64,000 nucleotides of DNA from an uncultured Ruminiclostridium sp. (GTDB lineage: Bacteria; Bacillota; Clostridia; Oscillospirales; Ruminococcaceae), in contig CANQIB010000002.1 of assembly GCA_947623915.1 (NCBI GenBank), forward strand, positions 1 through 64,000. The letters run 5' to 3'. Positions 1-64,000 of the stretch are shown piece by piece. The notes under the pieces were generated by a model, which saw nothing but the letters and a program-made list of their open reading frames with translations, made no database searches and was not told the origin of the DNA. Both the position numbers and the translations under genes were made by a program. Numbering within the stretch: position 1 is the first letter of the stretch; every line of letters starts with the position of its first letter.

Positions 1-87
1 TTCGGAATTACAAACATACATTGATTCTCACCCCTTTCATACCTTCCTACACTAATCCTATCAAAAGATATGTCCCAAAAAACGGAC

Positions 88-492
88 TTACTCGGAACGG
101 TATTTCTTTGGGGTGTATTTTTTATTCTTTTCTTTTGCAATCCAATAAGCGTCCTGGATCGCTTTCATCATAACATCCATATCTTCCTGTGCCATTTCAC
201 CGCCCGCAAACAAGCCGGTTACTTCCTCGGTAAGCTGCTGAGCCTGCTTTGCACCTCTGGAGCCATATTTCTCTGCGGCTTGTGCGACAAGCATATCGCC
301 GTTTCCGAGAAGCTGATCTGTAGTTACATTGAGAGCTTTTGCGAGCTTTTCTGCCGCATCTAAACGAGGACGAGATGTTCCGTACTCATATCTCTGTATC
401 ATACGAGAGGAAACACCTGAAATCTTTGCGAGTTGCTCTTGTGTTAATTTGCTTTTTTCTCTCAATTCTTTAAGTCTCTCGTTGAATTTCAT
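88..492 (-). CDS. XRE-family repressor of the integrative element
   Basis: Predicted 134-residue DNA-binding regulator. A helix-turn-helix of the HTH_3/XRE type fills residues 1-60 (LTQEQLAKISGVSSRMIQRY is the two-helix core), followed by a lysine-rich C-terminal half with no recognisable protease domain. I chose the ATG at 492 because AAGGGG lies 8 bases upstream; the longer reading to 534 runs into the operator region. It is transcribed away from a Y-family polymerase gene, and the shared intergenic region carries repeated CACGACA boxes, so it is probably an autoregulating element repressor, as in phages and ICEs. That role is inferred from position; the fold is clear. Confidence 0.9.
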   Translation of the reverse strand: MKFNERLKELREKSKLTQEQLAKISGVSSRMIQRYEYGTSRPRLDAAEKLAKALNVTTDQLLGNGDMLVAQAAEKYGSRGAKQAQQLTEEVTGLFAGGEMAQEDMDVMMKAIQDAYWIAKEKNKKYTPKKYRSE

Positions 493-531
493 AATCATAC
501 CCCTTCGTCTTAAAATCTGAAAATTTTGTAA

Positions 532-637
532 CACGACATTTATTTCGTAAATTCATATTGACACGACAATAGTGGCGTGCTATAATCTAAAACACAGAAA
601 CGACATTTGTGTCGTGTCTATATATTACAGCACGACA
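532..637. promoter_or_regulatory. CACGACA operator cluster
   Basis: The heptamer CACGACA occurs at 532-538, 562-568 and 631-637. A fourth site at 600-615 is a full dyad, ACGACA-TTTG-TGTCGT. The 562 copy has a degenerate partner GGCGTG at 574-579. The boxes overlap both facing promoters, which is what a repressor that controls both directions would need. The likely ligand is the XRE protein encoded to the left. Confidence 0.65.
558..586 (+). promoter_or_regulatory. Sigma-A promoter of the Y-family polymerase gene
   Basis: TTGACA at 558-563 and TATAAT at 581-586 are separated by exactly 17 bp. A CACGACA operator overlaps the -35 element. Transcription should begin near 593 and read into the polymerase gene. 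Confidence 0.85.
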
Positions 638-650
638 TTTCGTTTGTCAA
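622..650 (-). promoter_or_regulatory. Sigma-A promoter of the XRE repressor
   Basis: On the minus strand TTGACA (645-650) and TAATAT (622-627) are 17 bp apart. It points at the plus-strand promoter at 558-586, so the two transcripts overlap at their 5' ends. The operator at 631-637 sits in its spacer. Confidence 0.7.
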
Positions 651-674
651 GTGGTTTTGCAAAAATTTCATGAA

Positions 675-1925
675 ATGAGGCGAAAAAAGTTGAACCGTTC
701 CATTCTGCATTGTGATATGAATAACTTTTATGCAAGCGTTGAATGTATGCTTGATCCTTCTTTAAGAAAATATCCGGTTGCAGTTTGCGGTTCTGTTGAA
801 GAACGACACGGCATTGTGCTTGCGAAGAACTATGCGGCAAAAGCCTTTGATGTAAAAACAGGCGATGCCGTATGGCAGGCAAAGCAAAAATGCAAAGACT
901 TAGTTATCGTTCCGCCTCATTACGAAGAATATATAAAGTATTCAAAACTCGCAAGAAGCGTTTATAGTCGCTTTACAGACCAAGTGGAACCGTATGGTAT
1001 GGATGAGTGTTGGCTTGATATAAGCGGCACAGAACACATCTACGGCTCTCCTGAACGAGTTGCAAACAAGATAAGAGAAACTATCAAGTTTGAACTTGGC
1101 TTGACTATCTCTGTTGGCGTGTCTTTCAATAAGATATTCGCCAAGTTAGGCTCGGATATGAAAAAGCCTGATGCCATAACTGTAATTGAAAAAGACACCT
1201 TTAGAGATAAGATATGGGGACTCCCCGCATCGGACTTGCTCGGTGTAGGTCGAGCAACGCAGCGTGTATTAGATAGCTACTGCATACGAACTATTGGAGA
1301 TTTAGCCAATGCCGAACCTGATTTTCTAAAAAGACGGCTCGGTAAAAATGGCGTGGCTCTTTGGCAATATGCAAACGGTAATGACCACTCCCTTGTTCAC
1401 AACTCTGACTTTGTATCACCAATTAAGAGCGTAGGACACGGAATTACCACAGTAGGAGATTTAGAGAAAAACGAGCAGGTGTGGCCCGTTTTCCTCGAAC
1501 TAACCCAAGACATAGGACACAAGCTCCGTGTTCATCAAAAGTGTGCGGATGGAGTCGCTATTCACATACGAGATAACACACTTTTCTCTAAACAATGGCA
1601 GATGAAATTGGATATGCCTACACAGTCCCCAATGCTCATCGCCAAGACTGCTTTCAGCCTTTTTGAGAAAAGGTACGATTGGAGAAATCCAATTCGTTCT
1701 GTCACCATTCAAGCAATCAATTTAGTGCCACAAGACACGCCCCGACAGATTGATTTGTTTACCAATGTTGAGAGAATTGAAAAATTGGAAAAGCTCGATT
1801 TATGTATTGAAACGATCCGACAACGGTTCGGCAAGGACAGCATTAAAAACGCAGTCCTCTGTCAAAATCTAAGGTTGCCACCTGAAAAGGCAGAAATTAC
1901 AATGCCGACCGGAATGTTGAGTTAG
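675..1925 (+). CDS. Y-family DNA polymerase (UmuC/DinB/UvrX type)
   Basis: Translesion DNA polymerase of 416 residues, full length for the family. Catalytic carboxylates are D14 (in HCDMNNFY) and D110-E111 (in GMDECWLD); Y19 is in the steric-gate position. A helix-hairpin-helix region (LLGVGRATQRVL) follows the palm, then a little-finger domain, and QIDLF at 358-362 is a good beta-clamp-binding motif. The frame is open back to a GTG at 609, but that start lies in the operator region, so I prefer ATG 675 even though its ribosome site is weak. The gene follows an operator-controlled promoter, so damage- or repressor-controlled expression is plausible. Mobile elements of clostridia often carry such a gene beside an XRE repressor. 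Confidence 0.93.
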   Translation: MRRKKLNRSILHCDMNNFYASVECMLDPSLRKYPVAVCGSVEERHGIVLAKNYAAKAFDVKTGDAVWQAKQKCKDLVIVPPHYEEYIKYSKLARSVYSRFTDQVEPYGMDECWLDISGTEHIYGSPERVANKIRETIKFELGLTISVGVSFNKIFAKLGSDMKKPDAITVIEKDTFRDKIWGLPASDLLGVGRATQRVLDSYCIRTIGDLANAEPDFLKRRLGKNGVALWQYANGNDHSLVHNSDFVSPIKSVGHGITTVGDLEKNEQVWPVFLELTQDIGHKLRVHQKCADGVAIHIRDNTLFSKQWQMKLDMPTQSPMLIAKTAFSLFEKRYDWRNPIRSVTIQAINLVPQDTPRQIDLFTNVERIEKLEKLDLCIETIRQRFGKDSIKNAVLCQNLRLPPEKAEITMPTGMLS

Positions 1926-1937
1926 GAGAATTAGGCA

Positions 1938-2198
1938 ATGGAAGAACGCAGAAAAGTATATGTGGAGGTAAGAGCGAGACATTTGATTGATGGCACTTGC
2001 CGACCGGAAACTATAAAGTTTGAAAATGACGAGATTTACGAAATCGACCGTGTGAAGCAATGCTGCCGAGCTGCTTCTACTAAAGTCGGCGGTACGGGAC
2101 TTCGGTATACTGTGATGATTTGCGGCAAGGAAACCTATCTCTTTGATGAAGAAAACGGGAAGTGGTTTGTTGAGGGTAAAAGCAGAGTTGCCACTTGA
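1938..2198 (+). CDS. Small hypothetical protein downstream of the polymerase
   Basis: An 86-residue protein that I do not recognise. It starts 12 bases after the polymerase stop with GGAG at a good distance, so the two are co-transcribed. The sequence alternates short hydrophobic and charged stretches (KVYVEVRARH, YTVMICGKETYLF), suggesting a small beta-rich fold. It has two adjacent cysteines (QCC) but no paired zinc motif. In other elements the gene after a UvrX/YqjW-like polymerase is often a small YolD-type protein; this one has the right place and size, but I see no clear YolD signature. Confidence 0.75.
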   Translation: MEERRKVYVEVRARHLIDGTCRPETIKFENDEIYEIDRVKQCCRAASTKVGGTGLRYTVMICGKETYLFDEENGKWFVEGKSRVAT

Positions 2199-2267
2199 TA
2201 ATAGCTTAATACTCTGATTTTACAAAACCTCAGCAAAGGTACAAAGCAACTTGATGAGGTGATGTAA

Positions 2268-2465
2268 TTGAAATATGATACTTGGACTCCGGTTCCTATG
2301 TTTTGCGCAAACTGCGGACATTTAAACTATGGATATCGGAATGAAAACGGAATAATCAAATATGAGTGCAAGAACTGTAAAGCAGTTTTGGTAAGAAAGC
2401 AAAAAGGTCGAAGGCACGACACAATAGACTTATATGCTCCCGCAGGGCAAGTGCGATATGAGTGA
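2268..2465 (+). CDS. Small zinc-ribbon protein
   Basis: A 65-residue protein with two CxxC pairs (CANC near residue 12 and CKNC near residue 34) spaced as in a rubredoxin-like zinc ribbon. The start is TTG at 2268, supported by GAGGTGAT just upstream. The C-terminal part is basic (RKQKGRRH), so nucleic-acid binding is possible but unproven. Its stop region runs into the next gene. Confidence 0.7.
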   Translation: MKYDTWTPVPMFCANCGHLNYGYRNENGIIKYECKNCKAVLVRKQKGRRHDTIDLYAPAGQVRYE

Positions 2466-2475
2466 GGTAGATAAA

Positions 2476-2958
2476 ATGGCTTACTATGATTTGAAAACGA
2501 ATGAGATTTGGGCGGACTCGAACATTGCCGGATTTCACGACGAACATATTGAGATTGACGAAGTGATAGCTCCGTTAATCCGAGAACTGAATATTAAGGG
2601 TTACAAAACAAAGTTCTGCTGTTCGGGACATCCCTTCTATTCTTTATGCGAAGCTATGGTCGATTCCGAAGAAACGGCAAAAGCGTTTGTAGGCTTGATC
2701 GGCACAGAAAGAACAGAAAACCCAAGAGTACCGGTCAGGGCTTTATATGTGACGCCGGATAATGACTTCTATATCACATTTGAAGAAAATGAGCAAAAAG
2801 CTATCGTCCTTGCTCTGCCGGACGGCTTTGAGTGGGACGATGAAAGAACCATAAGATACACTTACAACAACTTTGAGTTTTATGCTTTCCTATCGGAACG
2901 GGCAAAGGCGGCAAAAGCTCTGCACGATTGGGCGACACAGTTGCCGCCCGTCGCTTAA
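2476..2958 (+). CDS. Hypothetical mobile-element protein with a CCSGH motif
   Basis: Unrecognised acidic protein of 160 residues when started at ATG 2476, which has GAGGTA seven bases upstream; in-frame ATGs at 2434 and 2458 overlap the preceding gene and lack such a site. The N-terminal part (EIDEVIAPLIRELNIKGYKT) is helical and is followed by FCCSGHP, a Cys-Cys-Ser-Gly-His cluster that could bind metal or form an active site. Tyr/Phe-rich strands follow. Its place among accessory genes suggests a mobile-element function that I cannot name. Confidence 0.75.
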   Translation: MAYYDLKTNEIWADSNIAGFHDEHIEIDEVIAPLIRELNIKGYKTKFCCSGHPFYSLCEAMVDSEETAKAFVGLIGTERTENPRVPVRALYVTPDNDFYITFEENEQKAIVLALPDGFEWDDERTIRYTYNNFEFYAFLSERAKAAKALHDWATQLPPVA

Positions 2959-3308
2959 ATAATTCAAAACTGAATAACGGCGAAACGACGGTAAGGTCGG
3001 GCTGAAACAGAGCCGCACTAAATCCTTATCAGGTCACTTGCTTTGAAAACACTTCGGTCAGTTAATCCAGACCTGCGAAAAGCAAACATGAGAGGCTGCC
3101 GACAGGACAGATAGCCATAGGCTAACTCTGTCTTGCCGGTGGCTTTTTGTTTTCGGCAGATGACTGAACAGCGAGGAGCTTCCGGCTGAGAAATCAGAAA
3201 GGAAGCTCTTTTTATGTTGAACAACTGGCTTTGCTACATAGCTGAATATCCGTGATCTCCGAATTTTGAGTTCAATCCAAAATTCAAAATTCAAAGGAGA
3301 TTACAATA
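2959..3308 (+). ncRNA. Structured intergenic region, candidate RNA
   Basis: A 350-bp gap with no credible ORF. Three paired structures are visible. An outer 7-bp stem joins 3096-3102 (CTGCCGA) with 3153-3159 (TCGGCAG). Inside it is a strong hairpin: GACAGA (3106-3111) plus TAGCC (3112-3116) pairs with GGCTA (3120-3124) plus TCTGTC (3127-3132). A Rho-independent terminator follows at 3176-3213. The order of nested stem then terminator fits a small RNA or cis-regulatory leader. I found no promoter that fixes its 5' end and do not recognise the family. Confidence 0.45.
3176..3213 (+). terminator. Rho-independent terminator
   Basis: GAGCTTCC (3176-3183) pairs with GGAAGCTC (3201-3208); the loop itself contains CTGA-GAAA-TCAG. 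Five T residues follow at 3209-3213. It separates the upstream accessory genes from the sigma-like gene. Confidence 0.85.
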
Positions 3309-3854
3309 ATGAATACATACTATCTTACTGCTCTTGATGAGCAATTCAAATGCGATTGTAAGGTAATAAACCTGAGTTACGAATATCCCGGATACACAGG
3401 AGAGGAAAAATGGGCGATTATTACTGATTTAACCGAAGAAGAACTTATTGAAAAGTATGAGGAGATAATCTCCTCGTATAGACCGTTTATTGTTTTATCT
3501 TCTATGTTTGGTAGCGTGCGAGCTGATTTTATTAGGAATGAAGATAAGTTCAGCAAACGAGCCAAACGGAGCATAAGCATTTTCGATTTCAGCGAAGAAA
3601 CAGAAGAACATCATCCTGAAATAGCTGCAAACGATCTTGAAGAAGAGGCAATCTCAAATGAAATGGCAGAACAAGTCCGGGATGCAATAGCGCAATTAAA
3701 GCCCATTCAGCGGGAACGACTTATCAAATATTTCTTTGAAGGAAAGAGTTTGCTTCAAATTGCCGCTGAAGAAGGTAAATCTTATTCGACTGTTTATGAA
3801 TCGTATCAAGCTGCATTGAAGAAACTGAAAAAAATATTTGAAAATACCCGATAA
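3309..3854 (+). CDS. Sigma-70-like factor (region 4 only clear)
   Basis: A 181-residue protein whose last third (about residues 121-178) is a sigma-70 region 4 helix-turn-helix: LKPIQRERLIKYFFEGKSLL then IAAEEGKSYSTVYESYQAAL. The N-terminal two thirds do not show a clear region 2. An acidic linker (EETEEHHPEIAANDLEEEA) joins the parts. The start ATG 3309 has AAAGGAG upstream. Similar region-4 proteins are common in Tn916-like elements, where they act as small regulators of transfer or excision. A role in switching on the downstream excisionase/integrase genes is inference from order. Confidence 0.82.
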   Translation: MNTYYLTALDEQFKCDCKVINLSYEYPGYTGEEKWAIITDLTEEELIEKYEEIISSYRPFIVLSSMFGSVRADFIRNEDKFSKRAKRSISIFDFSEETEEHHPEIAANDLEEEAISNEMAEQVRDAIAQLKPIQRERLIKYFFEGKSLLQIAAEEGKSYSTVYESYQAALKKLKKIFENTR

Positions 3855-3946
3855 TTTGACCTCTCCCAGTCCGAACAAGTGAAGGGACTATTTCTTATCC
3901 GGAGAGAAACGACCTTCAAACTAATATATTTGAGAGGTTAAATAAA

Positions 3947-4501
3947 ATGGAGAATACTAATATCACCTGTAAGGTTAAACGTGGCGAAATCTATTTATAC
4001 GATTTTGGAACTAATCCTGAGTCTATCCAAAACGGTGTAAGACCTGTTCTTGTCGTTCAATGCGATGAAGGCAACGAAGCGAGTACGACAACCATTATTG
4101 CGGCAATGACGACCGCAATCAAGAAACGCTATATGCCATCCCATATCGTATTGGGAGATAACTTCGGCTTGAGAGAGCCGTCAATGGTAATGCTTGAGCA
4201 GATAAGAACGGTAAACCAGTCCGAACTGACAAAATACATCGGTTTTGTAGATAGCGAGTATCTACAAAAGAGAATCAATGTTGGGTTGAAGAAGGTTCTC
4301 GGCTTTTGGGTGGAAAGACCACCTAAACGCAAAAACGACATTCGGTGTCTTTGCGGTAAGTGCTTAAATGATTACAAATCTAATCCTGCGTACATCATAA
4401 GGCGGCTCGATCCGTTTGAGAATATCAAGCACCAATGCGATAAATGTTCAGGTAGCGGTTACGACTACATTATATATGATAGAAGTTCCGTTCGGAGGTA
4501 G
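3947..4501 (+). CDS. PemK/MazF-like protein with Cys-rich C-terminal tail
   Basis: Residues 10-118 match the PemK/MazF fold: KRGEIYLYDFG at the first strand, RPVLVVQ at 32-38, then a long strand with TTTIIAAMTT. Family members are ribosome-independent mRNA endonucleases. Unusually the protein continues to 184 residues with a tail that carries C134, C136, C139 and C164, C167 (CLCGKC and CDKC), a likely zinc-binding module. No antitoxin gene adjoins it: the gene upstream is sigma-like, and the one downstream, six bases away, is excisionase-like. It may be a regulator derived from a toxin rather than an active toxin. Ribosome site GAGAGG precedes ATG 3947. Confidence 0.82.
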   Translation: MENTNITCKVKRGEIYLYDFGTNPESIQNGVRPVLVVQCDEGNEASTTTIIAAMTTAIKKRYMPSHIVLGDNFGLREPSMVMLEQIRTVNQSELTKYIGFVDSEYLQKRINVGLKKVLGFWVERPPKRKNDIRCLCGKCLNDYKSNPAYIIRRLDPFENIKHQCDKCSGSGYDYIIYDRSSVRR

Positions 4502-4506
4502 TGCTT

Positions 4507-4731
4507 ATGGAGGAGAAAAACACTACCGTAAAAAAAGAGAGCGTCCCAATTTGGGAAAAATACGCCTTAACGATTTACGAAGCAGCGGAGTATTTTAATA
4601 TTGGAGAGCATCGTTTAAGGCAGTTGGTAAGAGAGAACCGTCAGGCGGATTTTGTGCTATGGATTGGCACAAAGGTTGAGATTAAACGAGAGCTTTTTGA
4701 AAAGTTTCTTGATGAAATCAATGCCCTCTGA
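4507..4731 (+). CDS. Excisionase-like HTH protein, copy 1
   Basis: A 74-residue protein with the pattern PIWEKYALTIYEAAEYFNIG then LRQLVRE, FVLW and KRELFEKFLDEIN, typical of Tn916 Xis-type excisionases (winged helix-turn-helix, MerR-like). I start it at ATG 4507, eight bases after GGAGG; a GTG at 4501 is too close. Two more copies follow in tandem, and the integrase comes last. Excisionases bend DNA at element ends so that the integrase excises instead of integrating. Confidence 0.88.
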   Translation: MEEKNTTVKKESVPIWEKYALTIYEAAEYFNIGEHRLRQLVRENRQADFVLWIGTKVEIKRELFEKFLDEINAL

Positions 4732-4769
4732 TAATTATGCGTTTTGAAAAATCGCACATTTGTCAATAT

Positions 4770-4805
4770 GCTCGTGACTTCGTATCATATATACGAAGCA
4801 CGAGC
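4770..4805. promoter_or_regulatory. Long inverted repeat between excisionase copies 1 and 2
   Basis: GCTCGTG (4770-4776) and CTTCGTAT (4778-4785) pair with ATACGAAG (4791-4798) and CACGAGC (4799-4805), a 15-bp stem with one bulged base and a 5-base loop. No T-run follows, so it is not a simple terminator. It ends 12 bases before the Shine-Dalgarno site of copy 2 and could be a protein-binding dyad or a translational control hairpin. Confidence 0.55.
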
Positions 4806-4832
4806 TGACAGATGATTAAGGAGGACAAGCAT

Positions 4833-5204
4833 ATGAAGAATAATTACATCTATGTACCCGGACTGAGTGAGAGTGTTGCTGATGAGGTGAAAAAGGAAAA
4901 GGATGCAGAAGCACCGAGATTTATAACCGGAACGGGCGCAGTCAAGAAAGAAGCTGTTACACACGACAGAGGGATTCTAAGAACTCGTAAGGTAGATGAT
5001 CGGCAAAGTATTCAAATCCCTGTTTGGGAAAAGTACGCTTTGACTGTTAAAGAAGCGGCTGAATACTACAATATCGCTGAAACGAAATTGAGGGATTATC
5101 TGCTTGCCAATCGTGATGCACCTTTTGTCTTAAAAGGTGGAGCAAGGCTTTTGGTGAAACGCAAGATGTTTGAAATGTTCTTAGATGAAAGCAATATCAT
5201 TTAG
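4833..5204 (+). CDS. Excisionase-like HTH protein, copy 2 (N-extended)
   Basis: A 123-residue paralogue. The last 70 residues repeat the Xis pattern (PVWEKYALTVKEAAEYYNIA, LRDYLLANR, FVLKGGARLLVKRKMFEMFL). The first 55 residues (KNNYIYVPGLSESVADEVKK onward) are an extra polar segment absent from the other two copies. The start ATG 4833 has a perfect AAGGAGG eight bases upstream. The extension might contact the repressor or integrase; that is a guess. Confidence 0.85.
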   Translation: MKNNYIYVPGLSESVADEVKKEKDAEAPRFITGTGAVKKEAVTHDRGILRTRKVDDRQSIQIPVWEKYALTVKEAAEYYNIAETKLRDYLLANRDAPFVLKGGARLLVKRKMFEMFLDESNII

Positions 5205-5213
5205 GAGGTCAGT

Positions 5214-5480
5214 ATGACTAATGAAACGAAAACCTTCTTACAAGGTGAGATTATGATGGATGCCGAAGGGCATAACCGCAAAATGCAAGAGCTTCCGATT
5301 TGGGAAAAACCGCTTTTATCGGTAGTAGAAGCGGCGAAATACTTTCAAATCGGTGAGAGCAATATCAGACGGCTCACAAGAGAACACAAAGACAAAGACT
5401 TTGTTCTTTGGAAAGACAATCGGGTGTATATCCGAAGGAAAGAAATGGAGTCGTTTTTAGACACAATCAATGAGATATAG
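5214..5480 (+). CDS. Excisionase-like HTH protein, copy 3
   Basis: An 88-residue paralogue with AGGAGG before ATG 5214 and the same core (PIWEKPLLSVVEAAKYFQIG, RRLTREHKDKDFVLW, RRKEMESFLDTINEI). It ends 13 bases before the integrase start, the usual xis-int order, so this copy is the best candidate for the working excisionase. Confidence 0.88.
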   Translation: MTNETKTFLQGEIMMDAEGHNRKMQELPIWEKPLLSVVEAAKYFQIGESNIRRLTREHKDKDFVLWKDNRVYIRRKEMESFLDTINEI

Positions 5481-5493
5481 GAGGTAAAGAATT

Positions 5494-6762
5494 ATGGCAG
5501 AAAAAAGACGAGATAATAAAGGCAGGGTTTTGCGAGCAGGCGAATCGCAGCGTCCTGACGGTAAGTATGAATATAAGTATGCGGATAGCAACGGTGAGCG
5601 TCATTCCGTATATAGTTGGAAACTCGTAGCAACCGACAAAGTTCCTGAAGGAAAGCAAGGCGGGACTTCGCTTCGTGATATGGAGAAGCAAATACAGAAG
5701 GACTTGGAGGACAACCTTCTTATTTATCAAACCCGCAAGATGACACTCAATTCCTTTTGGGATCAATACATCGAACTCAAGAAAGAACTGAAAGAGTCTA
5801 CGAGAACCAACTACATTTATATGTACGACAATTATGTTCGCCCTGACTTTGGCAAAAAGAACATCACTACAATCAAGTATAGTGATGTAAAGAAGTTCTA
5901 TATTTCCCTGATCCACGATAGAGGGTTCAAGCCGAACAGTATGGAAATCATAAATACCATTCTGCATCCGGTATTCACTTCGGCGGTTCGTGACGGATAT
6001 ATCCGCAGCAACCCTTCGGACGGCGTAATGGCAGATATAAAAAAGAGCCATACTTGGGAAAAGCCAAAGCGACACGCACTCACCGAGCAACAGCAAACGA
6101 AGTTCGTTGAGTTCACGGCACAATCCTATCAGTACAAGCATTGGTTGCCACTCTTTACAGTCCTGCTCGGTACGGGCGGACGAATCGGTGAGATACTCGG
6201 TTTAAGGTGGGAAGATTGTGACTTTCAAGGTAACATCATCAATATCAACCACACCCTTATTTATAGGAAGTACACGGACGAAGCATCGCACTTCGCAATA
6301 ACCACTCCAAAAACAAAATCAGGTGTCAGAATAATTCCGATGCTTTCCGATGTAAAGGCGGCTCTCACAGAAGAATACAAGGAGCAGCTTGAGAGTGGAT
6401 TTAATGAGAGCGTTGTTGACGGGTACTCAGGATTTATATTCAAATCAAGATACAACACGGTATTATCCCCACATTGTGTTAATCGGGCGATAGATCGAAT
6501 AATCAAAGCGTGTAATGCAAAAGAGAAAGAGGAGGCGAAAGCGGAAGGTCGAGAGCCTGAACTGTTACCTCATTTCAGTTGCCACCATTTACGACATACA
6601 TTCTGCACTCGTTTCTGCGAGAACGAAACTAACCTGAAGGTCATTCAGGAGATTATGGGACACGCAGATATTACAACCACAATGGACATATATAACGAAG
6701 CAACAAAGGATAAGAAGATGGAGTCCTTTGCAGGGCTTGAGGGGAAAATCAAGATACGATAA
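5494..6762 (+). CDS. int: Tyrosine integrase, Tn916 family
   Basis: A 422-residue site-specific recombinase. The N-terminal ~60 residues form the small arm-site DNA-binding domain of Tn916/lambda-like integrases, followed by a helical core-binding domain (about 80-180) and the catalytic domain. Catalytic residues are R230 (GTGGRIGE), K273 or K275 (TTPKTKSG), H364 and R367 (CHHLRHTF), H390 (MGHADI) and nucleophile Y400 (TTTMDIY). All are present, so it should be active. AGGAGG precedes the ATG, and a hairpin terminator follows the stop. It marks the right end of the element; the transfer genes would lie left of the window. Confidence 0.96.
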   Translation: MAEKRRDNKGRVLRAGESQRPDGKYEYKYADSNGERHSVYSWKLVATDKVPEGKQGGTSLRDMEKQIQKDLEDNLLIYQTRKMTLNSFWDQYIELKKELKESTRTNYIYMYDNYVRPDFGKKNITTIKYSDVKKFYISLIHDRGFKPNSMEIINTILHPVFTSAVRDGYIRSNPSDGVMADIKKSHTWEKPKRHALTEQQQTKFVEFTAQSYQYKHWLPLFTVLLGTGGRIGEILGLRWEDCDFQGNIININHTLIYRKYTDEASHFAITTPKTKSGVRIIPMLSDVKAALTEEYKEQLESGFNESVVDGYSGFIFKSRYNTVLSPHCVNRAIDRIIKACNAKEKEEAKAEGREPELLPHFSCHHLRHTFCTRFCENETNLKVIQEIMGHADITTTMDIYNEATKDKKMESFAGLEGKIKIR

Positions 6763-6767
6763 AAAAG

Positions 6768-6799
6768 GGAGCTTACCACAAAACGGTGGTAGGCTCCTT
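6768..6799 (+). terminator. Terminator after the integrase
   Basis: The segment 6768-6779 pairs with 6786-6797 (GGAGC and TACCAC arms, one mismatch), with a short T tail. It begins six bases after the int stop codon. Confidence 0.7.
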
Positions 6800-6911
6800 G
6801 ATTTCTGTGTAAGAATATGTTATACTGTATAAACAAATAAAGGTTTACGTGGCAAATAGTCGGGGGTATCCGAGATGTGCTTCTTTGTTGGACAATGAAA
6901 ACACCCTCGTT

Positions 6912-6935
6912 TTTTTACGACAATTTTTACGACAA
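6912..6935. repeat. Tandem 12-bp direct repeats near the element end
   Basis: TTTTTACGACAA occurs at 6912-6923 and again at 6924-6935. Integrases of the Tn916 class bind arm-type direct repeats near element ends, and the position 150 bp past int fits. The repeats also share ACGACA with the repressor boxes at 532-637. Confidence 0.55.
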
Positions 6936-7074
6936 ACCAAATAAAGTTATGACATCTTATGTGAGGTTATGTACTTTAATGAAAACGGTTTGGATTAACA
7001 AAGTAAGGATTTGAGGGGTTAAATCAGGGTATAAGATACTCTCCCTTGAAATTCCGACGATGCGCCCGCTGGAG

Positions 7075-7149
7075 TGACCGAAACGCGAAAAAGTCCGTAA
7101 AATCAAGGGTTTTCGGACACATAGGAAGAGAAAAACCTTACACCAAACT
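7075..7149. repeat. Diverged repeat, copy 1
   Basis: About 75 bp that reappear at 8086-8160 with roughly three quarters identity. The best conserved core is AAAATCAAGGG followed by TTTCGGACAC (one base differs between copies). The two copies bracket the acetyltransferase gene in direct orientation. Origin unknown. Confidence 0.55.
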
Positions 7150-7211
7150 TACACCAATCGATGTAGGAAAACGTGCAGAGGAAAAAAATCGCATAATTTC
7201 AAAGTGTGAAT

Positions 7212-7242
7212 GGGCGATCCCCTTTCGGGGTCGCCCGTTTTT
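7212..7242 (+). terminator. Orphan terminator upstream of the acetyltransferase
   Basis: GGGCGA (7212-7217) plus CCCC (7219-7222) pairs with GGGG (7227-7230) plus TCGCCC (7231-7236), followed by GTTTTT. It would end a plus-strand transcript coming from the relic region. Confidence 0.75.
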
Positions 7243-7282
7243 AGAAAAGACAGATATACAAATCGGGATTTGAGAGGATACT

Positions 7283-8065
7283 ATGAAACTTGAGAAAACA
7301 GACGCTTTTTTCACCGCCCGCTTGAACGGATATGACGAGCATATGACGGCGGAAATTTCCAATATTACCACGCAGTATTATTCCCGATTTTGTTGTACCG
7401 ATCTTTCAAAATCAGAACACGGAATCCATTTCGTCTGCGCTGCGGAAAGGGACGATCTCTTAAAGGGGTACGGTTGCAAATATGCGCTCTATATTTTGCG
7501 GAAAGCGGATCTGTGCGTAGTTGCCTATTCCCCCGCACTTGAAGATTTTGTCGGTAAGTTGGAGCGTAGCGACCCTGACGGTATCCTTGCGGCGGTCGAG
7601 AGAAAATACCGTCTCAAAAAAATGCGCTTGCTCGTCTTTCAAAAAGAAAAAGTGACGGAATACGGGAACGCGAAAGTGTTAGAAGGTAAGGATTACCCTC
7701 TTTTTGAATCATTTTTTCGTCAAACGCACAAAAACGCTGATCCTAACGGTTGGCTGTCGGATTATTTTTCGGAAAAGGAAGGCTGTTTTACCGGGTATTT
7801 TAAGGACGGACGGCTCGTTTCGGTTTGCGATGCGCCGGATATGCCCTACATGGAAGACAGGATCCAACATACCGGTATCGTAACTTTGGAAGAAGAACGC
7901 CGAAAAGGGTACGGAAAGCGCACCGCCGCTCTGGCGACGCATCGGTTGCTCCAAAAGGGCATTTGCCCGCAATGGGAGTGCGATTTAGAAAATCTTGCCT
8001 CGTTTGAACTGGCAAAATCTATCGGATACAAAGAGTTTGGGAGAGCCTATATTCTGGAGGCATGA
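7283..8065 (+). CDS. GNAT-family N-acetyltransferase
   Basis: A 260-residue protein whose C-terminal half is a GNAT fold. The acetyl-CoA binding turn is at about 206-215 (RRKGYGKRTA, the R/QxxGxG/A motif) after the beta strand GIVTLEEE, and ENLASFELAKSIGYKEFG is the usual C-terminal helix and strand. The N-terminal ~130 residues resemble a degenerate second acetyltransferase-like half. The substrate cannot be told. ATG 7283 has GAGAGGA upstream. The gene stands alone between two relic repeats, suggesting it was left or brought by a mobile unit. Confidence 0.85.
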   Translation: MKLEKTDAFFTARLNGYDEHMTAEISNITTQYYSRFCCTDLSKSEHGIHFVCAAERDDLLKGYGCKYALYILRKADLCVVAYSPALEDFVGKLERSDPDGILAAVERKYRLKKMRLLVFQKEKVTEYGNAKVLEGKDYPLFESFFRQTHKNADPNGWLSDYFSEKEGCFTGYFKDGRLVSVCDAPDMPYMEDRIQHTGIVTLEEERRKGYGKRTAALATHRLLQKGICPQWECDLENLASFELAKSIGYKEFGRAYILEA

Positions 8066-8174
8066 TTTAAGAAAACCTGCGGATCGACCGAGGCGCAAAA
8101 AGATAAGCAAAATCAAGGGCTTTCGGACACGAGAGTGCGAAAAACTTACGCCAAACTCGTTTGATTTAAGAAAA
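8063..8174. repeat. Diverged repeat copy 2 inside a 13-bp direct repeat
   Basis: TGATTTAAGAAAA occurs at 8063-8075 and 8162-8174, flanking an 86-bp segment that contains the second copy of the relic repeat. The first 13-mer overlaps the stop codon of the acetyltransferase. The arrangement looks like a target duplication around a small insertion, or like the scar of an excision. Confidence 0.5.
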
Positions 8175-8216
8175 TGTGCTGCATATTTTTATAATGTGAA
8201 GTAGGAGGTGACAGAG

Positions 8217-8405
8217 ATGAGAAAGTGCGTTCGCTGCGGTGCGGAAATGGATGAAAATTTTTCGTTTACCGGCGGTTACGACAATGTTATCCGCAAGAAA
8301 GGATTGACAGGTAAAGCCGTTTATCCGAAAGCGGCTGTATGCCCGCAATGCGGAGAGATCTCCATCTATGTGGACGATGAGCAGCTCAAAAAACTGACAA
8401 AGTAA
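8217..8405 (+). CDS. Small zinc-ribbon protein
   Basis: A 62-residue protein with C4-C7 (CVRC) and C42-C45 (CPQC), a zinc ribbon with a 34-residue insert. I start it at ATG 8217, nine bases after AGGAGG, rather than the GTG at 8208, which touches that site. Such proteins occur widely in Firmicutes as uncharacterised nucleic-acid-binding-like ribbons. A strong terminator follows directly, so it is a single-gene unit. Confidence 0.75.
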   Translation: MRKCVRCGAEMDENFSFTGGYDNVIRKKGLTGKAVYPKAAVCPQCGEISIYVDDEQLKKLTK

Positions 8406-8415
8406 TTTTGGTTTT

Positions 8416-8455
8416 CCCCCTAAGAAAGCGTCGCTCTCTTAGGGGGCTGCTTTTT
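8416..8455 (+). terminator. Terminator after the zinc-ribbon gene
   Basis: CCCCCTAAGA (8416-8425) pairs perfectly with TCTTAGGGGG (8437-8446), followed by CTGC and five T residues. Confidence 0.92.
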
Positions 8456-8603
8456 GACGGCAAATTTTACCGCGGCAGGTTTTTCTATATGTTCCCGATG
8501 AAAAGGATCCTAAACAAAACGAGCGGGTGCGGCAGTATGAGGGATACGGCGAGGAGGGAAAATATTCGATAATTTTCTCGGTCAGTATCTCAAATATTCG
8601 ACG

Positions 8604-8638
8604 AAAAAAGCGCACCCGCATTTTTGCAAGGTGCGCTT
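8604..8638 (-). terminator. Terminator of the Thr/Glu/Ser-rich protein gene
   Basis: AAGCGCACC (8608-8616) pairs with GGTGCGCTT (8630-8638). Read on the minus strand the stem is followed by a T-run (8604-8609), ending the transcript that comes from 9609. Confidence 0.88.
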
Positions 8639-8655
8639 TGTGTGCTTAAGAAAGA

Positions 8656-9609
8656 TCACTTTCTCTTTTTATATGCGATTATAGCTGCCGCTCCTGCGAG
8701 GAACGCAGCTCCGACTGCCGGAACAACAGCAACGGCTCCCATAGCGGGATTGTCCTTGTCGGGAGTTTCAGAAGTTTCAGGAGTTTCGGAAGTTTCAGAA
8801 GTTTCAGGAGTTTCGGAAGTTTCAGGAGTTTCGGAAGTTTCGGGCGTATCCGAGGTTTCGGGTGTATCCGAGGTTTCGGTATCGGTCGTTTCAGAGTTGT
8901 TGCCTGTGTAGCTTGCGTTCAGGAAAAACGCCGAGTAGATCCAGCCGTCTACACTTATTCCGACCTCTATTATATCATATTCGTCAAAGGTGGGGAGATT
9001 TTTAAACTCTTCAAGCTCTTCATCGCTGTAAAAATCCGATCCCATACCGATTGCACCTGCAACATTTTCTTCATATAATTTCTTTATAAGATTACCGCTG
9101 ATCCTGTTGCCGAGTACAGTCGTGTGACCTACAATACATATGCTTGTATTGTAGCCTATACCGTCCATATATCCATCGGGAATAATAAATCCGTTAATGC
9201 CTTTTTTTTCTCCGTCTAATTTCCAAGCATAATCTACAGTTGCGGGATGTTTATGTGTGTCGAATCGATACTGTTCTTCAATGGTTGAACCGTCCTCGGA
9301 AAAGTTATAAAATGTGAAAACAGGTATTGCGTTTTCATCTATGCCTTTATCACCGAAATCTGCTGTGATGATGCTGTCGCCCGCAAGAATGCCGTCGATC
9401 GCTCTTTCGGCTTGCGAAGCGTCGCCGAAAACGTATTTTGCGACAGCCGCAGCCTCGTCGTCATAGCCCTCTGCGCTCTTGAGGTTTTCGTATGTAAATT
9501 CAAACGGAGCGCCTCCCGCCGTATTGTCCTGTGCGTAAGCGCATACGCATACGCTCGCCATTGCCGTTGCCGCCGCCAGAATAGCCGCAGCAGTCTTTTT
9601 TAGTATCAT
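8656..9609 (-). CDS. Secreted, membrane- or wall-anchored protein with a Thr/Glu/Ser stalk
   Basis: A 317-residue exported protein. The start is ATG 9609, seven bases from GGAGG, beginning a clear signal peptide (ILKKTAAAILAAATAMASVC to AYAQ). A ~220-residue unrecognised domain follows, then a low-complexity stalk of SETPE units (DNA 8760-8885), then NPAMG, a hydrophobic helix and KKRK. The tail has the layout of a sortase signal, but NPAMG lacks the usual Thr of NPxTG or LPxTG, so it may be only membrane anchored. It has its own promoter (9837-9866) and a 220-base structured leader. Function unknown; a surface protein by design. Confidence 0.85.
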   Translation of the reverse strand: MILKKTAAAILAAATAMASVCVCAYAQDNTAGGAPFEFTYENLKSAEGYDDEAAAVAKYVFGDASQAERAIDGILAGDSIITADFGDKGIDENAIPVFTFYNFSEDGSTIEEQYRFDTHKHPATVDYAWKLDGEKKGINGFIIPDGYMDGIGYNTSICIVGHTTVLGNRISGNLIKKLYEENVAGAIGMGSDFYSDEELEEFKNLPTFDEYDIIEVGISVDGWIYSAFFLNASYTGNNSETTDTETSDTPETSDTPETSETPETSETPETSETSETPETSETPDKDNPAMGAVAVVPAVGAAFLAGAAAIIAYKKRK

Positions 9610-9668
9610 GGTGTTTCCTCCGATTTCTTTTTGCGGTTGTGTATTGTCAGCGCACTTTTCCGCAAAAT

Positions 9669-9831
9669 TAAAAAGTGCGCAGCCGAAGCTGCGCACCGAA
9701 AAATGCAAAGCTCCGATTGCTGCGACACAACTCGTTCCCAAATGAAAAGGTACACGAAAAAAGAGCATGCACTTTTACCTGTAGCAAAAGTATTATACCT
9801 TGTCATTTGGAAAATATTCAGTTGTGTCGCA
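9669..9831 (-). ncRNA. Structured leader or small RNA ending in a UUCG terminator
   Basis: Reading leftward from the predicted start near 9830, the RNA opens with a long imperfect hairpin: TGCGACACAACT (9721-9732 on the plus strand) mirrors 9820-9831 perfectly over 12 bp, and inner segments also pair, to a total arm of about 38 bases. A second hairpin, GTGCGCAGC (9675-9683) with GCTGCGCAC (9688-9696) around a UUCG loop, is followed on the minus strand by five U residues. Promoter, hairpin and terminator together look like an independent ~160-base RNA or an attenuated leader of the gene that starts at 9609. Confidence 0.55.
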
Positions 9832-9836
9832 CCCAT

Positions 9837-9866
9837 ATTATAGCACAACTCGCTTTTATTTGTCAA
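9837..9866 (-). promoter_or_regulatory. Promoter of the structured leader and secreted protein
   Basis: On the minus strand TTGACA (9861-9866) and TATAAT (9837-9842) are separated by 18 bp. Start expected near 9830, exactly where the long hairpin begins. Confidence 0.8.
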
Positions 9867-9936
9867 CATTTTTTGCGATTTTTAATTTATGCAAATCAAA
9901 TCATTCCGAAAAAATATACTGTCCCGACCCTCTCTC

Positions 9937-9965
9937 TTGACAAATATCTGTCAATTTAGTATAAT
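9937..9965 (+). promoter_or_regulatory. Promoter of the two-component operon
   Basis: TTGACA (9937-9942) and TATAAT (9960-9965) with a 17-bp spacer, both perfect consensus. Start expected near 9972, giving a leader of about 135 bases. Confidence 0.9.
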
Positions 9966-10008
9966 CAATTCAAATGCTGTGACGTTTTGTAACTCACAAA
10001 AAAGAATA

Positions 10009-10040
10009 AGATATCCGAACTGAAAGTAGGATATCTCTTT
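10009..10040 (+). terminator. Terminator-like hairpin in the two-component leader
   Basis: AGATATCC (10009-10016) pairs with GGATATCT (10029-10036), followed by CTTTT. It lies between the promoter and the first gene and may act as an attenuator. A weaker stem, GCTGC with GCAGC, follows. Confidence 0.5.
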
Positions 10041-10107
10041 TGCTGCCGCTTATTTTGTTGCAGCATTTCTTTTGATGAAATCATCAAAACAGAAAGGAGT
10101 GGCAGGC

Positions 10108-10842
10108 TTGCTTAAAATAGCGGTATGTGACGATGAGCAGGAGGCTGTAGACCAAATATCTCGGCTGGTATCTCAAATATTTGCCGAAAGCGGCGAGGAG
10201 ATTGTTGTATCCGAGTTTTCAAGCGGCGAGGAGTTGCTTTGCGGCGGGCAGTACGACCTTATCTTCCTTGATATTGAAATGTGCGGGATAGACGGGATAA
10301 AGACCGCACAGCGTTTAAGGGAACATGATCTTTCGGCTGAGATAGTTTATGTGACGAATTATGAGAAATATGCTTTGGAGAGCTTTGCGGCGCATCCGTT
10401 TGACTTTGCCGTAAAGCCGATAACAAAGGAAAAGCTGAGCGGCGTGATAAATGATTTTCTTGCGAGCCGCCGCGACCACAGGAGAGCTTCGCCCGTTATA
10501 GAGCTTAAAAGTGTTGACGGGATACTGTCGATGGAGCTTAACGGTATATATGCTTTTGAGACCTCCGGCAACCGCCGCGTCACCGTATACACCGAGGATA
10601 AAAAATTCGAGGTAAAGGGCGGATTAAACGAGATAGCCTCGCTTACGGATATGCGCAAATTTGTTTCGCCGCATAAGAGTTTCATCATAAACATGGATCA
10701 CGTCAAAAGCATAGTAAACTGCGACATATATATGTCTAACGGACTGATAGTGCCGATAGCACAGCATAAGCTGAAAGCCTTCAGAGAGCGTTTCGGAAGT
10801 TATATCGGAAACTACATAAGGCAGGATAAGAAATGGAACTGA
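10108..10842 (+). CDS. LytTR-type response regulator (AgrA/ComE-like)
   Basis: A 244-residue regulator. Residues 1-120 are a receiver domain: acidic D8-D9 (VCDDE), phospho-acceptor D55 (LIFLDIEM), T in VTNYE and K in AVKPI. Residues ~140-240 form a LytTR DNA-binding domain (IELKSVDGILSMELNGIYAF to FVSPHKSFIINMDHVKSI). The start is a TTG at 10108, eight bases after AAAGGAG; the frame is open further upstream but without a ribosome site. The stop overlaps the kinase start by 10 bases, so the pair is translationally coupled. No peptide-precursor or AgrB gene is visible. Its targets are unknown; the invertible switch 1.5 kb downstream is a tempting one. Confidence 0.92.
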   Translation: MLKIAVCDDEQEAVDQISRLVSQIFAESGEEIVVSEFSSGEELLCGGQYDLIFLDIEMCGIDGIKTAQRLREHDLSAEIVYVTNYEKYALESFAAHPFDFAVKPITKEKLSGVINDFLASRRDHRRASPVIELKSVDGILSMELNGIYAFETSGNRRVTVYTEDKKFEVKGGLNEIASLTDMRKFVSPHKSFIINMDHVKSIVNCDIYMSNGLIVPIAQHKLKAFRERFGSYIGNYIRQDKKWN

Positions 10843-12158
10843 TTACACAAATTATAACAGCCGCGGTGTTTTACACTTTCGTTTATATTGTGTTGGGACG
10901 GCTTTATTCGCAAAGGACAGAGGATATTCGGATAAGACTGCCGATATTTGCAGCTGCGGCGGCGGGACTGGCGGCGATAGGGTCTATAGGCATTTCGGCG
11001 CTCAGCGCCGCTTATGCCGTTTTATCAACGGTGCTGCTGAATTTTTTTCTTTACCGTACCAAAGATAAGAGTTTCGTCCTTTATGATGTAATTATCGTGA
11101 TTTTTTCCGTAATATCGGGTATGCTTACGGAATTGCTGCTTTCCGCAGCGTTAAATATGAGGCTTGATAGTCTGAACGACGATATGTGGAAATTGCTTGC
11201 AGTTGCCGGAATGTACGGAATATTGATGTTTTTCTTTTGCCGGATATTTCTGTTTTTTATTCACAGACGAAATATCAAAACGATAAGATATCAGGAGCTT
11301 GTATTTTTTATTGTCCTTTTCAGCGGAGAAATACTGCTTTTAAAATTTATAACCGACAATATTACGCTCTATGGGACTTTATTTGACGCCGCGTTTTTAA
11401 ACGGAGCATACGAGCTTGCTGTCATCTTGCTTTCTCTCTTCGCTTTGGATATGTATCTTGCGTATCTGCTGGATAAGCTGTCGCAAAGTTATTTACTGGA
11501 AAAGCAATATGAGCTGGTCGAACAGCAGTCGCGCTTGCAGCTGGAAGCGTACCGAAATTTAAGCGAGAAATACGCCGACTCTCGAAAGGTAATACACGAC
11601 GTCAAAAAACATATCGCGTCATTAGAGGGACTTATACAGACCGATCCGCAGGAAGCAATAAAATATAAGGCGCTTATGGAAAAGGAGCTTAATAAGCTGC
11701 TGCCGGTATTTGATTTTGACGACCCGATACTTAACGTCGTTCTTAACAGCAAGCGGGTGCTTGCCGAAAAGAATAACATAAAATTCACCTTGGATATACG
11801 GTTTTCAAGGCTTGATTTTATGACCGAGCTTGACAGGACGGCTATCGTTTCAAATCTGCTCGACAACGCTTTTGAGGCGTGCGAGGAGCTGCCGGAGGAT
11901 ATGCGCTTTGTAAATTTCGGTATTATCCGTCATAACGATCTGATACTTATATATACAGAAAACGGTTACGGCATGCTAAAGCAAGACGGCGGGAATTTTT
12001 TAAGCACTAAGGACGAGCATAGCGGGCTTGGGCTGTCCATAGTGCGTTCCGCCGCCGAAAAATATAACGGATATCTTTCCGTCAGGACCGAAAACGATAA
12101 ATTTATCGCCGAAACGGTGATACCAATAAATGCTCCGCAAAGTAAAAACGATAAATAA
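10833..12158 (+). CDS. Membrane histidine kinase, GHKL type (AgrC-like)
   Basis: A 441-residue sensor kinase. The first ~215 residues hold six or seven membrane helices in the AgrC/ComD layout. The dimerisation helix carries phospho-acceptor H255 (RKVIHDVKKH). The ATPase domain shows the N-box (NLLDNAFEACEELP) and G-box (GLGLSIV). GHKL sensors of this kind usually detect peptides or membrane ligands. It overlaps the regulator gene by 10 bases and is followed by a terminator at 12183-12208. Confidence 0.92.
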   Translation: MELITQIITAAVFYTFVYIVLGRLYSQRTEDIRIRLPIFAAAAAGLAAIGSIGISALSAAYAVLSTVLLNFFLYRTKDKSFVLYDVIIVIFSVISGMLTELLLSAALNMRLDSLNDDMWKLLAVAGMYGILMFFFCRIFLFFIHRRNIKTIRYQELVFFIVLFSGEILLLKFITDNITLYGTLFDAAFLNGAYELAVILLSLFALDMYLAYLLDKLSQSYLLEKQYELVEQQSRLQLEAYRNLSEKYADSRKVIHDVKKHIASLEGLIQTDPQEAIKYKALMEKELNKLLPVFDFDDPILNVVLNSKRVLAEKNNIKFTLDIRFSRLDFMTELDRTAIVSNLLDNAFEACEELPEDMRFVNFGIIRHNDLILIYTENGYGMLKQDGGNFLSTKDEHSGLGLSIVRSAAEKYNGYLSVRTENDKFIAETVIPINAPQSKNDK

Positions 12159-12182
12159 AATCGGCTGCTGTTTGATTTTGTG

Positions 12183-12208
12183 ATCAGCTAAAAGCAGCTG
12201 ATTTTTTT
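12183..12208 (+). terminator. Terminator of the two-component operon
   Basis: ATCAGCT (12183-12189) pairs with AGCTGAT (12196-12202), followed by a run of T residues to 12208. Confidence 0.8.
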
Positions 12209-12224
12209 ATTGCCGTTTAAGCGT

Positions 12225-12249
12225 AAAAAACCACCGCTCGAAGCGGTGG
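12225..12249 (-). terminator. Minus-strand terminator facing the invertible promoter
   Basis: CCACCGCT (12231-12238) pairs with AGCGGTGG (12242-12249). Read leftward the stem is followed by six T residues (12225-12230). No gene ends here on the minus strand, so its only visible client is the leftward promoter at 12366-12394. It would shield the sensor kinase gene from antisense transcription. Confidence 0.8.
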
Positions 12250-12312
12250 AATAAAAATCTATAAAAGAAAAAGAAGATACTCATGTGGTTTGTGTTTTAC
12301 AATAATAATTAT

Positions 12313-12343
12313 TTTTCTCAGAACTCAAAGTTCTGGGAAAAAC
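12313..12343. repeat. Left inverted repeat of the invertible segment
   Basis: The core CAGAACTCAAAGTTCTG (12319-12335) is itself a dyad of 7-bp arms around CAA. Core plus GGAAAAA (to 12342) recurs without mismatch, reversed, at 13670-13693. Extending leftward, TTTTC precedes the core in both copies with one differing base between. Short dyads with a 3-bp centre flanking a tyrosine recombinase gene are the layout of crossover sites. Confidence 0.85.
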
Positions 12344-12365
12344 ATTTTTCGATATTATTTTGCTT

Positions 12366-12394
12366 ATTATAACATGTTTTGACTTTTATGTCAA
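12366..12394 (-). promoter_or_regulatory. Invertible promoter, facing left in this assembly
   Basis: On the minus strand TTGACA (12389-12394) and TATAAT (12366-12371) match consensus perfectly with a 17-bp spacer. It lies 23 bp inside the left inverted repeat. In the assembled orientation its transcript leaves the segment and stops at 12225-12249. After inversion it would fire right through the repeat into tadZ, giving a leader of about 100 bases. Confidence 0.88.
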
Positions 12395-12502
12395 GTAATA
12401 TTTGAAAATTGAATCCTGATTAAAACAAACGGTTTTGCAGATAGATGTTATTGTGCTTTCGGGCTTTAGAAGTCATTTGTGGAAAATCAGTCGTGCGATA
12501 TT

Positions 12503-12521
12503 TACCATATTAGTTATGGTA
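12503..12521. promoter_or_regulatory. Operator-like dyad before the recombinase gene
   Basis: TACCATA (12503-12509) and TATGGTA (12515-12521) form a perfect 7-bp dyad with a 5-bp centre, ending eight bases before the AAGGAGG of the recombinase. A regulator bound here could block its transcription or translation. Confidence 0.5.
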
Positions 12522-12542
12522 ACAATATAAGGAGGTATCAGT

Positions 12543-13658
12543 ATGATAAAAAAATCAGAATGGAGAGCAAAAATACGCGGAAAACTTTTATCGTTTAACA
12601 AAACGATACCAAATGAAGCGTTACAAGCAAGCGGTGATGTTTTGCCGAAAAGCTCAGGCATGCCTGACATTAAGGAATACGGCTCGCAAGAGAGTTCCGG
12701 CGCTGCGCTTGAGTGTAAATTCAGTAATATGTTTTATTTGTGGTTGGAACACAACAGGTATAAGTTGAAGGCGTCCACCAAAATGAAATATATTTTTCTT
12801 GCCGACAGTCATATTTTACCTGTTTTCGGAAATTCGGAAATAGGCTCTCTTGACAGTGAAACGCTCAACCGCTTTGCCTACGATAAGCTGAAATGCGGGC
12901 GTAAAGACGGAAACGGAGGACTTTCTCCGGCTTATGTTAGAACTATAATGCTTATAATAGGTTCGGTCATGGATTACGCTGTCCAAAAGGGATATCGCGC
13001 TCCGCTGACCGACACTATATATAAACCGTCTCCGAAAAAGAACGAGGCGGAAGTTTTAAGCATTATCCGGCAAAAGGAATTGGAAAGGGTGCTGTGCAGT
13101 AATTTTGAGCCGACCGCTACCGGCATATTGATATCGCTGAATATGGGGCTAAGAGTAGGAGAAGTATGTGCATTAAAATGGGACGATGTTGATCTGATAA
13201 ACGGCGTGATGTTCGTACATTCCACAATATTACGGATAACCGATACCGGCCGCGGCAAAGCCGGCGCTACCGTGCTGGTGGTCGACAAGCCTAAGACGAA
13301 AGCGTCCGAAAGAAAGATACCCATTCCTTCGGGGCTGATACATCGGTTAAAAAAAGCCAAAGAACTGTCTGTTTCCGAATATGTGGTTTCGGATAAAAGC
13401 GGATTTGTTGATCCGAGGACCTACGAATACAGATTTCATTCGATTTTGAAAAAGTGCGGTATTCCGGATATCCGATATCATTCACTACGGCACACTTTTG
13501 CCACACGCTGCATTGAGGCGGGCGTTGATGCAAAAACACTCAGCGAATTGCTTGGGCATTCGGGAGTTACGGTAACGCTGGGAATATATGTTCATTCTTC
13601 TATGGAGTTAAAGAGAAAGCAAATCGAAAAGGCAGAGCTGATGCTTGACAGGTACTGA
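12543..13658 (+). CDS. Tyrosine recombinase of the DNA-inversion switch
   Basis: A 371-residue recombinase with a complete active site: R204 (MGLRVGEV), K251 or K253 (KPKTKASE), H313 and R316 (YHSLRHTF), H339 (LLGHSG) and nucleophile Y349 (LGIYVHSS). Residues ~55-150 are the SAM-like core-binding domain; the first 55 are a poorly conserved extension. There is no arm-binding AP2-like domain as in the integrase at 5494, which fits a simple inversion enzyme acting on short sites. AAGGAGG precedes the ATG by seven bases. The gene lies wholly inside inverted repeats 12313-12343 and 13668-13699, with no excisionase or other cargo, and directly before the tad block. An ordinary integrase is the alternative, but the paired inverted sites argue for inversion. 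Confidence 0.92.
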   Translation: MIKKSEWRAKIRGKLLSFNKTIPNEALQASGDVLPKSSGMPDIKEYGSQESSGAALECKFSNMFYLWLEHNRYKLKASTKMKYIFLADSHILPVFGNSEIGSLDSETLNRFAYDKLKCGRKDGNGGLSPAYVRTIMLIIGSVMDYAVQKGYRAPLTDTIYKPSPKKNEAEVLSIIRQKELERVLCSNFEPTATGILISLNMGLRVGEVCALKWDDVDLINGVMFVHSTILRITDTGRGKAGATVLVVDKPKTKASERKIPIPSGLIHRLKKAKELSVSEYVVSDKSGFVDPRTYEYRFHSILKKCGIPDIRYHSLRHTFATRCIEAGVDAKTLSELLGHSGVTVTLGIYVHSSMELKRKQIEKAELMLDRY

Positions 13659-13667
13659 AAACAAGCC

Positions 13668-13699
13668 GTTTTTTCCCAGAACTTTGAGTTCTGCGAAAA
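13668..13699. repeat. Right inverted repeat of the invertible segment
   Basis: The core CAGAACTTTGAGTTCTG (13677-13693) is the reverse complement of the left core, including the asymmetric 3-bp centre, so the two sites are in inverted orientation. The run GTTTTTTCC before the core mirrors GGAAAAAC after the left one. It lies 10 bp past the recombinase stop and about 60 bp before tadZ. Confidence 0.85.
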
Positions 13700-13756
13700 C
13701 CCGAAGCGGTCACTTATGTTTTTTTGGAGATCATTAAATAAGAGAAAGGCAAAAAA

Positions 13757-14812
13757 ATGAAGATCAAATTGGCAATTTTGGCAAAAGATAAAAATTACCT
13801 TTCAAAGATGACGTCTGTTTTTGCAAACAGATATTCGGACAAGATAGAAGTGTATTCCTACACGGACATTTCTGCTGTGGAAAAATTGAATGATATTAAG
13901 GCCGATGTTTTTCTTGCGGATAGTGCTTTCGAGATCAACAGGGAGCGGATACCGAATCATTGCGGATTTGCGTATCTGGTGGATTCTCCCGATATTGATA
14001 GTATAAACGACAATATTGCAATATGCAAATTCCAGAAATCGGATCAGTTGTATAAGCAGATATTGAGCGTTTACTCCGAAAAGGCCGGCAATATCATGAG
14101 GATCAAGCTAAACAACAGCGCCTGCAAAATAATCGCTTTCGCGTCGGCAAGCGGCGGAACGGGGAGCTCTACTGCCGCAGCCGCCTGCGCTATGCACTTT
14201 GCCGCTCAAAAGCACAAGACCCTGTATCTTAACTTGGAGAAAACCGGTTCGTCGGATCTGTACTTTTCCGGGCAGGGACAGTTTGACATGAGCGATATCA
14301 TCTTTGCGCTTAAAAGCCGCAAAGCAAATCTGCCGCTCAAGCTGGAAAGCTGCGTTCGCCAGGATGAATGCGGAGTGTATTATTTCGCATCTCCGAAAAT
14401 CGCTTTGGATATGATGGAGCTGACCGATGACGATATAATGAGACTTATCAATACTCTCAGACTCGGCGGAACATATGATTACATAATCGTGGATACTGAT
14501 TTCGGAATGGAAAAATCCCGCCTTGAAATTTTCGGACTTGTGCACAGTATTATTCTTGTGTGCGACGGCAGCGAGGTGTGCAATCTAAAGACCGTGCGCA
14601 CACTCGGTTCTCTGGCGGTTATCGACCAGAATTCCGATAATCCGCTGATGGGAAGGATACAAGTCTTATACAACAGATTCGGTAAAAATGCCAAAACCAT
14701 TGAAAATCTCCCTGTAAAGAGCATAGGAGGAATATCCAAATATGTTTACAGTAATATCGGGCAGATATTCAAACAGATATATGATAAAGAACTGTTTGAC
14801 AAGGTGATCTGA
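13757..14812 (+). CDS. tadZ: TadZ/CpaE-like pilus localisation ATPase
   Basis: A 351-residue protein. Residues 1-110 look like a receiver-type domain (VFLADSAFEI in the place of the phospho-site); residues 120-345 are a MinD/ParA-like domain. Its P-loop reads SASGGTGSST at 130-139: the signature lysine and the P-loop lysine of ParA/MinD (KGGxGK) are both serine (S132, S137). TadZ proteins often have such atypical loops and act as polar hubs for pilus assembly. It is the first gene after the invertible segment; I see no promoter of its own in the 60 bp between the right repeat and the start. GAAAGG precedes the ATG. Confidence 0.88.
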   Translation: MKIKLAILAKDKNYLSKMTSVFANRYSDKIEVYSYTDISAVEKLNDIKADVFLADSAFEINRERIPNHCGFAYLVDSPDIDSINDNIAICKFQKSDQLYKQILSVYSEKAGNIMRIKLNNSACKIIAFASASGGTGSSTAAAACAMHFAAQKHKTLYLNLEKTGSSDLYFSGQGQFDMSDIIFALKSRKANLPLKLESCVRQDECGVYYFASPKIALDMMELTDDDIMRLINTLRLGGTYDYIIVDTDFGMEKSRLEIFGLVHSIILVCDGSEVCNLKTVRTLGSLAVIDQNSDNPLMGRIQVLYNRFGKNAKTIENLPVKSIGGISKYVYSNIGQIFKQIYDKELFDKVI

Positions 14813-14830
14813 TTCCGGAGGTGAAGGATT

Positions 14831-16069
14831 TTGACGTTTGAAGAAGAACAGCAGTTTGTTGCAAGAATAAAAACATACGTTACCGATAATCTTCCCTTAA
14901 GCCAGATGAGCGACGATGAGCTCGAACAGAAGATAGAGGATATAGTCGTTCAGCAGATAGGCGACAGATACTGCTCTATCGAAAAACGCGTATCATTCGT
15001 TCAACAGGTCTACAGCTCGATCAGAGGTTTCGGGCTGTTGGACAGCATTATTTCGGATGATTCGATAACAGAGGTAATGATAAACGGCCCGGACAATATT
15101 TTTATCGAGCAAAACGGCAGACTTTTCAAGCTGGACAAAAAGTTTGAAAGTCAGCGCAGACTGGAGGATATTATCCAGCGGATAGTCGGGCTTGCCGGAA
15201 GAGAAGTAAACCAGGCAAATCCGATATGCGATACCAGACTCCCCGACGGCTCCCGTGTAAACGTTGTGCTGCCGCCGATAGCTCTGTGCGGTCCTACTAT
15301 CACAATAAGAAAATTCTCAAAAACTCCCATGACGATAGAAAAGCTGATAGAGTACGGCTCCATAACAAAGGAGATAGCAAAGATATTGGAACAGCTCGTG
15401 AGAGCAAAATACAATATTTTTGTCAGCGGCGGTACCGGTTCGGGCAAAACGACGTTTCTTAACGCGTTATCAAACTACATACCGGCAGACGAACGTGTTA
15501 TAACCATCGAGGATTCTGCGGAATTGCAGATCACAAGAGTTGAAAACCTCGTCAGCTTGGAAACCAGAAATGCCAATGCGTCCGGCGCCGGTCAGATAAC
15601 GATACGCGACCTTATAAAATCTTCCCTTCGTATGCGTCCGGAACGGATAGTTGTCGGAGAGGTGCGCGGAGGCGAAGCGCTGGATATGCTGCAAGCCATG
15701 AACACCGGACATGACGGTTCGTTGTCTACCGGCCACGCAAATTCCACCCACGATATGCTGAGCCGTCTTGAAACCATGGTGCTGCAAGGCTCCGCGGGAC
15801 TGCCGCTTGAAGCGATAAGACAACAGATAGCTTCGGCTGTGGATATAATAATACATTTATCCCGACTGCGTGACAAGACCCGTAAGACAATGGAGATCAC
15901 CGAGGTAGTGGGATATGAAAACGGGGAGATACAGCTAAATCCTCTTTATGTATTTGAGGAGGACGAGAACAGCACGCTTGAAAAGGTTTCGGGAAGTCTC
16001 AAGCGAACCGAAAATCGGATGCAGAACACCTTTAAGCTGCAGCTTGCGGGTATAAATGTCGATATATGA
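14831..16069 (+). CDS. tadA: TadA/CpaF pilus assembly ATPase
   Basis: A 412-residue secretion ATPase of the type II/IV family that powers Flp pilus assembly at the inner face of the membrane. Walker A is at 200-208 (GGTGSGKTT), followed by the Asp box ([12 protein letters not shown]), Walker B ([15 protein letters not shown]) and the His box ([14 protein letters not shown]). The N-terminal helical domain is typical of CpaF. Start is a TTG at 14831 with GGAGGTGA upstream; spacing from tadZ is 18 bases. Confident family call. Confidence 0.96.
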
Positions 16070-16106
16070 TCTTGCACGGCAAAAGTTAAATATTTGAGGA
16101 GAGAGT

Positions 16107-16970
16107 ATGGGACTGTTTACTAAAGACAAAAAAGAGCCGGAGGAACCGCAGTACTATTTGTCGGCGGACAATATGCCTACATATAATTACCGCGTTTACC
16201 ACATGAAAAAGACCGAGAAATTATTGTATTTTCTTTTGGCGTTCGTGGCGGGAGCTGCGGTGGGCTATCTGTTTTACGGCGGTATAGGCAAAGACGAATT
16301 CGGTGAGCCTACCACCGTCACATGGGTGCTGGATATAGGAATATCTTCCTTAGTGGGGATCATTGCGGGGAGACTGTTTGTGCCTACCCGTGTAAAGGCC
16401 ATTCAGAAAAAGCGCAAAACTCAGCTTAACAGGCAGTTCCGCGATATGTTGGACGCTCTTACGACCTCTTTGGGAGCAGGTAAAAACGTTACCGATTCGT
16501 TTTACTCGGTGTACCAAGACCTTAAAGCTCAGTATGACAGCGATGATTTTATAATGAAAGAGCTTGAAGTAATTATATCCGGAATACACAACAATATACC
16601 GATCGAAGATGTGCTGGAGGATTTTGGCAAGCGCAGCGACAGCGACGATATACTCAGCTTTGCCAACGTCTTTAAGATAAGCTACCGCAAGGGCGGAAAT
16701 ATCAGAGATATAATAAGGAACACTCACAGCATACTCAGCGATAAAATGGATATCGCGGAGGATATCGAAACTCTTGTCGCGTCAAACAAGATGGAAACAA
16801 ACATAATGATAGCCATGCCGGTGCTTTTGATAGCGGCAATAAAATTCATGAGCCCGGAATTTTCGGCGAACTTTGTAACACCGACCGGTATAATCTCCAC
16901 CACTATCAGTCTGGCGGTGTTTGTGATAGCTTACTTTATCGGCAAGCAGATACTGGATATAAAGATATAA
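16107..16970 (+). CDS. tadB: TadB-like pilus platform protein
   Basis: A 287-residue polytopic membrane protein with one GspF/T2SSF domain. Two helices lie at about 30-50 (LLYFLLAFVAGAAVGYLF) and 72-95, a cytoplasmic segment spans 100-225 with the usual helical repeat (RDMLDALTTSLGAGKNVTDS), and two C-terminal helices begin near 230 (IMIAMPVLLIAAIKFM) and 257. With TadC it forms the membrane platform on which TadA acts. Confidence 0.92.
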   Translation: MGLFTKDKKEPEEPQYYLSADNMPTYNYRVYHMKKTEKLLYFLLAFVAGAAVGYLFYGGIGKDEFGEPTTVTWVLDIGISSLVGIIAGRLFVPTRVKAIQKKRKTQLNRQFRDMLDALTTSLGAGKNVTDSFYSVYQDLKAQYDSDDFIMKELEVIISGIHNNIPIEDVLEDFGKRSDSDDILSFANVFKISYRKGGNIRDIIRNTHSILSDKMDIAEDIETLVASNKMETNIMIAMPVLLIAAIKFMSPEFSANFVTPTGIISTTISLAVFVIAYFIGKQILDIKI

Positions 16971-16991
16971 ACGTCCGCGAGGTTTATTTAT

Positions 16992-17864
16992 ATGGAAATC
17001 GGAATTATTGATTATGTTATCTTCGGATTGGGAGCATTTTTCCTGGTGCTATGGCTTGTGTTCTTCTTTGTCGGGATCAAATATAATTCAATGTTTGAGG
17101 TGCTTGACGGCAAGGAGTACAGGTTAAAGGAAATGTACGGCATGGGATACGCTATGCTGCAATTTGTGAAATACGGCTACAAAACCAACGGCGACCGTAA
17201 GTTAAGACAGTATCTGAGCGTACTTTATGAAGATAAATACGCCGATTACTATTTGAGAGTGGTACATTCCCAACAGCTCACGTTTGCTTTTACAATGATA
17301 GTTATATCCTTTGCGCTTTACGGCTTCGCAAATGATATCTCGGTAGTGGCGGTAGGTATTGTTTTTGCGTTCGTACTGTATTATTACTTCGGCACGCTTA
17401 CCAAGAAAAAGATAGAAAAGCGCACCGATGAGCTTTTGCATGATTTTTCCGAGATAGTGTCAAAGCTGGCGTTGCTGACCAACGCGGGCATGATACTAAG
17501 AGAAGCGTGGGAAGAAGTTGCATACGCCGGCGACGGCGTTATCTACAAAGAAATGCAGACGTCGGTCACGGAAATGCGTAACGGCGTATCAGACGTGGAC
17601 GCTATGTATAATTTCGGTACACGCTGTATAATACCCGAAGTAAAAAAATTCACCTCTACCATCATGCAGGGTCTGACTAAGGGCAACAGCGAGCTTACCG
17701 CGATGCTTCAGGCACAAAGTAAAGAGGTTTGGCAGCTGAAAAAACAGCTGGTAAGAAGAGAAGGAGAAAAAGCGGCAAGCAAGCTGCTGCTACCTATCTG
17801 TGTTATGTTCCTCGGAATACTTATAATGATCATCGTTCCGATTTTCACTAACATTGGAATGTAA
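16992..17864 (+). CDS. tadC: TadC-like pilus platform protein
   Basis: A 290-residue partner of TadB with the same GspF layout: an N-terminal helix (VIFGLGAFFLVLWLVFFFVG), a pair of helices at ~90-130, a cytoplasmic GspF segment (FSEIVSKLALLTNAGMILRE) and a C-terminal helix (LLLPICVMFLGILIMIIVPI). Spacing from tadB is 21 bases. Separate tadB and tadC genes are the rule in tad loci. Confidence 0.92.
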   Translation: MEIGIIDYVIFGLGAFFLVLWLVFFFVGIKYNSMFEVLDGKEYRLKEMYGMGYAMLQFVKYGYKTNGDRKLRQYLSVLYEDKYADYYLRVVHSQQLTFAFTMIVISFALYGFANDISVVAVGIVFAFVLYYYFGTLTKKKIEKRTDELLHDFSEIVSKLALLTNAGMILREAWEEVAYAGDGVIYKEMQTSVTEMRNGVSDVDAMYNFGTRCIIPEVKKFTSTIMQGLTKGNSELTAMLQAQSKEVWQLKKQLVRREGEKAASKLLLPICVMFLGILIMIIVPIFTNIGM

Positions 17865-17895
17865 GACTCAGCTACAAACGAAAGGAGGTGACGGT

Positions 17896-18114
17896 ATGTT
17901 TACCAATTTGAGGGTAATGGGCGGTCTTTTACTGGACAAGCTGAAAAGAAGACTGACCGATGAAACAGGCGCGGTGGATGTTGTTGCGATAGTTGTACTT
18001 ATAGGTATTGTGGTTCTGCTGGCAATCATTTTTAAGGATCAAATTGCCGATTTGTTGAATAGCTTATTCGGAACCATAGAAGAGAATGCAACCAATGCCG
18101 TTAACGGTGGCTAA
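17896..18114 (+). CDS. flp: Flp-type pilin (Flp1-like)
   Basis: A 72-residue prepilin. A short basic leader (LLLDKLKRRLTDETG) is followed by a hydrophobic helix from residue 26 (AVDVVAIVVLIGIVVLLAII) and a small C-terminal part ending NAVNGG. The Glu at +5 of classical Flp is replaced by a hydrophobic residue, as I recall for the Firmicute Flp1-like group. I start at ATG 17896 because AAAGGAGG lies seven bases upstream; a frame start at 17854 overlaps tadC. It is the only Flp-like gene in the block and should be the major subunit. A stable hairpin follows it. Confidence 0.88.
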   Translation: MFTNLRVMGGLLLDKLKRRLTDETGAVDVVAIVVLIGIVVLLAIIFKDQIADLLNSLFGTIEENATNAVNGG

Positions 18115-18161
18115 GCCGAAAACGCTTATTTTGGTAATACCGCCGGTCCACAGAGCAAAAA

Positions 18162-18184
18162 GGGGAAAGCCTTTGGCTTTCCCC
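18162..18184 (+). other. Stable hairpin after the pilin gene
   Basis: GGGGAAAGCC (18162-18171) pairs perfectly with GGCTTTCCCC (18175-18184) around TTT. No T-run follows, so it is probably not a full terminator; it may protect the 3' end of pilin mRNA and raise pilin output over downstream genes. Confidence 0.65.
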
Positions 18185-18224
18185 AAAGGCTCCGGCCTTA
18201 ATGAAAAACGAGAGGACAATAAAG

Positions 18225-18911
18225 ATGACAGAAAAAATCAAAAACCTAATAGGTTCCGATAAGGGAGCCGTCACTTTGATAGAGGCTGCCTTTATTTTTC
18301 CTATCATGTTTATTATCCTTATCGCTCTTATATATTTCGGAAACGCCTTTTACCAGAAAGCGCGCATAGTTTCCATGGCGGAACGTTATGCGATAGAAGG
18401 CGCGAACCGATGCGCCGATCCACTGCTCGACACGGTGAGTGCCACAGGAAAAACTCCGTCGGCAAGCAATGTTTCACCAAAGCCGTACAGATATATATTT
18501 ACCGGCTATATGGAGGATATAGAAAGCTCGGTAGAAAAAGAGCTGGTAGACGAATTTAACGGAAATTATACCTTTTTTGCCGGTATGAATCCGGTGCTGA
18601 GAACGCACCAGTCGGATATCGCGACATACAATAATTATCTTGTATATGCCACCTTTGAGGTAGATGTGGATTATGAGATACATTTTCCGATGAAGATGAT
18701 AGACGGCAGGAGCCTTCCCGTAATGAAGCTGCACTGCCATGCCGAGGCGCCGGTGAGCAGCGCACCGGAATTTATACGCGATACCGATATGGTAATAGAT
18801 ATTCTTGACGAAGCCGGTGTGCTGGATAAGGTAGACGCTATAAAAAGCAAGATCGGAGAAATGTTTGGTAAACTGACTGATGTGCTTAAATCAATAGGAA
18901 ACGGAGGGTAA
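18225..18911 (+). CDS. TadE-like minor pseudopilin
   Basis: A 228-residue protein with the TadE prepilin signature near its start: GAVTLIEAAFIFPIMF, where Glu20 follows the putative cleavage region and a single membrane helix extends to about residue 40. The rest is extracytoplasmic. ATG 18225 has AGAGGA eight bases upstream; the ATG at 18201 lacks a site. Pseudopilins of this type are thought to prime or cap the Flp pilus. Confidence 0.85.
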   Translation: MTEKIKNLIGSDKGAVTLIEAAFIFPIMFIILIALIYFGNAFYQKARIVSMAERYAIEGANRCADPLLDTVSATGKTPSASNVSPKPYRYIFTGYMEDIESSVEKELVDEFNGNYTFFAGMNPVLRTHQSDIATYNNYLVYATFEVDVDYEIHFPMKMIDGRSLPVMKLHCHAEAPVSSAPEFIRDTDMVIDILDEAGVLDKVDAIKSKIGEMFGKLTDVLKSIGNGG

Positions 18912-18915
18912 CGCA

Positions 18916-21900
18916 ATGCTTGATTTCTTTAACAGAACAAAGGGTTCGGTTTCGATATTTCTTGTGCTTATCCTTCTTCCGATGATGACCGTCGGAGCTA
19001 TCTTTGTAGACGCCGGTAAAATGTCGCTTGTCAATTCGGTAGCGGATTCCGCTTCCGACCTTACGCTTAATACGGCTTTGACCGACTACGATACTAAGCT
19101 CAAGGACCTTTACGGACTGTTTGCCACCGCTCAGGACACCGATGAGCTTTTTGAAAAGCTGGAGGATTATTACCTTACCGCTATCACGGCGTCCGGAGTC
19201 AACAACGATATTGCCCAGACTTATACCGACCAGATAATGGCGCAGCTGGGACTGCTTGCACAAAAAGAGTCTAATTCTTCATCCGATCTGCTGAAAATGG
19301 ATCTGAATTATTTGTCAGTGGAAAAAAATCCGAACGCCACGCTTGCCAACCCCGCTATATTAAAGGTGCAGATAGTGGACTTTATGAAATACCGTTCGCC
19401 TATAAATACGGGGCTTAGTTTTATACAGTCGTTAAAGAGCTTTACCAGCCTTGACAAGCAAAACGACGTTGTAGACAAGCGTATAAAGTATTACGAGGAG
19501 GAGCAGAATGTAATGTCCCAGCTTAAAGCGGCGTGGGACAACATCAGCCAATACAATAAGACCGATGTGGTAAGTGACAGCAATTTCTTCAGCAATATGC
19601 AAAAGGAATTCACCGACCCTGCCGAATTGAAAGCGGATTTTGTGGATATAAGCAGGGCGATGATCTCCGATGTACTCAATATCAGCGAAAATAACCTTAC
19701 GTTTAATTACGGCACCGAGGACCGCAATCTTACTCCGAAGGATATCGACGGTAAGAAAGGCAGCAGCGTCAATGTCCCTTCCGTTTATACCGAGAACGAC
19801 AGCGGCAAGACATATAAAAATACTTATATCGATTATTACAACAACTACAATCTGAAAAATTTGCCGGATAATCTTCCCACAGCCGACGGAATGAAGATCC
19901 TTTTGGGCAACTTTTTTGATAAATACGATAAAGTGTTTTCTTATGGCTTTCCGCTGATAGATAATTATAAGGATATGCTAAATTCCGTATATCCCATACA
20001 GTATATTGCACAGAATATGCGCGATTATAAGTTCGGCGAAATGGTGACCGATGCGCTGATACCGGCTTATGACGCATATCAAAAGATAAAAAGCGCGCAG
20101 ATATGGATAGATGCATATGACCGCGTATCCTCCGGCAGAGATGATGAAGGTGAAACAGAGGACGAGGAAGGCGAGGAGGAGACGGAGGATTCCGAGACGA
20201 TAACCTCCAAGGAAGATTTCCTGGATCAGACCATCACCATAAAAAGCCGCTCAGAAACAATAAGCGTTTTCCTGTCCGATGCAGAAACAAAATTCCAGAA
20301 ACTTGTAGATAGTATATTCCCGTTGATAAATCAGATACACAAATCCTCCAAGGATATCATCAGCGGAAGCGACAAGTATTCCGACAGGATCAGCAAAATA
20401 AAGAATGATTCGCTGAAAAAGCTGTCATATATAGAAAATGTCATGGAGCAGCTTACAAACGCGTCTCAGAATCTCGGCGATGCCATAAGTCACCTAAATC
20501 AGGCGGCCGACCTTGTAGACGGAAATCTCAAGAACGCAAGAAGCAACTGGCAGAATTCCGTCGATGCGATAAGCGGCACCGCTATTGCTCAGCAGGACAG
20601 CATGGAGATAGCACAGTCCGGCAAGAATCTCAACTCCGACGAGATAAGGTCTCTTTCGTCACGGCTGAACGATACTAAGACTCAAATAGATAAAACGATC
20701 AACAGCCTCAAAGAATTTTCCTTTGACGGCAAAGCGCTGGTGGATATTTCAACCATAAGCGTTGCATCACTTGATGCAAATAAAGCATTTGACAGCATAA
20801 AAACCGTGGTTGACAATTATGCGACTCAATACATAGGACGTGATATTTATCCCAAAGCCGACAGTCTAGGAAATGCGCTGCCGGTAGATAATACTGCGCT
20901 GGCAAATTTGTGCGACGTTGAGGGAAGCGCTTATTATTGGGTAAGCAGCCCCACGTTTAATGTTCAGTGGGCAAAGCAGACCGACACATTGCCAAACCTT
21001 GAGGAGCTTCCAAGCGTGACGGTTGGCACGAATCCTACAGACCGCAACGGAAAAGCAAGAAAGGTATACAATTATCTCAGCTCGCATTTTAAAGCAACCG
21101 AATCCTCCTCCGGCAGCTCCGGAAGCTCCGAAAGTGAGCAGAGCAAGGAAGAATCGGAGAAAATATACGATAATATTAAAAATAACGGCAGCAACGATGC
21201 AGAGAGTCAGTCCAAATCGGGCAGCGAGCTTCCCGGCGGCGAGGAAGGACCATTCGCACAAAGGGATATTTCCAGCAACAATTCGCTTGCTGAGTGGCCG
21301 TCGCTCAGTGATGACCCGGATTTTACCGAGCCGGTGCTCCCAAACGGTGATAATGCCGCGTCCGATTCCTCTTCAAATCTTAAGTCGATGTTTTCCAAGC
21401 TCGCCGAAAATATAACAAATCTGGCCGGCGATTTCCGTGATAAGCTGTACATAGCCGACTACGCAATGAGTATGTTCAGCTACGATACCGTCCAGAGGGA
21501 ATACGATAAGAAAAACGAGGAAAAAGGTATTACTGTTTCGGGCGATGATAAATATCCTCATACCCTTACCATGACTCCTATAAACGCCGAAAACAATTTT
21601 ATGTACGGCGGAGAAGTAGAGTATATACTTTACGGAAGCAGTAACTCTAACAACAAATTTGCCGCATATGGCAGTATATATGGCGTAAGGCTGGGGCTCA
21701 ACCTGGTGTATGCCTTTTTAAGCTCGGAGATAAGAGATACCGCTTTTGCTCTGGCAACGCCTATATCGGCTGCAACATTGGGAATAATACCTGTTCCTTT
21801 GATACAGGGCGTGATAATTATAGCGCTTGCATGCTGTGAGTCCGCGGTTGATCTTGAAATGCTGCGCGAGGGTGAATCGCTGCCGCTGTATAAAGATAAA

Positions 21901-22986
21901 GACAGCTGGAGATGTTCCCCCACGGGATTGGTCAATGTGGCAAAGGGAGTAGCGGAGGAAGTAAGCAAAAAGGCGGTCAACAAAGCTACCAATGTCCTTA
22001 CAGACGGCATAACCGATCTGCTCAATATGACAGACGAGGAGCTTGAGAGCTTCATATCGGAAAAAAGCAACCAGCTTTCAAATACTTTCAAAGAGAAATA
22101 TGACAGCATAATCACCGAAAATATAAACGTGGTGATACAGTCGGTGACTACGACCGTAAATACCGCATTTGAAAAGATGCGGGGATATATCACCGACCTT
22201 TCCGCTATGGGAGAAAATGAGATCAATTCGCTTTTGTCATCTGTCAAGAGCGAGCTGCAAAACGAAAAGAACGCCATAAGCGGCAGTGATATGGCAAGTG
22301 ATATCAAGCGTTCGGCAATAGATTTCATACTCAGTCACGATGACCTGCTCAAAAATCTGATAAATAAAGTCAAGGATTCTATGGGCACTACTCTTGACAG
22401 TATTATAGATAAAGGGAACAGTACCGCCAACGACTTTGTCGATCAGGTTTCTTCACCGCTGCTTAGCTGTGTGGAAGATATCAGAAAAAAGATAGAGGAT
22501 TATATCAAGAACACCACACTTAAAATAAACGATAAGGTGAAAAACACCATAGAAGACCTTAAGGAAAAGGTCAAGAACAAATCCGGTGATATCAAAAAGC
22601 AGCTCAATGATAAAATAGACGGATTGTTCGGGGATACCGATTCGTCTGCCGGAGCGCTCGGCGGAGATACCAAAACTTCGTTCCTTTCCTCCGTGCTTTC
22701 TTTCAGATACAGCGATTATCTCAGACTTTTCCTTATCATAAATCTTTTCACGAACGAGGAGGACATTCTGCTGAGAACGGCTGACGTTATACAGTCCAAC
22801 ATGGCGTGGACTAACCGAAACTCAAAGTATACGCTGAGCCAATCCGCTGTGTATGTCGACCTGACTGCGAAAATACATATTTCGCCTACGTTGCTCGCAT
22901 TACCTTTGTTCGACGATGTGGAGGGTAATCCCTTCGGCGACGGCAGCGGTTATGTAATGACCGTAAAAGACACTAAGGGATATTGA
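18916..22986 (+). CDS. Very large TadG-like protein (DUF5702-like)
   Basis: A 1356-residue protein. The N-terminus (GSVSIFLVLILLPMMTVGAI and FVDAGKMSLVNSVADSASDL) is a TadG/DUF5702-type membrane anchor. The body is long and helical, with many Asn/Ser/Lys-rich coiled stretches, an acidic run near residue 410 (EGETEDEEGEEETEDSE), and a Ser/Glu-rich linker near 730. A second hydrophobic segment lies near residue 960 (GIIPVPLIQGVIIIALACCE). TadG proteins tie the pilus to the cell envelope; this one is far larger than the usual 300-500 residues. GGAGGG precedes ATG 18916. Confidence 0.8.
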   Translation: MLDFFNRTKGSVSIFLVLILLPMMTVGAIFVDAGKMSLVNSVADSASDLTLNTALTDYDTKLKDLYGLFATAQDTDELFEKLEDYYLTAITASGVNNDIAQTYTDQIMAQLGLLAQKESNSSSDLLKMDLNYLSVEKNPNATLANPAILKVQIVDFMKYRSPINTGLSFIQSLKSFTSLDKQNDVVDKRIKYYEEEQNVMSQLKAAWDNISQYNKTDVVSDSNFFSNMQKEFTDPAELKADFVDISRAMISDVLNISENNLTFNYGTEDRNLTPKDIDGKKGSSVNVPSVYTENDSGKTYKNTYIDYYNNYNLKNLPDNLPTADGMKILLGNFFDKYDKVFSYGFPLIDNYKDMLNSVYPIQYIAQNMRDYKFGEMVTDALIPAYDAYQKIKSAQIWIDAYDRVSSGRDDEGETEDEEGEEETEDSETITSKEDFLDQTITIKSRSETISVFLSDAETKFQKLVDSIFPLINQIHKSSKDIISGSDKYSDRISKIKNDSLKKLSYIENVMEQLTNASQNLGDAISHLNQAADLVDGNLKNARSNWQNSVDAISGTAIAQQDSMEIAQSGKNLNSDEIRSLSSRLNDTKTQIDKTINSLKEFSFDGKALVDISTISVASLDANKAFDSIKTVVDNYATQYIGRDIYPKADSLGNALPVDNTALANLCDVEGSAYYWVSSPTFNVQWAKQTDTLPNLEELPSVTVGTNPTDRNGKARKVYNYLSSHFKATESSSGSSGSSESEQSKEESEKIYDNIKNNGSNDAESQSKSGSELPGGEEGPFAQRDISSNNSLAEWPSLSDDPDFTEPVLPNGDNAASDSSSNLKSMFSKLAENITNLAGDFRDKLYIADYAMSMFSYDTVQREYDKKNEEKGITVSGDDKYPHTLTMTPINAENNFMYGGEVEYILYGSSNSNNKFAAYGSIYGVRLGLNLVYAFLSSEIRDTAFALATPISAATLGIIPVPLIQGVIIIALACCESAVDLEMLREGESLPLYKDKDSWRCSPTGLVNVAKGVAEEVSKKAVNKATNVLTDGITDLLNMTDEELESFISEKSNQLSNTFKEKYDSIITENINVVIQSVTTTVNTAFEKMRGYITDLSAMGENEINSLLSSVKSELQNEKNAISGSDMASDIKRSAIDFILSHDDLLKNLINKVKDSMGTTLDSIIDKGNSTANDFVDQVSSPLLSCVEDIRKKIEDYIKNTTLKINDKVKNTIEDLKEKVKNKSGDIKKQLNDKIDGLFGDTDSSAGALGGDTKTSFLSSVLSFRYSDYLRLFLIINLFTNEEDILLRTADVIQSNMAWTNRNSKYTLSQSAVYVDLTAKIHISPTLLALPLFDDVEGNPFGDGSGYVMTVKDTKGY

Positions 22987-23014
22987 TAAAACTTTGTTAA
23001 AAGGAGTATCAGAT

Positions 23015-24436
23015 ATGATCGCAAAAAAATCCAAAAATAAAATATACTCCTTGCTTAAAAGCGACAGCGGGGTAGTAACGGTAGAAGCTACAATATCCCT
23101 TTCGGCGTTTATGTTTTTAATGGTCACGCTGCTGACTATAATAAATATCTGCGTTGTGCAGGCAAAGGTCGTGAACGCCATAAACGCCACCGCGAAGGAA
23201 ATATCTCAGTACACCTATCTTTATTCTTTGACAGGACTTAATTCGGTGCAGAGCCAGCTCGCGCAGAACGGAGATCTTACCCAAGAGCAGATAAACGGAG
23301 TTATCGGCGGAGTACAGGATACTTTTGCGCAGCTTGACGGGCTCCAGGGAAATCTTGACAATACCAAATCTCAGGCGGCTACCGCTTTTTCATCGGGTAA
23401 TTTTGATCTTGACGCATTAGCGTCCAACGTAGAGGATATAAAAAACAACCTTAGTAACGTCCAATCCTCCGCATCGGGAACGATGGAACAGATAGAAAAA
23501 ATGGCGGAAAATCCCAAGCAGCTGATTTTCGGGCTTGCTTCAATGGCAGGCTCCGACCTTTGGGACGTAGCAAAGTCAAGGATCATTGCCGCCAGCCTTG
23601 CAAACGTAATGAGCAGGAAGCATTTTATATCCGGCAGCAAGGATGAGGTCAACAGCTATCTTGCCGGTTTGGGAGTAGTTCCCCGCGATAACGGTAATTA
23701 TATTGATTTTACAAGATCTACGCTGTTTCCAAAGGGATCTAATATAATAACTATAACGGCGGATTATGACGTTAAAGTTATTGCGCTGCTGCCGATAGAT
23801 TTTACCTTTCATTTTTGCCAGACTTCCATAACATACGGGTGGATGTGCGGTGAAACCACTACCAATGACAGTGAAAAAACGGCGGAGAAGTACATAACCG
23901 AAACCAACAGCACCTTATGGACCGAAGCGCCGATATCCGAACGCTCCTATTATATCCGTCACATGGCAATGGCAACCTACGGTTCGGAAAAATACTATAA
24001 AGTCAGCGGAAGCGATCAGGGACTTATGTACAGTCCCGATGAGAATGAGTTGGTTATGGTCGGTCGCTCGCTTAACCCCTTATACAGCGAGCCCGGTACG
24101 AAGCCAAAAACTATAGATGATATCGATGAAGAATTTCTAAAATCCCAGATAAGCCAACTGTGCGGGGAGATGAGCCAGAATCGCGGCGCGGATAACGTTA
24201 CCGTAAAGGAAACCACAAACGGTAAAACTGAGCTTAAAGATTATTCCATTAAAGATGCTAAGCTGAAAATTGAAATAGCTATTCCGGAAGATGACGGCTT
24301 GAAGGAAAAAATGGAAAGCATACTTTCCGAATGTGAAACACATGGAGTTACCGTTGAATTTTCTCCTTGCTTCGGAAAGGGCGCTGCTGAGACGACTACC
24401 GCTTTACCGCAGGACAACGGAGGTGAAGAAGGTTGA
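23015..24436 (+). CDS. Long TadE/TadG-like pseudopilin
   Basis: A 473-residue protein with a textbook prepilin site: G19 followed by VVTVE, placing E24 at +5, then a membrane helix (SLSAFMFLMVTLLTIINICV). The extracytoplasmic part has a Gln/Asn-rich helical region (residues 70-150) and a mixed C-terminal domain. I start at ATG 23015 with AAAGGAG upstream. Its last bases overlap the prepilin peptidase gene, which should process it. Confidence 0.85.
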   Translation: MIAKKSKNKIYSLLKSDSGVVTVEATISLSAFMFLMVTLLTIINICVVQAKVVNAINATAKEISQYTYLYSLTGLNSVQSQLAQNGDLTQEQINGVIGGVQDTFAQLDGLQGNLDNTKSQAATAFSSGNFDLDALASNVEDIKNNLSNVQSSASGTMEQIEKMAENPKQLIFGLASMAGSDLWDVAKSRIIAASLANVMSRKHFISGSKDEVNSYLAGLGVVPRDNGNYIDFTRSTLFPKGSNIITITADYDVKVIALLPIDFTFHFCQTSITYGWMCGETTTNDSEKTAEKYITETNSTLWTEAPISERSYYIRHMAMATYGSEKYYKVSGSDQGLMYSPDENELVMVGRSLNPLYSEPGTKPKTIDDIDEEFLKSQISQLCGEMSQNRGADNVTVKETTNGKTELKDYSIKDAKLKIEIAIPEDDGLKEKMESILSECETHGVTVEFSPCFGKGAAETTTALPQDNGGEEG

Positions 24437-25104
24437 GCGTGGCTGTATTGACGGCTATTGGCGTGTTGCTCACCCCGTTTGGGTATATCATGTCTGTATG
24501 CTATATGAAAAAGCTAAAACCGTCGGAGTTTTCCGTCAAAAAACTGTTGCCCGATACTCTTTATCGCAAGCTGTATATCGTTGTTGCCGCGGTTATTTGT
24601 ATAGGCGTAATAACAGCGTTTGAATTCATGTATCCGTCGGCTTTGCTCGTACATAAGGCAAAGCTGTTGATACTGATTTTACTGATGATCCCTGCGGCGG
24701 CTGTCGACTTGAAAACGCAGAAGATACCGAATGTGATATTGCTTGTAGCACTCGCTATAAGAGTAGTGTTCTACATTGTCGAGATATTCTGGTATCCTTA
24801 TGATATTCTGACTGTACTGTCGGAGAGCTTTTTGGGAGGAGCTGTGATAGGCGGCTTTTTCCTTTTGCTTTTGCTTGTTTTCAAAAACAGCATAGGAATG
24901 GGCGATGTGAAACTGTTTGCGGTGATGGGACTGTATCAGGGAATATGGGGCGCGCTGACATCGGTTTTCTTTTCGCTTTCGGTCATGTTTGTGCTGTCTG
25001 TGATATTATTGATAACAAAGAAGAAAACCGGCAAGGACACGGTGTCCTTTGCACCGGCTATTCTGGCAGGGACCGTTGCTGCGGTCATACTGACCGGGAT
25101 ATGA
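24433..25104 (+). CDS. Prepilin peptidase, A24 family (TadV/CpaA-like)
   Basis: A 223-residue membrane aspartic protease. The two catalytic aspartates lie in AAAVDLKTQKIPN and GMGDVK, each at the cytoplasmic end of a helix; about seven hydrophobic helices are visible. It cleaves prepilin leaders of Flp and the TadE-like proteins. The start is TTG 24433, overlapping the previous stop by four bases (TTGA), with GGAGGTGA upstream, so translation is coupled. Confidence 0.92.
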   Translation: MSVAVLTAIGVLLTPFGYIMSVCYMKKLKPSEFSVKKLLPDTLYRKLYIVVAAVICIGVITAFEFMYPSALLVHKAKLLILILLMIPAAAVDLKTQKIPNVILLVALAIRVVFYIVEIFWYPYDILTVLSESFLGGAVIGGFFLLLLLVFKNSIGMGDVKLFAVMGLYQGIWGALTSVFFSLSVMFVLSVILLITKKKTGKDTVSFAPAILAGTVAAVILTGI

Positions 25105-25132
25105 TAAATCTGTAAAGGAGAGGAAGTAGGCG

Positions 25133-26446
25133 ATGAACAGATACAGCATAATAATGCCTGTTTTTATGGTAGCGCTGATGGCGGTTTCCGTATATATGAG
25201 ATTTAACGACGTTGCGAAAAATACGAAGGAGTATGAAGGATACCTGGAAGCTGCAAGAGCCAGCGCGGAGACCGGCGTTACCAAAACCGCCATGGAAAAT
25301 TATAATCTGGCGCTGTCCATAAATCCGAACATTGAGCTATATTGCGAAATAGCCGATTATTACAGCTCTCAGGGAGACGTTGAATCGTATGCCGAATGGT
25401 GCGAAACGATACTCGAAAAATATCCGACGCGCACCGAGGGCTACGATAAAATGCTTAATTTATATCTGAGCGACAACAATTATTCGATGGCATTCAGCAT
25501 AATAAAACAGGCAAAAAAGCGAGGAGTCAGCTCTGATGCACTTGCCGGCGCCGAGTCGGAACTTGCTTATTCATTCTGGATAGACCATAGAAATTATGAG
25601 GAGATAGGTCAGTTCTGCAACGGTTACTGCGCGGTAAAAATCACCGACGGAAAATGGGGATTTATCAATTCATCGGGCGAAAATATAACAAAATTTGTTT
25701 ACGACAGCGCCGGAGCGTTTTTGGAGGAATCTTTCGCGCCGGTGACAGTATCCGATACCGATGCTTATTTTATAGATACCACCGACAGTAAAATACTTGC
25801 TTCCAAGGAAAAATACAGGAGCTTTGGAAATTATAACGATGACGTGATACCTGCACAGCTTGAAAACAGAAAATACATCTATACCGACAGGGACTTCCAA
25901 CCGATAAACGGCAACCAGTATGATTATGCGTCTACTATGGCGTCCTCGGTCGCGGCGGTAAAAGACGGCGATGAATGGTATTTGATAGACAAAGGCGGCA
26001 ACAAGATCGTCGATGTCGGGTTCAGCGATATAAAACTCGACAGGAGAGGAATAGCCTGCCTTAATGACCGTGTTTTTGCAAAACAGTCGGACGGATATGT
26101 AATGCTTGATACCTCCGGCAATCAAATCGGGCAAACCGTTTATGAGGATGTTCAACCGTTTATAGATACGACGTACACGGCGGTAAGCTCCGACGGACAA
26201 TGGTATTTTATAGATAAAGACGGCAACCGTATGTCGGAACAGACCTACGAAGAGGCACGTCCGTTCAGCAACGGTCTTGCCGGAGTAAAAGTCAACGGAG
26301 AGTGGGGTTTCATAGATTCCGCCGGAAACATGGTCATACAGCCTCAATTTGCGAATGTCGACGCATTTACATCAAAGGGTTGCTGCCTTGTCAGTGAGGA
26401 AGACGGGATGCTGTGGCAAATCCTTAAATTATATAGAATGGAGTAA
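25133..26446 (+). CDS. WG-repeat protein with N-terminal membrane anchor
   Basis: A 437-residue protein. A hydrophobic N-terminal helix (SIIMPVFMVALMAVSVYM) is followed by TPR-like helices (about 40-140) and then beta-propeller-like WG repeats, for example GKWGFINSSGENI, GQWYFIDKDGNRM and GEWGFIDSAGNMV. WG repeats mediate protein contacts; no enzyme motif is seen. Its stop overlaps the FHA gene start, tying it to the signalling set. Confidence 0.85.
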   Translation: MNRYSIIMPVFMVALMAVSVYMRFNDVAKNTKEYEGYLEAARASAETGVTKTAMENYNLALSINPNIELYCEIADYYSSQGDVESYAEWCETILEKYPTRTEGYDKMLNLYLSDNNYSMAFSIIKQAKKRGVSSDALAGAESELAYSFWIDHRNYEEIGQFCNGYCAVKITDGKWGFINSSGENITKFVYDSAGAFLEESFAPVTVSDTDAYFIDTTDSKILASKEKYRSFGNYNDDVIPAQLENRKYIYTDRDFQPINGNQYDYASTMASSVAAVKDGDEWYLIDKGGNKIVDVGFSDIKLDRRGIACLNDRVFAKQSDGYVMLDTSGNQIGQTVYEDVQPFIDTTYTAVSSDGQWYFIDKDGNRMSEQTYEEARPFSNGLAGVKVNGEWGFIDSAGNMVIQPQFANVDAFTSKGCCLVSEEDGMLWQILKLYRME

Positions 26447-28101
26447 TGAGTAAAATGAATAATTTTACATACGAAAATCAAGGATCGAATACTTATCTTG
26501 TGTATCAGGTCATAAATGACGCCGACCTCGATACTATGAGTCTGGGAATGCTCACAAATAATACGATAAGCGGTTTTGCGCCTGTGACATTTACTCAGAT
26601 CGATAATGTAAAGTATATAAAATATAATGTAAGCTCAAAGGTGTCGGTAGACCAGTTTTTTACCGGACCTGTCAATAAAAAAAGGCTGCTTGGAGTATTC
26701 GGCGGCGTGGTAGACGCTATACTTTCCGCACAGGATTACATGATAGACGAAGCGTCCATTATTATGGATACCAAGTATATGTTTGCCAATGTTTCCACCT
26801 GCCAGACCGTACTTATATGTCTGCCTTTATCCTGTGCCGCATCACCAAAAACCGACCTCAAGGATTTTTTCAGAAATATCATGTTCACCACTCAGTTTGA
26901 CCAGACCGAAAATTGCGATCATGTGGCAAAAATAATCAACTACCTTAACAGCGGCACCGGCTTTTCAGTTTCGGATTTTAAGGATCTGCTGGATTCGATT
27001 TCGGGAAACGTAAAGGCAACTCCCGCAGCAATGGCGTCTGCGTCTGTTTCAAAACCCACCCCGATCCCCGTACCCGCGCCGGTCCCACAGCCTAATCCTA
27101 TCCCTGTGCCCGCGCCGATCCCGCAGCCGAATCCTATACCCGCACCTGCGCCGATCCCGCAGCCAAAACCGATCCCTGCATCTGCACCGATTATGCAGCC
27201 AAGACCGATCGCAAATCCCGCACCTGTACCCGTACCCGCTCCGAATGTCCGTCCAAACCAGATGCCGAAGCCTGTTTCGTCTTCCGAAAAGAAAATGAGT
27301 CTGATATATCTTCTGCGTCATTACAGCAAGGAAAATTCAGATATATATAAGCGTCAGAAAGCCGAGCAAAAGGCTGTCGAGGACGCCGCAAAGGGAATGC
27401 AGAAGAAAAAATCGCCTGTAATGTCTCAATCTTCGTTCGTTGTTCCTCCGGCACCTAATTCTATGCCTATACCACCGGCGCGTAATCCTATGCCTGTTCC
27501 ACCGGCACGTAATCCTATGCCTGCTCCACCGGCGCGTAATCCTATGCCGGTTCCTCCGGCACCTAATCCGATGCCGGTTCCTCCAGCACCTAATCCTATG
27601 CCAGTTCCTCCGGCATCTAATCCTATGCCCGTTCCTCCGGCACCTAATCCGATGCCGGTTTCACCAGCGGCAAATCAATATCCGATCAATAATACGCCAA
27701 ACGATATCATCAACGGAACGACGGATCTGCTGAGATATAACGAACTGAACGAGAATACCGCGACCACATCGCTCTTAAGCCGCCAGAATACGCCGGTAGC
27801 ACCTCCGAAACCGTATCTTATAAGAGTAAAAAACGGTGAAAAGATAATGCTGAACAAGCCTATTTTCAAGATCGGAAAAGAACGCAGCTATGTCGATTAT
27901 TTTGTTTCGGACAATACTGCGGTCAGCCGCAGCCATGCTACGCTTTTTGTCAGAAACGACGGAGTATATATCGTAGACACCAATTCAACGAACCACACTT
28001 ATGTAAACGGCACAATGATAAGCAGCAACGTAGAGGTCAAGCTCGAAAACGGTGTGCTTGTCCGTTTGGCTGACGAAGATTTTAATTTTTATGCGCATTA
28101 A
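26446..28101 (+). CDS. FHA-domain protein with Pro-rich repeats (DUF6382-like N-terminus)
   Basis: A 551-residue cytoplasmic-looking protein. Residues 1-190 resemble the DUF6382 domain that often precedes FHA. Two Pro-rich repeat blocks follow: 12-residue units of the type PVPAPIPQPNPI (DNA about 27056-27245) and eight or so octapeptides NPMPVPPA (27450-27670). The C-terminal 100 residues are an FHA domain (FKIGKERSYVDYFVSDNTAV, SRSHATLF, NHTYVNG), which binds phosphothreonine. It overlaps the WG gene by one base and precedes PP2C phosphatase and kinase genes, so it is probably their phospho-reader. Confidence 0.9.
   Translation: MSKMNNFTYENQGSNTYLVYQVINDADLDTMSLGMLTNNTISGFAPVTFTQIDNVKYIKYNVSSKVSVDQFFTGPVNKKRLLGVFGGVVDAILSAQDYMIDEASIIMDTKYMFANVSTCQTVLICLPLSCAASPKTDLKDFFRNIMFTTQFDQTENCDHVAKIINYLNSGTGFSVSDFKDLLDSISGNVKATPAAMASASVSKPTPIPVPAPVPQPNPIPVPAPIPQPNPIPAPAPIPQPKPIPASAPIMQPRPIANPAPVPVPAPNVRPNQMPKPVSSSEKKMSLIYLLRHYSKENSDIYKRQKAEQKAVEDAAKGMQKKKSPVMSQSSFVVPPAPNSMPIPPARNPMPVPPARNPMPAPPARNPMPVPPAPNPMPVPPAPNPMPVPPASNPMPVPPAPNPMPVSPAANQYPINNTPNDIINGTTDLLRYNELNENTATTSLLSRQNTPVAPPKPYLIRVKNGEKIMLNKPIFKIGKERSYVDYFVSDNTAVSRSHATLFVRNDGVYIVDTNSTNHTYVNGTMISSNVEVKLENGVLVRLADEDFNFYAH
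27450..27670 (+). repeat. Tandem 24-bp repeats encoding NPMPVPPA
   Basis: About eight near-identical 24-bp units lie head to tail within the FHA gene, in frame, encoding NPMPVPPA with Arg, Pro or Ser variants at the junction. High identity between units invites slippage that would change linker length without breaking the frame. Confidence 0.85.
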
Positions 28102-28120
28102 CTGATACCGGGGTGATAAT

Positions 28121-28888
28121 ATGAACTATCTTGTTTCCGGCGCAACCGATATGGGAACGGTTAAGAAAACAAATCAGGACAGTTTTTTTGCAAATATAAT
28201 CAATACGGAAATCGGGCAGGTCGCGTTTGCGGTGCTTTGTGACGGCATGGGAGGACTTGAAAAGGGAGAGCTTGCCAGCGCAAGCGTTGTCAACGCTTTC
28301 AATGTTTGGTCAAAAAACCGATTGCCGCAGCTTTGTACCGGCGGCCTTAACGATTCGGTGATAAGCCATGAATGGACGAATATAATAGTCACCTATAACG
28401 AAAAGCTGAAACAATACGGACAAAAAAGCGCGGTAAGGCTTGGAACTACCGCCACGGCGATGCTGGTCACCGAGCAAAGATGGTATATCGTTCATGTAGG
28501 CGATTCTAGAGCTTATGAGATATATGACGGTGTGCGTGTTCTTACAAAAGACCAGACTCTTATAGAACAGGAAATTCTGGCGGGAAGGATCACAGAACAG
28601 CAAGCACAGAAGGATCCGCGCCGCAGCATACTTTTGCAATGTGTGGGAGCGTCGGATGAGGTATATCCCGATATGTATTTCGGTGATACCATTCGAAATG
28701 CGGTGTATATGCTTTGCAGCGACGGATTTCGGCACGAGATAACGGAAAATGAAATATACAGTTATTTCAGGCCGGAAGTGATGGTAAATACCGACACCAT
28801 GAAAATGTGTTCAAACGAACTTATCAATCTGAATAAACAGCGCGGCGAAAAGGATAACATATCCGTCGTAACAATAAGAACATATTGA
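28121..28888 (+). CDS. PP2C-family Ser/Thr phosphatase (PrpC/Stp-like)
   Basis: A 255-residue metal-dependent phosphatase. Metal-binding motifs are seen in order: D20 (KKTNQDS), D41 (LCDGMGGLEKGE), GDSRAY, and the C-terminal D residues (CSDGF, EKDNISVV). It has no membrane segment. Placed between FHA and kinase genes, it most likely removes phosphates added by that kinase. Confidence 0.94.
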   Translation: MNYLVSGATDMGTVKKTNQDSFFANIINTEIGQVAFAVLCDGMGGLEKGELASASVVNAFNVWSKNRLPQLCTGGLNDSVISHEWTNIIVTYNEKLKQYGQKSAVRLGTTATAMLVTEQRWYIVHVGDSRAYEIYDGVRVLTKDQTLIEQEILAGRITEQQAQKDPRRSILLQCVGASDEVYPDMYFGDTIRNAVYMLCSDGFRHEITENEIYSYFRPEVMVNTDTMKMCSNELINLNKQRGEKDNISVVTIRTY

Positions 28889-28916
28889 AAATGTATATAA
28901 ATGCCGAAAGGAAAAA

Positions 28917-28933
28917 TGCTCCCATAAGGAGCA
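28917..28933 (+). promoter_or_regulatory. Hairpin that covers the only SD-like site before the kinase
   Basis: TGCTCC (28917-28922) pairs with GGAGCA (28928-28933) around CATAA. The AAGGAG that could serve the kinase start at 28946 is partly inside the right arm, so folding would lower initiation. Confidence 0.4.
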
Positions 28934-28945
28934 GGGACACGAAAA

Positions 28946-30667
28946 ATGCTTGAAATCGGAATGCTGTTGGACGGCAAGTACAAAATACTGAGCGAGATAG
29001 GTCGCGGAGGCATGAGCGTCGTCTATATGGCAATAAACGAAAAAGCCAACAAGACATGGGCTGTAAAAGAGGTCAGACGTGACGGCGTCATAGATTATGA
29101 AGCGGTGCGTCAGGGACTTATTGTGGAAACGGATCTTCTTAAAAAGCTGAGAAACCCGCACCTGCCCAGTATAGTAGACGTTATTGAGGGCGAAGAATCG
29201 TTTATCATAGTAATGGACTATATCGAAGGACGTTCGCTCGGAAAGGCGTTGAAGGAATACGGCGCTCAGCCGCAGGAGTACGTCATAGAGTGGGCAAAAC
29301 AGCTTTGCGACGTTTTGGGTTATCTTCATTCCCGCACTCCTCCCATAATTTACCGTGATATGAAGCCGGACAACATAATGCTTAAACCTGACGGCAACAT
29401 AATGGTTATCGACTTCGGAACGGCAAGAGAATTCAAAGCCAAGAATCTTGCCGATACATCCTGTCTGGGTACCGTCGGATATGCTGCACCCGAACAGTTT
29501 GGCGGCAGAGGTCAGACCGATGCCAGGACCGATATTTTCGGGCTCGGTGCTACTATGCACCATCTGCTTACCGGAAGAAATCCCAACGAGCCTCCATATA
29601 CGCGTGAACCTATAAGGAACATAAACCCTTCGCTGTCCGCAGGTCTCGAAAAAATAATAGAAAAATGCACTCAGGAAGAGCCTATAAACCGTTATCAATC
29701 GGCTGAGGAGCTTATGTACGACCTTGAACATTTTGAAGAGGTCGATGACAGATACAAGAAAAAGCAGAAGCATAAGCTTGGTGCGTTTATCACTGCCGCG
29801 TCTTTGTCTGTAGTGCTTGCGGGCACAGGCTTGGGACTCAATATTGCGGCGGGACAGCTTGCAAGCAGCACTTATGACGAGCTTATCAAGCAGGCGGAAT
29901 TTACCGATGACGTATCCAGGAAGGAAGAGCTTTATATACAGTGTATAAATATTCCCGATAAATCCGGGGATATAACCGCGTACGAAGGACTTATCGAGCT
30001 TTACAAAGAAGATGATTTCACAAAAGAAGAAGAGCATAAGCTGATAACCGAACTCATTGAAAAGAACATGGATGCGCTTGAATCAAACAGGCAGTCGTTC
30101 GCAGAGCTGTGCTTCGACGTCGGTGAACTTTATTTCGGTTCATATAAGTACTATACCGATAGTGAGGACAACACGTCGCTGAATGCTTTCCAAGGCGCAA
30201 AAGCATCAGAAAAATGGTTTAAAAACGCTTATGATTATTCCGACGAAACATATGAAAATCATGAAACGGCAAACGCTTATCGGCAGGTCGGGGCGTTGAG
30301 CAATAAAATATCAAACAGCGGCGACAGCGACAACGCAAATCAAAAAGCGCCCGAAGAGGAAGAATACCGTGAGCTTTTCAAAAATATGAACGACCTTATC
30401 GAGTATGCTTCCACTTGCGATGATCAGTACCTTGAATTGAAAATATACGACTGCGCGCTGACAGCGATCGATAATTACACTTACGATTTTATCGACAGCG
30501 ATATTTCTTCGGATCAGCTTATGGATATGTACGAGCGCGTTAAATCCGCCGTGACTGCCATCAAACCAAGAAGCAAATACGAAAGTGTAAAAGCGGAAAT
30601 ACTTGAACGCTGTCCCGGCGTCAAGGAACGTATAGAATACGCCAAGAATGCAAAGGAGGAAGCGTAA
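28946..30667 (+). CDS. Membrane Ser/Thr protein kinase (PknB-like)
   Basis: A 573-residue kinase. Motifs: glycine loop GRGGMSVVY at 19-27, ATP lysine K41, catalytic loop YRDMKPDN at 136-143 (Tyr in place of the usual His of HRD, a change seen in other bacterial kinases), DFG at 156-158, and APEQF in the activation segment. A membrane helix lies at about 278-303. The outer ~270 residues are helical and TPR-like with no PASTA repeats. With the adjoining phosphatase and FHA protein it forms a reversible phosphorylation circuit inside the tad block. Confidence 0.95.
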   Translation: MLEIGMLLDGKYKILSEIGRGGMSVVYMAINEKANKTWAVKEVRRDGVIDYEAVRQGLIVETDLLKKLRNPHLPSIVDVIEGEESFIIVMDYIEGRSLGKALKEYGAQPQEYVIEWAKQLCDVLGYLHSRTPPIIYRDMKPDNIMLKPDGNIMVIDFGTAREFKAKNLADTSCLGTVGYAAPEQFGGRGQTDARTDIFGLGATMHHLLTGRNPNEPPYTREPIRNINPSLSAGLEKIIEKCTQEEPINRYQSAEELMYDLEHFEEVDDRYKKKQKHKLGAFITAASLSVVLAGTGLGLNIAAGQLASSTYDELIKQAEFTDDVSRKEELYIQCINIPDKSGDITAYEGLIELYKEDDFTKEEEHKLITELIEKNMDALESNRQSFAELCFDVGELYFGSYKYYTDSEDNTSLNAFQGAKASEKWFKNAYDYSDETYENHETANAYRQVGALSNKISNSGDSDNANQKAPEEEEYRELFKNMNDLIEYASTCDDQYLELKIYDCALTAIDNYTYDFIDSDISSDQLMDMYERVKSAVTAIKPRSKYESVKAEILERCPGVKERIEYAKNAKEEA

Positions 30668-31443
30668 TGAATACCATTGAATTATTACAGCTGCTTTCAG
30701 TTATCGCATTCATTTCTGCGGGAGTTGTCTTTCTTGTAGCAGTCGCGCTGTTTTTTCTGCTGAACATTCCTAAGATAACGGGTGATTTAAGCGGAAGGAC
30801 CGCAAGGAAGGCTATAGAGAAAAAGAAGAAAAACAGTCTTGAGGGTATTTCCAATGACACAACGCCGGCTAATATGCGCGGTAATCCTGCCGAAGCGGTT
30901 ACTTTTTCGCGCGGTATAGGAACGGAAAAAATCGCTTCAATGCGTCTTTCAAAGCAAAATTCCGCTCTTCAAACACCTTCGGAAAGTCAAACCGCTTTGT
31001 CGGAACCTTCGGGAAGTCAGACCACCGTGTTGGAATCTTCGGGAAGTCAGACCACTTTGTTGGGATCTTCGGAAAGTCAGGAAACCTCGACAGAACCTTC
31101 GGGAAATCAGACGACTTTACTCAAGCCGCAGGGCGGTCATACTACCATGACCGGCGCGGGACAGGCGGCAAGACCAGTCGGAGCGGTAATGCAAGACGGT
31201 ATACAGAATACCGCCGCAGCGCCTCAGCAATCGACCCGGCGCTCAGCTTCGGCGTCTGCTCAGACTGCCGCAGCGGGTAATTCCCCGGAATTCGGGCAGA
31301 CGATAGAGCTGGATGAAACAACTAATGAGCAAACCTCCAACAACTTCGGTGAAACAATACTTCTGTCTGCCGCCGGTGCAGGTACCGGCCTCGGTTCCCA
31401 AAAGGAAATAGGTTTCTCCTCAAGCTCGGAGATAATCGAATAG
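30667..31443 (+). CDS. Single-pass membrane protein with decapeptide repeats
   Basis: A 258-residue protein of unknown function. A membrane helix covers residues ~10-33 (SVIAFISAGVVFLVAVALFF), followed by a Lys-rich stop-transfer segment and a disordered Ser/Thr/Gln-rich tail. Five decapeptides of the type SQTTVLESSG lie at 107-156. The tail is rich in Thr and Ser and could be a substrate of the kinase, whose stop codon overlaps this start; that link is inference. Confidence 0.8.
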   Translation: MNTIELLQLLSVIAFISAGVVFLVAVALFFLLNIPKITGDLSGRTARKAIEKKKKNSLEGISNDTTPANMRGNPAEAVTFSRGIGTEKIASMRLSKQNSALQTPSESQTALSEPSGSQTTVLESSGSQTTLLGSSESQETSTEPSGNQTTLLKPQGGHTTMTGAGQAARPVGAVMQDGIQNTAAAPQQSTRRSASASAQTAAAGNSPEFGQTIELDETTNEQTSNNFGETILLSAAGAGTGLGSQKEIGFSSSSEIIE

Positions 31444-31494
31444 ATGTAGAATACATTTAATGTTTTTAGCTTCCAATAGAAAGGAATCACTCAA

Positions 31495-34400
31495 ATGTTG
31501 AACGTTGAGATCAAAGTGTATAATAAGATCATCGCAATAGTGCTGGCAATCGCCGTACTTTTGACGATGGTCCCGCTCGGCAAGTACAACCCTGCATTTG
31601 CCGAAGCTGAAAACGGATATGTGCTGTCGTTTGTTGATGAAAGCGGTAACGCGGTGAGTGGCGTCGATTTTTCCTACAAGATCGTTAAAGATGACAGCTC
31701 TGTAAAATCAGAGAGCGTTACCGTGACCGGCTCGGAGCATCAGCTCGACCTCACAGAATATAAGTCTGACATCGAGGCAGCCGAAACTTCCGTTAAGCTG
31801 GTTTATACCGCTTCCAAAGAAGCTGACAACCTTCTTACGACCGGAAGCGTTGAATTAAAAGCTACTTCCGGCAGCAGCTCCGTTGTAATGAAAAAGACGG
31901 TCAAGCTGACTTTCTTGTCACTTGGCGGCGACGGTACGTTAACGGTTGACGGAGAAGAGTTTACCGACGAAAAGAGCTACGAAAAGGGTACACAGCTGCA
32001 AATAAAGGTCACTGCACCAGAAACATATAAGATACATGAACTTAAAATAGACGGTGAAAATAAGGATTCGGCTGTTGAGAAGTCGGAATTTGAAATCGGC
32101 GTAAGCGACGAAAAGCTCACGCTAAATACCGATACGGTTATAGCTGCCGTATTTTGCGATCCCGACGGCAATCCCGATATGACAGAGTTCAGCTTTGAAA
32201 GCGTTCCGATCGGCGGAAAGCTCACGGCGTCAAGCGTTTATTCTCCAGATACTTTCAAAACGGATTTTGATTCGGAAAGCAAAGATTTTAAACTCAGCGT
32301 TTATAAAAACGACTCTGTAAAAATCACCGTTCTCCCCGACAGCGGATATAGGATAGGTGAATTTCTCGTAAACAGCAGTAAGCAAGAGCTTGATGAGAAC
32401 AATTCGTATATTCTTTCCAAGCCTGAAAATATTTCGGTAACCTTTGTAAAAACCGAACTTTTGACCGTAAAATATAATTCGGATGGCGGCAGTGTCACCG
32501 TTGCCAAAGAAGACGGCAGTAAGTTAGAGGGCATAACCGAAGGCGGTGTGACTTCCTACACGCTGGATAATCCCACCGAAGTCACTATAACGCCGACTGT
32601 TTCGGAAGGCTACCGACTTGCGGGAATTAAGGTAAACGGTGAAGATAAGAGCCTTACCGAGGGTTCGCTTAAAATTACCGTTAACAATACGACCGAAGTT
32701 GTTGTAGAACTTGTAAAGCTCGCTACGTTCACTATAAAGTACAACAATGAACAGGGAAGTGTAACTATCGACATTCCTGACGAAGCGATCGACAAAGGTT
32801 ATGATGCGACAAGCGGCTCACATACCGTTACGGTCGACGACGGGAGCGAGATAACTCTTACCGTATCGGCAAATACTGCCGGTGAGAACAAATTCAGAAT
32901 AGGCAGCGTTACTATAGGAGGAAAGGCGCAGACTCTCGACACGGACGGTACTGTATCTTATACGGTTTCGGGAAATACCGAAGCTGCAGTTATATTTGTT
33001 CCTATAACCGGGCTTTCCGTAAACAGTAACAGCGAACAGGGACAGGTCAGCGTTGCGCTTGCAGATGGCGGTACTGTGCTTAAAGGTACTACGGAGGGCG
33101 CTGTGACTTCTTATGTTCTTGATATTCCGTCGAATGTGGATATTTCCGTTAAGGCAAACGAGGGATACAGGATAGGTACCGTTTCGGTAAACGGGGAGGA
33201 AAGGCAGCTTACCGACGGAAAGCTAACGCTTAAGGTAGAGAGTGCGGTTGAGATAGAAGTTACTTATGTAAAGCTGGCGACTTTCACCGTAAGCTATGAT
33301 AATACTCAGGGAAATGTTGAGTTTTCTGTTTCGGATGGCGATTATAGCTTAGAAGGAAAATATAATGCTCAGGATCATACCCAAACGATAACCGTTGATG
33401 ACGGTACTGTTGTTACCGTTGCTGTTACTCCTAAAAACGACGGAGAAAACGCTCGTTACAGGATAGGCGCGGTATCGGTCGGGGAAATCGTGCAGACGCT
33501 TGACCAAAACGGATCTTTTACCTACGAGGTGACCGGCAGCGTCAATGCTTCCGTTACGTTTGTTCCGCTTACCGGACTTTCGCTGATTTATGACAGCGAG
33601 TGCGGAAGTGTTGTTGTTTCCGCTAAGGACGGTACTCCTTTCGTTGGCAGTGTAGAAGGCAATACGACATCATTTACGCTGGATAATCCTACCGACGCTG
33701 TAATTTCCGTTGAAGCGAACGACGGCTACAGAATAGGCTCTGTAACCGTCAACGGTAATCCGCAGGAGCTTATAAAAGGTTCATTTGATTATACCGTAAG
33801 CAATTCCACTACGGTCAACGTTATTTTTGTAAAGCTGGCGACGCTTTCGGTACAGTATGAAAGCACACAGGGCAGCATTACATTGACCGTTCCCGACGGT
33901 GCATATGTTGAAGATAAGGGTTACGATCCTGTCTCCAAAACGCATAGTATTACCGTAGATGACGGAACAGACGTTGTTATCGGTGTTTCGGCAAATAATA
34001 CTGTCAGTGCAAACGCCCGTTACAGGATAGGCAAGGTAACGGCAAACGACAGCGAGTTGACGCTTGATGAGCACGGCCCCTTAACTTACAAAGTGACAGG
34101 TGATGTGATCGCCAAAGTGGAATTTGTTAAACTTGCCGATATAAATGTCACTTATGACAAGGCTCGCGGTACGGTAGAACTACAGTCCGATAATACAGCG
34201 CTTGCGTCATCGTCAAGCGGACAGACATACACATCTGTGTATGATGACGGCGCTATAGTAAATATCCTTGTCGATACAAATGACGGATACAGAATAGGCA
34301 GTGTTAAAATAGACGGAAAAGACGTATATGAATTTTCCGGCGAGCCTAAGTATCAATATACCGCGGATGACGGTCTGCTTGTCACATTGACGAACAATGC

Positions 34401-37400
34401 GGTCAATGTTGAGATCACATTCGTAAAGATATATAACGTTGAAATATCCCAGAACGCCGACGGCGGCAGTATTGATGTTTCCGGCATCAATTCGGACGAT
34501 ACCATTGATGAAGAAATATCCGAAACGGAAAAAACATCGGTTACCGTTAAGGCAAAAGAAGGATATTACATAAGGGAGATCACCGCGTCGGTCAACGGCG
34601 TTCAGGTGTTTAAGGAAAAGGCGGAAAGCGACCTCGTTGACAGAAAAGACGTCAAAACCGAGGTGACATTTGATATAGCCGATATCAACGGCGACGTTAA
34701 GATAGATGTAGAATACGGTTACATGATCGAATTTGAATACGATGCCCTTTCCGGAATGGTATTCTATGAGGATATCAACGTCGGACAGAATGTCGCGGTC
34801 GTGTACATAGAGGATGAAAAGTACATCCGTATAACTCCCTCTGACGGCAAAGCCATCGGGAATGTTACGATAAACGGTAAGAATATAAAGGATTACGAAC
34901 AGATTTCCGACGAAACATATGATGACGTGGAGAGCGGTTCGATATTCTTCCGTGTGTCTGCCGATAAAAATCTTAAGATCGCAGCAATGTTTATAGATAA
35001 AATAAATGTTACTGCGGCAGACAAGGTATATACCTCAAACATTGATTCCGCACCGTTCCACAAAGACTCGGATTACTATTTTGCCGATAGTGAGCTTAAT
35101 ATTTCCGGCGCTGTAAGCGGTACCGCCGTCAGAGTGACCGGAACCGTCGGAGGTGAGGAGAAGGTATACGGCGGGATCGGGTCCGGTTACGTTGATATAA
35201 GTGAAAACATTGAAATCGAAAGGATAGAAGTATTTTACAAAGCGGCCGGAGAGCTTGTCGCGTCCTGGCATGATGTTTCGGATTTCCCTGCAAAACAGGT
35301 GATGTTTGACGTTACGAAGCCGGATTTGAATGTTTCTGCTGTAAATCAGAGCAATGACAACAGTCTTTATATGGAAGATGTTTCGATTAAAATATCCGAT
35401 ATAAAGGACGTCGATACCTCTTCCGGCATCAAAACGATAGAGTATATCATATACGGAGAGGACGGCAAAGAGCTTCCCGATACAAGAAAGACGTTATTCT
35501 CCTATAAGGACGAAGAGCTTGTTTATAAACTCGATGATATGATCGTAACGGAAAACACTAATCTTCCGATACGAATAGAGGTAAAAATAACCGATAACGT
35601 CGGCAATACGTCCTCCAAGTTCCTTAACCTGCATATTGATAAGACAAAGCCGGAAATATCCGTGGAGTATTATGACGACAAAGACGTCAAGGTTCCTATA
35701 AGCGATAATTATTTTGGTGAAAGAAAAGCCGTAATAACTGTAAAAGAGCGTAATTTTGACCCTGCACAGGCAGATCCCGAAAAGATAATAAAAATAGCTG
35801 TGGCGGGCCTTGACGGCACCGCGCTTAAAGATAAGAACGGTGAGAAGATCGCCGATTACACCTACAGCTTCAGCGAGTGGAAAGCCGGTGAAAATAACAA
35901 CGGTACCGACAATGATACCTATAGCGTATCAGTATATTTTGCTTATGACGGCAATTATACCCTGACGGCAAATTATACGGATCTGGCGGGAAATGCCTCG
36001 GATACGCTCACGTCGGAGTTTGTTGTGGATAATACAGCTCCCGAAGGAACGGTCATTCTTCAATATTCTGTGCAGAACGGCGAGGGTGATACAGAGTTTG
36101 TTGACGACGATTACAAGTGGGAAAACAGCAAGGTAGGCGACGCCGACAGACCGCTTGACTACAAGATTTACAGAAACACCGATATGACTGTAAGAGTTGA
36201 CAACCTGTATGACAGCACGTCCGACATAAGGACGGAGTATTATGTATATTACCGCAGCGAAGATGAAACGGCTGTACTTACCGATGAGCAGTTGGACAAG
36301 CTCACATTTACCGATAAAGTGCCCGTGATCTCCGAAGAAAAGGAGTTTGTGATATATGTTCGACTTACCGATGTAAGGGCTGGCAACCGCAAATACCTCA
36401 GCACCGACGGTGTACTTACCGATTACAGCAATACAAAAATCACTCTTTCGCGAAGCGATGACGACATTGATATATATAATGCCGCTTACGGCGATGTTAA
36501 GGTGACATTGTCGGCAGACGATATATATAAAGATCTTCCTTATTCCGGCATACGCAAAGTATCGTATAAGGTCATTGTCGATGATAATGAGGAGCCCACC
36601 GATGAAAAGACCTGGAACGTTTTTGAGGAAAACGGTAAGCAGGGGACTTTCTCGGAAACCATAACCATTGACAAGGCAAAGAACAACAGCAATAATGTCA
36701 GGGTAGTTGTTACGGTAGTCGATAACGCAGGCAACGAAATCACCAACGATATAAGTCTGTGCATAGATATTACCGTTCCGCTGCTGCAATTAAAGCATCA
36801 GACCGAGAACAGAACAAATACCGTGGACGGTATGGAATATTATGTGCCGAACGATGACGTTACAGTCACCGTTACCGAGAGGGATATCAACTTTAACAGA
36901 GAAAATCTGAAATATACCGTCGTATACGAATCCGATAATCCCGACCAGACAGGTGAGTATTATACCCTTACATGGGATGATGATACCGCTAATGAAAATA
37001 AGGACAGCGATGAACATACGGCTCATATCAAATTCCTCAGAGACGGCATTTATACCCTCACCGTGGATTATACCGATAACGCCGGAAATGCTGCCGAACA
37101 GCAGAAAACGATCTTTACTGTCGATGATACCGCACCGATGGGTTCCGTTACCATCGAAAGTGATTTCTGGAGCGATCTGCTGTCCGTACTGACTTTCGGA
37201 TTATATTCAAATACCGACAAGACGGCGGTGTTTACGTCTGATGATATTACGGCCGGCGTGGATAAAGTAGAGTACTATAAGGAAAATACACCCTCGTTAC
37301 CGTCACGCGGACGCACGCTTGCCGAATCTCTTGATATTCTTTATGAGGAAGGCAGATTCACTCAAGCGGATTCTGTTACGGTCAACACGGATGAAGTGTT

Positions 37401-40400
37401 CACGGTATATGTAAGAATAACCGACAAGGCAGGAAACTACACCTATATCAGCTCTGCCGGTTACATTGTCGATAAGACCGAGCCTGAGATCACATTGTCG
37501 GCAGACAGCAGCGCCGTATCCTCAAACGGGATATATAACATGTTTAACGGTGAGAATATGACGGTGAATGTTTCGGCTGTCGATCCAAACACCGGCCATA
37601 CAGGAACGGCGGCATATTCAGGGCTTAAAGAGATAACCTGGAGAATACTGAATAACGGAAATGTTACTCAGCAGGGAACAGAGCTTTTTCAGCCCGGTAC
37701 TTCCAATACGGAATTTGCCGAGCTGATAACCGGGCGTGATTTCAAGATTTCGGTGGATACGTCGCTTAACAACAGCAGTAATGTCATCGTGGAAGTAACG
37801 GCGTCGGATAATGCCGGAAATGTATTTACTAATGAACTCCCGCTCGATATAGATATAACACGTCCGACAATATCGGTAAGTTATGACAACGATAACGCCG
37901 TAAACGGAAAGTACTTTGACGCTGCGCGCACCGCGACTGTTGTAATTACGGAGCGTAACGGACATTTCCGTGCATCGGATGCTACTTCCGGAATAAAAAT
38001 AACGGCTGTAGACGCATCCGGCAGAACAATAAACAACGCGTATTCGATAAGCGGCTGGGAAACGGTGAATAACAGCGATCCCGATTATTTCACCCATACC
38101 GCTACAATATCGTTCAGGCGCGATGCGAATTACACCTTTGCGGTAAGCTACAGCGATATGGCCGGCAACTCAAATTCCGATGTCGGAACAGGTTCAAGCG
38201 TTGCACCCTATGAGTTTACTGTAGATACTACCGCTCCGACAGGTACAGTCAGTGCGGCAAGCGCGGAAGGTCGAGAGGAAAGCTGGAGCTCGCTCGTGCG
38301 TTCTCTTTCGTTCGGATTTTGGTCTAACAGAAGTATACGGATTACAGGCACAACGAACGATGCAACCTCACCTGTTGCCTCGGTAAATTATTACAAGGTT
38401 TCCGCCAAAAATGCTGCCGACGGTGCTACCGCGCTTACCAAAGAACAGCTTGACGGCGTCAGCAGCTGGTCAAGATTTTCACAGCTGAATATCACCGATG
38501 ATGAGCAGTTTACCGTTTATATTAAGATAACGGATATGGCGGGGAACTACACATATATAAGCACTAACGGGCTTATAGTGGACGAAAACGCACCTGTTAC
38601 CGAATCGGTCGCACCTATAATAACTATTCGTCAGCCAAACCCGAAAAACGGTATATATGACGGCGATGTAGAGATGGAAGTAACGGTAGTAGATCCTACC
38701 GTAGGCGGAACATATTCAGGAATAAATTCCATAGTGTACAGAGTTTACGATCTGGCTCAAAATTCGTCCGCGCCTACCGCGACAGGAACGCTTTACACAT
38801 TTAATTATCTTAATAACCCGACTCAAAGCCAGTTGAGCCCGAAGGAAACCGACAGATTTACGGTTTCCCGCAGCAATAACAGTAACAATGTAGTTGTGGA
38901 GATCGAAGCGCGTGATAATGCGGGCAATGTTTCCGTAGAGGAGACCTCTTTGAAGATCGATACGACCGCGCCGACGATAAATATTTCTTATAACAATAAC
39001 AGTCCGCGCGGCGGTATATATTTCAATGCCGACAGAGTGGCTTCCATTGCCGTAACAGAACGTAATTTTAACTCCGACGATGTTAAGCTGACGGTAAAAC
39101 GTGACGGTACGGCGATAACGCCTACACTTTCCGGCTGGAGAAAAACGCAGGGCACCGGCAACGAGGACAATACCGTATGGACAGCTGACTTGACTTATTC
39201 CCAAGACGGCGATTATACATTTGAAATCGAGTATACGGACCTTGCGGGAAATAAAGCTGGTGATCCCGTTTATGCAGCGGGAACCGCCGCGCCCGATAGC
39301 TTTACGGTAGATAAGACCGATCCGATAGTTACAGTTTCGTATGACAACAATTCGTCGGAAAACAGCAACTATTTCAAGAATGAGCGCACCGCTACAATTA
39401 CCGTTGTGGAGCATAACTTTGCAGCTTCCGACATTGTTCCGGCAATCACCGCATCAGATAACGGACGGTCGACGCCGTCGGCGATACCCGTTCTGAGCAG
39501 CTGGACCAGCAACGGCGATATTCATACCGCAACGCTGCACTATTCGGACGATGCGCTGTACACGTTCGGAATCACCGTTACCGATATGGCGGGCAACGTT
39601 TCCGAGAGGTTTGCAAACCAGTCGTTCTATATCGACAAAACACAGCCGTCTATAGAGATACTGGAAGTAAAAGATAAGAGCGCAAACGGCGGAAAAGATG
39701 TAGTAGTCGCACCTGTTGTCAGAGTCAACGATACCAATTTCGACCTGTCAAGGGTAAGTATAACGCTTACCGGCGCTAAGAATAAGAGCATAATCAAGTA
39801 TTCCGGCACAGCCGATAAAACGGACGCCGAAAAGCACGGCACATTTACCGATATTGAAAACGGATTACAGTATGCCGTCAATAATCTTACGGATGACGAT
39901 ATTTACACTCTTTCCGTTACTCTTACCGATATGGCCGGAAACGTAAGCTCGAAGCAGATCGAATTTTCCGTAAACCGCCTCGGTTCTACATTCGGGTTCG
40001 ATCAAAATACGATGGATGTAAGAGAGACCGCTGCCGGTAACGCTAATCTGCAAAAACTGGATAATGATATAGTGATCTACGAGGTCAATCCCGACGAACT
40101 TGAGAATATCGAAATTTCCATACGCAAGAACGGAAAAACGATAGTACTTGAAAAAGATACGGATTACAAAATCGACGCCGAAACTCCCGGAAACGGAATT
40201 GAATGGTACAGGTATACTTACACTATTTTCAAATCGGTATTTGCTGACGACGCAACATACGACATAATTATCACTTCAACGGATAAAGCCAAGAATAAGA
40301 AGAAAAGCGACGACGGCATAACCGAAAACGGTGATAAATCCAGCCTTTCGTTTACAGTTGATAAGACCCCGCCGGAGATAATTCTTACCAGCGAGCTGGA

Positions 40401-40791
40401 GTCCGGACAGACTTATGCGTTAGACGGCATGACCGTAACATTCCGCGCACAGGACGGCACTTCGCTTGATAAAGTGACTGTCGAGCTTGACGGGGAAGTG
40501 CTTAAAACATGGGACAGCGGCTTCGACGAGGAATTGAGCTTCTATATATCAGGTGAATCGGACGCTCCTCATGAGGTCAAGCTGTATTGTATCGACAAGG
40601 CGGGCAACTTCTCGGAGATACTTGAAGTTTCAGATTTTTGGGTAACGACAAATCTGCTTGTTCGTTACTATAACAACAAGCCGCTTTTCTTCGGTTCTAT
40701 AATCGGAGTGGTAGTGCTTGCAGGTCTTGTGGTGTTCTTCATCGTCTGGAGAAGAAGAAAAAAGGACAATGCTGAACAGGAAAGACAATAA
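31495..40791 (+). CDS. Giant surface protein with InlB-like and Ig-like repeats
   Basis: A 3098-residue exported protein. A signal peptide ends near residue 36 (AIVLAIAVLLTMVPL to AFA). Residues ~130-1150 hold at least eight ~85-95-residue units marked by GYRIGSVTVNG-like motifs, resembling divergent InlB B-repeats. From ~1270 to 2850 come Ig-like units marked by DNAGN, VDNTAPEG or IDKTKPEI. The C-terminus has a membrane helix (FFGSIIGVVVLAGLVVFFIV) and RRRKK but no sortase motif, so it is probably membrane anchored. It is the last gene of the block, 50 bases after the preceding gene, and is ended by a perfect terminator. An adhesin role is inferred from repeats and pilus context. Confidence 0.9.
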   Translation: MLNVEIKVYNKIIAIVLAIAVLLTMVPLGKYNPAFAEAENGYVLSFVDESGNAVSGVDFSYKIVKDDSSVKSESVTVTGSEHQLDLTEYKSDIEAAETSVKLVYTASKEADNLLTTGSVELKATSGSSSVVMKKTVKLTFLSLGGDGTLTVDGEEFTDEKSYEKGTQLQIKVTAPETYKIHELKIDGENKDSAVEKSEFEIGVSDEKLTLNTDTVIAAVFCDPDGNPDMTEFSFESVPIGGKLTASSVYSPDTFKTDFDSESKDFKLSVYKNDSVKITVLPDSGYRIGEFLVNSSKQELDENNSYILSKPENISVTFVKTELLTVKYNSDGGSVTVAKEDGSKLEGITEGGVTSYTLDNPTEVTITPTVSEGYRLAGIKVNGEDKSLTEGSLKITVNNTTEVVVELVKLATFTIKYNNEQGSVTIDIPDEAIDKGYDATSGSHTVTVDDGSEITLTVSANTAGENKFRIGSVTIGGKAQTLDTDGTVSYTVSGNTEAAVIFVPITGLSVNSNSEQGQVSVALADGGTVLKGTTEGAVTSYVLDIPSNVDISVKANEGYRIGTVSVNGEERQLTDGKLTLKVESAVEIEVTYVKLATFTVSYDNTQGNVEFSVSDGDYSLEGKYNAQDHTQTITVDDGTVVTVAVTPKNDGENARYRIGAVSVGEIVQTLDQNGSFTYEVTGSVNASVTFVPLTGLSLIYDSECGSVVVSAKDGTPFVGSVEGNTTSFTLDNPTDAVISVEANDGYRIGSVTVNGNPQELIKGSFDYTVSNSTTVNVIFVKLATLSVQYESTQGSITLTVPDGAYVEDKGYDPVSKTHSITVDDGTDVVIGVSANNTVSANARYRIGKVTANDSELTLDEHGPLTYKVTGDVIAKVEFVKLADINVTYDKARGTVELQSDNTALASSSSGQTYTSVYDDGAIVNILVDTNDGYRIGSVKIDGKDVYEFSGEPKYQYTADDGLLVTLTNNAVNVEITFVKIYNVEISQNADGGSIDVSGINSDDTIDEEISETEKTSVTVKAKEGYYIREITASVNGVQVFKEKAESDLVDRKDVKTEVTFDIADINGDVKIDVEYGYMIEFEYDALSGMVFYEDINVGQNVAVVYIEDEKYIRITPSDGKAIGNVTINGKNIKDYEQISDETYDDVESGSIFFRVSADKNLKIAAMFIDKINVTAADKVYTSNIDSAPFHKDSDYYFADSELNISGAVSGTAVRVTGTVGGEEKVYGGIGSGYVDISENIEIERIEVFYKAAGELVASWHDVSDFPAKQVMFDVTKPDLNVSAVNQSNDNSLYMEDVSIKISDIKDVDTSSGIKTIEYIIYGEDGKELPDTRKTLFSYKDEELVYKLDDMIVTENTNLPIRIEVKITDNVGNTSSKFLNLHIDKTKPEISVEYYDDKDVKVPISDNYFGERKAVITVKERNFDPAQADPEKIIKIAVAGLDGTALKDKNGEKIADYTYSFSEWKAGENNNGTDNDTYSVSVYFAYDGNYTLTANYTDLAGNASDTLTSEFVVDNTAPEGTVILQYSVQNGEGDTEFVDDDYKWENSKVGDADRPLDYKIYRNTDMTVRVDNLYDSTSDIRTEYYVYYRSEDETAVLTDEQLDKLTFTDKVPVISEEKEFVIYVRLTDVRAGNRKYLSTDGVLTDYSNTKITLSRSDDDIDIYNAAYGDVKVTLSADDIYKDLPYSGIRKVSYKVIVDDNEEPTDEKTWNVFEENGKQGTFSETITIDKAKNNSNNVRVVVTVVDNAGNEITNDISLCIDITVPLLQLKHQTENRTNTVDGMEYYVPNDDVTVTVTERDINFNRENLKYTVVYESDNPDQTGEYYTLTWDDDTANENKDSDEHTAHIKFLRDGIYTLTVDYTDNAGNAAEQQKTIFTVDDTAPMGSVTIESDFWSDLLSVLTFGLYSNTDKTAVFTSDDITAGVDKVEYYKENTPSLPSRGRTLAESLDILYEEGRFTQADSVTVNTDEVFTVYVRITDKAGNYTYISSAGYIVDKTEPEITLSADSSAVSSNGIYNMFNGENMTVNVSAVDPNTGHTGTAAYSGLKEITWRILNNGNVTQQGTELFQPGTSNTEFAELITGRDFKISVDTSLNNSSNVIVEVTASDNAGNVFTNELPLDIDITRPTISVSYDNDNAVNGKYFDAARTATVVITERNGHFRASDATSGIKITAVDASGRTINNAYSISGWETVNNSDPDYFTHTATISFRRDANYTFAVSYSDMAGNSNSDVGTGSSVAPYEFTVDTTAPTGTVSAASAEGREESWSSLVRSLSFGFWSNRSIRITGTTNDATSPVASVNYYKVSAKNAADGATALTKEQLDGVSSWSRFSQLNITDDEQFTVYIKITDMAGNYTYISTNGLIVDENAPVTESVAPIITIRQPNPKNGIYDGDVEMEVTVVDPTVGGTYSGINSIVYRVYDLAQNSSAPTATGTLYTFNYLNNPTQSQLSPKETDRFTVSRSNNSNNVVVEIEARDNAGNVSVEETSLKIDTTAPTINISYNNNSPRGGIYFNADRVASIAVTERNFNSDDVKLTVKRDGTAITPTLSGWRKTQGTGNEDNTVWTADLTYSQDGDYTFEIEYTDLAGNKAGDPVYAAGTAAPDSFTVDKTDPIVTVSYDNNSSENSNYFKNERTATITVVEHNFAASDIVPAITASDNGRSTPSAIPVLSSWTSNGDIHTATLHYSDDALYTFGITVTDMAGNVSERFANQSFYIDKTQPSIEILEVKDKSANGGKDVVVAPVVRVNDTNFDLSRVSITLTGAKNKSIIKYSGTADKTDAEKHGTFTDIENGLQYAVNNLTDDDIYTLSVTLTDMAGNVSSKQIEFSVNRLGSTFGFDQNTMDVRETAAGNANLQKLDNDIVIYEVNPDELENIEISIRKNGKTIVLEKDTDYKIDAETPGNGIEWYRYTYTIFKSVFADDATYDIIITSTDKAKNKKKSDDGITENGDKSSLSFTVDKTPPEIILTSELESGQTYALDGMTVTFRAQDGTSLDKVTVELDGEVLKTWDSGFDEELSFYISGESDAPHEVKLYCIDKAGNFSEILEVSDFWVTTNLLVRYYNNKPLFFGSIIGVVVLAGLVVFFIVWRRRKKDNAEQERQ

Positions 40792-40826
40792 ATATTCAAA
40801 TTTTTGATATCTTCATAATATCAAGC

Positions 40827-40862
40827 ATCAACGCGTTCCCAAAGGAACGCGTTGATAATTTT
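40827..40862 (+). terminator. Terminator of the tad/adhesin block
   Basis: ATCAACGCGTTCC (40827-40839) pairs perfectly with 40844-40856 around a 4-base loop, followed by AATTTTTG. It closes the block that opens at 13757. Confidence 0.88.
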
Positions 40863-41100
40863 TGTAACATCGCATGATGAGCTTGTCTTTTCCTCGCTTA
40901 AATTTCGTCCGTTCAGATTTATAAGAAAAACATATCTTGAAAGCGAACTGCCGGAGGCGCTTTTAGCCATTACAGAGAAAACCGCAAGAAGAAAATCGGG
41001 AAGTAAATTCGGCATCAAGACGAAAACCGGCGAGAGCTTTGTGGATCTGCGAAATGTTATCTACATAGAGATCAACAGCCGTTTGCGTTCGAGCTTTTTG
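40852..41100 (+). pseudogene. Truncated LytTR response regulator
   Basis: About 83 codons read as the end of a receiver domain (IIFVTSHDELVFSSLKFRPF, RFIRKTYLE) followed by the start of a LytTR domain (FGIKTKTGESFVDLRNVIYI). The phospho-acceptor half is missing, there is no ribosome site, and the LytTR part breaks off after the first strands where the convergent ABC permease gene ends. The intact frame begins inside the terminator stem at 40852. It is not a recent copy of the regulator at 10108, whose sequence differs throughout. The frame is still clean, so the deletion may be fairly young. Confidence 0.75.
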
Positions 41101-41106
41101 TCTATG

Positions 41107-42669
41107 TTATTTGTCATAGCCGTCCACCCCTTTCCCGAAAAGTTTGAACGAGAATCTGTAGGACAGATAATACGCCGCCGCACACAATATCGGAGCAAAA
41201 CCGATACCGAGCATCATATTATCGCTGATTTTTCCGCCCATTATTGCGGAAAACAACTTCATAAGTTCATCCTTTATAGGATCCGGCAGATTTTCTAATG
41301 AAATCACCAGTATCGTTGAGATACCGAGCATAAGCGCCGTCTTGATATAGCTGCCCTTTTTCTGCCCGAAACGGATCATAAAAGGGATATCCAATGCACA
41401 TATTACCAACAGCAGGAAAAAGATGACAAGATAAAGTGTATTGAGACGTGTGTTTTCCACTCCTGTTATCACATAGTACAGCGTATCATAAATGCCGCCG
41501 GCCAATATTGAGCTTACCATGAACAGCCCGTTCATCGCAAAGGCTAAGAAGTACTTGTAATACAGACTTCCCCTTACTCCCTGCGGCGTACTTACCGTGA
41601 AATACGCATAGAGTTTGCGGTCATCTCCGCTGAAAATGCCGGCAATCAGACTACTTGCGACATATGCTCCTATGGCGATCATCAGAAAACGAAATATCAT
41701 GTTTTCGCCGTCGGCGAGAACATCGGAAAAGGCAGGATTATTTTCGCCGGTGACTGCCATCAGATACAGTATCATGAAATTGAATATTAGCAGGATAAGG
41801 GGCAGCAGGGCAGTCAGGATAATAAACAGCCGATTCTGCTTTAGCTCTTTATACAAGAATCCTGTGGGGCAGCCGTGGGCGTCGGAGAGTGTTTCTGTTT
41901 CCCGTATCTGTACTTTGGTATTGCCCTTATCTGCCGAATATGCCGACCGCATACAGCTTTTTATCACGAGATAATCCGCAAAAAGCAGCACTATACAAAG
42001 AGGTATGAGCCAGATGAGCATTTTGCCGTTCAGTGTATCAAGCAGCTTATACAAGGGAAAGCTTTTATCAGAAAAAAGAAAACTCTTTATCTTGTCGAAG
42101 AATATCGCCACGATAACTATTATGACACCCAACGTACCAAGTCCGAGCCGCTGCACGGAACTGTTTATCTGCGCTATGCTTCTTGAACGCAGGATAAATC
42201 TGTCGCTGACGATATTATACAGTGCGGCGGCAGCGAAAATTATTGCATATATGCTTACGAACGACAGGGAAAATCCGATCCCTCCTACAGCACAGTATAC
42301 CGCCGTAAAGCCCAGTCCTGCCGCCATAAGCGGGAGCGTCAGACCGCAGCTGCCGATCAGCGTTATGAGCGCACGGTCTTTCGGCTCGATAGGCAGGGTA
42401 TAGGAATATGTGAGCCAGTTGGTATTTATGTCTTGTTTCAATATATCCGTACGCATATTCCCCAACAAAACAGCTACTGCGCCAAGGGAGAGTGAAGCGC
42501 TGACTATCAGAGAGATAACACTTGTTTCGTTCAATTCCGGGTCTGATGCTGTTATGCTGATACCAACAGCAAAAAACAGTCCGAATACGATAAGCAAGAC
42601 AGATCTAATTATCATATTCTTTCGGGAGATACGCAGTTCACGGAAAAGCAGGGACTTAAATTTTGCCAT
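41107..42669 (-). CDS. ABC transporter permease
   Basis: A 520-residue polytopic membrane protein with about a dozen hydrophobic helices, no recognisable FtsX signature, and a basic N-terminus (AKFKSLLFRELRISRKNM). The start at ATG 42669 overlaps the stop of the ATPase gene by one base. With the ATPase and GntR genes it forms a GntR-ABC operon of the YtrA/YtrB kind, often linked to cell-envelope stress or peptide antibiotics. The substrate is unknown. Confidence 0.85.
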   Translation of the reverse strand: MAKFKSLLFRELRISRKNMIIRSVLLIVFGLFFAVGISITASDPELNETSVISLIVSASLSLGAVAVLLGNMRTDILKQDINTNWLTYSYTLPIEPKDRALITLIGSCGLTLPLMAAGLGFTAVYCAVGGIGFSLSFVSIYAIIFAAAALYNIVSDRFILRSRSIAQINSSVQRLGLGTLGVIIVIVAIFFDKIKSFLFSDKSFPLYKLLDTLNGKMLIWLIPLCIVLLFADYLVIKSCMRSAYSADKGNTKVQIRETETLSDAHGCPTGFLYKELKQNRLFIILTALLPLILLIFNFMILYLMAVTGENNPAFSDVLADGENMIFRFLMIAIGAYVASSLIAGIFSGDDRKLYAYFTVSTPQGVRGSLYYKYFLAFAMNGLFMVSSILAGGIYDTLYYVITGVENTRLNTLYLVIFFLLLVICALDIPFMIRFGQKKGSYIKTALMLGISTILVISLENLPDPIKDELMKLFSAIMGGKISDNMMLGIGFAPILCAAAYYLSYRFSFKLFGKGVDGYDK

Positions 42670-43547
42670 TACCGCCACTCTCCTTCTTCTTTGTGAACAT
42701 AATAGAGCATAATGTCATCAAGGCTTGCAGGATCAATAGGATAATCCTTATACTTATAAGCGCCGTTCTGTCTGTCGCAAAGCATGACCTCTGCGCCGAA
42801 ATTATTTATCCGCACGCTTACGATATCGCCGCTGTCGATCTCGCTCACCTGTTCCTTACTGCATTTCAGAATACCGTGACTTTCGATGATCTCGTCCTTG
42901 TAACCAGTGAGCAGAATCTTTCCCCTGTCTATGAATGTCACCATATCGGCGATTTTTTCAAGGTCACTCGTAATATGCGAGGACATCAGGATAGAACGCT
43001 CACCGTTTTGCAGATACTCCTGAAAAATGTGAAGAATTTCGTCACGCACCACCGGGTCAAGTCCTGTAGTCGCCTCATCCATGATCAGCAGCTCGGCATT
43101 ATGGGAAAGGGCACAGGCGATCTGCAATTTCATCTTCATACCCTTTGAGAATTGCCCGATCTTCTTTTTCAGCGGCAGCCCGAAGCGTTTGAGATACTGT
43201 TGATAGACAGAATTATCCCATTCCTCATAAAGCCCCTCGAATATGCGTGCCATGTCCTTTGCGCTAAAGACATCATGGAAAGGCAGCTCGTCAAACACCA
43301 CTGCGATGTGCTTCTTTATCTCCTTTTCATGTTGCAGATGGTCAAGCCCCAGCAGACGTATCTCGCCTTTATCTATATTTGTGATGTTCAAAATACTGCG
43401 GATCGTAGTGGTCTTACCTGCACCGTTCTGCCCGATAAAGCCCATGATACAGCCTTTTGGCACACTGAAACTCACACCGTCAAGAGTAAAGCCCTCATAG
43501 CGCTTTGTAACGCCTTTTATCTCAATAGCATTTTCGTATCCGGTCAT
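42669..43547 (-). CDS. ABC transporter ATP-binding protein
   Basis: A 292-residue ATPase. Walker A GQNGAGKTT at 39-47, signature FSKGMKMKLQIA, Walker B ELLIMDEATTGLDP and the H-loop histidine (MSSHITSD) are all present. It follows the GntR gene with one base between them and precedes the permease with a one-base overlap. Family: drug/bacitracin-export-like (CcmA type). Confidence 0.95.
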   Translation of the reverse strand: MTGYENAIEIKGVTKRYEGFTLDGVSFSVPKGCIMGFIGQNGAGKTTTIRSILNITNIDKGEIRLLGLDHLQHEKEIKKHIAVVFDELPFHDVFSAKDMARIFEGLYEEWDNSVYQQYLKRFGLPLKKKIGQFSKGMKMKLQIACALSHNAELLIMDEATTGLDPVVRDEILHIFQEYLQNGERSILMSSHITSDLEKIADMVTFIDRGKILLTGYKDEIIESHGILKCSKEQVSEIDSGDIVSVRINNFGAEVMLCDRQNGAYKYKDYPIDPASLDDIMLYYVHKEEGEWR

Positions 43548-43548
43548 G

Positions 43549-43923
43549 TTAGTCCCCTCCGTTTACAAGGTCAAGAAGTTCGTGAAGCTCCTCCATCGTA
43601 ACACCCGCTTTGCGTGCCGCGTCACCTGCCTCCATAAGCGGGGACTCGATATGCTTTAGCTGTTCTTCACGATAGATCTCTAAATTCTGCGCTTTGACGA
43701 ACGAGCCTTTGCCGGTATAGCTTTCGATAAAGCCGTCACGCTCCAGTTCCTCATACGCACGTTTTGTGGTCATAAAGCTGATACGCAGTTCTGTGGCAAG
43801 CACGCGCATAGAGGGCAGCGTTTCGCCCTCTTTCAGCTTTCCCTCCAGTATCATCGTCTTGATCTGGCTTGCGATCTGCAAATAGATCGGTTCACCGTTT
43901 GCATTGCTGATGTTGATGTTCAT
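43549..43923 (-). CDS. GntR-family regulator (YtrA type)
   Basis: A 124-residue regulator: N-terminal winged helix (PIYLQIASQIKTMILEGKLK to FVKAQN, with LPSMRVLATELRISFMTTKR as the HTH) and a short helical tail of about 45 residues, as in YtrA. ATG 43923 has AAGGAG ten bases upstream; the frame extends to 44037 but through the promoter. The dyad at 43987-44009 is probably its own operator. Confidence 0.92.
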   Translation of the reverse strand: MNINISNANGEPIYLQIASQIKTMILEGKLKEGETLPSMRVLATELRISFMTTKRAYEELERDGFIESYTGKGSFVKAQNLEIYREEQLKHIESPLMEAGDAARKAGVTMEELHELLDLVNGGD

Positions 43924-43986
43924 CAAGTGTACACTCCTTGAAGATATATGGCTCTCAAAGCATTTGCAACTACCTAGAAAGTCAAA

Positions 43987-44009
43987 TTGTATAACCTCAA
44001 TATATACAA
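43987..44009. promoter_or_regulatory. Probable GntR operator
   Basis: TTGTATA (43987-43993) and TATACAA (44003-44009) form a perfect 7-bp dyad with a 9-bp centre. It overlaps the transcription start and touches the -10 element, a good place for autorepression. Confidence 0.65.
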
Positions 44010-44037
44010 TTATAGCAGGAGCGTTACGGCTTGTCAA
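44009..44037 (-). promoter_or_regulatory. Promoter of the GntR-ABC operon
   Basis: On the minus strand TTGACA (44032-44037) and TATAAT (44009-44014), both perfect, with a 17-bp spacer. Confidence 0.88.
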
Positions 44038-44180
44038 GGAGTTTGAAAAATTTTTTTAGCTCTGATATATTACAATAGATGTGACATAGCGGGTATAAAA
44101 AAAGTGGCTGAGATTTGCAGCTGTTCCGGAATTTTATCCATTTCAGAAAGCTACTACGATATATTCATAATATAAAACAA

Positions 44181-44202
44181 GCACTCCCCAAAAGAGAAGT
44201 GC
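44181..44202 (-). terminator. Weak terminator of the small membrane protein gene
   Basis: GCACT (44181-44185) pairs with AGTGC (44198-44202), extended by C/G-rich loop pairing; read leftward the stem is followed by TTGTTTT. Confidence 0.45.
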
Positions 44203-44318
44203 CTGTTTAGTTTGCTGTATCGGTCTATCGTTGTTACTTCAAACTTCTATATTCCCGTTATAACATTCTGTTCGGCGCAAATAAACTCTGAGTGACATAA
44301 AAACTCCTTTCAGAAAAT

Positions 44319-44729
44319 CTAATCCCAATTTATCCATTTTGAAAAAAGAAAAAGTATCGCGTCCAAGATCAATTTTACAATCAAAATACTAATGGGATTT
44401 GAAAAAGGAGCGGGGTCGGACGCTCCGCCGTATGAAATAACAAAGAACAAAACCACCACGTTTTGATTTAATATCACATAAGCCAAAACAAGAAAGATAA
44501 ATTCGGACGCCGCTATGGTCAGAAAAGACAGGTCAAAAACTCCTATCGCGATAAATGACAAAACAAAAGTTCCGACCCAGGACAGGAAGTTCTGTATAGA
44601 ATGATCCCATCCGAATATAACGGCAATTTGGTGGATGATCAGGTGAAACAGCACCACGGCTGTCTGCCAGCAAACGGCAACTATTATTTGCTTTGTTTGT
44701 TTGCGCTCTTTTTCGTCTGCTTTTGCCAT
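44319..44729 (-). CDS. Small polytopic membrane protein
   Basis: A 136-residue protein of unknown function with a charged N-terminus (AKADEKERKQTKQ) and about four membrane helices (IIVAVCWQTAVVLFHLIIHQ onward). GGAGA lies about ten bases before ATG 44729. It lies just downstream of an ABC exporter operon in the same direction, so it may be its last gene; the 71-base gap between them shows no terminator. Confidence 0.7.
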   Translation of the reverse strand: MAKADEKERKQTKQIIVAVCWQTAVVLFHLIIHQIAVIFGWDHSIQNFLSWVGTFVLSFIAIGVFDLSFLTIAASEFIFLVLAYVILNQNVVVLFFVISYGGASDPAPFSNPISILIVKLILDAILFLFSKWINWD

Positions 44730-44800
44730 AACGGCTCTTCTCCTTTATCTTTGGGCAAATATCGGTCGTTCTGTAAAGGCGGTCTTTCCCGAACGAAAAA

Positions 44801-45457
44801 TTACACTATTTTCCCGTCCTCAAGGACTATCCTGCGGGGGCATCTTGCCGCGAGATTTTGGTCGTGGGTGACTATCACCACGGTTTTACCGGCGCGGCTG
44901 AGCGACTCGAACAGCGTCATAATGCCGTTTGCGTTCTCGCTGTCAAGCGCGCCCGTCGGCTCGTCGGCAAATATCACCGACGGGTCGTTCACCACGGCGC
45001 GGGCGATAGCGGTGCGCTGCTTTTGCCCGCCCGACAGCTTATAGACGGGAGTATTTATCTTGTCCGAAAGCCCCACGCGCTGTAATACCTCGCGTATCGC
45101 TTTTTCCTTGTCTATCTGCTTTTTGCTGTATATGAGCGGAATGTTAACGTTCTGCTTTACCGTGTACTTTTCCACCAGCGCAAAATCCTGCACCACAAAG
45201 CCTATCTCGGCGTTGCGCAGCTTTGCCTGCTCCCAGGAGGGAAGTCCGGAGGCTTTCTTGTTATTTATGTAATATTCGCCCTCGGTCGGTTTATCCAGCA
45301 GTCCCATAATATTCAGCAGGGTGGATTTGCCGCTGCCGCTCCTGCCGGTGACGGCGATAAGCTCTCCGTCCGCTACCTCAAAGCTGACGCCGTCCAGAGC
45401 GCGCAGCTCGCCGTCGCCCGACGGGTATATCTTCACTAAATTTTTGACCTTTAACAT
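44801..45457 (-). CDS. ABC exporter ATP-binding protein (MacB/LolD type)
   Basis: A 218-residue ATPase. Walker A GRSGSGKST at 38-46, Q-loop VVQDFALV, signature LSGGQKQRTAIARA, Walker B VIFADEPTGALD and switch His (VIVTHD). The start is ATG 45457 with AGGAGG seven bases upstream; the frame continues to 45676 only as a shadow of the permease gene. The one-base overlap with that permease shows they are one operon. LolD/MacB-type ATPases pair with FtsX-like permeases, as here. Confidence 0.95.
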   Translation of the reverse strand: MLKVKNLVKIYPSGDGELRALDGVSFEVADGELIAVTGRSGSGKSTLLNIMGLLDKPTEGEYYINNKKASGLPSWEQAKLRNAEIGFVVQDFALVEKYTVKQNVNIPLIYSKKQIDKEKAIREVLQRVGLSDKINTPVYKLSGGQKQRTAIARAVVNDPSVIFADEPTGALDSENANGIMTLFESLSRAGKTVVIVTHDQNLAARCPRRIVLEDGKIV

Positions 45458-46581
45458 TACTTTTCCTCCTTTACCGCGACTATCAGCGGCTTTAGTTTTA
45501 ATCTTACCGCGACGGGCAAAACCGCGATGACCGTGACCGCCGCCGCTGTGATAAACAGCACTGCCGTCGTGCTTGCCGAGCGGAATATCAGCGCCGCTGC
45601 TGCCGCGCTTATAAACGCCGTCAGCGCCGTGCCCGCGCCTACCCGCAGTATAATATCGGACAATCTCGCCCCGCACATCATATGTATAAGCAGCTCGACG
45701 ATGTTTTTCTTTACAAATTCGAGCATGGACTGGATGAGGCAGAGGAGAGCGAGGAGAATGATTATCGAGGAAATTACGATAAGGGGGATATTTACCTTAT
45801 TTCCTATTATATTTACCATCGTTTTAGCCTCGTTGAGCGAGGTGAAATTGCTGGTATAAATCCCAATTTCGTTAGCATAATCGTTTATTTTCTTTAAATC
45901 CGACTTGTTTTCGGAATAAATAAGTGTGGTTGGGTAGCCGTAATTATTTTCTTTCATGGCTTTCATGCTTTTTACCGGTGCAAGAATACAATAGTCTATC
46001 GATGTTACGCTGCTGCCTTCTCCGGCAATTATCGCTATCTTGGAATTTTTTTCCAAGAATCCCACTATCTCGTAATCGTCTAGAAATATATCTCCAAGTT
46101 TATATTGTTCAGCATAATCTGCTCCTAATATCACAGGCGTTTTTTGCAGGCTGTCAACATTGTATTCCGATTTTTCAAAAAATCTTCCCTGCAATAATTT
46201 AAGACCGTATATGTCAAAAAAATTTTCCGAAACATAAAATATCGAATAAATTTCTTCGTTTTTTGTTATATCGGCTATGCCGTAACCCTCTGTATGAAAA
46301 TTTTCGCCAATATAGTAAGAAAGCATATTTTTAAGTTTTATATCTTCCTCAGAGACCATTATACCGTTTCCCGTGTAGATCTCATTGCTTATCGCTCCAT
46401 AATAATTATCCGAAAAATTAAAGCTGTCCAGCGAATTTACAAAGGAATTAGTGTAACTTACTTCATTGCATATGTTTCCAATGACAATAAGAGCTATTAC
46501 CGACTGCACCATAAGCAGGATATAATATTTAATATTCATCTTGATGTCCGTAATCACAAGGCGCAGATAATTTTTTATCAT
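45457..46581 (-). CDS. FtsX/MacB-like permease, subunit 1
   Basis: A 374-residue permease: one N-terminal membrane helix (YYILLMVQSVIALIVIGNIC), a ~220-residue extracytoplasmic domain, then three C-terminal helices of the FtsX type (VISSIIILLALLCLIQSMLE onward). AAGGAGGG precedes the ATG. The DNA encoding the last ~100 residues is markedly richer in G+C than the extracytoplasmic part, hinting at a mosaic gene. Confidence 0.88.
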   Translation of the reverse strand: MIKNYLRLVITDIKMNIKYYILLMVQSVIALIVIGNICNEVSYTNSFVNSLDSFNFSDNYYGAISNEIYTGNGIMVSEEDIKLKNMLSYYIGENFHTEGYGIADITKNEEIYSIFYVSENFFDIYGLKLLQGRFFEKSEYNVDSLQKTPVILGADYAEQYKLGDIFLDDYEIVGFLEKNSKIAIIAGEGSSVTSIDYCILAPVKSMKAMKENNYGYPTTLIYSENKSDLKKINDYANEIGIYTSNFTSLNEAKTMVNIIGNKVNIPLIVISSIIILLALLCLIQSMLEFVKKNIVELLIHMMCGARLSDIILRVGAGTALTAFISAAAAALIFRSASTTAVLFITAAAVTVIAVLPVAVRLKLKPLIVAVKEEK

Positions 46582-46582
46582 G

Positions 46583-47605
46583 CTATTCCCTCCTTAGTAC
46601 AGCAATCTGCTGTTTAGAGTATTTAGAGCTCTGCTCATATGAAATAACACCGCTGACCAATAAAAAAAATACTGTGGAAACAAAGCCGATTGTGGGCTCT
46701 ATCCTGCCAAGATAATACGATATGCCGGTAAAAGCGGTTAAAAAATATGTAACAAAAACTCCTACAGCCGTTCCGGTCAAGCATACAACGAAATACTCTA
46801 TAAATACTATACGTTTAATGTCTAAATCATCAGCCCCACATATTCTTCTTGCCGCTATTTCGTTTTTCTTAGAATGTATCCAAGAATTTGCAAAAACGCC
46901 TGAATTAAGCAGCAACAGAAGTCCTATCAAAAGTATTACAATTACTATTGACAGCTTATCGCCACCTATTCCGCCGCTTAAATCGGAAATTTTTATACGC
47001 TCCATATATGGGTCGGAAAAATTACTTATAAATTCACTTATAGCGGTTCGCGTATTTTCGTCTGCATCAACAATCAAAGATAAACCTTGAAATTTAACGT
47101 TACTTTCACTCCAACCCGAAATATTGCAGATAAAATCCGCGCCTGAATTTCCCGAATATATGTCCAGTCCTTTGACCTCATAATCCACGCCCATAAAGTT
47201 GATTATTTGTTTCCCGTCTACAGTCATACAGTATTCTTGATACTCAGGCTTTATCATCATCTGAGGATTTTCGTTGTTTATGTCTATCAAGCTGTATATT
47301 CCGGAAAAATTTGAATCATCGTGATAATTAAACAACGCATATCCTGTTTGACCCATGTCCATATCAAAAAAAAGGACTCCTTTTGCATGACATGATGATA
47401 AAAATTTCATAACATCTCTGTAAGATAATGCGTAAGGTTCGGTGTGGTCCTGTTGTATAACAAGATATTCGGCTTCTTGTGAAAATTGTGTATATATATC
47501 GGAACTGCGCGCATTCAAAAACATAGATATCAAGAACGTACACAGAAAAAAAGTGTTGGCAAAAAACACCATTATTGTTCCGCTTTTGTTAAATAACTGG
47601 CGCAT
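46583..47605 (-). CDS. FtsX/MacB-like permease, subunit 2
   Basis: A 340-residue relative with the same layout: N-terminal helix (IMVFFANTFFLCTFLISMFL), outer domain, then three helices (LSIVIVILLIGLLLLLNSGV onward). It is first in the operon, AGGAGG before ATG 47605, one base before subunit 1. Two unequal half-permeases plus one ATPase make a heteromeric exporter, perhaps for peptides or lipids. Confidence 0.88.
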   Translation of the reverse strand: MRQLFNKSGTIMVFFANTFFLCTFLISMFLNARSSDIYTQFSQEAEYLVIQQDHTEPYALSYRDVMKFLSSCHAKGVLFFDMDMGQTGYALFNYHDDSNFSGIYSLIDINNENPQMMIKPEYQEYCMTVDGKQIINFMGVDYEVKGLDIYSGNSGADFICNISGWSESNVKFQGLSLIVDADENTRTAISEFISNFSDPYMERIKISDLSGGIGGDKLSIVIVILLIGLLLLLNSGVFANSWIHSKKNEIAARRICGADDLDIKRIVFIEYFVVCLTGTAVGVFVTYFLTAFTGISYYLGRIEPTIGFVSTVFFLLVSGVISYEQSSKYSKQQIAVLRRE

Positions 47606-47668
47606 GATTCCTCCTACAAAATACCGATGATTTTACTATCACTTGCTCACGTCTATATTTCTAAGGCA

Positions 47669-47697
47669 ATTATACTATAACGTTGAAAAAAAGTCAA
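47669..47697 (-). promoter_or_regulatory. Promoter of the FtsX-like exporter operon
   Basis: On the minus strand TTGACT (47692-47697) and TATAAT (47669-47674) with a 17-bp spacer, 60 bp before the first permease gene. Confidence 0.8.
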
Positions 47698-47754
47698 GGC
47701 TTCTTTAAAATCAACAAGCCGCTACGCAAGAAAAGGATAACGTGTAAATGCCCC

Positions 47755-47783
47755 TTGTTTTTTTAAAAAATTTTTGGTATAAT
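47755..47783 (+). promoter_or_regulatory. Promoter of the hydrolase-nadE unit
   Basis: TTGTTT (47755-47760) and TATAAT (47778-47783) with a 17-bp spacer made of an A/T tract. Start expected near 47790. Confidence 0.65.
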
Positions 47784-47823
47784 AACAATGTACGCTTTAA
47801 AACGATACGGCGGGGGATATACG

Positions 47824-47874
47824 GTGTCTGAACAGGGCGCGCCGCACAGCGGCGAACCGGCCCTTATGAAATAA
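47824..47874 (+). CDS. Possible 16-codon leader peptide
   Basis: GTG at 47824 opens a short frame of the sequence VSEQGAPHSGEPALMK, ended by TAA. GGGGGA lies seven bases upstream, and a G+C-rich hairpin (GCCGC-ACA-GCGGC) is within the frame. It sits between the promoter and the hydrolase gene. Whether it is translated is unknown. Confidence 0.25.
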   Translation: MSEQGAPHSGEPALMK

Positions 47875-47902
47875 ACATAAATTTTTAACAGGAGGAGTAA
47901 TT

Positions 47903-48862
47903 ATGCCATACTCTAAATTCACCGGCGGCTTCAATTCCTCAAACGGAAAGGACAAATGTGCCTATTATGTTTATGTTCCGAAAAAAGAGCCGTTTAAAGG
48001 GATAATACAAATATCTCACGGTATGCGGGAGCATATCGGGCGGTATGACAGATTTGCCGAATTTTTTACTGATAACGGCTTTATAGTATGCGGAAACGAC
48101 CATCTCGGTCACGGAAATACCGCAGCAACACCCGACGACCTCGGTTACTTTGCGCATAAGGACGGCTGGAGCTATCTGGTCAACGACCTGCATCGGCTCA
48201 CGCTGATAATGAAAAACCGATACCGTGACCTGAAATATATACTGTTCGGTCACAGCATGGGCAGCTTTGCGGCAAGGCTTTACTGCACGCGTTTCCCGAA
48301 TGTTCTTGACGCGGCGGTGTTCATGGGTACGGGCGACGATAAGGCGTTGTCGGAAATAGGCGTGCGCGCCGCGCGTTCCGCCGTTGCGCTAAACGGTGAG
48401 CGTTATCGCAGCGAGCGGCTCAATTCCGTGATATTCGGGGCGTATAACGAACGAATACCCGACCGCCGCACCGATTACGACTGGCTCTCCCATGACGAAA
48501 AGGTAGTAGACGATTTTTTAAGCGACGAAAAATGTGATTTTATCTTTACCTGCTCGGCGTTTGTCGACCTTACCATGCTGCTGAACCGCGTTTCCTCGAA
48601 AAAATGGGCAGAGCAGATGCCTGTCGACCTGCCGATTCTGTTGGAGGGCGGCACGGAAGATCCGGTCGGAAATTACGGCAAGGGCGTGCTGAAGGTTTTT
48701 GAAAAGCTGATAGACAACGGGTGCAGGGCGGATATAAAGATGTACCACGGAGCAAGACATGAGCTGCTCAACGAAAATATAAAGGAACAGGTCTATCACG
48801 ACCTGCTGACGTGGATAGAATACGCGATAACTCTTGAAAGAGATAAGGAAGACGGTAGATGA
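47903..48862 (+). CDS. Alpha/beta hydrolase (lysophospholipase/monoglyceride-lipase-like)
   Basis: A 319-residue serine hydrolase of the Hydrolase_4 group. The nucleophile elbow is GHSMGS with S118; the oxyanion region is ISHGMREH; the acid is in GTEDPVGN and the base in HGARHELLNE. No signal peptide. AGGAGGAG precedes ATG 47903. Its last four bases overlap the nadE start (ATGA), so the two are coupled, though the metabolic link is not obvious. Confidence 0.9.
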   Translation: MPYSKFTGGFNSSNGKDKCAYYVYVPKKEPFKGIIQISHGMREHIGRYDRFAEFFTDNGFIVCGNDHLGHGNTAATPDDLGYFAHKDGWSYLVNDLHRLTLIMKNRYRDLKYILFGHSMGSFAARLYCTRFPNVLDAAVFMGTGDDKALSEIGVRAARSAVALNGERYRSERLNSVIFGAYNERIPDRRTDYDWLSHDEKVVDDFLSDEKCDFIFTCSAFVDLTMLLNRVSSKKWAEQMPVDLPILLEGGTEDPVGNYGKGVLKVFEKLIDNGCRADIKMYHGARHELLNENIKEQVYHDLLTWIEYAITLERDKEDGR

Positions 48863-50757
48863 GGGACGGATATATAAAAACTGCCGCGGCGACGGTAAAA
48901 ATAAAGGTCGCGGACACGCGGCACAACGCGAAAGCGATAACGGACGAGGCAAAGCGGCTCGGCGGTTTAGGGGTAAAGCTGGCGGTCTTTCCTGAGCTTT
49001 GCGTCACAGGTTATACCTGTCAGGATCTTTTCTTTCAGCCGGAGCTGTTGAACGCGGCGGAAAAAGCCGTGTCCGAGATCGCAAAAGCGCTTGCCGATCT
49101 CGATATGGTGAGCGTGATAGGCGCGCCGCTGGTGTACGGCTCAAAGCTGTATAACTGTGCCGTTGTGTTGTATCACAGGGAGATATTGGGTATAGTCCCC
49201 AAGCAGTATTTGCCTAATTACAACGAGTTTTACGAAAAGCGGCATTTTGAAGAATGGGACGCGTCGGACGGTACGGTTTTCAGAAACGGTATCCCGTTCG
49301 GCAGCGGGATAGTCTTTTCCTGCCGCGATATGCCCGAATTTACCTTTGCGGCGGAGATATGCGAGGATCTGTGGGCGCCCTGTCCGCCCTCCTGCGACCT
49401 TGCGCTTGCCGGAGCGTCGATAATAGTGAACCTTTCCGCGGGGAACGAAATGACGGGGAAAGCCGACTATCGGCGGGAGCTGGTGAGAAATCAGTCCGCG
49501 CGGCTGATAGCGGGATATGTGTACGCCTCCGCAGGCGACGGAGAATCCACGCAGGACCTTGTTTTTGCGGGTCATAATATCATCTGTGAAAACGGAGCGA
49601 CGCTGGCGGAAAGCGAGCTTTTCGCCTCCGAAAACGCGGTAAGCGAGATAGACGCGGCATACCTTAATTTTGAGCGCAGAAAGAACACCTCTTTCCGTCA
49701 GAAAGCGCCCGAATATATCGCGGAATTTTCGATGTCTCTTTCCGATACGGTACTGACAAGGGAAATATCGCCCTCTCCGTTTGTCCCTGCCGAAAGCGGG
49801 GAAAAGGACAAGCGCTGCGAGCTGATACTTTCGATGCAGGCTCAGGGGTTGAAAAAACGGCTGGAGCATACCCAAAGCAAGACCGCGGTCATCGGTGTGT
49901 CAGGCGGACTGGATTCGACGCTCGCGCTTATCGTTTGCGCAAAAGCCATGAAAGCACTGGGACGGGAATGTTCCGATATTATCGCCGTGACCATGCCTTG
50001 CTTCGGCACGACCGCCAGAACACATTCCAACGCGGTCAGGATATGCGAGGCGCTGGGTACTCGGCTTAAAGAGATAGATATTACCGAAAGCGTAAAGCGG
50101 CATTTTAACGATATAGGTCATGGCATAAACGACCTCAGCGTGGTGTACGAAAACGCACAGGCGCGCGAACGCACGCAGGTACTTATGGACATTGCGAACC
50201 AAAACGGCGGACTGGTGATAGGCACGGGGGATCTTTCCGAGCTTGCGCTCGGTTGGGCGACCTACAACGCCGACCATATGTCGATGTACGGCGTGAACTG
50301 CTCCGTACCTAAGACCTTGATACGTCATCTGGTAAGATACTACGCGGATAAAACGGACGAGGAACGTTTAAAAAATGCTTTGTACGATGTGCTGGACACT
50401 CCGGTAAGTCCCGAGCTGCTGCCCGCCGAAAACGGCGAGATATCGCAGAAGACCGAGGACCTTGTAGGACCGTATGAGCTGCACGACTTTTTCCTGTACT
50501 ATGCGATAAGGCGCGGTTATCCTCCGAGAAAGGTATACCGCTTGGCACTGTATGCGTTCGGCAAAAGCCACAGCTCCGACGAAGTGAAAAAATGGCTTTG
50601 CGTGTTCTACCGCAGATTTTTTTCTCAGCAGTTCAAACGTTCCTGCCTGCCGGACGGACCGAAGGTAGGTTCGGTAACGCTTTCTCCGCGCGGAGATTGG
50701 AGAATGCCGAGCGACGCGGTGTGCGAGCTTTGGCTCGGCGAGGCGGAAGAGCTTTAG
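48859..50757 (+). CDS. nadE: Glutamine-dependent NAD synthetase
   Basis: A 632-residue two-domain enzyme that makes NAD from deamido-NAD using glutamine nitrogen. The N-terminal nitrilase-type glutaminase shows the triad E46 (FPELCVTGY), K115 (IVPKQYLPNY) and C168 (EICEDLW). The C-terminal synthetase shows the pyrophosphate loop GVSGGLDSTLAL, GTGDLSE and the C-terminal KRSCLPDGPKVGSV region. Length and order are standard for bacteria with the long form. Confidence 0.97.
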   Translation: MRDGYIKTAAATVKIKVADTRHNAKAITDEAKRLGGLGVKLAVFPELCVTGYTCQDLFFQPELLNAAEKAVSEIAKALADLDMVSVIGAPLVYGSKLYNCAVVLYHREILGIVPKQYLPNYNEFYEKRHFEEWDASDGTVFRNGIPFGSGIVFSCRDMPEFTFAAEICEDLWAPCPPSCDLALAGASIIVNLSAGNEMTGKADYRRELVRNQSARLIAGYVYASAGDGESTQDLVFAGHNIICENGATLAESELFASENAVSEIDAAYLNFERRKNTSFRQKAPEYIAEFSMSLSDTVLTREISPSPFVPAESGEKDKRCELILSMQAQGLKKRLEHTQSKTAVIGVSGGLDSTLALIVCAKAMKALGRECSDIIAVTMPCFGTTARTHSNAVRICEALGTRLKEIDITESVKRHFNDIGHGINDLSVVYENAQARERTQVLMDIANQNGGLVIGTGDLSELALGWATYNADHMSMYGVNCSVPKTLIRHLVRYYADKTDEERLKNALYDVLDTPVSPELLPAENGEISQKTEDLVGPYELHDFFLYYAIRRGYPPRKVYRLALYAFGKSHSSDEVKKWLCVFYRRFFSQQFKRSCLPDGPKVGSVTLSPRGDWRMPSDAVCELWLGEAEEL

Positions 50758-50847
50758 ACTTTTTTTGAAAATGAATAAATAATACGACCCTGCCGATAAT
50801 TACCTTGCGGAGCGGATAAACGACCGCTGAAAAAGGAGGTACTTATT

Positions 50848-51438
50848 ATGGCAGGGTTCAAATTTACATTACTTGATATTGCGATGGCGGCGGGAACGGC
50901 GGCGGCGCTTATTCTGGGCAGCTTTACCGCGTTTGCCGAGGACTGCGATTCCAAGCCGGAGGAGGTGCTAAGGCTGCATATCCTCGCAAATTCCGACAGC
51001 ACGGAGGATCAGCGGCTCAAATACGGGCTGAGAGATCATATGCTGACGGAATTTTCCCGAATATTCAGCGACTGCGACAGCCTTGAGCAGGCGGAGCGAG
51101 CCGCCGACGCCAACACCGAGCTTATGCGGCAGGAGGCGCAGGAGTATATCCGCGAACAGGGATATGATTATTCCGTGACCTGCGAGCTGGAAGAATGTTA
51201 TTTTACCACTCGCAATTACGGCAGCTATATACTTCCTGCGGGGGATTATACGGCGGTTCGGTTCGTTATCGGCGAGGGAGAGGGAAAAAACTGGTGGTGC
51301 GTGATGTTCCCGCCGCTGTGTCTGCCCGCCGCGGGAGAGTTTTTCACCGATGAGCAAAGCCGAAATATAGAAAGCGACAACATTATTGAACCGCGTTTCG
51401 CGTTATTTGAATGGCTGAGATCGTTATTTTTCGGATAA
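50848..51438 (+). CDS. spoIIR: Stage II sporulation protein R
   Basis: A 196-residue secreted signal protein made in the forespore, which triggers processing of pro-sigma-E by SpoIIGA in the mother cell. The N-terminal hydrophobic segment (IAMAAGTAAALILGSFTAFA) directs export. The family core is clear: VLRLHILANSDSTEDQRLKY and the late GKNWWCVMFPPLC. AAAGGAGG precedes ATG 50848. It shows that the host is a spore former. Confidence 0.93.
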   Translation: MAGFKFTLLDIAMAAGTAAALILGSFTAFAEDCDSKPEEVLRLHILANSDSTEDQRLKYGLRDHMLTEFSRIFSDCDSLEQAERAADANTELMRQEAQEYIREQGYDYSVTCELEECYFTTRNYGSYILPAGDYTAVRFVIGEGEGKNWWCVMFPPLCLPAAGEFFTDEQSRNIESDNIIEPRFALFEWLRSLFFG

Positions 51439-51445
51439 GGCATAA

Positions 51446-51715
51446 GGCATACAGGAGCCGAACCCAAGCCGCCCCACGACGATTCTTTTGGGCTGGTTTT
51501 GCCCCTTGTTCCTTGGCAGGCGCAAGCCTGCCTGCGTCACAAGAGACAAAACTATCTCCAAAATCTCTCGTCGTGGGGGTTCGTTTTTACGGAGCAGATT
51601 TTCGTCAAGACAAGGAAACCGAACGAAGGCATACTTGCGTATGCCTAGCGAGGTCAACGCAGTATTGGCGGAAATATGCCCGTAAAAACCGGCTTGGGTT
51701 CGACTCCCGCATGCC
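51446..51715. repeat. 270-bp three-armed inverted-repeat element
   Basis: Terminal arms 51446-51470 and 51691-51715 are inverted repeats with about four mismatches in 25. Two further arms lie inside: CCCCACGACGA (51472-51482) with 51568-51578, enclosing GGCAGGC-GCAA-GCCTGCC; and GTTTTTACGG (51583-51592) with CCGTAAAAAC (51680-51689), enclosing GGCATAC-TTGC-GTATGCC. The whole would fold as a cloverleaf. It begins seven bases after the spoIIR stop and its last base is the last base of the hydE stop codon, so it fills the convergent gap. A mobile, non-coding unit (MITE-like) or a bidirectional terminator are both possible. Confidence 0.65.
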
Positions 51716-52767
51716 TAGTCATGAGTCTGACGTTTTACGTTTCCTATATCGGTAACGATCCTATAGCCTGCGGCGGCGACCCGCCGTTCCAGACAACCGC
51801 GGCATTGTGCCGCTTCTTCGCCCGTGCAGATCTTGTTTTCGTACAGCTCATAGAGTTTTCTCACACGGACGGGAGAAAGGTTAGGCATAACGACGTTTGC
51901 ACCCGCTTTAAGCCCTTTTTCGCGACCCATGGGATGAATTGTGCCGAGCGCGGTGGTCGCCGGTATCAACGCGTAAGGAAAAAGCAGCCGCAGCACGGAT
52001 ATAAGCCGCAGCGTCAGCGTAAAGCTGCCGTTTTCCTTATCGGCAAAAGGCGTTTCCTTATGCTTTATAAAAGGTCCTATACCTATCATATCCGGCTCAA
52101 GCTCCTGCAAAAATCTAAGGTCGGAAACGATGTTATCTACCGTCTGATACGGCGAGCCTACCATAAAGCCCGCTCCTACCTGATAGCCTATCTCTTTAAG
52201 GTCAAAAAGGCATTTTTTTCGTGCTTTAAGGCTCATATCGGAGGGGTGCAGCAGGGAATAATGCCGCTCGTCGGCGGTTTCGTGCCTGAGCAGATAGCGG
52301 CGCGCACCCGCGTCATAGTACGCCTTATAGCTTTCCTTGGATTTTTCCCCTATCGACAGCGTTATCGCGCAGTCGGGAAATCTCGAACTGATATCGGATA
52401 CCGTTCGGCATATCCTGTCGTCTGTATAATAGGGATCTTCTCCTCCTTGCAGTACGAACGTGCGAAATCCGAGAGCATACCCCTCCTCGCAGCACGCGAG
52501 TATCTCCTCCGATGTAAGGCGATACCTTACTGCCGAGGTATTCCCTCGGCGTATGCCGCAGTAGTAGCAGTTGTTTTTGCAATAATTTGTAAATTCTATA
52601 AGCCCGCGTATATAGACCTTGTCGCCGTAATTTTCACGGCGCACCTTGTCCGCAAGCTCGGCGAGTATATCGTCAAAACCGCCGTCGGTCAGCAAAGCCG
52701 CCAGCTTTTCGCTCGGCAGGTCTTTTTTAAGGTACAGCTCTTGTATATCGTTTTCGGTGATAGTCAT
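51715..52767 (-). CDS. hydE: [FeFe]-hydrogenase maturase HydE (radical SAM)
   Basis: A 350-residue radical SAM enzyme that helps build the H-cluster of [FeFe]-hydrogenase. The SAM cluster motif is C63-xxx-C67-xx-C70 (CKNNCYYC), followed by GxGEDP-like QGGEDPYY. The C-terminal accessory cysteines (CTGEEAAQCRGC) match the second-cluster positions of HydE. Its stop lies at the edge of the inverted-repeat element. The partners hydF, hydG and the hydrogenase itself are not in the window. GGGAGA precedes ATG 52767. Confidence 0.93.
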   Translation of the reverse strand: MTITENDIQELYLKKDLPSEKLAALLTDGGFDDILAELADKVRRENYGDKVYIRGLIEFTNYCKNNCYYCGIRRGNTSAVRYRLTSEEILACCEEGYALGFRTFVLQGGEDPYYTDDRICRTVSDISSRFPDCAITLSIGEKSKESYKAYYDAGARRYLLRHETADERHYSLLHPSDMSLKARKKCLFDLKEIGYQVGAGFMVGSPYQTVDNIVSDLRFLQELEPDMIGIGPFIKHKETPFADKENGSFTLTLRLISVLRLLFPYALIPATTALGTIHPMGREKGLKAGANVVMPNLSPVRVRKLYELYENKICTGEEAAQCRGCLERRVAAAGYRIVTDIGNVKRQTHD

Positions 52768-52844
52768 GGTACATCTCCCGTAATTCGGCGTAAACGCCCG
52801 CGCGTTTTACGCCAAAGCGTTATATCAATAATTTTTGAAAAAAT

Positions 52845-52922
52845 TTATCTTACATAAGCAAAAGTCAGGATATTCAAGCCCGCGTCGTTCGCTCCGAGCG
52901 GCACTATCCGACCCTGCCGCAT
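52845..52922 (-). CDS. Upstream ORF in the hydE leader
   Basis: ATG at 52922 opens a 25-codon frame ending at 52845 (reads MRQGRIVPLGANDAGLNILT then FAYVR). Its composition looks like real coding sequence, and it lies 35 bases after the predicted hydE transcription start. An AAGG lies about 15 bases upstream, a weak ribosome site. It could be a leader peptide or the relic of a gene. Confidence 0.35.
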   Translation of the reverse strand: MRQGRIVPLGANDAGLNILTFAYVR

Positions 52923-52963
52923 AGCGGAATTATTCTTTACCTTAGATCCTTTTGAACAGTCTT

Positions 52964-52992
52964 ATTATACATTACAAGTCGGGAAAAGTCAA
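52964..52992 (-). promoter_or_regulatory. hydE promoter
   Basis: On the minus strand TTGACT (52987-52992) and TATAAT (52964-52969) with a 17-bp spacer; leader to the hydE start is about 190 bases. Confidence 0.8.
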
Positions 52993-53085
52993 TATTTTAC
53001 CGTTGACCGTTGTTGTTGACTGTTGTTACAAAAAAAACGCGAAGCTGCCGCATTTGTATGCTTTTATCTTAAAATGAAAAATCGG

Positions 53086-53114
53086 TTGCTTTTTTTACGG
53101 ATAGGTGGTATACT
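53086..53114 (+). promoter_or_regulatory. mrp promoter
   Basis: TTGCTT (53086-53091) and TATACT (53109-53114) with a 17-bp spacer. The leader then forms CGGAGC-AAA-GCTCCG (53127-53141). Confidence 0.65.
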
Positions 53115-53157
53115 ATATTCAACAAACGGAGCAAAGCTCCGAAGGACAAAAGATACG

Positions 53158-53195
53158 AAAGGAGAGGCTTCTTTAACGAAGCCGTATTTGAAATG
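53158..53195 (+). promoter_or_regulatory. Ribosome site split from its start by a hairpin
   Basis: AAAGGAG (53158-53164) lies 28 bases before ATG 53193, too far for normal use. The hairpin GGCTTC-TTTAAC-GAAGCC (53166-53183) lies between them; when folded it leaves an effective spacing of about 10 bases. Confidence 0.5.
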
Positions 53196-54017
53196 AGCGA
53201 ATGTACACATGATTGCCAAAGCTGTTCACAAAACTGCTCCGACCGCAGCCAGCCGCAGAGCTTTCTTGAAAAGCCCAACGAGCTGTCCAACATCAAAAAG
53301 GTGATAGGCGTAGTCAGCGGAAAGGGCGGGGTAGGAAAATCGCTGGTGACTTCCATGCTGGCGGTCACTATGCAGAGAAACGGCTATCAGACCGCGATAC
53401 TGGACGCCGATGTTACCGGCCCGTCTATCCCCAAAGCGTTCGGCATAAAGGAAAAGGCGATGGGGGACAACACGGGGATACTTCCCGTAAAAAGCAAGAC
53501 GGGAATAGAGATAATGTCCGTTAATCTGCTGCTGCCCAACGACACCGACCCTGTAGTATGGCGCGGTCCCGTGATAGCAAACACCGTAAAGCAGTTTTGG
53601 ACGGACGTTATTTGGAACGACGTGGATTATATGTTCGTGGATATGCCGCCCGGAACGGGCGACGTGCCGCTGACCGTTTTTCAGTCCATACCGCTTGACG
53701 GTATCATCGTGGTGACTTCTCCGCAGGAGCTGGTAGCCATGATAGTGGGGAAAGCGGTAAAAATGGCGCGTATGATGAATATACCCATTATAGGCATTGT
53801 GGAAAATATGTCGTATTTTGAGTGTCCCGACTGCGGGAAAAAGCACAGGATATTCGGCGACAGCCGTTTAAAGGAGATAGCCGCACAGTACGGTATAGAA
53901 AACATTGCCGAGATACCCGTCGATCCCAAGCTGGCGGCGGGCTGCGACAGCGGACTTATCGAGCTTTTCGGCGGTAACGCGCTGGATTCTCTTGCAAAGA
54001 AGATAGAGGAGCTGTAA
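53193..54017 (+). CDS. Mrp/ApbC-family iron-sulfur carrier ATPase
   Basis: A 274-residue P-loop ATPase that binds and transfers Fe-S clusters. The N-terminus is Cys-rich (C4, C8, C11, C15), as in Nbp35-type members. The deviant Walker A is SGKGGVGKS at 42-50, Walker B-like region YMFVDMPPGTGD, and CPDC near residue 212 gives the conserved CxxC. The neighbour hydE encodes an Fe-S enzyme, which suits a maturation role, though the two are transcribed apart. Confidence 0.93.
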   Translation: MSECTHDCQSCSQNCSDRSQPQSFLEKPNELSNIKKVIGVVSGKGGVGKSLVTSMLAVTMQRNGYQTAILDADVTGPSIPKAFGIKEKAMGDNTGILPVKSKTGIEIMSVNLLLPNDTDPVVWRGPVIANTVKQFWTDVIWNDVDYMFVDMPPGTGDVPLTVFQSIPLDGIIVVTSPQELVAMIVGKAVKMARMMNIPIIGIVENMSYFECPDCGKKHRIFGDSRLKEIAAQYGIENIAEIPVDPKLAAGCDSGLIELFGGNALDSLAKKIEEL

Positions 54018-54033
54018 CGCTTATATAATTATC

Positions 54034-54067
54034 GCCCCGCTGCCGCAAAAAGCGACAGCGGGGCTTT
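54034..54067 (+). terminator. Terminator of mrp
   Basis: A G+C-rich stem: 54034-54046 (GCCCCGCTGCCGC) pairs with 54052-54064 with one mismatch, around AAAAA, then TTT. Confidence 0.75.
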
Positions 54068-54090
54068 ATGAGGGGAATTTGAAAAACGCG

Positions 54091-56364
54091 TTATTTATAC
54101 AGCCTCATGGCGATGACCGAAATATCGTCGGCTTTGCTGCCGCCGCTGTAAAATCGGGCGGTCTGCGCCACCTGCTTTGAAAAATCCTTTAAATCTATAT
54201 CCGGCTTTGCCATTTCACGGTAAAGCCATTTTTCATTCAGCTTTGCGCCGTCGCTGGTCATTACTATCATATCGCGGTTTCCCAGCTTAAAAGTCTGCTT
54301 GTCGTACACGGGGGTGTCCCTTACGCCCATCGGCAGCCCTTTGCAGCCGGATTTGGTGTTCACGCTGCCGCAGCGTATATAGGTGTTTGCACTGCCGGCT
54401 TTGTACAGCTCCACGTTGCCGTCGTACAGGTCTATTTTGCAAAGCTCCAGAGTGGCAAAGCTCTCGTCGGAGGATTTGACCATAAGCGACATATTTATTA
54501 TCCCCAGACCGGCTTCTATTCCCACTCCGGCTTGGAGCAGTCTTATCAGCATACCGCAGGCAAAGGAGGAATCTACCCGTGCGCGGCTGCCCGTACCCAT
54601 TCCGTCGGATAAAACTATATATGCCGTACCGCTGCTGTCGATAAAGCTCTCGTAATAATCCCCGCAGACCGCGCCGTCCTCGCGGCTTATCTGGCATATT
54701 TCCACGTCCAGAAAAAACGTCGTCTTGGTAAACATACTCAGCTTGTAGCTGCCGTCCGCGCCGGCAAACACCGGCAGATCGAAACGCCGCCGCAGCGCAA
54801 GGCTCATAGCGTCGCACAGCTCCTGTTTCGAGCAGAAAAAACCTTTGGAGGAATACGCCTCCACCGACATACGCCCGTGTTCGCCGACGCTGACGCTCAC
54901 CGCGCTGAGGTCATCGCAGCCGAGATTTTTCAGCACTTCTCCCGCCGCTTTGTTGAGCCGCGTATCCTCTCCCGTTTCGTCCATCTCGTCCGACAGGCGT
55001 TCGAGCAGGTTTTCAGTCGCGGAAAGCTGCACCGTCAGCACCGCTCTCATTCGCGCTATGCGGCGCTTTTCGGCTTCGCAGGAGATGAAAGAATTATACA
55101 GCTCTTTCAGCTTTTCGCACAGCTTGTCCGCCGACGGACAGCGCTCGGAAAGTTTTTCGGGGAACAGCTCCGCGGATATTTCTTCGCCGTTTTTCAGCTT
55201 CTTTACCAGCAGGGACATCAGCTTGGTGTTGTCCCCGTATTCCTGTCCCCAGCATTGCATATTGAAACGGCATTTTGAGCATATTTCGTCGCAGGCGGAA
55301 TTGTACACCCAGCTTATATCCCGCCGCTCTCTCTTTTCCAATCGGTCGGCGGTAAGATCCACCGTGCGCCTTACTTCACCGACGGCGGCTCTGGCAAATT
55401 TGAGCCTGCGGGAAAACAGCGCGCGAACGGAGTTTTCGTTGTATTCATGCTCCAGCAGCTTTTGTTCCGCATCGGTAAGGGAACGCGGCAAGAGCAGGAA
55501 CACCGCGGCGGATATGAACAGATCGGCGGTCAGCGCGAGGTTTTCGCTGTTCATGCCGAACAGCATTATCCCAAGCGTAGCGGTCAGCACGAACGCGCCC
55601 GCGGCGGTGGTTTTTTTACCGTCGCCAAGGCTCTTTGCCACGGCGGCTGCGCACGCCGTCACCGCGAAAACGAACCCGTACTGCGGCAATACCGTCGCAG
55701 TGCCAAGTCCCGCGGCCGCCGCGCAAAGACAGCCTGCGGCGATACCGTATCCCGCGGTAACGGTCAGCACCGCCGCACCGCAGACGATTATCCCTATGTT
55801 GAACACGTTCACGGTGTAAAACGACAGTATGCTCGCGGTAATGCCCGCAAAAGCCAGCACGCTTATCAGTATCGGCGGGCTGTTTTTTATTGCCGTTAAG
55901 GCTGTGTCTTTTTGGGAGATCAGCCGCTTTATGTTTAAGAATACCAACGCTCCCGCTCCCGCAAGCAGTCCGCAGGCAAAGCATATCATTATCTCATGTA
56001 CGCCGTCGGCGGTGAGAAAATCGGCGGCAAACACCGAGCAGGCAGCCGTTACCGCGGATATCCAATCCGCCGCCCGCGATTTTTTCCTGTATGTTATCAG
56101 CCTTACCGCCATTACCGACATGAGCGCGGAGGATACCGCCGCGAATTCCTCAAATCTGCCGGTTATCAGATAGCCGAAAACGCTGCCGACAAACGCGCCT
56201 ATGCAGTCCAATCCCGACATTGCCGCGGTAAAGGAGGCGGCGAAAGGGGAGGGACGCGAGAACACCGTACTCATGGCTATAAGAAAAGCGGCTGCCACCA
56301 CCGAGATATGACGCGCGGCGTCCATTCCGTGTTTTTCAGCCGGCAAAAAAGCCTCTCTTGCCAT
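54091..56364 (-). CDS. spoIIE: Stage II sporulation protein E
   Basis: A 757-residue membrane phosphatase that dephosphorylates SpoIIAA to activate sigma-F and helps place the polar septum. Residues ~15-300 hold about ten membrane helices, a central regulatory region follows (with a Cys-rich stretch CDEICSKCRFNMQCWG), and the C-terminal PP2C/SpoIIE domain shows AYIVLSDGMGTG, TLELCKIDLY, and MTSDG/ADDISV metal-site motifs. Its promoter has the unusual 21-bp spacer noted at 56398-56430. Length is near the family norm (~800). Confidence 0.96.
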   Translation of the reverse strand: MAREAFLPAEKHGMDAARHISVVAAAFLIAMSTVFSRPSPFAASFTAAMSGLDCIGAFVGSVFGYLITGRFEEFAAVSSALMSVMAVRLITYRKKSRAADWISAVTAACSVFAADFLTADGVHEIMICFACGLLAGAGALVFLNIKRLISQKDTALTAIKNSPPILISVLAFAGITASILSFYTVNVFNIGIIVCGAAVLTVTAGYGIAAGCLCAAAAGLGTATVLPQYGFVFAVTACAAAVAKSLGDGKKTTAAGAFVLTATLGIMLFGMNSENLALTADLFISAAVFLLLPRSLTDAEQKLLEHEYNENSVRALFSRRLKFARAAVGEVRRTVDLTADRLEKRERRDISWVYNSACDEICSKCRFNMQCWGQEYGDNTKLMSLLVKKLKNGEEISAELFPEKLSERCPSADKLCEKLKELYNSFISCEAEKRRIARMRAVLTVQLSATENLLERLSDEMDETGEDTRLNKAAGEVLKNLGCDDLSAVSVSVGEHGRMSVEAYSSKGFFCSKQELCDAMSLALRRRFDLPVFAGADGSYKLSMFTKTTFFLDVEICQISREDGAVCGDYYESFIDSSGTAYIVLSDGMGTGSRARVDSSFACGMLIRLLQAGVGIEAGLGIINMSLMVKSSDESFATLELCKIDLYDGNVELYKAGSANTYIRCGSVNTKSGCKGLPMGVRDTPVYDKQTFKLGNRDMIVMTSDGAKLNEKWLYREMAKPDIDLKDFSKQVAQTARFYSGGSKADDISVIAMRLYK

Positions 56365-56397
56365 GTTCCATCTTCCTTTCCTGTAAATCTACACCCG

Positions 56398-56431
56398 ATT
56401 ATACAGTAAAAGGAAAGTGAAATTTGTCAAA
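56398..56431 (-). promoter_or_regulatory. spoIIE promoter with 21-bp spacer and 0A-like box
   Basis: On the minus strand TTGACA (56425-56430) and TATAAT (56398-56403) are both perfect but 21 bp apart. Spo0A-activated sigma-A promoters of B. subtilis spoIIE and spoIIG have the same stretched spacing. TTGTCAAA at 56424-56431 (plus strand) differs by one base from the 0A box TTGTCGAA and overlaps the -35. Confidence 0.75.
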
Positions 56432-56471
56432 GAAAGGCTTTATTCACAAAATCGTTCGATTTTTTTACGGT

Positions 56472-57332
56472 TTATTTTTTGTTTTGTTCCACGATACGGT
56501 ACAGCTTTACAAAATCCTCCATGGAAAGCTGTTCCGCGCGGGCGAGCGGATCTATCTCCGCCTTTGCCATTTCCTCCGCCAGCAGCCGTTTTTCTATCCC
56601 GAAAAACCCGCTTATCGGGTTTACAAGCTGTTTTCTTCTTTGGGAAAAGGCTTGGCGGATACAGCTGAAAAACAGCTTTTCATCGTCTACCTTAAACGGG
56701 GAAACGTCAAAAAGGTCGAGCCGTATCACCGCGCTGTCCACCTTGGGTGCGGGCATGAACGAGCCGGGCTTTACGTTGAACAGCTTTTTCGGCTTGGCGT
56801 AGTAATTCACCGCCGCGGTGAGCGCGGAGCAGTTCCTGCTGCCCATTTCGGCACAGATGCGCTCGGCGGCTTCAAGCTGTACCATCACCGTTACCGCCTT
56901 TATCGGAAGACGATCTTCCAGCAGCTTCATTATCACGGGGGAGGTTATATAATACGGCAGGTTCGCGCAAACCACGACCTCTTTGCCGTCAAATTTTTCC
57001 TCTATCAGCCGTTTAAGGTCGGTTTCCATAACGTCGGCGAATATCACTTCGATGTTGTCGTATTCGCTGAGCGTTTCGTTCAGTATAGGTCCGAGAGAAC
57101 GGTCTATCTCCAAGGCGACCACCTTGTACGCTCTTTTCGCAAGCTCGCCCGTCAGCACGCCTATACCCGTTCCTATCTCTATAACTCCCGTGTTTTCGTC
57201 AACTCCGCCAAGCTCGGCGATACGGGGACATACGGTAGGATTTATCAAAAAATTCTGTCCCAGCGATTTGGTAAAGGAAAAACCGTATCTGCCGAACAGC
57301 TCCTTTATCTGTCCTATATCGGTAAGGTTCAT
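56472..57332 (-). CDS. rsmA: 16S rRNA dimethyladenosine transferase
   Basis: A 286-residue methylase (KsgA) that dimethylates two adjacent adenines in helix 45 of 16S rRNA. The SAM motif is IEIGTGIGVLTGEL at 51-64, the acidic residue is in ALEID, and the catalytic NLPYYITSPV lies at 124-133. The C-terminal helical domain is complete. The start overlaps the radA stop by four bases. Confidence 0.96.
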   Translation of the reverse strand: MNLTDIGQIKELFGRYGFSFTKSLGQNFLINPTVCPRIAELGGVDENTGVIEIGTGIGVLTGELAKRAYKVVALEIDRSLGPILNETLSEYDNIEVIFADVMETDLKRLIEEKFDGKEVVVCANLPYYITSPVIMKLLEDRLPIKAVTVMVQLEAAERICAEMGSRNCSALTAAVNYYAKPKKLFNVKPGSFMPAPKVDSAVIRLDLFDVSPFKVDDEKLFFSCIRQAFSQRRKQLVNPISGFFGIEKRLLAEEMAKAEIDPLARAEQLSMEDFVKLYRIVEQNKK

Positions 57333-58699
57333 TTCTTGTCCTCTTCCGTCGCGTCCAGCACCTTGAACGCCTGCCGCAGATTAGCCGCGCCGTATATGCT
57401 TATGCCGTAGTTTTCGCTCCTGTCCAATTCCTTGAGCGAGGATTTGGGCACTATACATTTTGAAAAGCCCATTCTTGCCGCTTCTCTCACTCTTTGTCGG
57501 ATATGCGATACCGCGCGCAGCTCTCCGCCGAGTCCGACTTCTCCGAAAACCGCGACGTCGTCGCCTATCACCTTATCGCACAGACCTGAATATAAAGCCA
57601 ACGCGACCGCAAGGTCGCTGGCGGGTTCGTCTATCCTGAGTCCGCCGATTATATTTATGTATACGTCGGAGCCGCCGAAGATATAGCCTGTCCTTTTTTC
57701 CAGCACGGCGAGCAGAACGCACAGCCGATTGTAATCAAATCCCGCCGAAACGCGCCGAGGAGCGGCAAACCCGCTTTTAGTCACCAGCGCCTGTACCTCC
57801 GCCATGATAGGGCGCGAGCCCTCCATCGTGCAGAGTATGGATATTCCGCTGACTCCGGCGGGTCTGCCGGACAGCAGCATAGCCGAGGGATTTTCCACTT
57901 CAAAAAGTCCCTTGTCCCGCATTTCAAACACGCCTATTTCGTTCGTAGAGCCGAAACGGTTCTTGGCCGCGCGAAGTATGCGGTAGGATAACTGCTTATC
58001 CCCCTCGAAATACAGCACGGTGTCCACTATATGCTCCAGCACCTTAGGACCGGCTATCCCGCCGTCCTTGTTGACGTGTCCGACCAGAAATACCGAAATA
58101 TCCAGCGCTTTTGCCGCACGCATAAAGGCGTTGGTACATTCACGCACCTGAACGAGGCTGCCCGGCGCGCTTTGCAGCTGGGAAAGCTGTATCGTCTGTA
58201 TCGAGTCTATTATCACAACGTCGGGTTTTTCGGTGCGCATGGCGTCGGTTATCGCGTCACAGTCGGTGCAGGAGGAGATATACAGTCCGTCCGCTCTCAC
58301 TCCGAGTCGGTCCGCGCGCAGCTTTATCTGCCTTTCGCTTTCCTCGCCCGAAACATACAACACCTTTTTGCTGCCGCCGAGAGTATTGCATATTTGCAGC
58401 AGCAGGGTGGACTTTCCTATTCCGGGGTCGCCGCCCAACAGCACCAGCGAGCCTTTCACCAGACCTCCGCCAAGCACGCGGTCAAGCTCGTTCATACCCG
58501 TTTTGTAACGCGTTTCGTCCGGAAAATCCACGCTTTTTATGCTGCTTAGATGCAGCTTGACGGAGGAGGAGGCGGGACTGCTCTCGCTCACCGATTCCTC
58601 TATCGTGCCCCATGCGCCGCAGGCGTAGCATTGCCCGTTCCATTTGGGATATTCCTGCCCGCACTCCGAGCAGATGAAAACTTTTCTGTTTTTCGGCAT
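57329..58699 (-). CDS. radA: DNA repair protein RadA (Sms)
   Basis: A 456-residue RecA-like branch-migration protein. The N-terminal zinc finger has C10, C13, C24 and C27; Walker A is GGDPGIGKST at 89-98; the RadA-specific KNRFG motif is present; and the C-terminal Lon-like domain is complete to the conserved VPKSSLKEL region. Standard length. Confidence 0.97.
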   Translation of the reverse strand: MPKNRKVFICSECGQEYPKWNGQCYACGAWGTIEESVSESSPASSSVKLHLSSIKSVDFPDETRYKTGMNELDRVLGGGLVKGSLVLLGGDPGIGKSTLLLQICNTLGGSKKVLYVSGEESERQIKLRADRLGVRADGLYISSCTDCDAITDAMRTEKPDVVIIDSIQTIQLSQLQSAPGSLVQVRECTNAFMRAAKALDISVFLVGHVNKDGGIAGPKVLEHIVDTVLYFEGDKQLSYRILRAAKNRFGSTNEIGVFEMRDKGLFEVENPSAMLLSGRPAGVSGISILCTMEGSRPIMAEVQALVTKSGFAAPRRVSAGFDYNRLCVLLAVLEKRTGYIFGGSDVYINIIGGLRIDEPASDLAVALALYSGLCDKVIGDDVAVFGEVGLGGELRAVSHIRQRVREAARMGFSKCIVPKSSLKELDRSENYGISIYGAANLRQAFKVLDATEEDKK

Positions 58700-58720
58700 T
58701 TTTACTTCCTGTCTGATTTA

Positions 58721-59482
58721 TTATTCTTTCGACGTGGTCTGCATATAGCGAACGACGCCGTTATATATCATAAACGCTACCTTGCGCTGATACAGCGGGT
58801 CGGACAGCTTCGCGGCGTCGTCGGGGTTGGACAGAAATCCGCATTCTATAAGCACCGACGGCACTTGCGTATCTTTGAAAAGGAACAGCTCGGTGTCCAT
58901 GACCTTGGTGACGCGGTCGTTCTCCGGCTGCAGCACTTGAAAATTCTCCTGCATCAGCTGCGCCAACAGGCGGTTGTCGGGATTGTTTTCGTTGTAAAAG
59001 ACCTGCGCGCCGAAATATTCCGGCTGAGTGAACTGATTTTGATGGATGGAAAGAAAGATACAGTCCTTTTGTCCCTGTATCGTTTTAAGACGGTTGTTCA
59101 TGTCGGAAACCTTTTTGTTCCTCAGTCCCTCCGTGCCGGGGTCGTATACCGCGTTGTCGGAGTCGCGGGTAAGCACGACGTTAAATCCGCCCAGTGTCAG
59201 CATATCGCGCAGCTTGGTGACTATCGAAAGGTTTATATCCTTTTCTATCTCGCCGTTTATCCCGACGCAGCCTCCGTCCTCTCCGCCGTGTCCCGCGTCC
59301 AGTACCACCGTCGGACGTTCGGTCACGCTGCCTCCCGATGTGGGGACAGCCAAGCGGGTAAGGTCGGAATTTGCCGCGATTATCGCAAAGCACCCCAGCA
59401 GCACCAGTACCGCAGGTATCCTTGTTTTTTTCAGCTTGGCAAGACTTTCCCTGTTCGGCTTTTTAAAAGATATACGCTTCAT
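58721..59482 (-). CDS. cwlD: N-acetylmuramoyl-L-alanine amidase, CwlD-like
   Basis: A 253-residue amidase_3 enzyme. A membrane or signal helix covers ~22-37 (IPAVLVLLGCFAIIAANS). Zinc ligands and catalytic Glu are in LDAGHGGEDGG (H65), the GEIEKD segment, FLSIHQNQF and LIECGFLSN. CwlD makes the muramic-lactam precursor in spore cortex, and this size with an N-terminal anchor matches CwlD better than wall-lytic amidases. Placement after spoIIE-rsmA-radA suits a sporulation gene. Confidence 0.88.
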   Translation of the reverse strand: MKRISFKKPNRESLAKLKKTRIPAVLVLLGCFAIIAANSDLTRLAVPTSGGSVTERPTVVLDAGHGGEDGGCVGINGEIEKDINLSIVTKLRDMLTLGGFNVVLTRDSDNAVYDPGTEGLRNKKVSDMNNRLKTIQGQKDCIFLSIHQNQFTQPEYFGAQVFYNENNPDNRLLAQLMQENFQVLQPENDRVTKVMDTELFLFKDTQVPSVLIECGFLSNPDDAAKLSDPLYQRKVAFMIYNGVVRYMQTTSKE

Positions 59483-59560
59483 ATTACTACCCGTCCTTTT
59501 TTAAGATCAATCAATAATATGAAGCGTCGGGACAAAATATGACAAGACCGTCTGTCGGTA

Positions 59561-60145
59561 TTATTTATACATCAGCTTGTCTGAATCGAACTTTTGGGTA
59601 TATCCGAAGTAAAATCCCACATGAGTGGCGACGGGGATAAGCGAGTAGCACAGCATAAATACAAACGGTACTGCCGTATTCATGACTTCGATGGTGTTGC
59701 CCTCGGTGCCCGATGGGATAAGCAGCAGCGACAGCGCGTATACCAGCCCGTCCGCGAAACGGTAAAACGGCAGTATATCCATATCCCAGAACAAAAACGT
59801 CCCCGTCAGCTTGTTTATGAGCAGCAATATCGAGGGTATCAGCATTATAACGGTAAGGATTATGCCTATCTTCAGCCATTTAAAGCTGTCGGGCGGCTGC
59901 GCCTTGTGCAGGCGGACATAGTTTTGCTCTCTGTCGCCGTCCTTGTAGCCTACGGTAAACATAAGAGAATAGAATATGATAAACGCAAGTATCACCACGA
60001 TGACCTTGATGAAATTTTCGGAGATAAAGGCGGCGGTGGATATGGTCATTATCGTGCAGAGAAGATTGCCGAACAGCATATATAAAAATCCCATTACAAG
60101 CTGTTTGAAAAACGGCTGACGTTCTCTTTTGTCAAAATATTCCAT
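59561..60145 (-). CDS. Polytopic membrane protein of unknown function
   Basis: A 194-residue protein with about five membrane helices (MGFLYMLFGNLLCTIMTIST, VIVVILAFIIFYSLMFTVGY, and others) and a charged cytoplasmic loop (KDGDREQNYVRLHKAQPP). It lies 14 bases downstream of the next gene up, so it is in the operon of the two paralogous membrane proteins. I do not recognise the family. Confidence 0.75.
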   Translation of the reverse strand: MEYFDKRERQPFFKQLVMGFLYMLFGNLLCTIMTISTAAFISENFIKVIVVILAFIIFYSLMFTVGYKDGDREQNYVRLHKAQPPDSFKWLKIGIILTVIMLIPSILLLINKLTGTFLFWDMDILPFYRFADGLVYALSLLLIPSGTEGNTIEVMNTAVPFVFMLCYSLIPVATHVGFYFGYTQKFDSDKLMYK

Positions 60146-60159
60146 TAGTCCTACCTCTT

Positions 60160-60957
60160 TCAGCTTTGTCCGTCGGTCTTGCCGACTTTGTTGTCGTTTA
60201 ATATGTTGACAAGCACCTCGCGTGCCTGAGTATTCCTCTCCAAGGAGCTTTCGTTATAGCTTATCATGCCCGGCTGCTCGTTCTTTACGCCTATGACCAG
60301 TACCTCCGGCACGGAGTTTTCATAGTTTGCCGCAGCGGCAAGCGGCGTATCTTTCAGCTTTATCGTGGTCTTGCCCGAAAGGTCGGCGTCGCCGGTGATC
60401 TCTCCGAGATCGACGAAAAAGCTGTCGAATTTTTCAAGATTTTCGCTGTCGCTTAGCTCCTGGTCGTTGCTTATTCCGCTGTCACATATGAGCATTTGCG
60501 CGACGCCCGTGTCCAGCTCTCCGAAAAATTTCGCGGTGTTGGTCGTTACATAATAGGTATCGCCCGTCTGCTTGGTAAGGTCGATATAATATACCTCCAC
60601 ATGGACGTTTCCGTTGTGATCGAAGTCGGGGCAGTAGCTCTCCAGCGCAAGCTCGATGTCGTTCACCTTGCGGTAGAGGTCCGGCGTTTGCTTTGCGTCG
60701 GAGGTCACCAGCAGCACCCTCATATCCGCCGCCTCTTTGGACAGTAACTGGAACAGCATAAATCCGCCCACTACGATAAAAAATACGGCTACTACGATAT
60801 ACCATTTATTGTGGTAGACAAAATTTTCAAACCGCGCCAGCCCTTTCAGCTTTTCCGGCTGCTCGTGTACGTCGGTTTCTATTATGTCGCTTTCCTCTAT
60901 AAGCCCCTGCTTTAGTTTAAGCAGCTCTCTTTTTTCTTCGTCGTTATTGCTCGGCAT
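60160..60957 (-). CDS. Single-pass membrane protein, paralogue 1
   Basis: A 265-residue protein: a cytoplasmic tail with the motif EEKRELLKLKQGLIEESD, one membrane helix (WYIVVAVFFIVVGGFMLFQL), and an outer domain of ~190 residues. The N-terminal motif and layout repeat in the next gene (60969-61649). The outer domain reads like a substrate- or protein-binding fold but without a known signature. Confidence 0.78.
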   Translation of the reverse strand: MPSNNDEEKRELLKLKQGLIEESDIIETDVHEQPEKLKGLARFENFVYHNKWYIVVAVFFIVVGGFMLFQLLSKEAADMRVLLVTSDAKQTPDLYRKVNDIELALESYCPDFDHNGNVHVEVYYIDLTKQTGDTYYVTTNTAKFFGELDTGVAQMLICDSGISNDQELSDSENLEKFDSFFVDLGEITGDADLSGKTTIKLKDTPLAAAANYENSVPEVLVIGVKNEQPGMISYNESSLERNTQAREVLVNILNDNKVGKTDGQS

Positions 60958-60968
60958 TGTTATCCCCT

Positions 60969-61649
60969 TTATGCGTCTTTCTGCTTTTCGTTGTTGCTTA
61001 TAATATCGGCGACGAACTGTTCGGCGTATTCCTGACGTTCGTCATCTGTTTTTTTGACCGCAAGATAAATTTCCTGCGAAAATATCTTTAACTCTTTGCC
61101 CAACGGGGTAGAGGTGAAATCTATAAGATAGCCGTCCGCTCCCGCCGTATCGATCTCGACAAAAAAGGGCTTGCCCTCGGCTTGCGTCATGTCCTCGTAC
61201 ACCTGTTCGAGGTCGGCTTTCTTTCCCACGAATATCTGGGAGCTGCCGTTTTCTATCTCCTGATATTTTTCTATAAAGCTGAGCGTTGTTTCGTCCGGCC
61301 CTTGATGTACCGCGACCGTGCTTTTTCCGTCGCCGTTGTTGTCCTCGCAGTAGCGGGGAAGATTGCTTTCCAGCAGTCTTACGGTGGTGGTGGAATATCT
61401 CGTGACCGAGTATATTTCAATATCCGGCTTGGGCTTGAAATAGTACAGCGCCGCTATTACCGAGCCGACCGCGACCAAAAGTATGCCCACTACCAGCATC
61501 AGCTTGTGATACCACAGCCAGTTTTTTGCTTTTTCTCCTGTTGTGGCAGGCATTTGTACGTCATAGCCGTCCTCAGGGACGGCGTCGCTGCTGTTTATAA
61601 GCCCCTGCTTTAGCTTCAGCAGCTCTCTTTTATCATTGTCCTGCGACAT
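60969..61649 (-). CDS. Single-pass membrane protein, paralogue 2
   Basis: A 226-residue relative of the preceding entry, with DKRELLKLKQGLINSSD near the start, a helix (LMLVVGILLVAVGSVIAALY) and an outer domain (PDIEIYSVTRYSTTTVRLLE onward). The shared 11-residue cytoplasmic motif RELLKLKQGLI implies a common cytoplasmic partner. First gene of a three-gene operon. Confidence 0.78.
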   Translation of the reverse strand: MSQDNDKRELLKLKQGLINSSDAVPEDGYDVQMPATTGEKAKNWLWYHKLMLVVGILLVAVGSVIAALYYFKPKPDIEIYSVTRYSTTTVRLLESNLPRYCEDNNGDGKSTVAVHQGPDETTLSFIEKYQEIENGSSQIFVGKKADLEQVYEDMTQAEGKPFFVEIDTAGADGYLIDFTSTPLGKELKIFSQEIYLAVKKTDDERQEYAEQFVADIISNNEKQKDA

Positions 61650-61772
61650 CTTTTACTCCCAAAACAGCTTTTATATCCCTCGTTAAACGACATGAGGGTA
61701 CGGAAAAATATTATCCGCAAAAATGTTAATTTCATATTAACAAATACAGGCAGTTTCCCGCCTGCCTGTAAT

Positions 61773-61801
61773 ATTTTATCATAAACGGCCGCCCGTGTCA
61801 A
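61773..61801 (-). promoter_or_regulatory. Promoter of the three-gene membrane operon
   Basis: On the minus strand TTGACA (61796-61801) and TAAAAT (61773-61778) with a 17-bp spacer. The early transcript can form TACAGGCAG (61762-61770 side) with CTGCCTGTA (61745-61753 side). Confidence 0.75.
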
Positions 61802-61833
61802 GGCGACCGTGAATTTATGCCGAGCCCGTGCGC

Positions 61834-62271
61834 TCATATGGAGTAGTCGTTCGCGGAAAGCTCCCGCTGCTTGTCCACGACGTCCTGTAGGGTTATGCCG
61901 TCAAGGTATTCGTTTATCAGCTTGTGAAGCCCTTTCCATATCTGAAGCGTGGCGCAGGAGGAAGAACGCGGACATTCCGCCGGATCGTTTTCCAGACAAG
62001 CCACCGGCGCGAGATTTCCCTCGGTAAGACGGAGTATCTCGCCGACTGTATACTGATCCGGCCTGCGCGCAAGCCGATAGCCTCCCTGAAAGCCTCGGTT
62101 GGTATGCAAAAAATTAGTCTTATTGAATACCGGCACTATCTGCTCAAGATATTTTTTGGAAATGCCCTGCCGCTCGGCGATATCCTTAAGCGCTATAAAT
62201 TCGCCGTTTTGGTGTTCCGCAAGGTCTACCATCATTCTCAGCGCGTATCTGCCTTTTGTTGAAATTTTCAA
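61834..62271 (-). CDS. Rrf2-family regulator (IscR-like)
   Basis: A 145-residue winged-helix regulator. The start is a TTG at 62271, eight bases after AAAGGAGG; the frame runs on to 62352 across the promoter. The HTH and wing are clear (ALKDIAERQGISKKYLEQIV, NRGFQGGYRLAR). Cysteines C92, C100 and C106 match the [2Fe-2S] ligand cluster of IscR (C92, C98, C104) with slightly wider spacing, so Fe-S sensing is likely. No isc/suf genes adjoin it in the window. Confidence 0.92.
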   Translation of the reverse strand: MKISTKGRYALRMMVDLAEHQNGEFIALKDIAERQGISKKYLEQIVPVFNKTNFLHTNRGFQGGYRLARRPDQYTVGEILRLTEGNLAPVACLENDPAECPRSSSCATLQIWKGLHKLINEYLDGITLQDVVDKQRELSANDYSI

Positions 62272-62311
62272 ACCGTTTTCCTCCTTTGAAAGAATAGTTT
62301 TCCCAATTCCT

Positions 62312-62340
62312 ATAATAACATATATTTTGTAGGTTTTCAA
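62312..62340 (-). promoter_or_regulatory. Promoter of the Rrf2 regulator
   Basis: On the minus strand TTGAAA (62335-62340) and TATTAT (62312-62317) with a 17-bp spacer. Confidence 0.65.
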
Positions 62341-62359
62341 GATAATAAACAAAATGTTT

Positions 62360-62398
62360 ACAAAAAAATTACGGGCAGGCTAAAACAAGCCTGCCCGT
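62360..62398 (-). terminator. Terminator of the amidase-domain protein gene
   Basis: ACGGGCAGGC (62371-62380) pairs perfectly with GCCTGCCCGT (62389-62398); read leftward a T-rich run (62363-62370) follows. Confidence 0.9.
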
Positions 62399-62409
62399 AG
62401 ATCTTGCGG

Positions 62410-63831
62410 TCATTGTGTTTCTTCCGTGCCGTTGTACCCGATTATCTTTATCAGCCTTATTTCGCTGTAGCCGTAAGCGGACATCGGGAAATCTACCTTG
62501 TCGGCGGTGTTGCTGTTCACCAAGTAGTCGATGACATTTCCCGCAGAGTCGCGGATAACATCGGTGATAATTACCGAATGATAAGTGTATCCGTTTACGG
62601 AATACTGTATCACATCTCCCGGCTCGCCGGTAAAAAGGTTGGCGTCGGGCAGGGTAACTATGGGGTCGCTGTTGTTAAGACAGTACATATAAAAGCTGTA
62701 GGTCTCCGACCATGACGGTACTCTGCCTTTTTTTGTTTCTTTATAATTCAACTCGTCGTCGAACCATTTCCATTGATCGTCGTAAGTGCCTTGCCAGTCC
62801 ATGGGCAAGCCTCCGGCGTGCAGACATTGCGAAACGAAGTTTTGGCAGTTTCCTCCGTAATCGGAATAATCGCTGTATTCCTCGGTGTTGCGAACGACCG
62901 TTTGTTCGTCCGTCCAAAGGTAGGAATATTCGACGGCGGCGTCGCGGTCGTATTCGTTATCCGCGGTCGGCAATTCCGCCTCGGCGTCGACGGCTTTAAA
63001 CTGTGCGCTGCGCTTTTCTGCCTCGCTGTCCACACTTGTTTTAAGCTGCTTTAGTACCAGCGCGTAAGTCTTTGCCAAGTCCGTATCCTCGGGTATATCC
63101 GCCTCCAAAAGCTGCGTGTTGCCGTCCAGCTCCAGACGGTCGAGCATAAACTCCTCGGTTTGCATGACGGCGGCGGTCTCGTCGTACATACTGAGTAATT
63201 TACCGCTGTCCGACTGTATCACGGCTTTTCCCTGACACCCGACGGAATAGGACGGCTTTGAGGACAGCGCGAATTCCACGCTGTCGTTTAGCAGAAACGA
63301 TATTTCGTATGTATTTCCGTTTATTTTAAAATCGGTCACCGTTACCGTAACGTCCGCAGAGACAAACGAGAGGTTGGAGTTAAAGGAACGCCTGAGATAT
63401 ACGTTGTATTCCAGCGCGGTATCGCAAAGTCCTGCGGAAAGCTCGCCAAGACGCTCCTCGGTGTTGAAATATCCGCTGACGGGGAAAAATTCAAGACTTC
63501 CGAGAACGGTGTATATATCGGTAAAATAATCGCCCAGCAGTTCCTTTACCGTTTCCGGCACGGGTATGCTGCTGTCGTCTACCGTCATTTTTATATCCGG
63601 CCTTGTATAGGCAAGAGTCCCGCTGTTAAGGGAAAGCGAGATGTTTTGCTCCGGAGCGGTCGACGATTCGGAGACGGAGGTGTCGCCTTTTATATCCAAG
63701 TCATGAGTAAGCTCTCCGCTTGCCGCGAGGATTATAACGAAAACCACCACCACTCCGAATATGCAAAGACAGGGTACTGTCAGTAATGCGGTAAAAGCCG
63801 ACGGCTTTTTTTGTCTGCGTTTGTTGTTCAA
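62410..63831 (-). CDS. Membrane-anchored protein with a C-terminal amidase domain (Amidase_6-like)
   Basis: A 473-residue protein with an N-terminal basic segment and helix (~16-38), a ~230-residue outer region, and from ~290 a papain-like amidase domain: RDAAVEYSYLW, then YGGNCQNFVSQCLHAGG with the putative nucleophile C329, and a His in YTYHSVIITD. This domain is common in secreted proteins of spore formers and may cut cell-wall peptides. It has its own promoter (63903-63931) and terminator. Confidence 0.85.
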   Translation of the reverse strand: MNNKRRQKKPSAFTALLTVPCLCIFGVVVVFVIILAASGELTHDLDIKGDTSVSESSTAPEQNISLSLNSGTLAYTRPDIKMTVDDSSIPVPETVKELLGDYFTDIYTVLGSLEFFPVSGYFNTEERLGELSAGLCDTALEYNVYLRRSFNSNLSFVSADVTVTVTDFKINGNTYEISFLLNDSVEFALSSKPSYSVGCQGKAVIQSDSGKLLSMYDETAAVMQTEEFMLDRLELDGNTQLLEADIPEDTDLAKTYALVLKQLKTSVDSEAEKRSAQFKAVDAEAELPTADNEYDRDAAVEYSYLWTDEQTVVRNTEEYSDYSDYGGNCQNFVSQCLHAGGLPMDWQGTYDDQWKWFDDELNYKETKKGRVPSWSETYSFYMYCLNNSDPIVTLPDANLFTGEPGDVIQYSVNGYTYHSVIITDVIRDSAGNVIDYLVNSNTADKVDFPMSAYGYSEIRLIKIIGYNGTEETQ

Positions 63832-63902
63832 GATGTTTCCTCCGTAAAAGTATAAAGGCTTAAAGTCGGTTCGGCATTATCTTCCGATATTATCCTAGTT
63901 GC

Positions 63903-63931
63903 AGTTTAGCATAAAAATCGAACCGTGTCAA
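63903..63931 (-). promoter_or_regulatory. Promoter of the amidase-domain protein gene
   Basis: On the minus strand TTGACA (63926-63931) and TAAACT (63903-63908) with a 17-bp spacer. Confidence 0.7.
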
Positions 63932-64000
63932 TATCCGACGAAGGCTTTTTTGAAAAATTGCCCATACACATTTTACCGCCGCGCGGCATAAATTGAAAAG

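Follow-up and report, generated by a model that had tools for sequence, protein, structure and literature searches.

In the Hin system, the invertible H segment carries an inside promoter that points out to a surface operon. The Hin recombinase of Salmonella is encoded within its invertible segment and, in the same work, Providencia stuartii is described with an 844-bp invertible segment that has 14-bp repeats and a recombinase ORF inside and lies near a fimbrial locus, and Clostridioides difficile with RecV, a tyrosine recombinase with inverted segments ahead of surface and flagellar genes (PMC5903667). Clostridial invertons have also been linked to tyrosine recombinases (inverton group 139, invertase group 35), in a work whose main text mentions neither Tad nor pilus (PMC11892184). 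Since Hin and P. stuartii enclose the recombinase and Clostridial tyrosine-recombinase invertons are on record, the principle is known; among the papers listed by the literature searches, none was seen to describe a Tad locus controlled in this way.

With this in mind, we analyzed a stretch of 64,000 bp from an uncultured Ruminiclostridium sp. (hereafter, the window), for which a first-pass annotation had proposed a self-encoded promoter switch in front of a tad block. Our analysis indicates that this locus is very probably a self-contained invertible promoter cassette that controls the tad block.

Results

Anatomy of the cassette

The complete tyrosine recombinase gene that had been placed between inverted repeats is indeed found there: the gene (12543-13658, plus strand, 371 aa) lies between a left repeat at 12313-12342 (plus strand) and a right repeat at 13670-13699 (minus strand), the predicted recombination sites, which are 30 bp long, match at 29 of 30 positions and differ by a single base outside a central run of 24 consecutive identical bases. 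The right repeat forms the dyad TTTCGCAGAAC-TCAAA-GTTCTGGGAAA, in which the length of the centre is fitted and does not mark a mapped crossover, and the 17-base repeat core CAGAACTCAAAGTTCTG has two sites only in the 2.25-Mb assembly at up to two mismatches. Just inside the left repeat, a sigma-A-type promoter on the minus strand (12394-12366; TTGACA-17-TATAAT, 12/12, TG ahead of the -10) is aimed outward at a minus-strand terminator (12225-12249; stem 12249-12231, -15 kcal/mol, z -2.67), so that inverted repeats surround a promoter-holding segment. It is the one perfect site in a 3-kb scan which returned 8 sites of at least 9/12, compared with 6.3 in shuffles. No minus-strand ORF of at least 100 aa lies between terminator and promoter, and none of the promoters scored at 9/12 or better falls into the 57 bp between the right repeat and the tadZ start. 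The perfect outward promoter, the terminator with no other client and the promoter-free approach to tadZ of the first-pass annotation are thus all borne out.

The best promoter candidate for the recombinase gene itself reaches 9/12 and overlaps the start codon (12519-12547), and from this gene to tadZ the scan scored no terminator on the plus strand. By eye, a short dyad resembling TTACCATA-TTAG-TTATGGTAA is visible at 12511-12530, directly 5' of the recombinase ribosome-binding site, a possible operator. To the left of the switch (10072-12158), the window encodes a LytTR response regulator and a GHKL kinase; three cassettes of the family described below (L043, L044, L053) stand directly ahead of LytTR or GHKL genes.

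We propose that the recombinase acts on both inverted sites and would thereby flip the 1387-bp segment. As assembled, transcription from the outward promoter would be caught by the terminator, leaving the tad block OFF, except perhaps for a little read-through out of the recombinase gene. Inversion would bring the promoter to the plus strand at 13618-13646, 110 bp ahead of tadZ, from where it would transcribe the tad block (ON).

The recombinase

The window recombinase is intact (PF00589, E 3.3e-23), and R204, H313, R316, H339 and Y349, which we take to be the catalytic residues, are invariant among 22 sequences, as befits a tyrosine recombinase. Among solved structures, the Int proteins 6EN0, 6EMY and 6EMZ come nearest, with E 5e-31 for 6EMZ and 6EN0 against the recombinase family; they represent the integrase of the conjugative transposon Tn1549. 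On a tree built from 79 recombinases, the branch leading to the window enzyme is long (1.23), and the enzyme falls within a supported set of 11 that also holds the tad cassettes L038, L063, L066 and L072 and cassettes of FHA-kinase operons; it lacks an N-terminal stretch common to many relatives. A second, more distant tyrosine recombinase (27% identity) is encoded at 5494-6762 of the window. At several loci (L035, L039, L040, L041, L046 and L048), the first gene outside the cassette encodes a second tyrosine recombinase of about 310 aa, with glycosyltransferase genes next at some of them.

The predicted target

The predicted target block is encoded on the plus strand and begins with tadZ (13757-14812, PF21194), followed by a tadA ATPase gene (14831-16069, PF00437; TIGR03819 below cut-off), a tadB-like gene (16107-16970, weak T2SSF, PF00482 below cut-off), a tadC-like T2SSF gene (16992-17864, PF00482), a TadE-like gene (18201-18911, PF07811), a gene for a large DUF5702 protein of 1356 aa (18916-22986, PF18960), a gene of the type IV leader peptidase family (24433-25104, PF01478), genes for a DUF6382-FHA protein, a PP2C phosphatase and a Ser/Thr kinase (26446-30667) and, at the end of the co-directional run, the gene for a giant, adhesin-like protein of 3098 aa with bacterial Ig-like domains (31495-40791). 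The tadZ, tadA, T2SSF, TadE-like and leader peptidase genes occur together, as in a Tad pilus locus, the tadB-like match counted here being below the Pfam cut-off. From tadZ to position 40791, plus-strand ORFs follow one another with gaps of less than 60 bp, except for 336 bp at 17865-18200. In the gaps up to 31600, the scan scored no terminator on the plus strand; a hairpin at 18162-18193, within the 336-bp gap, received a score for the minus strand alone. Because the ORFs are co-directional and these gaps hold no scored plus-strand terminator, one promoter might serve the whole 27 kb, adhesin included. The earlier claim that the flipped promoter drives this block gains from a relative (G069) in which the promoter faces tadZ, while for the full 27 kb and the adhesin it is adopted here in this conditional form.

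A family of related cassettes

A search of 149 relative genomes and the window's own genome found a related recombinase at E 1e-60 or better in 12 of the 149 genomes and at 26 places, including the window and contig C3 of its own genome; one more, on C13 of this genome, came from a separate search. The genome thus holds two more cassettes, on C3 (L035) and C13 (L036), the sites of which differ from those of the window; their neighbors are glycan-type and integrase genes and an LRR-dockerin protein. In this first set (the window and 26 regions), flanking repeats are present in 24 of 27 loci (absent from L041, L046 and L055), and 23 of the 24 have an outward promoter of at least 10/12 at the left end, the exception being L035, where the first-set scan found none even at 9/12. 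A second set, the best 80 matches of a genome-contig scan, yielded repeats in 59 of 80 and such a left-end promoter in 49 of the 59. After four loci that duplicate earlier ones (L070, L093, L094, L109) were dropped, 103 related loci were left, 79 of them with repeats, among the matches listed.

With three of the 103 loci too near a contig edge for the repeat test, 78 of 100 testable loci among the matches listed have flanking repeats and 22 lack them, compared with 35 of 4000 mismatched flank pairs; repeats by chance were rejected on these counts. Promoters were controlled in 120-bp stretches of the 79 loci and in dinucleotide shuffles, counting sites of at least 10/12. An outward promoter is present at the left end of 69 loci and absent from 10, among the matches listed, whereas the control stretches contain 11 (left inward), 5 (right outward), 2 (right inward), 3 (left flank, outward) and 7 (right flank), and the shuffles 89 of 1580. 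As each of the five control stretches reaches no more than 2-11 of 79, compared with 69 of 79, a chance promoter was likewise rejected. Perfect 12/12 sites number 13 at the left outward position and 3 at the right outward one, with none in the remaining stretches or the shuffles; among the 69 left promoters, 52 have a 17-bp spacer and 47 a TG ahead of the -10. The three 12/12 right-end sites listed belong to L095, L114 and L130 (Candidatus Scybalocola), where the outward promoter lies at the other end, right of the recombinase gene.

The family sites are dyads, often near TTTCGTAAAGT-N5-ACTTTACGAAA. At L115, the repeat reaches 55 bp and includes promoter-like sequence beyond the usual site, which perhaps reflects neighboring cassettes with shared sites, or an artefact of assembly. 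Beside other cassettes lie glycosyltransferase and sugar-transferase genes, LRR-dockerin, FtsK-FHA and FHA-PP2C-kinase genes, regulators of the LytTR and GHKL types, a sigma-70-type factor and giant proteins; some neighbors, the NFACT gene at L104 for one, seem to be ordinary housekeeping genes. One further cassette, L116, belongs to the isolate Ruminococcus callidus ATCC 27760. Four viral contigs contain an exact match to the 17-base core of the window sites. Among the best 80 viral-contig relatives, 7, all within the first 16, have flanking repeats; none were found in the other 64, some of which come without full flanks. Scans for flipped twins of six of these elements with repeats returned the source contig alone in five cases; in the sixth, two further contigs were hit by an 18-base pattern.

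Orientation among relatives

Orientation was called mechanically, from the outward gene nearest to each cassette. Among the matches listed, the 69 loci with a left promoter divide into 38 OFF, 10 ON and 21 undecided, of which 10 have candidate targets on either side and 11 lack one; applied to all 79 repeat-bearing loci, the rule gives 41, 15, 10 and 13. An earlier and cruder rule, blind to promoter position, had given 39 OFF, 18 ON, 7 both and 15 none for the 79 and misplaced at least two loci (L047, L056), because there the right-hand gene overlaps the repeat. By the cruder rule, 12 of 38 OFF elements have a minus-strand terminator within 250 bp on the left and one of 38 a plus-strand terminator on the right, so about one third have an insulating terminator like that of the window; for the 18 ON elements, the counts are one and five. 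Over the tree of 79 recombinases, the cruder-rule labels are not clustered (16 changes against a shuffled mean of 15.5), which fits fast flipping and would also fit independent insertion.

Opposite orientations occur at homologous positions, both between species and between copies. The cleanest opposite pair is L039 and L040, from one relative genome, with an abutting flank 93.4% identical over 958 aligned bases and segments that are 85.6% identical when one is flipped versus 60.8% unflipped. Further opposite groups are L037 and L062 versus L067, L068 and L069, and L075 and L081 versus L106. Separate insertion in opposite directions could also account for such pairs, because one flank was matched in each.

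At the tad loci, the promoter faces away from tadZ in the window, L063, L066 and L072 (the isolate Candidatus Soleaferrea massiliensis AP7), and faces tadZ (ON) in L038, from genome G069 of the same genus (also on contig L070), with 32 bp from repeat to start codon. In L142 (G031, same genus), the contig starts inside the segment; the 321 bp that precede tadZ there carry a 12/12 promoter aimed at this gene, followed by a site-like stretch, and a close recombinase was not found in this assembly. L142 is probably the opposite orientation in a third species of the genus. The contigs of L249 and L252 similarly start 87 and 80 bp before tadZ, and these three breaks could stem from mixed orientations or from other repeats.

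With a threshold of E 1e-30, three of the 71 genomes of the genus have tadZ relatives; with E 1e-50, 18 of the 394 genomes of the order do. Five of the 18 order-level loci have an upstream recombinase in the OFF arrangement (window, L246, L247, L248, L254; in L248 with a 189-aa reading frame between recombinase and tadZ), one is L142, and in 12 no recombinase was found in the DNA covered, which extends less than 350 bp upstream in L245, L249 and L252. Within 400 bp 5' of tadZ, none of the five OFF-cassette loci has a promoter of at least 10/12, and six of the 12 cassette-free loci have one of 11 or 12/12; a 9/12 promoter-like site lies ahead of tadZ in L072 and L246. Repeats and a 12/12 outward promoter are present in L246, L247 and L248 (read in L261); L254 has repeats and lacks an outward promoter of 10/12. 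In all, nine tad cassettes have repeats (window, L246, L247, L248, L254, L038, L063, L066, L072), one of them ON (L038), to which L142 is added.

Discussion

The anatomy of the window cassette recurs in a family of relatives, and among these both orientations occur. Most likely, the cassette toggles the large pilus-and-adhesin block by flipping; we infer from the sequence that the encoded enzyme catalyzes the flip and that flipping takes place in the source strain. Against this reading weigh the relatives that lack repeats (22 of 100 testable) or the left promoter (10 of 79), the promoters at the other end in L095, L114 and L130, the missing outward promoter of L254, the small share of OFF elements with an insulating terminator (12 of 38), the 9/12 sites ahead of tadZ in L072 and L246, and the preponderance of OFF among assembled orientations (38 to 10). 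The ON/OFF phase variation predicted by the first-pass annotation is strengthened by the second orientation at the G069 tad locus and by the family design, with the modification that the OFF state may leak: as assembled, the recombinase gene points at tadZ, and the scan scored no plus-strand terminator on the way.

The same arrangement could be read differently: the regulated gene might be the recombinase, or the segment a transcription insulator, with read-through from the recombinase gene driving tad, such that the assembled state would be ON. The co-directionality of recombinase and tadZ as assembled and the lack of a scored plus-strand terminator between them speak for this, but no strong promoter is seen for the recombinase gene and inward promoters of at least 10/12 are confined to 11 of the 79 family loci, which makes this reading very improbable. 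It is unlikely, too, that the cassette is a frozen former switch, its anatomy kept and flipping lost in this strain, with weak tad expression from the recombinase transcript. The one-base difference between the sites, the long branch of the enzyme and its missing N-terminal stretch would agree with decay, while the intact gene with all five residues kept, the identity of the 24 central site bases and the perfect promoter argue against it.

Integrase-related recombinases often belong to mobile elements, and several related copies are present in some genomes (five matches in G018). A small, non-flipping mobile element, made of a recombinase gene with terminal repeats and inserted upstream of tad, whose promoter is incidental or constitutive for the neighbors, might hence be considered; yet the genome has just two copies of the site, no direct repeat is visible by eye in the 20-base flanks, the promoter holds one end and one direction in most of the repeat-bearing loci (69 of 79), and homologous positions show both orientations. 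We regard such an element as the least probable of these alternatives. A transposon or insertion sequence was rejected as a class, given the lack of a target-site duplication in those flanks by eye and the two site copies.

If the invertible cassette is the correct reading, phase-variable Tad pili in anaerobic Clostridia become directly testable, and the presence of the operon does not equal its expression, such that the orientation in a given sample matters. The compact design, which packs enzyme, sites and promoter into some 1.2-1.5 kb, recurs ahead of many surface and regulatory operons, and with so many enzyme-site pairs in nature, the evolution of site choice could be studied. On a wider view, to which we give an even chance, these are portable, self-contained flip cassettes of conjugative-transposon-type integrase origin, spread across Clostridia with their own sites and plugged repeatedly before surface and regulatory operons in place of a fixed promoter; the targets would then comprise Tad pili, FHA-kinase operons, FtsK-FHA secretion-like genes, LRR-dockerin proteins, glycan loci and LytTR regulators.

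Compared with the best-scoring solved relatives of the recombinase family, the Int proteins 6EMZ and 6EN0 of a conjugative-transposon integrase, the window enzyme differs in that no surrounding element is seen and its site pair is inverted. The Clostridial invertons likewise have, by their description, a tyrosine recombinase close by, but the passages on them do not place it within the inverton, where it lies in the window (PMC11892184). RecV shares with the window the tyrosine chemistry and inverted segments before surface or flagellar genes, but serves several switches, whereas the window enzyme sits in its own segment. The P. stuartii segment is described as enclosing a recombinase ORF near a surface-fiber locus, as in the window, but is Gram-negative and shorter, with 14-bp repeats, and the recombinase type is not given in the section on this segment (PMC5903667). 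In overall layout, the window cassette is Hin-like, with the recombinase gene inside the segment and an outward promoter toward a surface operon; yet Hin is a serine recombinase, and the window encodes a tyrosine recombinase (PF00589) with unrelated sites.
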